NCBI GenBank assembly: GCA_937873375.1
Contig: CALMWK010000072.1
Location: forward strand, 1 to 32,950
Direction of reading: 5' to 3'
DNA: 32,950 nt
Origin: Candidatus Bathyarchaeota archaeon
Lineage (GTDB): Archaea; Thermoproteota; Bathyarchaeia; Bathyarchaeales; Bathycorpusculaceae
Made by a program: the position numbers and the translations under genes. Below the pieces are notes generated by a model that was not told where the DNA came from, searched no databases, and saw only the letters and a program-made list of their open reading frames with translations. Below, piece by piece: positions 1 through 32,950 of this stretch. Positions within the stretch are counted from its first letter, which is position 1; every line of letters starts with the position of its first letter.

Positions 1-1
1 T

Positions 2-655
2 TACGGCGGGGTAGATTGTTTCCGTGTGACTTGCACGGGTATTGAAAAGTTTGCCGAAGGTACAAATGCAATCCTTGAAGATGTGGCTGTTTATGATGCG
101 TCTTTCGGAACGTGTTTTTCATATGGTGGCGCTTTTACTGTTCGTAAAATGGTTGGGCGTAATTTGGGTTATGCGGTTCAATGTTTTCAGTTTTCGGGTT
201 TAGCGTATTTGGTTAACTGTGATTTTGATGTTTGGAGTTTCTACTGGCAGGAGACGCCTAACTCTGGGACAATTTATCGCCAGTACGATTTCAACCTCGC
301 AATCACCGACAAAGACAACGTGCCAGTGCAAGGGGCAACTGTTAAGCTCACGGACAAGGATGGAGCCGAAGTTTTCAGCGTAGCCACTGACGAAAACGGC
401 AGAATCGCCACTCAGACCATTAGCAGAGGCTACTATCAGCAGTCGACAGGTGATGTGCTTCAGGAGTATAGTCCCCACACACTAAGCGTCAGCAAGATAG
501 GCTATCAAATGTACACGAAAAAATTTGTTCTCTCCGAGAAGGCAAAGTGGGAGATAAAACTTGCACGGGCGCAACCGATTCTGCTGGATGTAGGCGAACC
601 CGCCGTGAACCTGAACGCCTCAGACCCTGAAAATAAGCATGTTTTGTCTTTGTAG
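2..655 (+). CDS. Beta-helix surface or fibre protein with C-terminal Ig-like regulatory domain (5' truncated)
   Basis: The reading frame is open to the left edge of the window, so the N-terminus is missing; a GTG at 26 is internal. The first ~80 visible residues alternate small hydrophobic and polar residues (ILEDVAVYDASFGTCF, YAVQCFQFSGLAYLVNCDF), as in rungs of a right-handed parallel beta-helix. From about residue 100 there is a carboxypeptidase-regulatory-like beta-sandwich: NVPVQGATVKLTDKDG, then TDENGRIATQ, then HTLSVSKIGYQ, the usual 'extra component then DxxG' pattern. There is no C-terminal anchor. Such proteins bind or process carbohydrate at a surface, and viral tail fibres use the same folds, so host surface protein and viral fibre both remain possible. 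It lies about 7 kb left of the tail operon, next to secreted host-type proteins. Confidence 0.6.
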   Translation, partial: YGGVDCFRVTCTGIEKFAEGTNAILEDVAVYDASFGTCFSYGGAFTVRKMVGRNLGYAVQCFQFSGLAYLVNCDFDVWSFYWQETPNSGTIYRQYDFNLAITDKDNVPVQGATVKLTDKDGAEVFSVATDENGRIATQTISRGYYQQSTGDVLQEYSPHTLSVSKIGYQMYTKKFVLSEKAKWEIKLARAQPILLDVGEPAVNLNASDPENKHVLSL

Positions 656-733
656 GTTACTACGAGTACGCTGGATGTTGTGGGTTGGCAAGGCTTAAAT
701 TGAAAACGCAGCAACAGAAGAACAGTGGTGGTT

Positions 734-1735
734 ATGCAGAAACGCACAACATGCCTATTCACCATTGCTCTTCTATGTGTTTTGATAGTTTCAGGTGTCA
801 ACTGCACGCGCGTTTTTGCGTGGAGCAACGGAGGCTACAGCGGCGACCCCGCAAATCCAGGTTATGGCACGCACGACTGGATTGCACAGCACGCGTTGGA
901 TTGGCTGCCTGCTGAGGAGAAACAGTTCTTGACGGATAATCTTGCGTGGTATCTGTACGGCACGGAGTTACCTGATAACAGGAACACCCCCGACGGCGTA
1001 GGCGACACCACTAAACATCACATTTACTTTTTTGCCAATGGGTCCTTGCAGGATGACGCCGCAGCTGTGCGGGCTGAAGCAGAATTTGTGAGTGCACAGC
1101 AGTTTTTCCATGCGGGAAATTTGAGTGCTGCGGCTGAGCATTTGGGTATGGTGGCGCATTACTTGGGTGATATGTCGGTGTTTGGGCACATGATGGGCGC
1201 TTCGACTGCTTGGGGTACAGAAGTACACCATAGCGACTACGAAAGCTATGTGTTGCGCAGGACAGAGAGTTACGTGAGCGAGCTTGACAGTTACCTTGTT
1301 TACGATGGGAACCTCACGTTGACTACGGCGTATGACGGCGCGGTGGGTTTGGCGCGTGACACCACGTTTGATTTGAGAGGTGGCGGTTTGAACTGTACTT
1401 GGATGGATCAACACTACAACTGGAGCGATGCGACGTTTAGGAACCGGATGGGTGCGTCGTTGAATTTGGCGGTGAACGCCGTGGCGGATGTAATTTACAC
1501 GTTCTATATCGAGACGGCTGCGCCAAGTCAAACGTCAACCACAACACCGACGTTAACTGCTTCGTCGACACCTACGCCGTCAGCTTCCTCAACGCCTCAG
1601 CCTACGCCTACATCTACAACCCCTGTTCCGGAGTTTCCATCAACTTTGACTATGACTTTGATTATGATGACGATAAGTGCAGGTGTATTACTCTACACAA
1701 AAAAGAAGACGAAAAACCAGCAACACTTCATTTGA
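734..1735 (+). CDS. Zinc-dependent phospholipase C-like secreted, C-terminally anchored enzyme
   Basis: Start: ATG at 734 follows in-frame GTGs at 725 and 728 and gives a compact signal peptide ending RVFA. Cleavage there leaves Trp as mature residue 1; in the alpha-toxin/PC-PLC family the N-terminal Trp is a zinc ligand. Further ligands fit the family spacing: THDWIAQHA near the N-terminus, a KHH pair, H-x3-D-x5-H in AHYLGDMSVFGHM, and H-x3-E in HHSDYE. A catalytically competent trinuclear-zinc phospholipase C/S1-P1 nuclease fold is therefore likely; the natural substrate is unknown. After about 270 residues come a Thr/Ser/Pro linker, PEFPST, a hydrophobic segment and KKKTKN, which suggests anchoring on the outer face of the membrane. 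A TATA-like element (gcttaaatt, near 693) precedes it. It is convergent with the ArsR-type gene. Confidence 0.8.
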   Translation: MQKRTTCLFTIALLCVLIVSGVNCTRVFAWSNGGYSGDPANPGYGTHDWIAQHALDWLPAEEKQFLTDNLAWYLYGTELPDNRNTPDGVGDTTKHHIYFFANGSLQDDAAAVRAEAEFVSAQQFFHAGNLSAAAEHLGMVAHYLGDMSVFGHMMGASTAWGTEVHHSDYESYVLRRTESYVSELDSYLVYDGNLTLTTAYDGAVGLARDTTFDLRGGGLNCTWMDQHYNWSDATFRNRMGASLNLAVNAVADVIYTFYIETAAPSQTSTTTPTLTASSTPTPSASSTPQPTPTSTTPVPEFPSTLTMTLIMMTISAGVLLYTKKKTKNQQHFI

Positions 1736-1736
1736 C

Positions 1737-2111
1737 TTATTCGTGTTCTATGAAGGTTTCTTTTGCTGCTTCTTTTTTCATGTACTCGCGGAATTTTTCT
1801 GCAGGTATGCATTTTCTCAGGTCAGGACAATGCTTAGCGGTGTGGAACTCTAAAGCGTGAGAAATAGGCTGAATAATCTCCATGTTCAAAGAGTACAACT
1901 GCTCCTTTCCTGAGCCTTTGGAGGTAACAAAAACGCATTTTTCCAGCTGTTTGAGGTTAGCAGACACGACATCTTGGCTTTGGTCTAGTATTTTTGCAAT
2001 TTCAGCAATGCTCTTTGGACCGCCCTTTAGGATGTCAATGATTCCTAGACGTGTTCTGTTTGCAAGAGTAGAAAAAAACAAGTAATACGCTTCATTGCAG
2101 AAATCCGTCAT
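1737..2111 (-). CDS. ArsR-family winged-helix transcriptional regulator
   Basis: A protein of about 124 residues with a typical ArsR-type winged helix: FFSTLANRTRLGIIDILKGG, then IAEIAKILDQSQDVVSANLKQLE as the recognition region, then the wing (VFVTSKGSGKEQLYSLN). The C-terminal part holds HTAKHCPDLRKC; its His and Cys residues could bind a metal or respond to thiol/redox state, but this is inferred from composition. ATG at 2111 is preferred over the GTG at 2114. It is divergent from the NosD-like gene at 2290, and the 180-bp gap has TATA-like elements in both directions, so it may control that gene as well as itself. The target signal cannot be told from sequence. Confidence 0.8.
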   Translation of the reverse strand: MTDFCNEAYYLFFSTLANRTRLGIIDILKGGPKSIAEIAKILDQSQDVVSANLKQLEKCVFVTSKGSGKEQLYSLNMEIIQPISHALEFHTAKHCPDLRKCIPAEKFREYMKKEAAKETFIEHE

Positions 2112-2289
2112 CACAATTCGCCCTATATGGCTAATACGGTCAATTGAGAAATAAACCTTGTTAATAGTCTAAATGCAGACGGGTTAAGGCTAAAAAGATT
2201 TGCTTGATTCTCTAAGTTGAGTCAAGAAAATTTAAGTCAATAAACTTTTACAAACACTCTTTTATTGAAAACATATCTCTCTAGTAACC

Positions 2290-4011
2290 ATGCGCAGAAG
2301 CATTGCCTTGGTGTTTATTCTCATCTTAACAGTATCAAGCCTAATGATTGTTAAACTTGCATTGGCTCAACAGTCCACAGTTTACATAAAAGCCACTGGT
2401 GACGTTTACCCCATTGGCGCTCCCGTTCAACGGTCAGGCGACATATACTCATTAACTGATGATGTGTACGGCAAAATCGTCATTGAAAAAGACAACGTAA
2501 TTCTGGATGGCCAAGGACACTCCGTCGTGGGCGGTGCCAATCTCTATAATATTGATACTTCATCTGTGGGAATAGTTTGCGAGGCAAGAAACAACATCAC
2601 CATTAGGGGCACAACTGTTAGGTTTCATGGCTCTGGAATTCAAATCAGCTTCAGCACGAACTGCACAATAGCCAGCAACAACATCACGAGTAACGAATAC
2701 GGCGTTTGGTTATATTATACTTCTAATTGCACCTTACAAAGTAACACCATTGCAGGCAGTTTCCAAGACGCAGTGTGGGTGTACCATTCCTCAAACAATC
2801 ACATGATCCAAAACTCAATCACAGAGCCCAACGAAGGAGTAATTGGTGAACTCATCGGTTTCAAACTTCTGACAGATTCGAACTTCAACTTAATAATTGA
2901 CAACTATATCTGGGCTAACAGCGGTGTTTACCTCAACTCGTCATTTGGCAATCAAATTCTGCAAAACAACATTCAAAGCGGACACGGAATTGACCTAAAT
3001 TTCTCACCAAACAACACAATAAGCAACAATTACGTTAGCGGAATAATAGTCAGCGATGCTTCAGATAGAAATGTCCTCACCAAAAACACTATTTATGGAA
3101 TGGGTGGTGTGACTTTAAACTTTTCATCATACGCAAGTGTTTCCGAGAATCATTTCCTAACCCAAAATCTAATGGATGGAGAATTCGAAGGAATTTTGAA
3201 TATCTACGGCTCTAACCTTGAGCATTTCCTCCACACAATTGACACTTCAAATAACGTCAACGGAAAAACTATCTATTATCTCCAGAACAAAACAGATTTG
3301 CTGATAAATTCCTCTTCATACCCAAACTCTGGATTCATAGCAGTAATTAATTCCAGAAACGTGACAATTGAAAACTTTGCTTTTTCAAACCAAAATGAAG
3401 CGATTTTGCTCGCTTTCACCAACGACTCATGGATACAAAACAACGCGGTAATTAGAAGCATTCACACAATTAGACTTGTTGGAGCATACAACAATGTTGT
3501 CTCAGCGAACACCATTACTAACAATGAGTATGGGTTAAGCTTGGTGCTGTCCAACAACAACACTATCCAAAACAACAGTTTTGTTAACAATTCATGGTAC
3601 GGAATTGGATTGGACAGGTCCAGCACAAACAGGATTCTCAACAACACCATCACGGGAAGCAGATACGATGTCATATTTAGCCACGTCTCGGTAAACAACG
3701 AATTTGTATCCAACAGATTCAACGACCAAACCCCATACTACTACGAGCTCAGTTATCTGGTTGAAGTTGGACAGCCACCTGTCGCTTCACATTCACCAAC
3801 TGAAGAACCAACACTGACGCCCACACAAGAACCAACAACTTTCCCATCATCAAGCCCAACACCACAACAACAAACAGGTGCCCCAAGAACAGCACTTCCA
3901 ACAGAAGTCATTATCATAATAATAGTCTTAATAGCGGTGATAGTAGTTCTTGCTGGAGCAACATTAGTCTTCTACAGAAAAACAAACAGGAAATCAACAG
4001 TAAATAACTAA
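2290..4011 (+). CDS. NosD-like right-handed parallel beta-helix surface protein
   Basis: 573 residues. A signal peptide (MRRSIALVFILILTVSSLMI...) leads into a domain starting KIVIEKDNVILDGQGHSVVG, the classic opening of NosD/PbH1 beta-helix proteins. Many rungs follow with the pattern SNCTIASNNIT / SNNNTIQNNSF, rich in Asn and N-glycosylation sequons. About residues 500-535 are a Pro/Thr/Glu/Ser linker (SPTEEPTLTPTQEPTTFP), then a single membrane span (EVIIIIIVLIAVIVVLAGA) and a basic tail. The architecture says extracellular and membrane-anchored. In this family the helix usually binds or cleaves polysaccharide, but I see no certain catalytic residues. Unlike two neighbours it lacks the PEFPS motif. 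A TATA-like stretch (aataaacttttac) lies 40-50 bp before the start. Confidence 0.85.
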   Translation: MRRSIALVFILILTVSSLMIVKLALAQQSTVYIKATGDVYPIGAPVQRSGDIYSLTDDVYGKIVIEKDNVILDGQGHSVVGGANLYNIDTSSVGIVCEARNNITIRGTTVRFHGSGIQISFSTNCTIASNNITSNEYGVWLYYTSNCTLQSNTIAGSFQDAVWVYHSSNNHMIQNSITEPNEGVIGELIGFKLLTDSNFNLIIDNYIWANSGVYLNSSFGNQILQNNIQSGHGIDLNFSPNNTISNNYVSGIIVSDASDRNVLTKNTIYGMGGVTLNFSSYASVSENHFLTQNLMDGEFEGILNIYGSNLEHFLHTIDTSNNVNGKTIYYLQNKTDLLINSSSYPNSGFIAVINSRNVTIENFAFSNQNEAILLAFTNDSWIQNNAVIRSIHTIRLVGAYNNVVSANTITNNEYGLSLVLSNNNTIQNNSFVNNSWYGIGLDRSSTNRILNNTITGSRYDVIFSHVSVNNEFVSNRFNDQTPYYYELSYLVEVGQPPVASHSPTEEPTLTPTQEPTTFPSSSPTPQQQTGAPRTALPTEVIIIIIVLIAVIVVLAGATLVFYRKTNRKSTVNN

Positions 4012-4102
4012 GAAACCAGAGTTTTCTATAGTTCTTTCTGCAGTGTAAGGTGTTCTTCAGGGAGAACTAAAAGCAACTTAGAATAATTAATTATTGAGAG
4101 AA

Positions 4103-5383
4103 ATGAACAGAACCCTCTTGACGGTAAGTGCTATTTTAGCACTATTAGTCTCTTTAATAGGCACAACCTTTACTTATCCAGTTAGGGCTGACTCTACTGA
4201 TTCTATCCACTTCATTGATTCAGGCGTCACCATTTTCTCCCCAGTAAACACGACCTACTACTATACGAATTTGGTTTTGAATGTTAGTCTGGCGAGTGCA
4301 GGGGTTTTGGGCGGTTTAGACCCAAATATCTCAATGAATTACAGCGTTGATGGCATACACAGCGGTTCAGTTCCCTTGGAGAGCAACCGAGAAATACATA
4401 TAACAACAACGGCGGTTGCAAAGGTTGTTTTGCCAGAATTGCCAAATGGTTCACATTGCTTAACAATTTACTTGTATGGCTTAAACCAAAGAACATATGA
4501 ACCAAAATATCTCTCATTTATCAATACTGTTTACTTTAGCACAGTAGGTAACCCAATTTTAAGTCCAACAACAAGTCCAACATCAATTCCTACGCCTTCA
4601 CCCCCACCTACACCAAGCCCTAGCCCAAGCCCAACTCCTTCACCAAAACCAACTCAAGAACCACGCTTCAGCATGCCCAAAGAGTACCTCAACTACACCA
4701 TCACCACCCAAAACGGCACGGCATTGGCGATAGTTGACGGAACCTACCCAATTTACTGCCCCAACGCAGGCAACGCTGGCAACATATCAATGGTTTACCC
4801 AACCCCACCAGACACAACCAACATCATAATCAAGCTAAACGGCACTCAGCTTAGTTGGACAAACTTCACCGAACAGTTCCCAGATGCCCTGCATCACACC
4901 GCAATCGGCGACTGGGCAATGATTGAAACAGGGTTTAGCCCTTCGGAGTTTTTTGTGCTTTCAATCCACTACGAGCACCCCGTCGCGCGGGTTAACGGTG
5001 GCTACCAGTTCCTGTACGACCTAAACATCATCCCGTACCTATCGGCGTCAAGCCCAAACTCCACAGCCTACTTCAGCCTGAAAACAGAGAATGCCCTGCC
5101 CGACCTTAAAATTTTCACGGTGCCCTCAGATGACACCAGAAACGAGCTGGAGTATGCTGTTCAGAGGCAGGGTGAGGTTCAGGAGGTAACTTTTGCGGTA
5201 ACGTCAGAATACGATAAACCGTTGCCCGGAGATGTGCTGGTGACGTTTTCAGGCAGTGAACCTCAAACCCAAGAACCCCTCCCCACAATTTTGATTGCAG
5301 GTGTTAGCATAGTGGTAGTTGTGGTTGTGTTGGGTGTGGTGGTTTGGCGCAGGAAAAATGTGCGCGGGGACAAGTATGAATAG
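4103..5383 (+). CDS. Anchored surface protein with N-terminal Ig-like domain, function unknown
   Basis: About 426 residues from ATG 4103; an in-frame TTG at 4094 would add three residues and there is no convincing ribosome site for either, so leaderless initiation is possible. Signal peptide, then an Ig-like domain (IFSPVNTTYYYTNLVLNVSL ... LPELPNGSHCLTIYLYG), a Pro/Ser/Thr linker (PTPSPPPTPSPSPSP), and a second domain of about 190 residues (from MPKEYLNYTIT) that I cannot place. One membrane span and RRKN tail follow. The first domain closely resembles the one at the start of the next gene (SPANQTYTTNTLLLNISITY ... LPKLANGSHRLEVYA), so the two look like paralogues by module sharing. The stop overlaps the next start by 8 bp, which indicates co-translation. 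Confidence 0.65.
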   Translation: MNRTLLTVSAILALLVSLIGTTFTYPVRADSTDSIHFIDSGVTIFSPVNTTYYYTNLVLNVSLASAGVLGGLDPNISMNYSVDGIHSGSVPLESNREIHITTTAVAKVVLPELPNGSHCLTIYLYGLNQRTYEPKYLSFINTVYFSTVGNPILSPTTSPTSIPTPSPPPTPSPSPSPTPSPKPTQEPRFSMPKEYLNYTITTQNGTALAIVDGTYPIYCPNAGNAGNISMVYPTPPDTTNIIIKLNGTQLSWTNFTEQFPDALHHTAIGDWAMIETGFSPSEFFVLSIHYEHPVARVNGGYQFLYDLNIIPYLSASSPNSTAYFSLKTENALPDLKIFTVPSDDTRNELEYAVQRQGEVQEVTFAVTSEYDKPLPGDVLVTFSGSEPQTQEPLPTILIAGVSIVVVVVVLGVVVWRRKNVRGDKYE

Positions 5384-6866
5384 AAAACTGTCTGTAACCG
5401 TGTTTGTCCTCTTTGTGCTCTTAGTTTCATTAGCAGCTGAAGCGCAAGTTGTTGAGGTGGCTGAGGCTAATTTTATTCCATACGGAACAGTAACAATCCA
5501 TTCTCCAGCCAACCAAACCTACACCACCAACACCCTTCTGTTAAACATCAGCATCACCTACTCCATGACCACCAACAAAACAGTCGAATACCAAATAGAC
5601 GGGCAACCCCCCATCGCCGTAGCAGGCTTGATTTACAGCGGAGACATACTGTGGCAAACCACAAACACAACCCTGATGCTGCCAAAACTGGCTAATGGCT
5701 CACACCGTCTGGAAGTCTACGCCAAAACAAACACATCACAAGTTTTGCCAGACACGGGCTACGCCAAAGTCGAGTTTACCGTGGATGTTCCTGAAGAAGA
5801 CTCGTGGAAAACAGTGAAACCGATACCTATCCAAGGCGTTCACGGGGCGGCAGTGCTGAACGGAAAAATCTACGCCATAGGCCACACAACCAATCCGCTC
5901 TACGAGTACGACCCCGCAAACAACACGTGGACCTTCAAAACTCAAGTGCCAACATTGCGAGACTACTTTGCAGTAGCCGCCTGCCAAAACAAAATCTACG
6001 TAATAGGTGGCAGAACAGGCAGCGAACCAGTGCACGGCGACGCTATAACCTGCGGCTTAAACCAAGCCTACGACCCCACAACAGGCACGTGGGAAAACAA
6101 AGCGTCTATGCCGACAAACCGAAACCAAATAGAAGCCGCTGTGGTAGAGGGGAAAATCTATGTTATGGGTGGAAGAACCGCAGGACCATACTCCACAGTT
6201 AATACAACAGAAATCTACGACCCCGCAACCGATACGTGGACAGTTGGGGCGCCGATGATTTATCCTGTCACCAGTTTTGCCTCGGCAGTTGTTGACGACA
6301 AAATCTATGCTATCGGCGGTCAAGACGAATTCGACCCCCGCATTAACATTGACAATGTGCAAATATACGACACCGCAGCGGGCACTTGGAGTTTAGGCAA
6401 ATCTGCTCCTGTCACCGTTTGGCAAGCGGCTGCGGGCGCAACCACAGGGGTGGCGGCTCCAAAACGCATCTACGTTATGGGCGGCTCGGGCGGTTTTGCT
6501 GCGGGATTAGACCAGAACTTTGTCTATGACCCTCAAACTGACTCTTGGGCAACTGCGGCACCGCTGCCAACTGCTCGTTATAATCCATCAGTTGCCGTGG
6601 TAGATGACCTGCTGTACATTATGGGTGGTGGTCACGACATGACTTCACTGGCGGTGGTCGAACGATATGCCCTCATAGGATACAATGGAACAGCCATCTC
6701 GCCTGAATTGTCACCCTTGCCATCAGCCCCATCCCCAAGTCCAACCCCTACAGATACCCCTTCAGCTTCACCTACAATCCCAGAGTTTCCGTCGGGTTTC
6801 ACGTTTGCCGTGCTCATCATGGCTGCTGTGCCTCTGGTTATTCTCATGAAAAAGAAAAGGCAATAA
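5376..6866 (+). CDS. Kelch-repeat beta-propeller surface protein with PEFPS C-terminal anchor
   Basis: ATG 5376 is chosen because a signal peptide (MNRKLSVTVFVLFVLLVSLA) starts there and it overlaps the upstream gene by 8 bp; the frame stays open upstream to 5319. After an Ig-like domain (about residues 35-135) come six or so Kelch repeats, each like LNGKIYAIGG ... YDPATDTWT ... MPTNRN, which should close a galactose-oxidase-type six-bladed propeller (about 140-430). No copper ligands of galactose oxidase are apparent, so a binding role is more likely than oxidation. The tail is Pro/Ser/Thr linker, IPEFPSGF, hydrophobic span, KKKRQ, as in the phospholipase-like protein at 734. Together with 4103 it forms a two-gene surface operon. 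Confidence 0.85.
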   Translation: MNRKLSVTVFVLFVLLVSLAAEAQVVEVAEANFIPYGTVTIHSPANQTYTTNTLLLNISITYSMTTNKTVEYQIDGQPPIAVAGLIYSGDILWQTTNTTLMLPKLANGSHRLEVYAKTNTSQVLPDTGYAKVEFTVDVPEEDSWKTVKPIPIQGVHGAAVLNGKIYAIGHTTNPLYEYDPANNTWTFKTQVPTLRDYFAVAACQNKIYVIGGRTGSEPVHGDAITCGLNQAYDPTTGTWENKASMPTNRNQIEAAVVEGKIYVMGGRTAGPYSTVNTTEIYDPATDTWTVGAPMIYPVTSFASAVVDDKIYAIGGQDEFDPRINIDNVQIYDTAAGTWSLGKSAPVTVWQAAAGATTGVAAPKRIYVMGGSGGFAAGLDQNFVYDPQTDSWATAAPLPTARYNPSVAVVDDLLYIMGGGHDMTSLAVVERYALIGYNGTAISPELSPLPSAPSPSPTPTDTPSASPTIPEFPSGFTFAVLIMAAVPLVILMKKKRQ

Positions 6867-6950
6867 AAAAGAAGGGAGGTTGCGCTATTTGCTTCTTTTC
6901 TTCAAGAGACCACCGCCGACAGATACTACGATATTCTTGTTCAGAGAAGT

Positions 6951-7370
6951 TTAAGGCTGGTACTGTTCGGGTCCTTTGTAGTGCCTCGCTTTACCTATCA
7001 AGTCACCGATTAAGAATGCTATGCCAAAACACATGATTAAGCTGACAATTACAGCTGTTAAATTTTCCCCTGCCTGCGGATACATGACCCTGACTACAAA
7101 GAACCATGAAATGAACCAAAGTACAAAGCCGATCGGCGCACCCAGCAAGATGTACATGACTCGGTTTAGCTTCATTGAAGGCTTGACCCGCACATAATAA
7201 GCGAGACCCTCAAAAAGTAAGATAACAATTAGATAAAATGCCGCTGTTTCAACAGGAACATTTCTAGTAATCGGAAGAGTAACACCAATGATAACTGTAG
7301 CAAAAACAATAATCAGCCAGTAAGCGGTCCACCACCGAGGCTTGCTTTTTGGACTTTTTTGCTCAGACAT
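6951..7370 (-). CDS. Four-span membrane protein, unknown
   Basis: 139 residues. After a hydrophilic, Lys/Ser-rich start there are about four hydrophobic segments: WLIIVFATVIIGVTL, AFYLIVILLFEGLAYYV, ILLGAPIGFVLWFISWFFVV and LTAVIVSLIMCFGIAFLIG. The tail is short and charged (KARHYKGPEQYQP). I do not recognise a family. It is convergent with the Kelch gene and transcribed away from the viral tail operon, so it marks the left host/virus boundary. On its own strand a TATA-like tatataaaaata lies about 20-30 bp before the start, consistent with a nearly leaderless monocistronic message. Confidence 0.6.
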   Translation of the reverse strand: MSEQKSPKSKPRWWTAYWLIIVFATVIIGVTLPITRNVPVETAAFYLIVILLFEGLAYYVRVKPSMKLNRVMYILLGAPIGFVLWFISWFFVVRVMYPQAGENLTAVIVSLIMCFGIAFLIGDLIGKARHYKGPEQYQP

Positions 7371-7603
7371 TTTTCCATTTTCCTTTTTATTTTTATATAC
7401 ACTTAAAACTTTGCTTGATTGCTAAGCACAATTTTGTCCTTTATGGACACATTCTTTGACCATGCTCAACTCTTTGGCGTAGTCTAGGAGTGCTACGTAC
7501 AAAATGCTCATCGGGTGCTTCAACAAGTCGTTTTATTTAATACCTACATAAAACGCTTTTTCAGTTAATCCCGTCAGTAATCAGGCTTTATTCTGTGAAA
7601 ATT

Positions 7604-7645
7604 CCTTAAATCTTGTGTATTCACCTGTTTTGGGTGTGAAGGTGA
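7604..7645 (+). promoter_or_regulatory. Promoter and ribosome site of the viral neck-tail operon
   Basis: A TATA-like ccttaaat at 7604-7611 would place the transcription start near 7635. A strong Shine-Dalgarno-type gaaggtga at 7638-7645 sits six bases before a TTG start at 7652. I see no other gene between 7371 and 7651. A second AT-rich element (gttttatttaatacc, about 7529-7543) may be an alternative promoter. Spacing rules for archaeal TATA boxes are established knowledge; assignment here is by eye. Confidence 0.45.
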
Positions 7646-7651
7646 ACCTGT

Positions 7652-8005
7652 TTGGCAAACGTATCCCTCAGCGACGTGCGTGACGCCATCAATGTTAGCG
7701 TTGCGGATGTTCCCGATGTTAAGCTTCAGAAAATGGTTAAACGCGCAGCGGTCACGCTGGAACTTGAACTGGGCAAACCAGTTGACTCTGCGGACTGCAC
7801 GGATGCGGAGAAAGAGTGCATTGTTTTGTTGGCGGCGGTTTACGTGGTTTGCTACTTGACGGGTGGTTCCGCGGTGGGTTTGAGTTTTAGTGTGGGTGAC
7901 CAGAATGTGAGTGTGTTGGATAAGGCGCCGCCTCTGTGCGTGTTGCAGCAAGAACTGGAACGCTTGTTGAATGCGTTGAAGCCGCCAGTTGTGGGGAGCG
8001 CCTGA
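7652..8005 (+). CDS. Head-tail connector (adaptor)-like protein
   Basis: 117 residues, starting with TTG behind a good ribosome site. The predicted content is mostly helical: SLSDVRDAINVSVADVPDVKLQKMVKRAAVTLELELG, then CTDAEKECIVLLAAVYVVCYLTGG, then a beta-rich SVGLSFSVGDQNVSV-like turn and a final helix. This helix-hairpin-helix plan and its place first in a neck-tail gene row fit the HK97 gp6/SPP1 gp15 adaptor ring that sits under the portal. The match is by size, position and pattern, not by a diagnostic motif. The next gene starts 5 bp after its stop. Confidence 0.5.
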   Translation: MANVSLSDVRDAINVSVADVPDVKLQKMVKRAAVTLELELGKPVDSADCTDAEKECIVLLAAVYVVCYLTGGSAVGLSFSVGDQNVSVLDKAPPLCVLQQELERLLNALKPPVVGSA

Positions 8006-8010
8006 AAGCT

Positions 8011-9432
8011 ATGCCAGCGGTTCCTGAAGCTTACTACGAGTACGTCATGGAGTACGCGCCGTACCTCTACGTGGTCCCAGATGTTGGACCGGACCTTGAG
8101 TGGGGGAAAGCTGCGTTTGCCGCGGCGTTCGCAGTGGATTTCCTCTTCGAAGCCTACTTTCATCCTCAGTTCGACTCTCGAAGCAGCGAGATAGAAGCGA
8201 AAATCGTGGAGCTTGCCAACTGGATCCTCACGCAGCAATGCACTGACGCAGAAAAGTTGGCTTATGGTGGCTTCAAAAGCACAGAGAACAGAACAGAGTA
8301 CTATGCGGTGGATGCGTGCCGCACGGTGCCTGCGTTGCTGAAAGCCTACGAACTAACAAGCAACACCGCCTACTTGAACAGCGCAACTCTGGCGGGTAAC
8401 GTTTTTCTTTTCAACATGCAGCACAAACCAAGCCTGCTGGGCGTGCACGACCGCTACTACGGCGGATTCGCAAGAGCTGTTTCGATTTCGGACCAGTGGC
8501 TTGCAGAGATGGATGTGGTTTGCCTCCACGGGCTGCCCGCTTTGAGGATGCTGTGTGAAGTAGACCCAACAAGCAAAAGCCAATATGAAGCAGGTATGGT
8601 GGATGTGGTTAATTTTTGTCGTGTTGGCTTGGAGGAGTGCTTTGACCATTATAGTCCGCTGCCTTCGGGAGACGGAGGATGGCACCGCGTAGACCAAGCT
8701 GACCGCATCATAATCGACGATTCACTTGCGTACGCGCTCTGGGGGCTCTACGATTACGAAGGCTACAGCAACACCGTACAGAAAGCCTACAGCTACATCA
8801 ACGCGATAGGCGCTTCATCGGCGTATCCTGCGTATAATCCCGCGGTTTGCTGGGCAGGCTACCTAGACGCTGTCTCAAAAGTTTCCGCCTGTAACTACTA
8901 CGATGCGGTGACGGCTGGGATTCTGGCGCCTATCCGCCGCGACCACGACAAATCCGCCTACGAGTACAGCCACAACATAATTGCGGCACACGCCGACGAG
9001 TTCATGTTTTGGGGCGTCAAGCACGTGGATTTTGGGTTTGTGGAAAATAAGCAGGCGATGGCTACGGTTTGTTGGCTGGGGCAGTTGTTTTTGGGCTATG
9101 AGGTGCCTGTGACGCGGTTCACGCAGGTCCTGAGCAGTAAAGGCGAAAACCTAACCCTCTACCCCATTACAGCAGCGGGTGAAAGAACAGCCTACGGCGA
9201 AGGCATAGACGTCAAAGCCATCGTTCTGCCCGCGAAGAGCGAAGAGTTGCTGCTGGAACCTGGCTATGTTACTCACGATTATTTTGCCATGCACGTGTTT
9301 GCGCCTGTGAGGCGGCACGACAAAATCCGCAGAAACGGCACAGACTACCAAATCCAAACAGTACAAGACTACGCCTTCAAAGGCGAAACTGCTTACCGTA
9401 AAGCCACATGCAGGAGGCTCACAAACCAATGA
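8011..9432 (+). CDS. Neck protein: glycosidase-like alpha/alpha barrel fused to head-closure domain
   Basis: 473 residues from ATG 8011, placed 5 bp after the preceding stop; the frame is open further upstream but overlaps the connector. Residues about 40-365 are repeated amphipathic helical hairpins with aromatic-rich loops (TEYYAVDACRTVPALLKAYE, YLNSATLAGNVFLFNMQH, GGFARAVSISDQWLAEMD, YALWGLYDYEGYSN), as in (alpha/alpha)6 toroid glycosidases and epimerases. Residues about 370-473 have a different character: YGEGIDVKAIVLP, THDYFAMHVFAP, DKIRRNGTDYQIQTVQDY, YRKATCRRL. This resembles head-closure/stopper proteins (HK97 gp7, SPP1 gp16 type). So a structural neck ring seems to carry a sugar-active or sugar-binding barrel. 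Catalytic residues cannot be named with confidence. It overlaps the next gene by ATGA. Confidence 0.6.
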   Translation: MPAVPEAYYEYVMEYAPYLYVVPDVGPDLEWGKAAFAAAFAVDFLFEAYFHPQFDSRSSEIEAKIVELANWILTQQCTDAEKLAYGGFKSTENRTEYYAVDACRTVPALLKAYELTSNTAYLNSATLAGNVFLFNMQHKPSLLGVHDRYYGGFARAVSISDQWLAEMDVVCLHGLPALRMLCEVDPTSKSQYEAGMVDVVNFCRVGLEECFDHYSPLPSGDGGWHRVDQADRIIIDDSLAYALWGLYDYEGYSNTVQKAYSYINAIGASSAYPAYNPAVCWAGYLDAVSKVSACNYYDAVTAGILAPIRRDHDKSAYEYSHNIIAAHADEFMFWGVKHVDFGFVENKQAMATVCWLGQLFLGYEVPVTRFTQVLSSKGENLTLYPITAAGERTAYGEGIDVKAIVLPAKSEELLLEPGYVTHDYFAMHVFAPVRRHDKIRRNGTDYQIQTVQDYAFKGETAYRKATCRRLTNQ

Positions 9433-10406
9433 GTGAAACCGAAGAGGCGGCTGCAACAGTGATGAGGCTACTTAAGGCGAACCTGCGCGTAGTCAAAGAC
9501 GACGGCGGTTTAGCCAGCATAAATGTGGTTAATGAGTTTCAGAACGCCCAAGCCATCAAGGGCTTTGACGGACAGGTCACGGTGGGTTTTGCGGAAAGCG
9601 CTGACCAGAAAATGGAGTTATCGGGAAAATGGCGCAAACGACTACAAGTTCTGCGGGTGAACGTGTGGACATCCGAGCAGGCGGGCTCGGGCGAGTCAGG
9701 CAGGGTTATGCGGGGCAAAATCGTGGAGGAAGTCAACCGTGTCGTGCGGCAGAAACGCAGCCGCCCCAACGAAACCACTTATGAGTTTTACAATTTGGGA
9801 GCGGGCAGTCAAACTCACAAAGCCTACTTTGGCAACGGCGAAGCTTCACCGTATACGCCAAACGTTTGGACGGAGCTGGCAAGTGAGAACTACCAGAGGT
9901 TGTGGGCAAGCGACGACAACCGCCTTCAGCTAAGCGCAGATGAAGATGGCGCGTATGCAACGGTGCTTTTCGGCTTCAAACTGGAATGCAGAGAGAAAAC
10001 TGCCAAAAAAATAGCCGTGTCCTTTGAAGGCTTTGGCACCGCAGCAGGTGGCGACGGCGTCACCGTCAAAGCGTGGAATAGTGAAAGTTTCTTATGGGAA
10101 AACGCGCAGTCAGACGGCGCTGGAGGAACCGACGAAACCATAACCATCACCCTAACAGCGAACGTGCCAAACTACATTGATGAAGACGGGTACGTGTGGC
10201 TGCTTACCCGAACAACCAACCCCGCCAGCGCCCAATCACCCGCGGTTCTGCACTGCGACTACGTGTCCTGCACTGTCACAGTGAACGGCATAACGTACTG
10301 CGACGTTGTCAACTACCGAGATTTAGACCGCGTAGACGGTGTGCCCTTCATTTTCCGCACCGAGTTTGTGGTGAAGTCATGGTTCTTTGAGAACATAGGA
10401 GTGTAA
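9429..10406 (+). CDS. Tail terminator-like protein with inserted beta-sandwich domain
   Basis: 325 residues; ATG 9429 overlaps the previous stop by 4 bp. Residues about 1-115 (GQVTVGFAESADQ, LQVLRVNVWTSEQ, RVMRGKIVEEVNRVVRQ) and about 289-325 (YRDLDRVDGVPFIFRTEFVV) together look like one small tail-terminator/tail-completion fold of the type found between neck and tail-tube genes. Between them, about 117-288, lies a separate beta-rich domain (LFGFKLECREKTAKKIAVSF, TVKAWNSESFLW, ETITITLTANVPNYI, DGYVWLLTRTT), like lectin or galactose-binding beta-sandwiches. This insertion would project from the tail-head junction. Family assignment of both parts is by pattern and position. Confidence 0.5.
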   Translation: MSETEEAAATVMRLLKANLRVVKDDGGLASINVVNEFQNAQAIKGFDGQVTVGFAESADQKMELSGKWRKRLQVLRVNVWTSEQAGSGESGRVMRGKIVEEVNRVVRQKRSRPNETTYEFYNLGAGSQTHKAYFGNGEASPYTPNVWTELASENYQRLWASDDNRLQLSADEDGAYATVLFGFKLECREKTAKKIAVSFEGFGTAAGGDGVTVKAWNSESFLWENAQSDGAGGTDETITITLTANVPNYIDEDGYVWLLTRTTNPASAQSPAVLHCDYVSCTVTVNGITYCDVVNYRDLDRVDGVPFIFRTEFVVKSWFFENIGV

Positions 10407-10413
10407 ATTTGAA

Positions 10414-11271
10414 ATGCCAGAAACATACAGCGCCCATGAAAGCCGCGTCTACTACGTGGACGAGGTGGCTTTTGGGCAAACCCCAACCAACCCCTCCATG
10501 CTAGGCATCCCAGCGGAAAGTTTGGAGCCTGCGGTGAATCCGGGCAACATTAAGCTGCGCGGAGTCGGCAGCGTGGATTTGCAAGCCATCAAAAAAGGAG
10601 TGCGAGCGCCAAGCCTGAAAATCTCGTATCCGCTGCCAAGCGAAGCACCCATAAACTTCTTGCAGTACGCCAGAAACGAACTTGACAAGTCCCTGAGCAT
10701 CCAGCTGCTTTACTATAAGGGTGTTTTTGCGTCTGCCACCGACATAATTTCGCTTTTGTACACGGGGTGCAAATTCCAAAAACTAACCGTGGAGTGCAGC
10801 ATCGAAGATGTTGTGAAAGCGATCGTGGAGTTGCTTGCCCAAAACCTCACCGCGGGCACCGACAAATTTTCAGGTGCCACCTACGCCGACTACGGCGGAG
10901 CGATACCGTTCTATGAGAGCTACATCAAAAAAGACGCCGCCACGCTTGAGCGCGTCACCGACTGGAAATTCACGGTGGAAAACAACCTCAAACAGGTCCC
11001 AGTCATACGCAGCACCAACGGCCACATCCTGAAGTACTTGCCGCATAGGCACCGCAACCTCACAGGCGAAGTGGTTTTCGAGTTTGAAAGCAAAGAAGAA
11101 TTCGACAACATCATCAACGACGCCGAGTTCACGTTGGAGTTTGGCTTGGGCGGAACCAGCAAAGCGGTCTTTAGCAACTGCAAATGGGAAAACGTGGCGG
11201 CACCCACCCGTATTGAAGAGTTGGTGAGCCTGAAAGCGGAGTTTGTCGCCAAAACCTTCACCGTAACCTAA
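10414..11271 (+). CDS. Major tail tube protein
   Basis: 285 residues. Starts MPETYSAHESRVYYVDEVAFGQTP, the N-terminal 'E-x-FGxTP' opening common to tail tube proteins of siphoviruses including archaeal ones. The remainder is beta-rich with repeated strand patterns (SLKISYPLPSEAP, LTVECSIEDVV, DWKFTVENNL, GEVVFEFESKEEF, TLEFGLGGTSKAVFSNCKWE, LVSLKAEFVAK). The GTSKAVFSNCKW...SLKAEF block near the C-terminus is typical of the tube beta-barrel. It follows the tail terminator and precedes the tail-assembly chaperone, the standard order. It should polymerise into the tail tube around the tape measure. Confidence 0.75.
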   Translation: MPETYSAHESRVYYVDEVAFGQTPTNPSMLGIPAESLEPAVNPGNIKLRGVGSVDLQAIKKGVRAPSLKISYPLPSEAPINFLQYARNELDKSLSIQLLYYKGVFASATDIISLLYTGCKFQKLTVECSIEDVVKAIVELLAQNLTAGTDKFSGATYADYGGAIPFYESYIKKDAATLERVTDWKFTVENNLKQVPVIRSTNGHILKYLPHRHRNLTGEVVFEFESKEEFDNIINDAEFTLEFGLGGTSKAVFSNCKWENVAAPTRIEELVSLKAEFVAKTFTVT

Positions 11272-11283
11272 AGGTGAAACCAG

Positions 11284-11757
11284 ATGCGCAAAGAAACCTT
11301 AGAAATCGGCGCCGAATACGGCGAAGAATACACTGGCAGATACGTTTTCCAAGAAATCACTTGGGCAAAACGCAGCCGCATCATCCAAAAACACACCAAG
11401 TACCACCCTGTTTCTGGGCAAGTGGTGAGCAGCGACTTCATAGCCATACAAGCTGAAACCATCTGGGCAGCCCTAAAAGAGCAACCACAAAACCAGCCGC
11501 TAACGCTGGAGAAACTTTTGGGCGAAGAAAACGGCATCCCCATCGCATTGGGCGAGTTGCTTTCTCAAACCGTCAACAACCTGTGCGCTGTCACACGGGA
11601 GGAGACGGCTTTTTTATCCGAGCCATCAGACGCAAAAAACCCAACCCCGCAATCACAGATTTCCGCTTATGCAAAGAATTCGGTTGGCTCCCAACAGACC
11701 TCGCAAGGCAGCCAGCCAGAACCATCCAGCAGTTCATCATCATCCTCAACGAAGTAG
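11284..11757 (+). CDS. Tail assembly chaperone, short form (gpG-like)
   Basis: 157 residues with an aggtga ribosome site at 11272-11277. The body (GRYVFQEITWAKRSRIIQKH, then SSDFIAIQAETIWAALKEQP and LTLEKLLGEENGIPIALGELLSQTVNNL) fits the alpha-helical gpG-type chaperones that bind tape measure and tube protein. After residue 111 the zero frame runs on into a low-complexity Gln/Ser-rich tail ending in eight serines and Lys, which is unlikely to be folded. This is expected if the useful C-terminus is in the -1 frame, as described for the fused product. Position between tube and tape measure supports the role. Confidence 0.7.
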   Translation: MRKETLEIGAEYGEEYTGRYVFQEITWAKRSRIIQKHTKYHPVSGQVVSSDFIAIQAETIWAALKEQPQNQPLTLEKLLGEENGIPIALGELLSQTVNNLCAVTREETAFLSEPSDAKNPTPQSQISAYAKNSVGSQQTSQGSQPEPSSSSSSSSTK

Positions 11758-11798
11758 ACAGGCAAACCGAGGAGGAAGCCAAGAAACATGAGCGTTGA
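11284..11798 (+). CDS. Tail assembly chaperone, long form made by -1 frameshift (gpGT-like)
   Basis: Reading switches by -1 at 11610-11616, so codons run 11284-11616 and then resume at 11616 (atc cga gcc ...) to the stop at 11796-11798. The product is about 171 residues. The T-type extension (IRAIRRKKPNPAITDFRLCK, then EFGWLPTDLARQPARTIQQF, then LNEVDRQTEEEAKK) is a sensible helical domain and overlaps the next gene start by 11 bp. Many tailed phages make G and GT this way from two overlapping frames between tube and tape measure; the layout here is the same. Frameshifting itself is inferred. Confidence 0.7.
11610..11616 (+). promoter_or_regulatory. Slippery heptamer T_TTT_TTA for -1 frameshifting
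   Basis: In the zero frame the codons are gct ttt tta (Ala-Phe-Leu), giving X_XXY_YYZ with X=T, Y=T, Z=A. This is the same heptamer (U UUU UUA) used by HIV-1 gag-pol. It lies where the zero frame of the chaperone turns to low complexity and where the -1 frame gains a conserved-looking helical domain. I did not find an obvious stable hairpin or pseudoknot just downstream; a purine-rich ggaggaga 10 bases upstream (about 11598-11605) could act as a stimulatory Shine-Dalgarno-like element. Confidence 0.75.
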
Positions 11799-12156
11799 AG
11801 TCCAAATTGACCTTGCAGGCGCGGAGGAGTTCGCGCAGGCACTCAACCGTTTCGATAGTGGTATGCAGAGGCAAATACAGCAGCGCCTTGGCGAGTGGGC
11901 TGAGAATGCCAAAACCCAAGCTACACAGTTGGCACCAGAACGCACGGGTTACTTGCGAAGCACCATCTACACAAAAACCAGGCAGTGGCAGGCAGAAGTT
12001 GGTGCAGAAGCAGCCTACGCCGCAGCCGTGGAATTTGGCACCCGCTACGCCCAAGCGAAACCTTTCATTCAACCTGCACTCGAACAGGGTTTGCCTCAGC
12101 TGGAACCTGCCCTGCTGGGCGCTTTGGATTCGGCTAAGATGGAGGCGGACCTGTGA
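11788..12156 (+). CDS. HK97 gp10-like tail/neck morphogenesis protein
   Basis: 122 residues. Shows the HK97 gp10-like signature: APERTGYLRSTIYT ... EVGAEAAYAAAVEFGTRYAQ and AKPFIQPALEQ. In bacterial phages gp10-like proteins act in head-tail joining or tail completion. Here the gene stands after the chaperone and not before the tube gene, an uncommon order. ATG 11788 overlaps the frameshifted chaperone end by 11 bp, and its own stop overlaps the following GTG start, so the whole row is translationally coupled. Confidence 0.8.
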   Translation: MSVEVQIDLAGAEEFAQALNRFDSGMQRQIQQRLGEWAENAKTQATQLAPERTGYLRSTIYTKTRQWQAEVGAEAAYAAAVEFGTRYAQAKPFIQPALEQGLPQLEPALLGALDSAKMEADL

Positions 12157-12695
12157 GTTTTCGGGAAATAGCTGTCACCATTCGAGCCGTCAACCGTGCC
12201 AGTTCGGAATTTAGCCGCATCCAAACTGACGCGCAAAGCCTCGCCACACAAGTGAAGAGTTTAGGTTCAACGCTTGCTGGACTGGGCGCCGCAGGAACCG
12301 TTGTTGGTTATGTTGCGAACCAGTTCGGTGTTTTGAACGATGCTCAGGCGAAGGTGTTCAACAGCGCCATGATGGTTGTCAGCGTGATGGGTATGTTTAT
12401 GCGTACCAGCACAGGCGTCGCCGTCGCCCAGAAGGTTTACGCAGCAGCAACCGCGTTTGCCACCACCGTCCAAAACAGCCTAAACATCAGCTTCGCCACG
12501 TTCCTCGCACTAACAGGCGTAGGCATAGCGGTCATCGTTGCGGCAGCCGCTGCCATGATAAGCTTCGCCAGCAGCATGAACAAAGCCACCGCCAGCGTGC
12601 AGAACTTCAACAGTGCCACCTCAGAGACACCCCAGCATACTCGTAGTATACAGCGGGCGGGCGAAACCGAGCTTTACAGGCGGGGAGTCGAATAG
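12153..12695 (+). CDS. Very short tape measure-like protein
   Basis: 180 residues with a GTG start overlapping the previous stop. N-terminal helical region (FREIAVTIRAVNRASSEFSR, then DAQSLATQVKSLGSTLAGLG) followed by two strongly hydrophobic stretches (MMVVSVMGMFMRTSTGVAVA; FLALTGVGIAVIVAAAAAMI). This is the composition of siphovirus tape measures: coiled coil plus hydrophobic segments. Position between chaperone/gp10 and hub is right. Tape measures are usually several hundred to over a thousand residues, so this copy is either a genuine short-tail version or has suffered an in-frame internal deletion; the charged C-terminus (IQRAGETELYRRGVE) looks abruptly joined. Confidence 0.55.
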   Translation: MSFREIAVTIRAVNRASSEFSRIQTDAQSLATQVKSLGSTLAGLGAAGTVVGYVANQFGVLNDAQAKVFNSAMMVVSVMGMFMRTSTGVAVAQKVYAAATAFATTVQNSLNISFATFLALTGVGIAVIVAAAAAMISFASSMNKATASVQNFNSATSETPQHTRSIQRAGETELYRRGVE

Positions 12696-12698
12696 TCA

Positions 12699-14285
12699 AT
12701 GAGTGTTACCGCACCAACCGTGGCGGTGGTTTTCGGCTCTGTAGCGCCACCCCAAGGCGACATCGTTGAGTTGAAGGTGCATTTGGGCTGCACCAAAGAG
12801 GTCGGCAGCTTCGAGGCAACGTTGCAGAATTTTGGCGGCAAATACAGCCCCAACGGCACATACCCGCTGAGCGTGGGCGTGGATGGCAGCTTAAGTGTGG
12901 GTCGCGGTGTTACCTGTCCGTTGTTGATGACTTGCCGCGTAGAAGGCATAAAATACGAATCGTCACCCGTGGAGAACTACGTGCATGTTTCGGGCAGGTG
13001 TTGGGGTGAGCGGTTGTTCCGCAGAGTCATCACGAAAGCATACACCAACGTGAAGGGTGAAGACATCGTCAAAGACCTGCTGGACTACTATGTGGGTTTG
13101 AGCCACAACCGCGGCGGCGTAGAACTGGTAGAGGCAACGGATACGACATATGCAAGCCTAAACTACGAAGACACCCCAGTCATCGACGTGCTCAAGTACG
13201 TGGCGGAGAGCGCAGACAAGCAGGGCGTCATAGGCTACGACTTTCGCGTGGCGCCTGACGGCAAATTCGAGTTCTTCTCCAAAGGCACCAAACCCAGCAC
13301 CGTCAGCCTTGGCGAGCGCATAGAATACTACGAGTACACCAGTGATGTGTACAGGGTGCGAAACAAAATTGCGGTTTACGGCGCCGCCGACAAAAGCGAG
13401 CCAGCCGACAAGGATGCGTGGACTGAGAGCTTGACACCGTCGGATGGCGTTTGGACTGCCATAGCGGGCACCGTCAGCTTTGACACCGCGGTCATGGTGA
13501 AGGGTTCGGGCAGCATAAAAACTTTCATAGACGGTTTTCAGTATGCGGGTTGCGTGTTCACCCTAAACGGCGACAAACTCGTAGACACCGCAGCTTACCC
13601 AGTTTTGAACCTGTGGCTCTGCACAGAAACCGCCTATAACGGGAATGTGACCCTGTCGCTGTTTGACAACTTGGACCGCTCAGCTACACGCGAGTTCACG
13701 GTGGGGGCTGGCAAATGGTTCCAAACGCAGGTAGAAGTGGGTGCGGGGGTTGCGGATTTGTGGCAGGTGCAAAGCGGCTTTGACTGGACAAAGATTTGGC
13801 GTGTGCGGGTGATTTGCTGGTTTGGCGATGTGGGCACGGGCGCTTTTTGGGTGGATGGCTTGTTTTTTGGGGGGCGCCGCTATGGCAACGTGCAGGAGAA
13901 CACGAGTAGTCAGGGCAGTTTTGGGTTGCGGGAGCTGGTGGAGGTTAACGAGGAGTTGTGGAGCGACACCGAGTGCACTGGGCGGGCGAATGCGTTGCTG
14001 GCGAATCTGAAGGACCCAGCGGAGAGCCTGACGCTGCAGAGTTCAGTTCTGGATTTTGGCGCCTCGCCAGTATTGGCTGGTGATGTGGTGCATGTTGTGT
14101 TGCCTGTGGAGGGTGTGGAAGCGGATTTTCGCGTTTTGAGCGTGGAGTATCGTGTAGATGGAAAAGCGCAAACGCTTGATGTCACGTTGGAGTTGGGACG
14201 GGAAGCGCCGCTACTTGCAGATTACGTGTATGCGTTGCGTGCGAAAACCGACAGTTTAAGCAGGTACAAAGCAGCGAGGCGGTAG
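12699..14285 (+). CDS. Tail hub/baseplate protein with carbohydrate-binding-like insert
   Basis: 528 residues. Residues about 1-230 follow the pattern of gp27/gpD-type hub proteins: a beta domain (DIVELKVHLG ... SFEATLQNFGGKYSP), the rim segment (VHVSGRCWGERLFRRVITKA, with EDIVKDLLDYYV), and a domain with VIDVLKYVAESADKQG. The hub fold resumes at about 397 (LRELVEVNEELWSD ... LLANLKDPAESLTL ... GDVVHVVLPVEGVEADFRVL). Between them, about 237-396, is a jelly-roll-like beta region (DGVWTAIAGTVSFDTAVMVK, VLNLWLCTETAY, TVGAGKWFQTQVEV, AFWVDGLFFGG) resembling carbohydrate-binding modules. It would form the tail tip. Start ATG is 3 bp after the preceding stop. Confidence 0.6.
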   Translation: MSVTAPTVAVVFGSVAPPQGDIVELKVHLGCTKEVGSFEATLQNFGGKYSPNGTYPLSVGVDGSLSVGRGVTCPLLMTCRVEGIKYESSPVENYVHVSGRCWGERLFRRVITKAYTNVKGEDIVKDLLDYYVGLSHNRGGVELVEATDTTYASLNYEDTPVIDVLKYVAESADKQGVIGYDFRVAPDGKFEFFSKGTKPSTVSLGERIEYYEYTSDVYRVRNKIAVYGAADKSEPADKDAWTESLTPSDGVWTAIAGTVSFDTAVMVKGSGSIKTFIDGFQYAGCVFTLNGDKLVDTAAYPVLNLWLCTETAYNGNVTLSLFDNLDRSATREFTVGAGKWFQTQVEVGAGVADLWQVQSGFDWTKIWRVRVICWFGDVGTGAFWVDGLFFGGRRYGNVQENTSSQGSFGLRELVEVNEELWSDTECTGRANALLANLKDPAESLTLQSSVLDFGASPVLAGDVVHVVLPVEGVEADFRVLSVEYRVDGKAQTLDVTLELGREAPLLADYVYALRAKTDSLSRYKAARR

Positions 14286-14289
14286 ACCT

Positions 14290-14469
14290 GTGGTGGATAA
14301 GCGCAGGCGCGTAGTCGTGGAAATCCGCGAGGACTTACATCGGGAGCTGCGCAAACTGGCGTTGTTAAATGATTTGCGGATTTATGAGGTGGCGAATGCG
14401 GTTTTGGAGGATTGCTTGGGTGATGAGGAACGTGTGCGGGGTTTGGTTAGGCGGTTGAAGGTTTCTTAG
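14290..14469 (+). CDS. Small ribbon-helix-helix-like DNA-binding protein
   Basis: 59 residues from GTG 14290 (a second GTG follows at 14293). The sequence RRRVVVEIREDLHRELRKLA gives an N-terminal beta strand of alternating basic/hydrophobic residues followed by helix A, and YEVANAVLEDCLGDEE gives helix B: the MetJ/Arc/CopG plan. It begins 4 bp after the hub gene stop, so it is the last gene of the tail operon. It could regulate virion gene expression or act as an antitoxin without a visible partner. G/T-rich spacer follows. Confidence 0.6.
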   Translation: MVDKRRRVVVEIREDLHRELRKLALLNDLRIYEVANAVLEDCLGDEERVRGLVRRLKVS

Positions 14470-14631
14470 GTTTGGTTGTTTGTTTAGTGTTTGTTTTGTT
14501 TTGTGGGTGCATGTTTGGTTTTTTGGTTTTGGGTTGTGTTTTCGGTTAGTTTTTCATACTTTTTATGAACATTTCTCAAATCGGTTTATATATTTTGGAA
14601 GCTAAGGGATAATTAAAAACAAACAGGATGT
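14470..14631. other. G/T-rich intergenic spacer with a promoter at its right end
   Basis: No gene is visible. The first ~90 bases are strikingly poor in A and C on the plus strand and contain T-runs that could terminate the tail operon. At 14585-14592 tttatata is a good TATA box; a start near 14615 would serve the small gene at 14632. The phrase aaacaggatgt just before that gene recurs at 14761. Confidence 0.5.
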
Positions 14632-14760
14632 ATGAAAAACATGGAAATTGGAACATTGGTCGCAGTTTGCTTGGGCTTGGCCGCCATGCCGATTGCCTCC
14701 TTAGAATATGTGGTTTCTCGTGCGAGACGGGAAGCTGCCCGCAAAATCGAACCCCTATAA
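14632..14760 (+). CDS. Small single-span membrane protein (42 residues)
   Basis: ATG 14632 to TAA at 14760. The product has one hydrophobic segment (TLVAVCLGLAAMPIASLEYV) followed by a basic/acidic helix (SRARREAARKIEP), the shape of small membrane regulators or holin-like peptides. It is preceded by a TATA box and aaacaggatgt. The same phrase occurs right after its stop and leads to a second mini-frame, 14768-14821 (17 codons, then TGA). An alternative ATG at 14628 reads another frame that lacks membrane character. No family is recognised; the case rests on promoter plus hydropathy. Confidence 0.4.
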   Translation: MKNMEIGTLVAVCLGLAAMPIASLEYVVSRARREAARKIEPL

Positions 14761-14863
14761 AAACAGGATGTGTGTGATGTGGGAAGGATTAAACTGGACG
14801 CTAATAATTAAGAAAACGTGAAGGGATGGGGAGCTTTGCTGGTCTTCCCTGTCTCTTTTTTGT

Positions 14864-15148
14864 TTATTTTGTCTGTTTTTTGTTGAGTACAATTTGCATT
14901 ATAGCCGCTAACACGGTTAGGGTGCCCAGCCAGAGTACGAGGTCAACGGCGAGGTTTACGGTGTCGACGTACCAGATGTTTGCGGGTCCTGCGAAGGTGC
15001 TGGTTGTGTGCGTTGCATAAGTGAGGGGAAACCCGTAGTCGGTGTGGATGTTGTCTGGCCAGTCGTATTGGAAGCCTGCGACCATGGCGAGGATGGTTAT
15101 GATGGCGAAGATTGCAATGAAGAGGGTGGTGTTTAGCGTTTTGTTCAT
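14864..15148 (-). CDS. Two-span membrane protein, unknown
   Basis: 94 residues. TM1 is TLFIAIFAIITILAMVAGFQ, followed by an external loop rich in Asp, Tyr, Thr (YDWPDNIHTDYGFPLTYATH), then TM2 (LAVDLVLWLGTLTVLAAIMQ) and a short NKKQTK tail. No catalytic or family motif is evident. Its end faces the small genes at 14632-14821 across a T-rich gap (14853-14880) that can serve as a terminator for both sides. Coding strand is A/C-rich like the two genes to its right. Confidence 0.5.
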   Translation of the reverse strand: MNKTLNTTLFIAIFAIITILAMVAGFQYDWPDNIHTDYGFPLTYATHTTSTFAGPANIWYVDTVNLAVDLVLWLGTLTVLAAIMQIVLNKKQTK

Positions 15149-15185
15149 ACTAGAAGGTTGAGGGGTTTGGTTTTTAGTTTTTTGG

Positions 15186-15428
15186 TTATCGGGGTTTGGG
15201 TCGGAGGCGTTTTTTGTTGGTGAGCAGGGCTACGGCTTGGGCGTGGCTGCATCGGCCTTTGTTTAGGTAGCCTTGGCAGTTGCAGCTGAGTTTGCCTGTG
15301 TGGTCTTGGGCGATGGTGTAGGTGCCGTGTTCGCCGATGACGTTGTAGATTCCGTTGCCTAGGTTTTCGATTCTGCCAGATTCTATGAGGTAGCGGGCTT
15401 TTTGGTGCATGATGTCGTCGTGTGGCAT
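15186..15428 (-). CDS. SWIM zinc-finger protein
   Basis: 80 residues. The motif LSCNCQGYLNKGRCSHAQAV is CxC-x(n)-CxH, the SWIM zinc finger, preceded by two short strands (GNGIYNVIGEHGTYTIAQDH) that are usual in SWIM domains. SWIM fingers bind DNA or protein and occur alone in many archaeal small proteins. The C-terminus is basic (NKKRLRPKPR). Its partner is not evident; CBS and membrane genes beside it are on the same strand but separated by more than 30 bp. Confidence 0.8.
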   Translation of the reverse strand: MPHDDIMHQKARYLIESGRIENLGNGIYNVIGEHGTYTIAQDHTGKLSCNCQGYLNKGRCSHAQAVALLTNKKRLRPKPR

Positions 15429-15555
15429 GTTTGTCCCGGTTGGTTGTGTTTGGTAGAGTATTTGGGTGAGGTTTGATTAAAACTGTTTGCTGGGGGTTGT
15501 TTGGGTTTTGAAAAAAAGGCTAAATGGGGGACAGTTGCGCCCCATTGGGGGTGTT

Positions 15556-15993
15556 TTATCGTACGCGTTTGTAGCCTGGTTTGTAGAGTTCGGCTAGTTC
15601 TGCTAGCTTTTCTGGGGCTGCTACGATGATGTTGTCTGCGGTGAGTACGCCGACGAGTTCGCCTTGTGCGCCTGTGACTGGTAGGTGTTTGACGCCCCAG
15701 TGGTTCATCATTTGGACGGCTTCGGGGATGGTTTTGTTTTGGTCGATGGTGAAGATGGGGTTGGTGTAGATCATGCGGGCGATGACGGAGTTGGTTGCGG
15801 TGTTTTGGGTGATGAGGCGGACGATGAGGTCGTGTTCGGTTATGATGCCTGTGGGTTTGTTTTGCATTACGACCATGACGTAGCCTATGTCTTTTTCTGC
15901 CATAAGGTTGACTACTTTGGATACGCTTGTTTCGTTGTCCACAACTGGGACAGATTTAGTCATGATATCGCATACTTTGATGGTGCTTGCCAT
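15556..15993 (-). CDS. CBS-domain pair protein
   Basis: 145 residues made of two CBS motifs in tandem: KVCDIMTKSVPVVDNETSVS ... GYVMVVMQNKPTGIITEHDL and ARMIYTNPIFTIDQNKTIPE ... KHLPVTGAQGELVGVLTADN. CBS pairs bind adenine nucleotides and usually sense energy state, alone or through a partner. With no other domain, this is a stand-alone sensor. A gagga ribosome site lies just before ATG 15993 and an A/T-rich element (about 16025-16045) may be its promoter. It looks like a host gene sitting inside the presumed proviral segment. Confidence 0.85.
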   Translation of the reverse strand: MASTIKVCDIMTKSVPVVDNETSVSKVVNLMAEKDIGYVMVVMQNKPTGIITEHDLIVRLITQNTATNSVIARMIYTNPIFTIDQNKTIPEAVQMMNHWGVKHLPVTGAQGELVGVLTADNIIVAAPEKLAELAELYKPGYKRVR

Positions 15994-16138
15994 TAAGATT
16001 CCTCTAATGTTGTATGAGAAAAGACCCCGTCATTTATCTATTTTTTGTTATTTGCTAAAATGCCATGTATGTTTAGGCGGTTAGTTTTGGTTAAAAGTTA
16101 TTAGGCTGCATCTGCTTAGTCTTTTTGAGGGGTAAAGT

Positions 16139-16372
16139 TTGACTGCTCAAGCAAGTTTGGATGAGGTTTACGCGGAGGTTAAGCGTATGCGGCGGGAGCT
16201 CAAGTCGCTGGAGAAGAATCTCTCAAACTTAGAGGCGACGCTGATTCCTGAGGAGAAAGCGAGCCCTGAAGAGATAAAAGAGCTCAAAGCCCTCAAGCGT
16301 GAAGCCTTGCGAGGCGAGTGTGTTTCCTTGGAAGATGTTCTGAAGAAGCACGGGGCAAAGAAAAGTGCCTAA
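16139..16372 (+). CDS. RelB-like antitoxin
   Basis: 77 residues, TTG start behind gaggggt. Highly charged helical protein: a coiled-coil segment (VYAEVKRMRRELKSLEKNLS, then NLEATLIPEE) and a C-terminal segment (LKALKREALRGECVSLEDVL, KKHG) of the kind that wraps a RelE/ParE toxin. The stop overlaps the toxin's GTG by 8 bp, the normal antitoxin-first layout. Assignment depends mainly on the toxin next door. Autoregulation is expected from family knowledge, but a DNA-binding fold is not clear. Confidence 0.65.
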   Translation: MTAQASLDEVYAEVKRMRRELKSLEKNLSNLEATLIPEEKASPEEIKELKALKREALRGECVSLEDVLKKHGAKKSA

Positions 16373-16634
16373 GTACCGCCTAGTTTTTCATCGAAAAGCC
16401 GAAAAAGCGCTGGATGGGTTAGATGAGAAAACTAAGCATGTGGTGCTTGAGGATATTTTGTGTTTAGCGGATTTTACTGGGCTTAGAAGTCGTTTGGATA
16501 TTGTTAAGATGCAGGGGCAAGGGAACTTTTATCGGCTACGCACTGGCAAGCGGAGAGTTATGTTTGCCGTGGATAAAAAGTCAGAAACAATAATCATCCT
16601 AAAAATCGAGCACCGAGAAAGAGCATACGAGTAA
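16365..16634 (+). CDS. RelE/ParE-family toxin
   Basis: 89 residues from GTG 16365. Shows the family plan: YRLVFHRKAEKALDGLDEKT (strand and helix), then SRLDIVKMQGQGNFYRLRTG, KRRVMFAVDKKSETIIILKI and a final EHRERAYE. The Y-R-L-R-x-G-x-x-R segment and the terminal H-R-x-x-x-Y are typical of RelE-type mRNA interferases. When freed of antitoxin it should cut ribosome-bound mRNA or otherwise stop growth. In proviral cargo such pairs serve maintenance or abortive infection. Confidence 0.85.
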   Translation: MPKYRLVFHRKAEKALDGLDEKTKHVVLEDILCLADFTGLRSRLDIVKMQGQGNFYRLRTGKRRVMFAVDKKSETIIILKIEHRERAYE

Positions 16635-16741
16635 CACAGAAAGGCGAAACAGTCACCCAGAAATCACCAACCTAACCACACTTTGACTGGCGTAGTTTTT
16701 AGTGAAAAGTCTTAAATCAGAAGTGCCCCAGTGTTTTAACT

Positions 16742-17035
16742 ATGCAGAACGTCGAAGACATCAAGCGCGCGCTTTCCTCGAATAAGGCAGAGTTGAGGCT
16801 GAAGTTCAAAGTAAAAGACATCGGTGTTTTTGGTTCCTACGTGCGCGGCGAGCAGAAGCGGGCTAGCGATGTTGATGTTCTGGTGGAGTTCAAAGAGCCC
16901 GTGGGGCTTTTTGAGTTCGTCGCGCTGGAGAATTATTTGTCTGATTTGCTGGGTGTCAAAGTGGATTTGGTCTCCAAAAAAGCGTTAAAGCCCCACATTG
17001 GCAAGCGCATATTGCAGGAAGTTGTCATGGTATGA
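16742..17035 (+). CDS. mntA: MNT-type minimal nucleotidyltransferase (antitoxin of MNT/HepT pair)
   Basis: 97 residues. Carries the nucleotidyltransferase motif GS-x10-D-x-D exactly (GSYVRGEQKRASDVDVLVEF) and a later third carboxylate region (LLGVKVDLVSKKAL). In characterised MntA/HepT systems MntA adds AMP to the HepT toxin near its HEPN active site, blocking it. The stop overlaps the HepT start by ATGA. A weak TATA-like cttaaat about 30 bp upstream (near 16709) probably drives both genes independently of the RelBE-like pair. Confidence 0.85.
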   Translation: MQNVEDIKRALSSNKAELRLKFKVKDIGVFGSYVRGEQKRASDVDVLVEFKEPVGLFEFVALENYLSDLLGVKVDLVSKKALKPHIGKRILQEVVMV

Positions 17036-17382
17036 AACGCCGTGACTACCGCGATTACCTGCAGGATATTTTGGACGCTGTGGATGATGTGGAAGTTTTT
17101 GTTGGCGACATGAGTTTTGAGGAGTTCAAAAAAGACAGAAAAACCTTGAATGCGGTGGTTCGCAGCATCGAAATTATCGGTGAAGCTTCCAAGAAACTAC
17201 CCGACTCGTTAAAGGCAAAGTACAGGGAGCTTCCGTGGAAGGAAATGAGCGGCATGAGAGACAAACTAATACACGCCTACTTTGGAATGGACACCGAAAC
17301 CATCTGGAAAACAGTAAAAGAAAACATCCCACCACTGAAAAAGTCAATCCAGAAAATGCTCAAAGACCAAGAAAAACAATAA
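17032..17382 (+). CDS. hepT: HepT-like HEPN toxin (DUF86)
   Basis: 116 residues, all helical. Motif MRDKLIHAYFGMDTETIWKT contains the R-x4-H-x-Y signature of DUF86/HepT proteins; the Tyr is the expected site for AMP addition by the MNT partner. Upstream helices (YLQDILDAVDDVEVF, AVVRSIEIIGEASKKLP) also match. HEPN toxins are RNases that act on tRNA or mRNA. Coupled by ATGA to MNT at 16742. A 23-codon basic frame downstream (17398-17469) is too weak to call. Confidence 0.9.
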   Translation: MKRRDYRDYLQDILDAVDDVEVFVGDMSFEEFKKDRKTLNAVVRSIEIIGEASKKLPDSLKAKYRELPWKEMSGMRDKLIHAYFGMDTETIWKTVKENIPPLKKSIQKMLKDQEKQ

Positions 17383-17631
17383 CCCACTATCAATAAAATG
17401 TTGGCAAAACGAAGCGCCCAAGCCAAGAAAAAACCAGAAAACCTCAACCCCCTAAAAAAACTGAAATAGCCCCTTTGCAGTTACGCACTTCACCACTAAG
17501 GCAGAAACAGGCAACCACACCACACATTTTTTAACGCTTTATTGAAATATTTACTAAAATTTTAAATAGATATTGAATTAATTATTAATTGGCGTATGGT
17601 TACACGATGCTCGAGAAATCGAACTAAACGT

Positions 17632-17706
17632 GCCCGTGTAGCTTAGCCCGGACAGAGCGAGGGGACTCGCATCCCCTAGACGGGGGTTCAAATCCCCCCA
17701 CGCTTA
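17632..17706 (+). tRNA. Degenerate tRNA-like gene (possible pseudo-tRNA or att-derived)
   Basis: The D-arm (GCTT/GAGC with the A-G...GG loop) and T-arm (GGGGG TTCAAAT CCCCC) are clean. Other parts are not. The acceptor stem pairs only at its inner four positions (CGTG with CACG); positions 1-3 (GCC) face CTT at 70-72 and do not pair properly. The anticodon arm can form a five-pair AGGGG/CCCCT stem but leaves an eight-base loop (ACTCGCAT), giving either CGC (Ala) or, with a different register, TCG (Arg). A T5 tract at 17716-17720 and an A/T-rich upstream region at about 17555-17592 look like a real transcription unit. No 3'-CCA match is encoded (ACCC). Confidence 0.5.
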
Positions 17707-17784
17707 CCCTTTACCTTTTTCGACATTAAATGTTAATAATGGGAAAATAACGTCACACTTCTTCATATGGAAGATATATGTGCG

Positions 17785-18546
17785 CTAAGGCGAGTTTACC
17801 TTTTGCTCTTTCAATTCCTTGATTAGATTAATTACTTCTCTTATTGACTGAGCATCTTTGGCTTCCACATTGACATTGATAGTGTAGGATAATAGACCTA
17901 AAGATGCGGGTTGGTTTCTTATAACTAATGAAGCATGTTGAGGGAGGTCACTCGGAGATGCGTTCGAGGCGTTTTGGGAAACATTTTGCTGATTGGTCTC
18001 GTTTTGAGGCGCAGTAATTTGTTGGAAAGAAATACTATCTTCCGAACGGTCAAAATTCAGCAAGCCCTTACCAGCGAAAAGAACACAAAGGCGTTTCCCG
18101 CCTTCACGCACAAAATTGGAACTCCATTTTGCTTGAGCTAGTTTCCTAAGGTGTTCACCAAAGCCTAAAGGCGTACCTCTTTTACCTCCTTGTTCTGCTA
18201 TATACTTCTGCAGTTGAGAATACAAGCTATGGCGCTTCAAAATTTGTTGCCATAAATTAATTGCAGCGGCAGTATTTTTTTCTTCCAACGCAAGGGCTAT
18301 TTCCCTACCGATTGGAGAAAGCGCAAATGGAGAACGCTCACCTTCAAGTAAACCTACATAGCTTAAGAAAGAGCATGCTCTCCCAACACAGACGAAATCT
18401 CCAAGAGAATTATCTTTGGCGACTATTTCTTTTGATGTTGCTGCTTTCCCCACTCTGTAAATTGATGAGATAATCTTATCTAAATGCACATCAAAATCAA
18501 TAGGAGCACAAAAATGAGGAAGTTTCACTTTTTCAGAGGCAGACAT
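17785..18546 (-). CDS. Winged-helix protein of a putative nuclease pair
   Basis: 253 residues. N-terminal half is helical with winged-helix character: VHLDKIISSIYRVGKAATSK, then FLSYVGLLEGERSPFALSPI and GREIALALEE. This is followed by GGKRLCVLFAGKGLLNFDRS. The general look is of DUF5343-like proteins, but I am not certain. About residues 178-210 are Gln/Asn/Ser-rich and probably a flexible linker; the C-terminus (LSYTINVNVEAKDAQSIREV, INLIKELKE) is a strand-helix module seen at the end of related archaeal proteins. It is the second gene after the nuclease at 18581, 34 bp downstream, so the two are probably co-transcribed. Convergent with the tRNA-like gene. Confidence 0.55.
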   Translation of the reverse strand: MSASEKVKLPHFCAPIDFDVHLDKIISSIYRVGKAATSKEIVAKDNSLGDFVCVGRACSFLSYVGLLEGERSPFALSPIGREIALALEEKNTAAAINLWQQILKRHSLYSQLQKYIAEQGGKRGTPLGFGEHLRKLAQAKWSSNFVREGGKRLCVLFAGKGLLNFDRSEDSISFQQITAPQNETNQQNVSQNASNASPSDLPQHASLVIRNQPASLGLLSYTINVNVEAKDAQSIREVINLIKELKEQKVNSP

Positions 18547-18580
18547 GTATTAACCTTATTCACCATAAGGATATAAGTTT

Positions 18581-19573
18581 TTAAATTAGCTCAGTACACA
18601 ACCCATTTTGCGCTAGATTTTGAATGATTTTTTGTGGGCTTGGGTTTTTTTGTTTCCACCTTATTTGAAGCGCGTTTAGCAAAGTCATACTGCTGACGAG
18701 AACTACATTAATGGATTCGGCAAGAGCAATTGCATTCGCGTGAAAACAAGGCGCCCTCGCGTTAGGGCATTTCAATCTGAAGGCATTCCCCACAAAAATC
18801 ATCCTCTTGCCTTTGAACTCGGGTTTTGATTGAGATTTTGAAATTTGGTTTATGTCATTTTCGCCGATTTGTTTGTTTTCACCTTTGGTTTCAATAATGC
18901 CCTTAAAGTCACTAAAAGAAATTTCAATGTCTGGAATCCCAGAAGGTTTCTTTGGCAAGTTCTTGGCTTCAAATCCCAATTCAGAGAATGCGTCCTTTAC
19001 GAGTTCTCTGAAAGGATGCCCGGTTTCGTAATATAATGCTTTGAATCTTTCGATTCGTTTACTTTCTTCGAAAATAGGGAAATCGTGAATCCAAAGAGGT
19101 ATTTTGCTATGTTTCTCAATTTCCGCTTGCCCTACAGGCGTTAAGCTAATCTGTCCTTTTGCTGTTTCCAAAATTCCGGTGCGTGTCGATAAATCAATAA
19201 ATGACCTAAACATTAAGCGCCTTTCTCGCTCAGGGACAGTCGTATTGCAACAAATGGAAAGCATACTGAATATTTGTTCTTCAGTTTCAGGACCATAAAG
19301 AACCCGGCGGAAAAGCTCGAAGTATTCAGACTGTATTAGTCCAATGGTCAATGCCTTGTCATCTGCTCCGAAAACAAAACGCTTTCCTATAGAGGTCAAA
19401 GTGTATGTTGAGTCGACTAACCCTAAGAAATTGAAAGCGTTAGAAATCGCCGTGAACTCGGCTTTCCTGTATGAATACTTCCAAATGTCCCATTCAAGTT
19501 TGTCTTGCCCTTTTTGCCCAAGTAACCTCCGAAAACGTAAAAGGTCAACGAAAGATACAGATTTAGGATACAT
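18581..19573 (-). CDS. Winged-helix/PD-(D/E)XK restriction-endonuclease-like protein
   Basis: About 330 residues from ATG 19573, which has aaaggt eight bases upstream; an in-frame TTG at 19582 is less likely. Numbering from that TTG: residues 1-75 are a winged helix (WKYSYRKAEFTAISNAFNFL, GLVDSTYTLTSIGKRFVFG), a second one spans about 115-155 (RSFIDLSTRTGILETAKGQI), and about 185-305 is the nuclease. Its core is PSGIPDIEISFSDFKGIIET followed by KG, giving D218, E231 and K233 of the D-x(n)-ExK site, with a helix before it (HPFRELVKDAFSELGFEA) and a second strand (KRMIFVGNAFRL). Such winged-helix-nuclease fusions act in restriction or abortive defence. It diverges from the packaging operon. Confidence 0.7.
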   Translation of the reverse strand: MYPKSVSFVDLLRFRRLLGQKGQDKLEWDIWKYSYRKAEFTAISNAFNFLGLVDSTYTLTSIGKRFVFGADDKALTIGLIQSEYFELFRRVLYGPETEEQIFSMLSICCNTTVPERERRLMFRSFIDLSTRTGILETAKGQISLTPVGQAEIEKHSKIPLWIHDFPIFEESKRIERFKALYYETGHPFRELVKDAFSELGFEAKNLPKKPSGIPDIEISFSDFKGIIETKGENKQIGENDINQISKSQSKPEFKGKRMIFVGNAFRLKCPNARAPCFHANAIALAESINVVLVSSMTLLNALQIRWKQKNPSPQKIIQNLAQNGLCTELI

Positions 19574-19669
19574 TGAACCCAACCTTTGAATATGTTCTAA
19601 CGCATTTATCTTTTAGCTGTTTTGCATCAACTTTATAGCTGTTACTAATTTATGGTGTATTGAGGGAAA

Positions 19670-19738
19670 AAATTGGTAAATTTGTGAATTTATCAATTTG
19701 TAAATTGGTGAATTGCTAAATTTCACGACATTTTATAT
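19670..19738. promoter_or_regulatory. Repeated dyad operator and TATA box between the nuclease pair and packaging operon
   Basis: AAATTGGTAAATT (19670-19682), a 4-base spacer, AATTTATCAATTT (19687-19699): the arms pair over 13 positions with one G-T. A further direct copy, AAATTGGTGAATT, follows at 19702-19714, then ctaaattt. So three units of one 13-bp sequence alternate in orientation. Directly downstream is tttatat (19732-19738), a TATA box well placed for the ATG at 19774. A repressor binding here could block the packaging operon and perhaps the divergent nuclease gene; an iteron-type replication role is a less supported alternative. Confidence 0.65.
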
Positions 19739-19773
19739 GGGCTGGCTGCCCCGTCTTTTTTTAGTGAATAAAC

Positions 19774-20175
19774 ATGAAGGATGTATTAAACCAGATTAGT
19801 GGTTTAGCTGCAGGCGACCTCGTGGTGCTTGAGTGGCACGACGCAAGCATCGGCAAGAGCTTGAGCAATGGCATTAGCGGGATTGATGTGCCTGTGAAGA
19901 GCTGGGGCGTATTCATCGGCGTACTTGGGCAGAAGCGTAAGCATGCGGTTTTGGCGCAGAATGCGTTTCGGTACAGTGATGGCTTATTTGACATTGACTA
20001 CACCGCCATTCCCCTAACATGGACATCGGATGCAACAGTGATAGAGAAGGCGCATGTGGGCGCGGAAGAAGCAAGGGTGCTGCTGCACAGCTTTACCATT
20101 AACGAGAAAATGAAAGAAGGCAAAACCAGCTCTAATCGTTGCCGCAGACGGCAGATGAGGGTGCGTAACCATTGA
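19774..20175 (+). CDS. Unknown protein leading the packaging operon
   Basis: 133 residues. Beta-rich and soluble: LAAGDLVVLEWHDASIGKSL, then GIDVPVKSWGVFIGVLGQKR, KHAVLAQNAFRYSDGLFDID and YTAIPLTWTSDATVIEKAHV, followed by a helical, then basic tail (SSNRCRRRQMRVRNH). The opening resembles a small SH3-like or NlpC-like barrel segment (AGDLVVLEW...WGVFIGV...HAVLAQN), but I see no Cys-His catalytic pair, so no function is assigned. It is first behind the dyad operator and overlaps the next gene by 4 bp. It could be an early viral regulator or a host factor captured by the operon. Confidence 0.5.
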   Translation: MKDVLNQISGLAAGDLVVLEWHDASIGKSLSNGISGIDVPVKSWGVFIGVLGQKRKHAVLAQNAFRYSDGLFDIDYTAIPLTWTSDATVIEKAHVGAEEARVLLHSFTINEKMKEGKTSSNRCRRRQMRVRNH

Positions 20176-20429
20176 CTGACTGGGTAAAACGCGCCCTGAC
20201 CCGAAGAACAACCGACAGGACAGCCGTAAACGAGTTTTCGGAGGTTCCGCCCAGCGAGCGGCTGGTGCTCGGAGTAAAATTCGCCATGGCGCTGACTTTT
20301 AGCTTGACGGCGTTGGAGATTGCGCATCTGGCGCTGTTGGGCAGGTGGAACAGTGAAGTTTTCGCTGCCATCACGGGCATGACTGGCACCATAACGGGTG
20401 TTTTGATTTCTCAGAGGACAGGTGACTGA
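20172..20429 (+). CDS. Small holin-like membrane protein
   Basis: 85 residues with a TTG start overlapping the previous stop. Charged N-terminus (MTDWVKRALTRRTTDRTAVN), then two hydrophobic segments, LVLGVKFAMALTFSLTALEI and VFAAITGMTGTITGVLISQR. Size, two spans and location just before terminase genes fit a holin or another small viral membrane protein. Function is inferred from shape only. It overlaps the small terminase candidate by 8 bp. Confidence 0.45.
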   Translation: MTDWVKRALTRRTTDRTAVNEFSEVPPSERLVLGVKFAMALTFSLTALEIAHLALLGRWNSEVFAAITGMTGTITGVLISQRTGD

Positions 20430-20754
20430 AACCGTGACTGAACCAACGGTAGAACCCCCAGTAGATTCTATATATAGAGGGGGGGTAGGTCAAGCAGAGC
20501 AGACCCCCCGAACAGCCAAAGACCTCATAGAAACCGAATGGAAAATCATTGACAAACTTCAAAAATTAGCTACAAAAGCACGAAGCGACAAATCAAAAGG
20601 GTTCTACTACCAAACCCTCGCAGGACACATACGAACCCTCGCCACGCTTCTCAAACTCCACGGACAAACAAACCAAACAACCGACATAGCAAAACTTCTC
20701 AGCGAAATCAACAGTGAAGCCAAGAAACTCGCAAAGAGGCTCAAACAAAAATGA
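20422..20754 (+). CDS. Candidate small terminase subunit
   Basis: 110 residues, GTG start. A flexible N-terminus (about 1-28, VTEPTVEPPVDSIYRGG) is followed by a long helical region: DLIETEWKIIDKLQKLATKA, FYYQTLAGHIRTLATLLKLH and IAKLLSEINSEAKKLAKRLK. Small terminases are helical, oligomeric DNA-recognition proteins encoded immediately before the large subunit, and this one overlaps the large-subunit ATG by 4 bp. I see no clear helix-turn-helix, so position is the main argument. Confidence 0.5.
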   Translation: MTETVTEPTVEPPVDSIYRGGVGQAEQTPRTAKDLIETEWKIIDKLQKLATKARSDKSKGFYYQTLAGHIRTLATLLKLHGQTNQTTDIAKLLSEINSEAKKLAKRLKQK

Positions 20755-22127
20755 ACCTTGAGCCCCAAGCAGAAACACAACTCAAAGAAAAACCAGTCTT
20801 CTTCGCAAAACAACTCCTCGACTTTGAACCCTTCAACTACCAAGAAAAACTCCTCAACGACCCAAACCAACGCATCATAGCCTGCATGGGCAGACAAACA
20901 GGCAAAACCACAACCATAGCCGCCAAAGCAATCCACTACGCATACACCCACAAAAAAACAACAACCCTCATCATCAGCCCATCAATGCGCCAAAGCATGA
21001 TAATGTTCGACAGAATCCTCACCCTCATCTACAACAACCCCATCCTAAGCAACAGCATAAAACGCAAAACCCACACCATCATCCAACTCACAACCCAAGC
21101 AAAAATAATCGCACTCCCATGCAGCGAAAACTTACTACGAGGATACACCGCAAACCTAGTCATCGCAGACGAAGCATCATTCATACCCGAAAAAATCATA
21201 ACCGAAATCATCTACCCCATGCTCAGCACCACAAACGGCACAGCTATCCTCCTATCCACACCATGGGACAAAAACCACTTCTTCTACAAAGCCTTCCTCA
21301 ACCCAACCTACAGCACCCACAAAATCCCCTCAAACCAAAACCCACTCATCCCAAACGCATTCCTAAAAGAAATGCAGCAAAACATGACCACAGACGCATA
21401 CCAACGCGAATACCAAGCAGAATTCACCGAAGCCCAAACCAGCTACTTCCAACAAGAACTCATCCGCCAATGCATAGAACACGCACAAAAAATCAACCTC
21501 GAACCCATAACAGACATCGAACAAACCATCCCCAAAGCAGAATACTACGCAGGATTAGACCTCGGAAAACTCCAAGACTACAGCGCCATAGCCATCATCC
21601 AAAAAACCAACGAAGTCCTCAAACTGGTCTACACCCACCAATTCCCACTCGAAACACCCTACACAGAAGTCATAGCCACAACAAACCGCATCCACCAACA
21701 ATTCCACCTACAAAAACTGCTCATAGACCAAACAGGCATAGGAGAACCAATCCTAGAAGCCCTAAAAGAACAAAACATACCCGCAGAAGGCGCAACCCTA
21801 ACCCAAGACACCAAAACCGAACTCCTAACCCACCTCAAACTCATCATGCAACAACAAAAACTCGCCATCCCCTACGACAAACAACTCTGCCAACAAATCA
21901 ACGACCAACAATACGCCTACACCAAAAACGGCAAACTCACTTTTCAGCACCCACCAAACACACACGACGACCAACTCTGGGCACTCGCACTCGCAACATA
22001 CGCCACAAAAACCCAACCATCACCGCACCTGTGGATAGTCGCAAAAACCGCACGCACAGGCAAAACCAAACTCCAAAACCTACGCAAAAAACTCCTCAGC
22101 CACAAAACCACAGGAGACACACGATAA
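20751..22127 (+). CDS. terL: Large terminase subunit (ATPase-nuclease)
   Basis: 458 residues, near the usual length. ATPase: Walker A MGRQTGKT at 46-53, Walker B LVIADEAS at 136-143, coupling motif ILLSTPW at about 166-172. RNase H-like nuclease: D270 in AGLDLGKLQDYSAI, D326 in LLIDQTGIGEP, and D406/D407 in HDDQLWALALA, the three acidic positions for two-metal cutting. All key residues are present, so the protein looks intact. It pumps viral DNA into the capsid through a portal and cuts it; no portal gene is seen here. The coding strand is very poor in G (4 G in the 60 bases from 21841). It ends two bases before the ABC-GNAT gene. Confidence 0.95.
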   Translation: MNLEPQAETQLKEKPVFFAKQLLDFEPFNYQEKLLNDPNQRIIACMGRQTGKTTTIAAKAIHYAYTHKKTTTLIISPSMRQSMIMFDRILTLIYNNPILSNSIKRKTHTIIQLTTQAKIIALPCSENLLRGYTANLVIADEASFIPEKIITEIIYPMLSTTNGTAILLSTPWDKNHFFYKAFLNPTYSTHKIPSNQNPLIPNAFLKEMQQNMTTDAYQREYQAEFTEAQTSYFQQELIRQCIEHAQKINLEPITDIEQTIPKAEYYAGLDLGKLQDYSAIAIIQKTNEVLKLVYTHQFPLETPYTEVIATTNRIHQQFHLQKLLIDQTGIGEPILEALKEQNIPAEGATLTQDTKTELLTHLKLIMQQQKLAIPYDKQLCQQINDQQYAYTKNGKLTFQHPPNTHDDQLWALALATYATKTQPSPHLWIVAKTARTGKTKLQNLRKKLLSHKTTGDTR

Positions 22128-22129
22128 CC

Positions 22130-23617
22130 ATGCACAGACGCAAAACCCGATACTACGAGTATCTCCACATAACCAAGCTCAAACGCACCTACAACAAAAA
22201 AACCGCAACGTTCACGTTCAACATCAGCTACCAAACCACACCCACCCAACGCACAAAACGCACCACCGAAGTCGCAGAAGCATTCGGACTGGGCGCAGAC
22301 CAAACCCAACGCTTCACACTTTATGATAACACGGAAATCAAAATCCGCCCAACAGACATTGTGCTCATCACAGGCGACAGCGGTAGCGGAAAAAGCGCAC
22401 TCCTAAAAGCCATACAAACCGACCTCGCAACGCAAGCCCAAGACACCAAAACGCTGGACATAGAACCAGACAGACCCATAATCGAAACCCTCGGCAAAAC
22501 CACCACAGAAGCCCTAGAAATTCTCAGCAAAGTCGGCTTAAACGACGCCTTCCTCTTCCTACGCACCTACGCGGAGCTGAGCGACGGACAAAAACACCGA
22601 TACCAAATCGCCCGCCTAGCCGAATCACCAACGCAATGGTGGCTACTAGACGAATTCACATCTACGCTGGACAGGGACACAGCCAAAATCGTCGCCTACA
22701 ACCTCCAAAAACTCGCCCGCAAACAAGGCAAAGCCGTCATAGCCGCAACCACCCACAACGACCTCACAGCAGACCTCAAACCAAACGTGCACATCCACAA
22801 ACGCTTCGGCAAAGAAATCACCATAAAATACCATAAAAACGCCAAAGCAGAGCAGTGCAGCCTAACCAAACAAACCACCATCCAAGAAGGCACATACCAA
22901 GACTACAAGCAGCTTAGCCAATTCCACTACCGAGCTGCACGTTGCCCAGCACCCAGAAAAATCTTCAAACTCACACGCAAACGCCAAACCATAGGCGCAA
23001 TCGTCTACAGCTACCCCACACCCTTCTGCTTCGGACGCAGCCAAATCTACAAAACCACCAACATACACCAACTGTACAAAGACGTCAGCCTCATCAGCCG
23101 CGTAGTGATTCACCCAAAATACCGCAGCATAGGCTTAGGCGAAAAACTCGTAGCCCAAACCCTCCCACTCGCAGGCACAGCACACGTTGAAACCATAGCC
23201 GTTATGGCAAAATACAACCCCTTCTTTGAACGAGCAGGCATGCAGAACATAGCCACCAGCCAACCGCACAAAACCGTCACAGACGCCCTAGACAACCTCA
23301 ACATATTAGGCTTCGACCCTGCGCTTCTGGCAAGCAACGCCTACACAGAACAACTAAACAACCCACACATCCGCAAAGCCGTCACAGACATCTTAGAAAA
23401 CCTGTCCAAGAAAAACCCAGCAGTCCGCAAACAAATCGCCAACACCAAAAAAATCTACCCAACACATGAAGAATTCACAGAAAAACTGCTCAGCCTAAAC
23501 GCTGTCCAACTTTCGGCAGCTCTCAAACGCCTAAGCTTCAAAGCCCAACCCAAAGCCTACCTGCACTGGCAAGCTACGGAGCAGGAAATGGCGAAGGCGC
23601 AGGCAAAGTCGAATTAG
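22130..23617 (+). CDS. ABC-type ATPase fused to GNAT acetyltransferase-like domain (COG2401-like)
   Basis: 495 residues from ATG 22130. A much longer open frame begins at 21119 inside terL, but it is a by-product of G/T-poor sequence and its extra part is low-complexity. ATPase domain: Walker A TGDSGSGKSA (about 81-90), signature LSDGQKHRYQIAR (about 150-162), Walker B WWLLDEFTSTLD, and His-switch ATTHND. GNAT domain: SLISRVVIHPKYRSIGLGEK with the P-x-YR-x-x-G-x-G acetyl-CoA loop. A C-terminal helical part follows. The same fusion is known in archaea as COG2401, of unknown role. It is co-transcribed with terL, suggesting a part in packaging or in modifying a viral or host target. Confidence 0.85.
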   Translation: MHRRKTRYYEYLHITKLKRTYNKKTATFTFNISYQTTPTQRTKRTTEVAEAFGLGADQTQRFTLYDNTEIKIRPTDIVLITGDSGSGKSALLKAIQTDLATQAQDTKTLDIEPDRPIIETLGKTTTEALEILSKVGLNDAFLFLRTYAELSDGQKHRYQIARLAESPTQWWLLDEFTSTLDRDTAKIVAYNLQKLARKQGKAVIAATTHNDLTADLKPNVHIHKRFGKEITIKYHKNAKAEQCSLTKQTTIQEGTYQDYKQLSQFHYRAARCPAPRKIFKLTRKRQTIGAIVYSYPTPFCFGRSQIYKTTNIHQLYKDVSLISRVVIHPKYRSIGLGEKLVAQTLPLAGTAHVETIAVMAKYNPFFERAGMQNIATSQPHKTVTDALDNLNILGFDPALLASNAYTEQLNNPHIRKAVTDILENLSKKNPAVRKQIANTKKIYPTHEEFTEKLLSLNAVQLSAALKRLSFKAQPKAYLHWQATEQEMAKAQAKSN

Positions 23618-23792
23618 ACAACGCATCCGTCGCATTCAAAAACGCACTCTGCATTTCACGCAAACGCGCCAACTGCGGAATATTCGAAGTATTCAGCGTC
23701 GCCTCCACAATATTCACAGCATAATCCACAACCACACACGCCAAAACCACTGCCGAAACAACCAAAATCAAAGCCGCAACCGAAGCCTCCAT
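23574..23792 (-). CDS. Small N-terminally anchored membrane protein
   Basis: 72 residues. Begins MEASVAALILVVSAVVLACV, a membrane span right at the N-terminus, then an Asn/Ser/Ala-rich helical ectodomain (YAVNIVEATLNTSNIPQLAR) and a Pro-rich end (LPAPSPFPAP). It overlaps the ABC-GNAT gene by 44 bp tail to tail. The start resembles pilin-like or small envelope proteins without a class III cleavage site. Its coding strand is G/T-rich, opposite to the packaging genes, as expected from strand skew. No family recognised. Confidence 0.5.
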   Translation of the reverse strand: MEASVAALILVVSAVVLACVVVDYAVNIVEATLNTSNIPQLARLREMQSAFLNATDALSNSTLPAPSPFPAP

Positions 23793-24051
23793 TCTCTAAG
23801 CCAACTCCTCAAAACAACAACCACACCAAACCACATAAAAACCAATACTCCCAAACCAAAAATATATCAAAAACACAAACCACACCCAACAAAAACCCCA
23901 AACAAACCAAAAAAACACCCAAAAAACCACACCCGCATGGTCTGTATTTCTTGCGACGTGCTAAACCTTTATTATAAACCCCACATAGATGATGATACGT
24001 CACATTAACTCATGTAACAAATCTAAGCTCCACAAGCTTTTGAAAAGATGC
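23793..24051. other. A/C-rich intergenic region with helicase promoter
   Basis: No gene is supported between about 23793 and 24051. The first 140 bases are almost free of G and contain A-runs, continuing the composition of the packaging genes. At 23968-23978 tttattataaa is a good TATA box for the DEAD-box helicase. The abrupt loss of A/C bias near 23940 is a reasonable marker of the right end of the foreign segment. Confidence 0.5.
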
Positions 24052-25233
24052 ATGAAAAGAAGTTGTGGCAGGAAAAAAAATACGTTACAAATACAATCGT
24101 TCAAAGACCTACCATTGAGTATGGAGGTCCAAAAAAGCATAGATGAACTTGGTTTTAAAACCATCTTCCCCATCCAAGCACAGGCAATTATGCCGCTGCT
24201 GGAAGGCAAAGACGTCATCGGACAAGCGCAAACTGGAACCGGCAAAACCGCCGCGTTCGGCGTTCCCATGGTGGAACGTCTCGACCCGCAAGTTAGGAAA
24301 GTTCAGGGTTTAATTTTGTGCCCCACACGCGAACTCGCTCTACAGGTCGCAAACAACCTTCATCAATTTTCGAAGTATCGGAAGTTGAGGGTTTTGCCAG
24401 TTTATGGCGGAACCTCCATTGAGAGGCAAATTCGTGAACTCCAAAATGGCGCCCAAATAGTTGTTGGCACACCAGGACGCATAATTGACCTGCTGGAAAG
24501 ACGCATCTTGAACCTTGCCGCTGTCAAAGTGGTGGTTCTTGATGAAGCTGACCGCATGTTAGACATGGGATTCATAGATGACATCGAATTCATACTTCGC
24601 AAGGTACCAACGGATAGGCAGACAAGCCTCTTTAGCGCAACCATGGACAAGAAAGTGATGAGCATCGCCAACAGGTACATGAAGAACCCAGTGAAGATTT
24701 TGGTGAGCAAAGACGAAATCGCCCTAACTCAGATGAAACAGCTCTACACTGTTGTGAACCAGAACGGCAAGTTTGAGACGCTCTGCAAAATCTTGCATGG
24801 CGACCATGTGGATAAAGTCATAGTGTTCTGCCGGACACGCAGAGATACTAGCAGAGTTTCAGACCAACTGGAACGCAAAGGGTACCGAGTTCAAGCACTA
24901 CACGCTGGTTTTACGCAGTCGCAAAGAGACCGTGCAATCAGTGATTTCCGAAGTGGAAGATTAAACTTGCTCATAGCCACTGACGTTGCAGCCAGAGGGT
25001 TAGACATTCAAGGCATCACGCACATAGTCAACTATGACGTCCCAGCAGACCCACTAGTGTACTTCCATCGCATCGGCAGAACCGCAAGAAAAGGAGACGA
25101 CGGCACCGCCATCACATTGGTAAGCTACGGCGAAATGTCAAACTTCAACAACATTAAAACGCTGACAAAAACGAAGATAGAAGAAATTGCCTCGCAAAAA
25201 AATTCAGATTCACCTATTGTGAGCTTTTATTAA
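24052..25233 (+). CDS. deaD: DEAD-box RNA helicase
   Basis: 393 residues from ATG 24052; an in-frame ATG at 23989 is possible but would lie before or at the start site predicted from the TATA box. All helicase motifs are present: Q motif (FKTIFPIQAQAI), I AQTGTGKT, Ia PTRELALQ, Ib TPGR, II DEAD in VVVLDEADRMLD, III SAT, IV VIVFCRT, V ATDVAARGLD, VI HRIGRTAR. It ends soon after the second RecA domain without a basic extension, so it is a minimal helicase core. It should unwind short RNA duplexes in ribosome assembly or mRNA turnover and is often cold-induced. It is the first ordinary host gene right of the viral segment. Confidence 0.95.
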   Translation: MKRSCGRKKNTLQIQSFKDLPLSMEVQKSIDELGFKTIFPIQAQAIMPLLEGKDVIGQAQTGTGKTAAFGVPMVERLDPQVRKVQGLILCPTRELALQVANNLHQFSKYRKLRVLPVYGGTSIERQIRELQNGAQIVVGTPGRIIDLLERRILNLAAVKVVVLDEADRMLDMGFIDDIEFILRKVPTDRQTSLFSATMDKKVMSIANRYMKNPVKILVSKDEIALTQMKQLYTVVNQNGKFETLCKILHGDHVDKVIVFCRTRRDTSRVSDQLERKGYRVQALHAGFTQSQRDRAISDFRSGRLNLLIATDVAARGLDIQGITHIVNYDVPADPLVYFHRIGRTARKGDDGTAITLVSYGEMSNFNNIKTLTKTKIEEIASQKNSDSPIVSFY

Positions 25234-25291
25234 ACCATTAACCATAATAGGCTGAAACCCCATTTTCCTTTGAGAGGTAAGAATACAGAAA

Positions 25292-25435
25292 ATGTTTCGA
25301 GACCCAGTTTGCGGCATGATGTTGGACGAAAGCACGGCTAAGTTCAAAATCACTTACCAAGGTGAAACTTACCACTTTTGCAGTTTGCAATGCAAGAAAA
25401 GATTCAAGCGCCACGCAACTAAATTCATAAAATAA
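25292..25435 (+). CDS. YHS-domain protein (47 residues)
   Basis: ATG 25292 to TAA at 25435, behind gagaggtaag. The whole protein is one YHS domain: FRDPVCGMMLDESTAKFKIT, then YQGETYHFCSLQCKKRF. Conserved Cys in PVCGM and FCSLQC can bind a metal. YHS domains occur alone or fused to heavy-metal ATPases and monooxygenases; a metal-sensing or carrier role is plausible but unproven. It follows the helicase after a 58-bp gap and may have its own promoter. Confidence 0.85.
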   Translation: MFRDPVCGMMLDESTAKFKITYQGETYHFCSLQCKKRFKRHATKFIK

Positions 25436-25485
25436 TCAACGGCAACCGCAAAAAACTGGGAACAGAAAGAAAGTTTTGAGCGCGG

Positions 25486-26766
25486 TTAGAGTTTTTCTCC
25501 GCGTGAAATATCCATCATAACCAAGCCAGAAACAGGTTTTGGATAGAAGTCTGTGGATTTTTCGGGTAGCCTCTCAAGTTTTTGTGCAATCCGCCAAATC
25601 ACTTCGGGGCTAATGGGGTTAACTAGAAACGCCAGTTTGGCTTCGCCGCAATCAACTTTTTCCATGGCAACTCGGGCTGAGCGTTCGTATAGTATGTCTT
25701 CGTCGATTTTGAGTTCGCCAGTTTTCATCATAGTCTTAAAAATAACATCACGCAGAATAACGACATCTAGGAGGCGCACTTCTCTGGAGTTGCTGTTGTG
25801 GTTGGCTAGTTGGATTATTTTTTCCTCGTCCTTTAGCAGTAAGCTGTAGGCTTTGGTTCCGTTGTACACGCAGAAAGCATGCTCGTTTTTGTGAGTTGCT
25901 AAGAAGTTTTCTAGGGCGTCAAATTTGGGTGTGAGTTCAGAGATTGAGAAATAAGTTTTGAGTGCCTCTAAGGCTTCGCTGTTTAGCTCAAATTTTCGCA
26001 GAAGCCTATGAGCAGGCAGAATAACAAGTCCCTCGTCTTGGACGGGAACCATGTAGCTCATGTGAAAATTAAACGCTGAGTCCTTGGTCCACTCTTCTTG
26101 GTTGCGCTGTTCGTCTCTGTAGGCTAGGGCGCTTTCGTATCGGTGGTGACCATCCGTGATAACCATTGTTTTGCTTTCCAAGGCCTTCTGCAGTATGGCT
26201 ATTTTTTTGGGGTCGGTTATTCGCCAAACTTTGTTTCGGATACGAAACTGGTCTTCCACATCTATAGTCGGCGTTGTTTTGGCGATTTCGGCGAAAAGGT
26301 TCTCGGTTACGTTTTCTGGGTCAGAGTAGATTAAGAAGACAGGTTCAAGGTCTTTTTGGATGGTGCGCAGCATGTTCAGGCGGTCAGCTTTCGGCGCAGC
26401 ATAAGTGGTTTCATGTGGGAAAACTATGCCTTCGCCGTATGCGTGCAGACGTAAAGCTGCGATTAGTCCTTTGCGGGTGCAGTTTTTGCCGTTGAGCTTG
26501 AATTCTTGGCAGCAAACAAAAACAGAGGGTGTATCGTCTTTGGCTAGGACGTGTTCGCTTAGCCATTCGTAGATGCGTTGGTGTACTGCTGCGTACCTGT
26601 TTTCTTCCATGGGCAAAATTAAGCGGCAGTAGTTGTATGGGGACTTCTCGTAGTATTCGCGTTGCATGTCTTGGTCTATTTTGTCGTAAGGCTGGGTGAT
26701 GAGGTTTTTGAGTTTACCAGCTTTCTCGGTGTAACGTATAGCTTTGAAAGGTCGGATGTCTACCAT
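25486..26766 (-). CDS. DUF1015 family protein, likely linked to serine metabolism
   Basis: 426 residues. Typical opening MVDIRPFKAIRYTEKAGKLK and ITQPYDKID, and the family hallmark VITDGHHRYESALAYRDEQR at about 195-215. DGHHR is shared with ParB/sulfiredoxin-fold kinases such as archaeal SerK. Length is normal for the family. It lies 49 bp downstream of a class V aminotransferase in the same direction; in other genomes DUF1015 genes also sit next to serine-pathway genes. A kinase or phosphoserine-related activity is therefore a reasonable guess, but not shown. Downstream it converges on the YHS gene. Confidence 0.8.
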   Translation of the reverse strand: MVDIRPFKAIRYTEKAGKLKNLITQPYDKIDQDMQREYYEKSPYNYCRLILPMEENRYAAVHQRIYEWLSEHVLAKDDTPSVFVCCQEFKLNGKNCTRKGLIAALRLHAYGEGIVFPHETTYAAPKADRLNMLRTIQKDLEPVFLIYSDPENVTENLFAEIAKTTPTIDVEDQFRIRNKVWRITDPKKIAILQKALESKTMVITDGHHRYESALAYRDEQRNQEEWTKDSAFNFHMSYMVPVQDEGLVILPAHRLLRKFELNSEALEALKTYFSISELTPKFDALENFLATHKNEHAFCVYNGTKAYSLLLKDEEKIIQLANHNSNSREVRLLDVVILRDVIFKTMMKTGELKIDEDILYERSARVAMEKVDCGEAKLAFLVNPISPEVIWRIAQKLERLPEKSTDFYPKPVSGLVMMDISRGEKL

Positions 26767-26815
26767 GCGTTTTAGCCTTCGACGAATATTTTATCACTGA
26801 TTAAGACCTTATAGG

Positions 26816-27895
26816 TCACTTCGCGAGACCCCAAATCTCATCGATGGCGTCCAAAGCCTCTTTGATTCCTGCTACTGTCCATTCGCCCATGTGACCAATG
26901 CGGAAGGTTTTCTCAGATAATGCACCGTAACCGTTGCTTATTTCCAAGCCCCTTTCTGCAAGTTTCTGGTTTAGCTCCTTCACATTCTTACCCAAAGTGT
27001 TCTTGATGCATGACACAGTTATGGACTCGTAACCTTTCTCAGGGAACATCTCGAAGTGTTTTTTTGCCCAGTTCTGGGTGAGTTCCCCCATGTCCTTGTG
27101 GCGCTGGTAAACTTTGGCGTAAGTTTCTGCAAGCAAAAGGTCCAAGCGCTTATCCAGTGCGTAAAGCAGCGAAACGTTCGGGGTGTAAGGTGTCTGATGT
27201 TTCTTCTCGAAGTCAAAAATTTCCACCATATCGGTGTAGCCGCCGCGGTCAGGCACCGTTTTAGCTCTTTCCAAGGCGCGGTCATTAACCATGGCAACCG
27301 CTAAGCCAGGTGGGAGCGCGAAGCACTTCTGCGTCGAAGCGAAGAGGACGTCAACGTTCATTTCATGCGGCAAAGTCTTGTCGCCAGCCATCGAAGAGAC
27401 GCTGTCAACTGCAAAGATAACGTCGGGGAATTCCTTGCGTACGAGTTTTCCAACTTCAGCCACGGGGCTTCTTGCGCCGGTTGAGGATTCGTTGTGGCAC
27501 ATGGTTAAAGTGTCATATTCACCCGTCGATAGTTTCTCCGCTATAGCGTCAGGTTTGACAACTTTGCCCCACTCCACCTCTATCCAGTCGGCGGGTTTGC
27601 CGCAGGCACGCAAGATTTCGCCGAACCGCTGCGAGAAAGCACCGTTAATGCAGCAGAGCGCTTTCTTTTTCACGATGCTTCTGCCTACGATGTCAAACCA
27701 CAAGGTGCCTGAAGAGGTCGTGGTAGTTGGTTTGTAGTCTGCGGGCAATTCGAAGAATTTGGTCAGTTTTGCGGTTACTCCAGTGTAGAATTCGGTGAAT
27801 TCTTTGCTTCGGTGACCCAGTAGTGGGCGGGTTTGTTCACGGAGTATGTCCTGACTTACTTCGGTTGGTCCGGGGATTAAGAGTTTTTTGTGCAT
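26816..27895 (-). CDS. Class V PLP aminotransferase (alanine-glyoxylate/serine-pyruvate type)
   Basis: 359 residues, full length. Opens KLLIPGPTEVSQDILREQTR with LLGHRS, as in the AGXT/SerC-like branch. PLP-site features: HNESSTGARSP, AVDSVSSMAGD (Asp binding the pyridine nitrogen), and LFASTQKCFALPPGLAV with the Schiff-base Lys. It transfers an amino group between serine or alanine and a keto acid; in archaea lacking SerC such enzymes may serve serine or glycine synthesis. The linked DUF1015 gene supports a serine role. The next unit upstream is the 30-residue peptide gene, whose promoter may also read into it. Confidence 0.9.
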   Translation of the reverse strand: MHKKLLIPGPTEVSQDILREQTRPLLGHRSKEFTEFYTGVTAKLTKFFELPADYKPTTTTSSGTLWFDIVGRSIVKKKALCCINGAFSQRFGEILRACGKPADWIEVEWGKVVKPDAIAEKLSTGEYDTLTMCHNESSTGARSPVAEVGKLVRKEFPDVIFAVDSVSSMAGDKTLPHEMNVDVLFASTQKCFALPPGLAVAMVNDRALERAKTVPDRGGYTDMVEIFDFEKKHQTPYTPNVSLLYALDKRLDLLLAETYAKVYQRHKDMGELTQNWAKKHFEMFPEKGYESITVSCIKNTLGKNVKELNQKLAERGLEISNGYGALSEKTFRIGHMGEWTVAGIKEALDAIDEIWGLAK

Positions 27896-28047
27896 GTTTA
27901 CATTTCTCCATTATCATTCAGATTAGGGTTACTAGTAATGAAACGCTGAATCGATGTTGCACCCATTGTTTTCACATCCATCGTTCCACATCCAAAACCA
28001 AACAGCAACCAGAAAACGAAAACGACACGGACAACGAGGTTAACTGT

Positions 28048-28140
28048 TTAGTTTTCGCCGACTCCATGTCCGCTTCCAGACCCACAATTGGACCCTGCGC
28101 TGTTGTTTGCGTATTTGTTGGCTACGAACGGCGCGGTCAT
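28048..28140 (-). CDS. Gly/Ser/Asn-rich 30-residue peptide
   Basis: ATG 28140 to TAA at 28048. Upstream on this strand are GAGGT (28149-28153) with an 8-base spacer and a strong TATA box (ctttatatttaaaa, 28175-28188) predicting a start near 28155, so the signals are in ideal register for this short frame. The N-terminus MTAPFVANKYANN is followed by a Gly/Ser-rich half with one Cys (C19) and one His (H25). It could be a small stable peptide, the precursor of a modified peptide, or a leader for the aminotransferase gene 150 bp further on. No family is recognised. Confidence 0.5.
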   Translation of the reverse strand: MTAPFVANKYANNSAGSNCGSGSGHGVGEN

Positions 28141-28174
28141 TACAATTAACCTCTAGAGCAAGTAGGGGGAAGAA

Positions 28175-28188
28175 TTTTAAATATAAAG
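28175..28188 (-). promoter_or_regulatory. TATA box of the 30-residue peptide / aminotransferase transcript
   Basis: On the minus strand reads ctttatatttaaaa, one of the best TATA matches in the window. The expected start 25 bases on is near 28155, giving a 15-base leader with GAGGT before ATG 28140. There is no larger gene between this promoter and the aminotransferase start at 27895. Confidence 0.6.
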
Positions 28189-28247
28189 TTTATGCTGAAC
28201 CAAAAGCGCACGTATGTACGCTACAAACAAGTTCACAATTTTAACCC

Positions 28248-28661
28248 TCATACCGTAGCGACGTCACCCGCTACAAGTTTAGCTAAAATTTCAGCTAGGT
28301 CAACGTCTTTCTCTAAAAATAAACTAACCATGTCTTTGCCAACTACTATACAATGCATGTTGATGTCAACGCACTCCACCAACAGCTTTACTGTGTCGCC
28401 TAAGCTGAAAAGTTCCTGAAGTATTTCAGAGGCTTCAAAAGCTTGCGAAGACAACATTGCATACTCTGCCGTCTTTAACGTGTCTTCAAAGTTTATGACC
28501 GCTGACGTTGAATCCCTCAAAATGTACCCCTTAACGCCCTCGAAGCTGCTGATTTCCTCAAGATTTGCACGTAAATCCGCAGTGCCAGGTTTGTCTTCTT
28601 CTCTGATGTCAATTACAACAGGCGGTACGGTTTCACTTATTGCGCTCTTTCTCTTGGTCAT
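28248..28661 (-). CDS. Roadblock/LC7-like protein, last gene of pilin-linked operon
   Basis: 137 residues. A flexible N-terminus (about 1-30) precedes a domain of strands and helices: EEISSFEGVKGYILRDSTSA, then TLKTAEYAMLSSQAFEASEI, DTVKLLVECVDINMHCIVVG and MVSLFLEKDVDLAEILAKLV. This is the order of a roadblock/LC7 (MglB-like) fold, which usually binds small GTPases. No GTPase is in the window. It starts 13 bp after the stop of the 277-residue gene, so they are one transcript. Assigned by pattern; a longin-type fold is the alternative. Confidence 0.5.
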   Translation of the reverse strand: MTKRKSAISETVPPVVIDIREEDKPGTADLRANLEEISSFEGVKGYILRDSTSAVINFEDTLKTAEYAMLSSQAFEASEILQELFSLGDTVKLLVECVDINMHCIVVGKDMVSLFLEKDVDLAEILAKLVAGDVATV

Positions 28662-28674
28662 CCAGTTGCCTCCA

Positions 28675-29508
28675 CTACTCTATTACAGGTTTAACCAAAA
28701 CCAAAGCACCCTTCTTAGTCTGTAAGGCAGATTGCACTTTTTCAGGCAGCTGAATTACACTTCCGTCAGATTGTGAGTCTTTTATTGGCTTGACTTTGCA
28801 GCGCACAGTTTTTCCCGTGCGAGTTTCCTCCACTTCAACTTCCAAAATTTCCCTGTCCCCATATAGATTTCCCCATCGGGAGATTACTGCAGTGTCGACT
28901 CGCACGGTGTCCTGAGAGCCTATGAGACGGCTTAAGCCGGTTATGTTCTCAACTATTAGTTGGCTTACAAGTGCATCAGGAAGCAAAGGTTCAGAAGTGA
29001 CAGCTGGTTCGGACTGCACAACGGTGGATTGTTCCGTTTCACAGTTTTCAATCTCGCCACTTCCTCCGTCAGCTCCATTTACCTCTGCCAAAAACTCAGG
29101 CGGAACGCTGGTGAGCTCAGGCTGGATAAGTTCGACTAATTTGATGACTGTTGGAACTATCACGCGGGTTAAGGCGTTGATGGTTTTTTCGTCAGCATTT
29201 TTTGAAGCTACAGTAGCTAAGTAAAGATTGTTCATGCGGGTAACTGTAGCTCGGCTTTCCGTACCTTCAAAGGTTACGGACTCTAAACCGCCGGCAACTT
29301 TGCCTCGCCTGTTAAGTGCACTGAAGGTTTCCACGGCGCGGGTTATTGTGTCTTCGTCGGTTTCTTTGTCTTTTGCTAAAACGTTTGTGTCCTGCTTAAA
29401 AATGAAGGTGTTAGACACCTGTGGGCACACGTTTTTGATTTCATTCAAAGTACTCTGTATTGCTAAAACGCATTCTTCAGCGCTCATGTGTTTTGCTCCC
29501 GCAGTCAC
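28675..29508 (-). CDS. Roadblock-like protein with C-terminal beta domain
   Basis: 277 residues. About 10-120 is a roadblock/longin-like domain: LAIQSTLNEIKNVCPQVSNT and FIFKQDTNVLA, then LNRRGKVAGGLESVTFEGTE and NNLYLATVASKNADEKTINA. Residues about 140-175 are acidic, Ser/Glu-rich linker. The C-terminal region (about 195-277) is beta-rich with alternating charge: TAVISRWGNLYGDREILEVE, VEETRTGKTVRCKVKPI, GSVIQLPEKVQSALQTKKGA. I cannot place that part. It lies between a coiled-coil gene (8 bp) and the second roadblock-like gene, suggesting a complex of three proteins downstream of a pilin. Confidence 0.5.
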   Translation of the reverse strand: MTAGAKHMSAEECVLAIQSTLNEIKNVCPQVSNTFIFKQDTNVLAKDKETDEDTITRAVETFSALNRRGKVAGGLESVTFEGTESRATVTRMNNLYLATVASKNADEKTINALTRVIVPTVIKLVELIQPELTSVPPEFLAEVNGADGGSGEIENCETEQSTVVQSEPAVTSEPLLPDALVSQLIVENITGLSRLIGSQDTVRVDTAVISRWGNLYGDREILEVEVEETRTGKTVRCKVKPIKDSQSDGSVIQLPEKVQSALQTKKGALVLVKPVIE

Positions 29509-29515
29509 CTGTCAG

Positions 29516-29941
29516 TTAGTAGATTTTGAATAGGATACGTTCGGGGACGCCTTCATCTTCCACAACTAGGTACTTGAGGCCTTCTGTGTCGCCGATTTGG
29601 TCAAGCCACTTGAGGGCTTCACGAGCCTTCTGCAGGACCAAGAGGCGTTCTTGGAAGCTGCGCACGACCTGCTCGATGGCGGTTAACTCATGAAACGGGT
29701 TAGCGTCCAATATGATGTTTAGGCTGCCGACTGTGATTTCGCCCATTGTTTCGTTGGAGGTTTTTTTGCCTGCCAATTTGAGGACGACTTCGCGGATTTT
29801 CTTTGATTTCTCGGCTAGGGTGCGGATGTCGTCTAGTCGGCGTAGGTATTCGCCTAGGGTGCTTTTTGTGTCGCCGATTTGTTTGTCTAGGCGGTCGGCT
29901 AGTTCTTCGGCTGATGCGTATTCTTTTATTTCAACGACCAT
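29516..29941 (-). CDS. Coiled-coil protein, unknown
   Basis: 141 residues. N-terminal half is charged and helical (SAEELADRLDKQIGDTKSTL, then RRLDDIRTLAEKSKKIREVV), the middle has a short beta segment (EITVGSLNIILDANPFHELT), and the rest returns to a helix (VVRSFQERLLVLQKAREALK) and a last strand pair (LKYLVVEDEGVPERILFKIY). It has no membrane span. Placed directly before the roadblock-like genes and 96 bp after the pilin, it is probably an adaptor of that system. No family recognised. Confidence 0.55.
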   Translation of the reverse strand: MVVEIKEYASAEELADRLDKQIGDTKSTLGEYLRRLDDIRTLAEKSKKIREVVLKLAGKKTSNETMGEITVGSLNIILDANPFHELTAIEQVVRSFQERLLVLQKAREALKWLDQIGDTEGLKYLVVEDEGVPERILFKIY

Positions 29942-30036
29942 GACTTTTCAAACTCCTCTTAAAGAGGGCAAAGAAAGGGAAAAAAGTTAGGCGAAAGTTT
30001 TCGCCCGTCCCTTCAGTTCTAAAGTTTTAAAGAAAC

Positions 30037-30504
30037 TTAGGGAGCGATTGCGTTGTACGCGTAGTAGTTGCCCTTACCGGATACTATCTTTAGTGCGTAG
30101 CTGTTGCCACTCACGAGATCATCATCGAGCACTACTGTCAAAGTATATCCTTTTGCGTTTTTGGGCAATGCCAAACTAGCGACTGCGCCACCAGCGTCAT
30201 CTGCAAGTGTTGGAACAGCAGTCTGCTGCACATTATCGACTAACAATTGAGATATCACTACAGATGTTGTACCAGTATTGCTCAGAGTCAAAATAACAGT
30301 ATTAGACCCAGGGGTTGTATCATCGAATTGTACGTTTGTTATTTTCAACTCTTCAGTCTCCATGAAACCAACAGTCATTCCGCCCATCCAAGCAGCAACA
30401 GCAACACTAACAGCAACAGTCACAGCAATCAAAATAATCGACGCCACAACAGGACTCAAACCACGAATATCCTTACCTAAATTCCTCAAAGTTGTTTTCT
30501 TCAT
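30037..30504 (-). CDS. Archaeal type IV pilin
   Basis: 155 residues. Class III signal peptide: basic MKKTTLRNLGKDIRG, cleavage expected after RG, then LSPVVASIILIAVTVAVSVA, the hydrophobic helix that packs the pilus core. The C-terminal head is a beta-sandwich (LKITNVQFDDTTPGSNTVIL, then TLSNTGTTSVVISQLLVDNV), as in archaeal pilin/flagellin-like proteins with the 'SPVVA' start. It is processed by a PibD-type peptidase and assembled on the cell surface; no assembly ATPase or platform gene is in the window. First gene of the operon, with strong gggaggt ribosome site and TATA box. Confidence 0.9.
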   Translation of the reverse strand: MKKTTLRNLGKDIRGLSPVVASIILIAVTVAVSVAVAAWMGGMTVGFMETEELKITNVQFDDTTPGSNTVILTLSNTGTTSVVISQLLVDNVQQTAVPTLADDAGGAVASLALPKNAKGYTLTVVLDDDLVSGNSYALKIVSGKGNYYAYNAIAP

Positions 30505-30514
30505 TTTCCAAATA

Positions 30515-30568
30515 TACCTCCCTTTTGATTAGCTAACTACGTTAGGAAAACACAAACCCATTTAAATC
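30515..30568 (-). promoter_or_regulatory. Pilin operon promoter and strong ribosome site
   Basis: On the minus strand gatttaaatg (TATA, about 30560-30569) is followed, after a start expected near 30540, by gggaggt at about 30515-30521, eleven to seventeen bases before ATG 30504. This is the clearest Shine-Dalgarno in the host part and predicts high expression, as expected for a structural pilin. Confidence 0.6.
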
Positions 30569-30702
30569 TTGTTACTTACGATACAGTACTGACTATTTGT
30601 AGAACAGACATACAAGAAAAAAGAAAAAGACCGTTGGCGCAGCCTCTACTTAACCGCAAAAAAGGCGGTGTACAACAGTTAAACAGTTATACGCTATTGG
30701 CA

Positions 30703-31047
30703 CTACTTCTCGATTTCTTTGAAAAGGTCAAGAAGCAGCAGCGCAACTTTTTTGCCAAACTCAGTCTGCAAGTAGTACTTCTTCAACGGGTCAATGCGTT
30801 CGCTCTTCGCCAAGCCCAACGACTCAATCTCAATCATCCTTGCCCTAAAAGTGCCGTCGCTTAACGTCAAATTGTTTTCCCGCATGAAATCCTTCGCTTC
30901 CTTCCACTTGCCTCGGTTGATGTGAAGCAGCAAAAGACAGTCGATGGCGTGGTCCTTCTCAAGCATCGCCTTGATGGCTGCAAGCTTGGAATCTGTTAAA
31001 ATTTGCTTTACCTTCTCCTCTTCTCCACTTTTCTTCATTTGTTTCAT
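30703..31047 (-). CDS. Winged-helix-like protein, unknown
   Basis: About 114 residues from ATG 31047 (ggatgag just upstream); a frame-open ATG at 31098 would add 17 residues (LLRIICINKDENKDEL) and overlap the probable TATA region, so the shorter start is preferred. The N-terminus is charged and helical (KKSGEEEKVKQILTDSKLAA); about 55-105 look like a winged helix (FMRENNLTLSDGTFRARMIE, then IESLGLAKSERIDPLKKYYL) ending in TEFGKKVALLLLDLFKEIEK. Such proteins act as transcription regulators. The 172-bp gap to rpoN holds no gene. Confidence 0.5.
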   Translation of the reverse strand: MKQMKKSGEEEKVKQILTDSKLAAIKAMLEKDHAIDCLLLLHINRGKWKEAKDFMRENNLTLSDGTFRARMIEIESLGLAKSERIDPLKKYYLQTEFGKKVALLLLDLFKEIEK

Positions 31048-31276
31048 CAACTCATCCTTGTTTTCATCTTTGTTAATGCAGATTATCCTTAAAAGCATTT
31101 AACCTATATTACGATTTGTGAAACATATCAGAAGACGCCAACCTTGACACAGCGCAGTTTTTAGAATAATAATGGGTTGTTTCTTTGTTGTTAGGTTTCA
31201 ATTTGAAAACTTTTGATGGACGCGGTAGTTAAAAGTAAAAGAGGTTTTGAAAATGGGGTGGGTGTGGAAGAGGTTA

Positions 31277-31504
31277 TCAGAAGTTTCGAGCTTCTTTTCT
31301 CTTCTCTGCTTCTTCATAGAACCGCAGAATTTCGTCGATGATTTCGACGTTGGAGAGCAACATTCGTCTGCAGCAGTACCGTTTTACGCCTAAGCTGTCT
31401 AGTACGTCTTTGGCGTTTTCGCCCGTTCGAATCCTTCTGGCAAACTCTTCCCATCGGTCACCTATCAGTTTGCCGCAGGTGAAGCATCTCACGGGTATAA
31501 TCAT
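31277..31504 (-). CDS. rpoN: RNA polymerase subunit N
   Basis: 75 residues, the normal size for archaeal RpoN (Rpb10). [20 protein letters not shown] is diagnostic, and RYCCRRMLL supplies the CC of the CxxC...CC zinc site. The subunit links D/L and the large subunits during polymerase assembly. Follows rps9 after 14 bp, as in the standard archaeal operon. rpoK, often next, is not present downstream here. Confidence 0.97.
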
Positions 31505-31518
31505 CTGCGTGTTTTCTC

Positions 31519-31929
31519 CTATCTGTAGCTCTTCTGCCCTTTGGTTCTTGCGCCTGGGCCACCGAATTTCTTTGGTTCTTTGCTTCTTGCGTCGCCTGCA
31601 ACCATGGTTCGGTCGTATTCGGTGAAGACGGTGCGTAAATGCGAACTCTTAGTCCATTTTAGCAGTGCATTGGCGATTGCTGTGCGAGCTGCTTCTGCCT
31701 GGCCCATATAGCCGCCGCCTTGGGTTTTCACGTCCATATCTACTTGTTTCCAGATGGTTTCTCCAGCTTGCAGGAGGGGTTCCATGATTTTCTCACGTGC
31801 AATGTCTGGTTCGATTATTTCAACTGGAGTTTTGTTTATGCGCACTTTCCCGACGCCTTGTTTAACGACGGCGCGAGATGTAGCGGTTTTGCGTTTTCCA
31901 CTAACAACAAGTACTTTTTTGCCTGGCAT
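31519..31929 (-). CDS. rps9: Ribosomal protein S9 (uS9)
   Basis: 136 residues. [20 protein letters not shown] at the start and [20 protein letters not shown] in the middle are hallmarks; the C-terminus ends [10 protein letters not shown], whose basic tail reaches the P-site tRNA on the small subunit. Length is normal. It starts two bases after the rpl13 stop, within the archaeal rpoD-rpl18e-rpl13-rps9-rpoN operon. Confidence 0.98.
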
Positions 31930-31931
31930 AA

Positions 31932-32384
31932 TTATGTGCCTCTATTCCATCCTACTTCTACAGCTAATTCTTCGAGGGTAAAGTGTGGACCGTTAAGTTT
32001 TGAAGCCTGAGCCTGTTCAACAGTTTCCATTTTCATGTCTTTGAACTCTTTTGGTATACCCATAAAGACCTTCAGCCGTTTGTACGCGTTTTTGCCTTTT
32101 GGCTGTCTCCAAGGAACCATGCCTCGGACGGTTTTGCGGACTATACGGTCAGGGCGTCTAGAGTGGAAAGGCCCTCTTTCGGGAGCGCCGACTTCAAGGA
32201 ACTCTTTGGCTTCTGCCACTTTACTCTTTTTCTTTCCTGAAATCACAATTTTTTCTGCGTTAACTATGATGATTTCTTCGCCGTTCAGTAGGCGTTTAGC
32301 GATTTTGCTGCACATTCGGCCTAGGATGAGCCCTTCGGCGTTCACTACAGCTGCTGAAGTTTTTGCTGCTTGCATCTTTTTCAC
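31932..32384 (-). CDS. rpl13: Ribosomal protein L13 (uL13)
   Basis: 150 residues. VVNAEGLILGRMCSKIAKRL is the typical opening, followed by IIIVNAEKIVISGKKK, RGPFHSRRPDRIVRKTVRGM and KRLKVFMGIPKEF, all conserved in archaeal L13. Large-subunit protein needed early in assembly. ATG overlaps the rpl18e stop. A slightly longer N-terminus (KKMQAAKTSA) precedes the conserved core. Confidence 0.98.
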   Translation of the reverse strand: MKKMQAAKTSAAVVNAEGLILGRMCSKIAKRLLNGEEIIIVNAEKIVISGKKKSKVAEAKEFLEVGAPERGPFHSRRPDRIVRKTVRGMVPWRQPKGKNAYKRLKVFMGIPKEFKDMKMETVEQAQASKLNGPHFTLEELAVEVGWNRGT

Positions 32385-32743
32385 CCAATTATCTTAACGT
32401 TAGAGCCCTTAGGGTTCTGCTCCACAAGTTCACTGATGGAGAGGTATTTTGCCTTTGCGGCTGCTAACTTCTCTTTTGCCTGCTCAGAAATAGAAAACGC
32501 CGCCACTGTGACTGCGTGGTCCAGCGTTCCTGTTGCTAAGACTTTTCCAGGAACCACTACTGTAGAGTCTTTCTCAGTGTGCCTGTTTATTTTGCTCAGG
32601 TTCACGGCTAAGCGTTGTCTGCTGGGTTTAGACAGGTATTCAGCTACGTCTAGCCAGATGCCTGCTTCTTTTTCTTTGCTTTGCTTTTTGAGATATTTGA
32701 TAAGTTGTATGATTTCGGGGTTTGTGGTTTTGGTTTCTCTCAC
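32381..32743 (-). CDS. rpl18e: Ribosomal protein L18e (eL18)
   Basis: 120 residues. IQLIKYLKKQSKEKEAGIWL (helix), LSKPSRQRLAVNLSKINRHT and VVVPGKVLATGTLDHAVTVA match archaeal L18e, a protein related to bacterial L15. It is translationally coupled on both sides: its ATG overlaps the rpoD stop and its stop the rpl13 ATG. Confidence 0.97.
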   Translation of the reverse strand: MRETKTTNPEIIQLIKYLKKQSKEKEAGIWLDVAEYLSKPSRQRLAVNLSKINRHTEKDSTVVVPGKVLATGTLDHAVTVAAFSISEQAKEKLAAAKAKYLSISELVEQNPKGSNVKIIG

Positions 32744-32950
32744 TTTTCTGCCACCTTTAGCTGTTTTTCAAACTCTTTTAGTTGTTTATCAAGCATTTTG
32801 GTTGCTTCCTGCAGTACTCTTTCTGAAGAAAGCCCACCGTTTGATTCAATGTTCATGACGAACGCGTTCTTTTCCCACTCGACCTTTATGCCTTTGTCTT
32901 TTTGTGGGCAAGTTTCCACGCAGTCCATGCAGAGATTGCAAGCCAAAAGG
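32740..32950 (-). CDS. rpoD: RNA polymerase subunit D, C-terminal part (5' truncated by window)
   Basis: The gene enters from the right edge. About 69 residues are visible: the ferredoxin-like stretch ACNLCMDCVETCPQKDKGIK has CxxCxxCxxxC, suited to a 4Fe-4S cluster as in other archaeal D subunits with intact clusters. It is followed by the dimerisation part (NAFVMNIESNGGLSSERVLQ) and the terminal helix that pairs with subunit L. The D-L dimer starts polymerase assembly. Any ATG seen near 32946 is internal. Confidence 0.93.
   Translation of the reverse strand, partial: LLACNLCMDCVETCPQKDKGIKVEWEKNAFVMNIESNGGLSSERVLQEATKMLDKQLKEFEKQLKVAEK

Follow-up and report, generated by a model that had tools for sequence, protein, structure and literature searches.

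How does a sugar-enzyme-like barrel come to sit on a protein of the head–tail joint, and what might it do there? The question is raised by an open reading frame at 8011-9432 (+) on contig C72 of a 2.0 Mb Bathyarchaeota genome; the stretch of 32,950 nt that was analysed is referred to as the window. A first-pass annotation of the letters alone took the C-terminal ~105 residues of the product for a head-closure ring protein and the first ~365 for an (α/α)6 toroid of sugar-active enzymes. Domains of the sugar-processing-enzyme type are very rarely described at the head–tail joint. Among the virion enzymes of the bacterial viruses cited, those directed at host sugars sit mostly at tail tips, spikes or baseplates.

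Domain architecture and fold

The frame at 8011-9432 is uninterrupted and encodes 473 amino acids. The mechanically called ORF begins upstream, at GTG 7936; alignments of homologues begin at ATG 8011. A full-length AlphaFold2 model, built on a 69-row alignment, has a mean pLDDT of 94.9 and a pTM of 0.92, and comprises two domains. The N-terminal one (residues 1-362; 8011-9096, +) is an (α/α)6 toroid, most blocks of which lie at 93-99 pLDDT and which also has PDB fold and Pfam matches; its helical hairpins span residues 35-362, the last helix being 350-362. Judged from the secondary structure of the model, a short linker (363-368; 9097-9114, +) leads to the C-terminal head-closure (stopper, Hc1-type) domain (369-473; 9115-9429, +), a β domain with one leading helix that occupies residues 369-469 of the model. 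The split proposed at first pass is thus close to that in the model, and a combination of a sugar-enzyme-type toroid with a head-closure domain is near certain. Taken alone, the 473-residue sequence stays under all family cut-offs: profile searches gave weak matches to C5-epim_C in the N-terminal half (E 0.014 at 104-137) and to the head protein family phrog_939 in the C-terminal half (E 0.2 at 397-471), and a PDB search returned chance amidase matches only.

The C-terminal domain was also modelled separately (pLDDT 89). The best PDB fold matches of this neck-only model are the necks of Pam3, Douge, phiCD508 and XM1 and PBSX xkdH, followed by the SPP1 connector (7z4w), the T1 stopper and RcGTA, with SPP1 gp16 (2kca) lower down; the top matches are all neck or stopper proteins. 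In profile comparison, the neck domain matches an ordinary 113-aa Hc1 protein of Bathyarchaeia, L220 (P 94.5, E 7.7e-8), which itself matches phrog_501 (E 7e-10). The expected likeness to SPP1 gp16 was borne out by fold; HK97 gp7 gave no match in profile comparison. Comparison of the neck profile with PDB sequences yielded chance matches only, and a scan of Bathyarchaeia with PF05521 found none over the cut-off, its top match being a rhamnosidase fusion (L222) described below. When the full model was searched against BFVD, the best matches, including a ‘Closure knob’ and a ‘Head-tail joining protein’, covered the neck part only; a further match, F9VHN7, covers the toroid, and none of the 50 matches listed covers both.

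Model, profile, gene order and naturally barrel-less relatives (see the next section for the last two) support the view that the 473-residue protein serves as a subunit of the head-closure (stopper) ring in a tailed bathyarchaeal provirus, in the structural class of SPP1 gp16 and the Pam3/XM1 neck proteins. With the stopper or head-closure (Hc1) proteins of SPP1 (gp16), XM1, Pam3, Douge and T1 it shares the fold of residues 369-473 and a gene placed between those of adaptor and terminator. It differs in size: most Hc1 proteins in the match list are single domains of about 110-130 aa, whereas here a 362-residue barrel stands in front.

The provirus and its relatives

The Hc1 gene order of Virfam Type 1 is Ad1-Hc1-(Ne1)-Tc1 (PMC4362835). 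In the window, the gene directly upstream encodes a 117-aa head–tail adaptor (gp6/gp15-like; 7652-8005, +), recognised by position and size and by weak matches to phrog_40 (Ad1, E 0.017) and phrog_541 (E 0.063). Downstream lies the gene of a 332-aa product, of which residues ~1-125 (9408-9782, +) form a tail-terminator-like domain, as position and size suggest; an Ne1-type gene is found after the tube gene instead. Of the 108 loci examined, 90 were testable for the adaptor gene, and 87 of these have it directly upstream; a terminator-like gene directly follows in 101 of 105 testable cases. Behind its terminator-like part, the 332-aa product carries an extra β-rich module (9780-10334, +), possibly carbohydrate-binding, with 42% identity (E 2e-41) to the opening stretch of an L222 tail protein; five of 19 members have weak GH114_assoc matches (best 0.0021). 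The terminators of some relatives are short (146-154 aa), equivalent to the part at 9408-9782, and lack this module, which seems to be mobile among ring proteins.

The virus module as a whole begins with a protease-like protein (F3), a cement protein (F6; PF09956, E 1.2e-5), the major capsid protein (F5; PF05065, E 2.7e-7; phrog_267, E 3.9e-14) and F7, a putative portal by size and place. Then come the adaptor, the barrel-neck protein and the terminator-like protein, followed by the tail tube protein (10414-11271, +; PF18906, E 7e-15), a further protein, and a tail completion or Neck1 protein of the HK97 gp10 type (11788-12156, +; phrog_5, E 1e-17). The next gene (12153-12695, +) encodes a probable, very short tape-measure protein of 180 aa, with weak tape-measure matches in several members (best 0.0028) and a length that stays near 180 aa in most loci. 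The module continues with a baseplate or tail hub protein (12699-14285, +; YQBQ-like, PF24032, E 5e-7) and a provisional terminase large subunit (20751-22127, +; NF033889, E 0.0015), a homologue of which follows the module in many relatives. Directly after the terminase, at 22124-23617, an ABC-ATPase is joined to a GNAT-like part; this family (F13) is kept in many relatives. The window is devoid of capsid genes, most likely because the contig begins inside the provirus. Genes for a zinc-dependent phospholipase C-like protein (725-1735), a NosD β-helix protein (2290-4011) and a Kelch/PEF-CTERM-like protein (5319-6866) lie between a virus family at the left edge (F21) and the adaptor, and are therefore apparently inside the provirus.

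Matches to the protein, many of them full length, occur in 44 of 257 Bathyarchaeia genomes, with up to six per genome. As the first-pass annotation had anticipated, viral contigs hold relatives too: a degenerate-pattern scan found at least 251 IMG/VR contigs (80 kept), as well as 28 relatives on genome contigs, and tblastn of an annotated ‘phages’ collection gave no match. The named relatives are nearly all Bathyarchaeota MAGs, and the host class is accordingly taken as Bathyarchaeia. One relative (L077) is on the same contig as the published Bathyarchaeia tailed provirus 1 (BATPV1; JAAKEZ010000002_pro), and the two probably belong to the same virus group; the passages of the BATPV1 paper that were searched make no mention of a neck or glycosidase protein (PMC11705971).

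This breadth bears on the suspicion that two genes were joined near residue 365 by a sequencing error or an assembly chimera. Single errors or decay do occur: a relative at L056:9373-10793 lies in two frames, split at about residue 337, and at L031:8903-11287 the reading frame of another continues through the terminator gene. An artefact nevertheless has almost no probability, since dozens of genomes, and many contigs from separate samples, carry the full-length fusion unbroken.

Some relatives have the neck without the barrel. Five such sister viruses, in the genome L038 and on the IMG/VR contigs L201-L204, have the same neighbours around a bare closure protein of 118-125 aa (that of L202 was called as 81 aa, but the match spans 123 residues). 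The barrel is therefore dispensable for closure and was gained or lost as a unit; it is an accessory to neck assembly and not a universal requirement.

Other domains have been fused to the closure domain. An 843-aa protein at L222:11174-13702, found with the neck profile, contains a rhamnosidase six-hairpin domain over the cut-off (PF17389, E 2.3e-6) together with an Hc1 domain (phrog_501, E 2.1e-8). Its gene is followed by those of a terminator and a Neck1 protein, in a provirus fragment that adjoins host housekeeping genes, and profile comparison detected no similarity between its barrel and that of the 473-residue protein. At L223:4554-6293 (-), a 580-aa protein has a closure domain (E 5e-6) behind a different domain, one common to large signal-peptide-bearing proteins of other Bathyarchaeia (open frames of 500-940 aa; L249-L252). 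Since scans of viral contigs with the L222 and L223 proteins gave no relatives, these two fusions rest on one genome each. L246 and L247 have longer ORFs in which the closure domain comes early and appears to be joined to later tail genes; L248 has a 386-aa ORF that also gave a closure match but was disregarded, being probably an extension out of frame. A topoisomerase VI-B-like ORF at L226:7326-9410 ends in a stretch that matches the neck profile (84 bits) and may be a chimera, a relic or a real fusion; this topoisomerase VI-B match, of L039/L226, is noted as a curiosity only.

The barrel and its conserved face

With its six helical hairpins, the toroid matches (α/α)6 sugar enzymes and not a known neck or capsid fold, so that this half of the first-pass annotation also stands. 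At a probability of 1.00, the PDB fold search with the full model returned a glucose-2-epimerase (8h1n, E 3.4e-6), GH76 mannanases, D-mannose isomerase, cellobiose 2-epimerase, PssZ and a heparin-specific unsaturated glucuronyl hydrolase, with the GH88-type 3wiw among the matches. Normalised on the query, the TM-scores to these enzymes are moderate at about 0.4-0.54; on the side of the targets, most reach about 0.5-0.66.

Sequence profiles point, weakly, in the same direction. When the 69 members were scanned singly, 60 matched C5-epim_C weakly (best 1.2e-5), 10 matched GH88 (best 3.9e-4), and GH76 and GH127 had one match each; the family profile found D-glucuronyl C5-epimerases as its best PDB sequences (E 0.09). 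Membership of the D-glucuronyl C5-epimerase family (PF06662) was not assigned to the 473-residue protein, which scores 15.3 bits against a curated cut-off of 23.3. A homologue of the barrel (P 94, E 1.5e-7) is found elsewhere in the phylum: a cellular, enzyme-like protein of 524 aa that looks secreted and in which C5-epim_C, GH76 and GH88 are all over the cut-off. Like AGE-type 2-epimerases, GH76, GH88/UGL and D-glucuronyl C5-epimerase, the barrel is a six-hairpin toroid with long conserved loops on one face and has weak profile similarity to them; unlike these enzymes, it remains under the family cut-offs and is joined to a virion ring protein.

The barrel is under purifying selection, which is stronger here than on the neck domain (median dN/dS 0.07 versus 0.12; 130 pairs at 80-97% identity). 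Alignments of 25 and 69 rows have dozens of invariant positions at 44-72% identity. Invariant D, E, R, H, W and Y residues are concentrated on one face of the modelled barrel, that which is the active face of such toroids: with segments drawn by hand from the secondary structure of the model, the outer-to-inner loops and inner-helix starts hold 21/57, as against 6/46 (Fisher p 0.007). Among the invariant acidic and basic residues are D101, R104, D221, R226, D236, D237 and D298. The pair D236-D237 is reminiscent of the Asp pair of GH76; no residue of the barrel was matched to a known catalytic mechanism. In sum, the barrel-neck fusion is real, widespread and constrained.

The uneven conservation also bears on a purely structural role, as a spacer or collar that strengthens the head–tail joint and keeps the enzyme fold for its shape. 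Neck proteins can gain decorations, and the appearance of complement C3 and C5 in the PDB fold list illustrates that toroids of this kind occur in non-enzymes and are used without catalysis. Such a role is nonetheless quite improbable, given that conservation is gathered on the loop face and not spread evenly, and that barrel-less relatives keep all their neighbours.

A probable collar at the head–tail joint

The best explanation, to which we assign a probability of roughly 0.65, is that the barrels make up a collar for binding or trimming glycans of the host surface. The C-terminal 105 residues would sit between the adaptor ring and the tail, and the 362-residue barrels would hang on the stopper ring as a collar of most likely six copies, as in known stoppers, or possibly twelve. 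Pointing outward, the barrels could cut, trim or hold S-layer N-glycans or extracellular polysaccharide of the host during adsorption or release. The uses suggested at first pass (release of virions from S-layer glycans, binding of host pili, modification of capsule) are likewise conjectural.

As a general rule, tail length follows the tape-measure protein at about 0.15 nm per residue. If the 180-aa candidate is the tape measure, its length suggests an unusually short tail of only about 27 nm, and the collar would therefore come to lie near the S-layer once the tail tip meets the membrane. The authors of the HFTV1 study quote, for Haloferax, a distance of about 20 nm between S-layer and membrane (PMC12494034).

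The collar might instead be a lectin-like pseudoenzyme that binds glycans without catalysis and makes a reversible first contact with the host surface. The binding face is rich in aromatic residues that never vary (W163, W224, W281, Y284, W334 and W355), which would suit such a role; HFTV1, too, has been proposed to adhere first via a carbohydrate-binding head protein (PMC12494034). However, the invariant acidic and basic residues listed above exceed the usual needs of plain binding, and the second virus, L222, has a rhamnosidase-type barrel. Binding alone is a rather unlikely alternative. Less probable again is that the barrel works not on the host surface but within the cell that makes the virus, or on glycans of the virion itself, for instance by epimerising or trimming capsid or tail sugars during assembly. 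The N-terminus has no evident signal peptide, and epimerases are among the closest family resemblances. Yet an assembly enzyme would hardly need to be delivered by covalent attachment to a ring of the virion, and the adjoining ring protein carries an extra module too.

The glycan-directed collar has looser precedents, and the remark at first pass that no described precedent was known holds in a narrower form: within the open-licence literature, no toroid or whole (α/α)6 sugar-enzyme domain on a stopper was found. P22 gp4 and KP32 TTPA (tail tubular protein A) are likewise neck or tail ring proteins; the former is counted among peptidoglycan hydrolases, and exopolysaccharide-degrading activity has been reported for the latter (PMC5440376). 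They differ in having an adaptor-type helical fold, no separate glycosidase-fold domain and bacterial hosts. The turret protein of HFTV1 (THP, gp31), a predicted deacetylase, resembles the barrel as a predicted glycan-active structural protein of an archaeal tailed virus located away from the tail tip (PMC12494034). It is placed on capsid turrets and has a polysaccharide-deacetylase-like fold, unlike the neck-borne barrel, and no homologue of it came up in the HFTV1 study among the genomes of other haloarchaeal viruses (PMC12494034).

Since sister viruses exist with and without the barrel, its role is open to direct comparison, and the presence of unrelated barrels on one kind of ring protein suggests that the arrangement evolved repeatedly. 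A broader reading, whose chances we would put slightly below even, is that tailed viruses of Bathyarchaeia have repeatedly used the stopper ring to display glycan-active domains drawn from cellular enzymes: the C5-epimerase/GH76/GH88-like barrel in hundreds of virus contigs, the rhamnosidase-type barrel of L222 and the L223 domain common to host surface proteins. With a mobile β module on neighbouring ring proteins and a very short tail, such a collar might work directly at the S-layer.

Follow-up and report, generated by a model that had tools for sequence, protein, structure and literature searches.

What is a pair of genes, one of which encodes a nuclease domain, doing directly beside the packaging operon of an element with tail and terminase genes in an archaeal genome? 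The window that we analysed is an entire 32.95-kb contig of that genome, and its ribosomal L13 and S9 genes show that the right end of the contig is chromosomal. A sequence-only reading of this DNA had singled out two ORFs, which we call A and B; both are present in the sequence, at the coordinates and on the strand given in Table 1. We asked how the pair came to this place, what the two proteins look like, and which function best accounts for them. Of the possible classes of function, defence is the likeliest, and several other explanations have to be weighed against it.

A variable slot between tail genes and packaging operon

The element comprises a set of tail genes and a packaging operon; among the genes of the window, none was recognised as coding for a capsid or portal protein. 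The two modules are separated by 5.5 kb, and the A/B pair adjoins the packaging operon. Besides B and A, the intervening segment holds small membrane, SWIM and CBS genes, two toxin-antitoxin-like pairs and a tRNA-like copy. In the related locus L067 a tail gene directly abuts p133, i.e., the slot is empty.

Table 1. Position of A, B and neighbouring features in the window.
Feature	Coordinates	Strand	Details
Tail genes	7652-14285		Tail tube, HK97-gp10-like and tail proteins
Inserted segment, tail gene to packaging operon	14286-19670	.	Absent in L067
Toxin-antitoxin pairs	16139-17382		ParE-like and MNT/HepT
tRNA-like copy	17632-17706		Rfam score 40.3 bits; only two of the 44 in the genome score lower
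Gene B	17785-18546	-	253 aa
Palindrome CCTTATGGTGAATAAGG	18554-18570	.	17 bp; lies between A and B, 7 bp before the ATG of B
Gene A	18581-19573	-	330 aa; ATG at 19573, in-frame TTG at 19582
Nuclease domain of A	18584-19108	-	D218...E231-x-K233...Q246 (TTG numbering); Mrr_cat profile and alignment
N-terminal half of A	19109-19573	-	Two wing-like motifs (GLVDSTYTLTSIG, GILETAKGQISLTPVG); motif scan and low-confidence model
AATT array	19671-19722	+	Seven AATT tetramers, exact 8-bp period; belongs to the packaging-operon promoter and not to A/B
Packaging operon	19774-23617	+	p133-p85-p110-TerL-ABC/GNAT protein; bounds the slot

The occupants of the slot differ between relatives. Beside p133, L064 encodes a ParA-like protein and a 176-aa neighbour in place of B and A, and these follow homologues of the first toxin-antitoxin pair and of the MNT gene that lie in the same place as here (11909-13037). 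HEPN-like and AbiEii-like genes are found there in L065 and L070, and in L069 (175-1560) an HNH-like gene broken by one in-frame stop codon. Near p133 in L066 (genome G012, 13435-14358) lies a gene whose 307-aa product contains a D...ExK motif (GHIDIFI...VEIKVG); this protein is nuclease-like by its motif, Pfam giving NucS_C only at E 0.075, and is perhaps another nuclease cargo. In L063 and L071 plain host genes take the place of the cargo, which indicates that the slot is not purely for defence; the boundaries of the element vary. Acquired cargo in a slot of this kind need not serve defence.

The composition of A and B sets them apart from the modules on either side. Their GC content is 0.39-0.40, against 0.54 in the tail module and 0.49 in the packaging module, and their GC3 is 0.40 (A) and 0.32 (B), against 0.52-0.67 in most other larger genes of the window (RelE, at 0.43, and NosD, at 0.44, are the exceptions). 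Given this AT-richness and the differing genes found there in relatives, A and B are acquired cargo in a variable place.

Several further observations concern the element itself. Its relatives are common: a TerL match was found in 51 of 90 family genomes, and nine related stretches are present in IMG/VR. Many genomes keep the p133-TerL operon; in some of them its neighbours are host genes (CCA-adding enzyme/ThpR, proteasome alpha), and neither tail nor capsid genes were recognised close by. The operon may be a packaging module that has been domesticated or reduced. The tape-measure-like protein of the window (12153-12695) has 180 aa and is 77% identical over its full length to its counterpart in L067 (6522-7061), so it seems genuinely short. 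The tRNA-like copy, directly beside A/B, has acceptor-stem mismatches and an odd anticodon loop and is possibly an integration scar or a pseudogene. A tRNA attachment site was considered and set aside, as no direct repeat of at least 11 bp to this copy occurs elsewhere in the window; nor were repeats marking the ends of the element found in the window.

The proteins encoded by A and B

A and B lie on the same strand with a gap of 34 bp, A being the first gene. Of its two possible start codons, the ATG is likelier than the TTG. The palindrome in the gap is the only such site in the window, where 0.06 would be expected with up to 3 mismatches allowed; it is a possible operator or RNA hairpin.

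The C-terminal domain of A is assigned by profile match to the Mrr-type PD-(D/E)XK family Mrr_cat (PF04471), with Pfam scores of 22.9 bits for the whole protein and 25.3 bits for the domain alone, above the gathering cut-off of 21 bits. Across an alignment of seven domains, that of A and those of six divergent homologues, D, E and the downstream Q never vary; the catalytic K is kept in three (A and two others) and replaced in the other four (EVE, EVT). These replacements mean that an Mrr-like domain is not always a nuclease. With D and E invariant and K variable, the set of catalytic residues is complete in A, though the family sometimes loses it. The intact core that had been read from the sequence (D218, E231 and K233) was recovered residue for residue.

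The N-terminal half of A drew nothing from Pfam but AAA_assoc_C at E 0.07, and no HTH model of Pfam, NCBIfam, PHROG or PADLOC matched A or B. A wing motif of the form GL(V/I)...xLTxxG (GL(V/I), a strand, then LTxxG), which we defined after inspecting A and B, occurs twice in A, once in B and never in the 7,391 residues of the 28 other window proteins; being drawn post hoc from these two proteins, it supports winged helices and does not prove them. AlphaFold2 models from single sequences, with no alignment, reached a pLDDT of 36 for A and 38 for B; within these low-confidence models the order of helices and strands would fit a pair of winged helices in A. We consider two winged helices in A and one in B probable. 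In B, the clear wing-like motif (GLLEGERSPFALSPIG) is followed by a linker rich in N, Q and S and then by a predicted strand-strand-helix C-terminus (E205-212, E220-227 and H232-251 in the low-confidence model), and no nuclease motif was seen.

The sequence-only reading had also placed winged helices in both proteins and a distinct strand-helix C-terminus in B. For the former the wing motif speaks in favour, against which stand the lack of an HTH profile match and the poor models; the latter agrees with the model, at low confidence only. Its pairing of a nuclease with a probable DNA-binding partner was borne out. The predicted nuclease pair is real and probably functional, with an unusual N-terminal arrangement and an unusual partner. 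Other identities were tried and dropped. The N-terminal half of A resembles B marginally more than shuffled sequence does, and with a Z of only about 2.1-2.2 the two were not accepted as clear paralogues; Pfam gives no support to a DUF5343-like identity of B; and DnaK-like matches to A are weak and were taken as chance.

A proposed role in restricting mobile DNA

No methyltransferase was found among the window ORFs scanned against Pfam (small ORFs covered in part), and to that extent the earlier claim that none lies nearby holds. Because these ORFs include no cognate methyltransferase, A/B is not a classical restriction-modification system. PADLOC, NCBIfam and PHROG gave no defence-family match for A or B, and in PADLOC-DB 2.0.0 no family matched either protein at E <= 10.

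We propose that A and B form a horizontally acquired two-gene operon, which sits as cargo in the variable slot of a tail/terminase element of viral origin within the archaeal chromosome. A would bind DNA through its N-terminal winged-helix region and cut it with its Mrr-type PD-(D/E)XK domain, acting with neither an NTP-driven motor nor a nearby gene for a partner methyltransferase. B would be a second winged-helix DNA-binding protein, devoid of a nuclease domain, that would either help A to recognise its target or restrain A and their own operon. The benefit would lie in the restriction of competing mobile DNA. We rate this account, in which an acquired pair binds and cuts DNA with the assistance or under the restraint of B, at a little less than an even chance. 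Its more specific form, a compact NTP-independent restriction system whose recognition is split over two winged-helix proteins, one of them with the nuclease, and which travels as cargo between tail and terminase genes, is rather unlikely.

Known enzymes share some of these traits. Mrr-type type IV enzymes (PF04471) have, like A, a C-terminal PD-(D/E)XK Mrr_cat domain, a DNA-binding-like N-terminus and no nearby methyltransferase; A differs from them in that it has no named Mrr N-terminal domain (no Pfam match), in that its unmatched N-terminus carries two wing-like motifs, and in its partner B, which is of an unmatched family. The 6mA-dependent enzymes DpnI, FcyTI and HhiV4I also combine a winged helix and a nuclease in one chain, are NTP-independent and usually have no methyltransferase next door (PMC11037411, PMC10101028), and HHPV4I is of archaeal virus origin (PMC11037411, PMC10101028). 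In DpnI and FcyTI, however, the winged helix follows the nuclease (PMC11037411), whereas in A the predicted winged-helix region comes before the nuclease, apparently consists of two winged helices and has no match among the models; moreover, A has no DpnI-type Pfam match and is accompanied by a second protein. Judged by domain order, A is not a DpnI-type enzyme. In FokI-like type IIS enzymes, a winged-helix-containing recognition part precedes the PD-(D/E)XK domain. A has the same order, recognition part first and cleavage domain last, but it lacks a FokI family Pfam match and a methyltransferase, and its catalytic domain is of the Mrr type.

The location has parallels as well. Defence genes were found in 11 of 38 archaeal head-tailed proviruses, Bathyarchaeia included (PMC11705971), and P2/P4-like phages have defence hotspots (PMC9122126). 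As in the slot described here, variable cargo, with nuclease-like and toxin-antitoxin genes among it, occupies a fixed place in a tailed-virus element (PMC11705971, PMC9122126). What sets the A/B slot apart from these is that a terminase operon encoding an ABC/GNAT protein borders it, in a window in which no capsid or portal gene was recognised.

Other explanations for the pair

A and B could be regulators, with several winged helices and a nuclease-like domain that serves mainly for binding or oligomerisation, e.g., in the control of the element's genes. A faces the promoter of the packaging operon, and a palindrome precedes B. The nearest relatives in the class that join a winged-helix-like region to an Mrr-like domain (L003, 655-3134, and L033, 505-2317, from two families) sit amid similar clusters of small HTH-like genes, and where A has ExK their domain reads EVE. 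In A, on the other hand, D, E and K are intact, and the remaining evidence comes from the AATT array, which lies some 13 bp ahead of the packaging operon's TATA box, has no equal elsewhere in the window, and had been taken by the sequence-only reading for an operator common to A and that operon. The array precedes p133 in L063, L064, L065, L066, L069 and L070, and in a shifted form in L071, and the genes upstream of it differ widely between these relatives. Since it is kept where A/B is absent, whatever the gene upstream, it is an element of the packaging promoter and offers no evidence about A/B, and the idea of a common operator had to be given up. As promoter and array exist without A and B, the pair is not needed for the control of the packaging operon, and we regard a regulatory role as unlikely. 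An operator that seems to be shared by two diverging genes is not evidence of their co-regulation; here, the array belongs to one side only.

Shorter AATT arrays were seen at four other places in the genome (G000:C69:19587, C96:8846, C164:36443 and C164:37234), one of which is upstream of ribosomal protein genes. In this archaeal family, period-8 AATT arrays may serve as promoter or regulator elements.

The pair could also resemble a toxin-antitoxin or abortive system, in which a nuclease toxin, A, is kept inactive by B and released upon infection or the loss of B. This would fit a two-gene operon with a spacing of 34 bp in a neighbourhood that holds ParE-like and MNT/HepT pairs, and a DNA-binding-like B could autoregulate through the palindrome. 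Yet the nuclease gene comes first, both proteins are large, their sequences bear no sign that B binds A, and the similarity of B to the N-terminal half of A is marginal. These points make such a pair quite improbable.

The distribution of A and B bears on the two explanations that fare worst. Full-length A was found in one of 256 genomes of the class and in one of 398 genomes sampled across the phylum, and B in one of the same 398, in each case their own genome alone. The further matches to B across the phylum at E <= 0.1 were noise (all at E > 0.01, several with stops), and the two neighbourhoods that we read consist of ordinary host genes. No relative was found in viral contigs with A, B or the alignments A3, A5 and A7 as queries, nor in two scans of genome contigs (with A and with A7), the negative with A7 being weak in that the second row of this alignment is a consensus that we wrote to widen the patterns. 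Plasmid and phage collections yielded neither A nor B. These scans of contigs, plasmids and phages used short patterns or single-sequence tblastn, by which remote relatives would be missed.

Likewise, none of the nine related IMG/VR stretches and no related genomic element has A or B. This absence, and a composition unlike that of the virus genes, make it very improbable that they are functions of the virus, i.e., a DNA-processing nuclease and an accessory protein by which the element would replicate, recombine or integrate, despite their position inside the tail/terminase element and the weak similarity of the domain profile to the solved structures of the PD-(D/E)XK DNA-processing enzymes NucS (E 0.37) and Hjc (E 1.4), matches that are consistent with a PD-(D/E)XK fold and say no more than that. 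Among the genomes and collections searched there is no second genome with the pair, and only the operon layout and the shared composition point to a joint system. That A and B are unrelated cargo, adjacent by chance and without joint function, would accord with a pair seen in one genome, whose adjacency has no comparison, but the common strand, the 34-bp gap, the matching low GC and the similar wing motif in both make it very unlikely.

If A and B do restrict competing mobile DNA, the repertoire of an uncultured archaeal lineage, whose defences are little known, would gain this two-protein nuclease cargo. Of more use, the p133-TerL operon with its AATT-array promoter marks a fixed place, on its upstream side, in which to seek further archaeal genes for defence and conflict.
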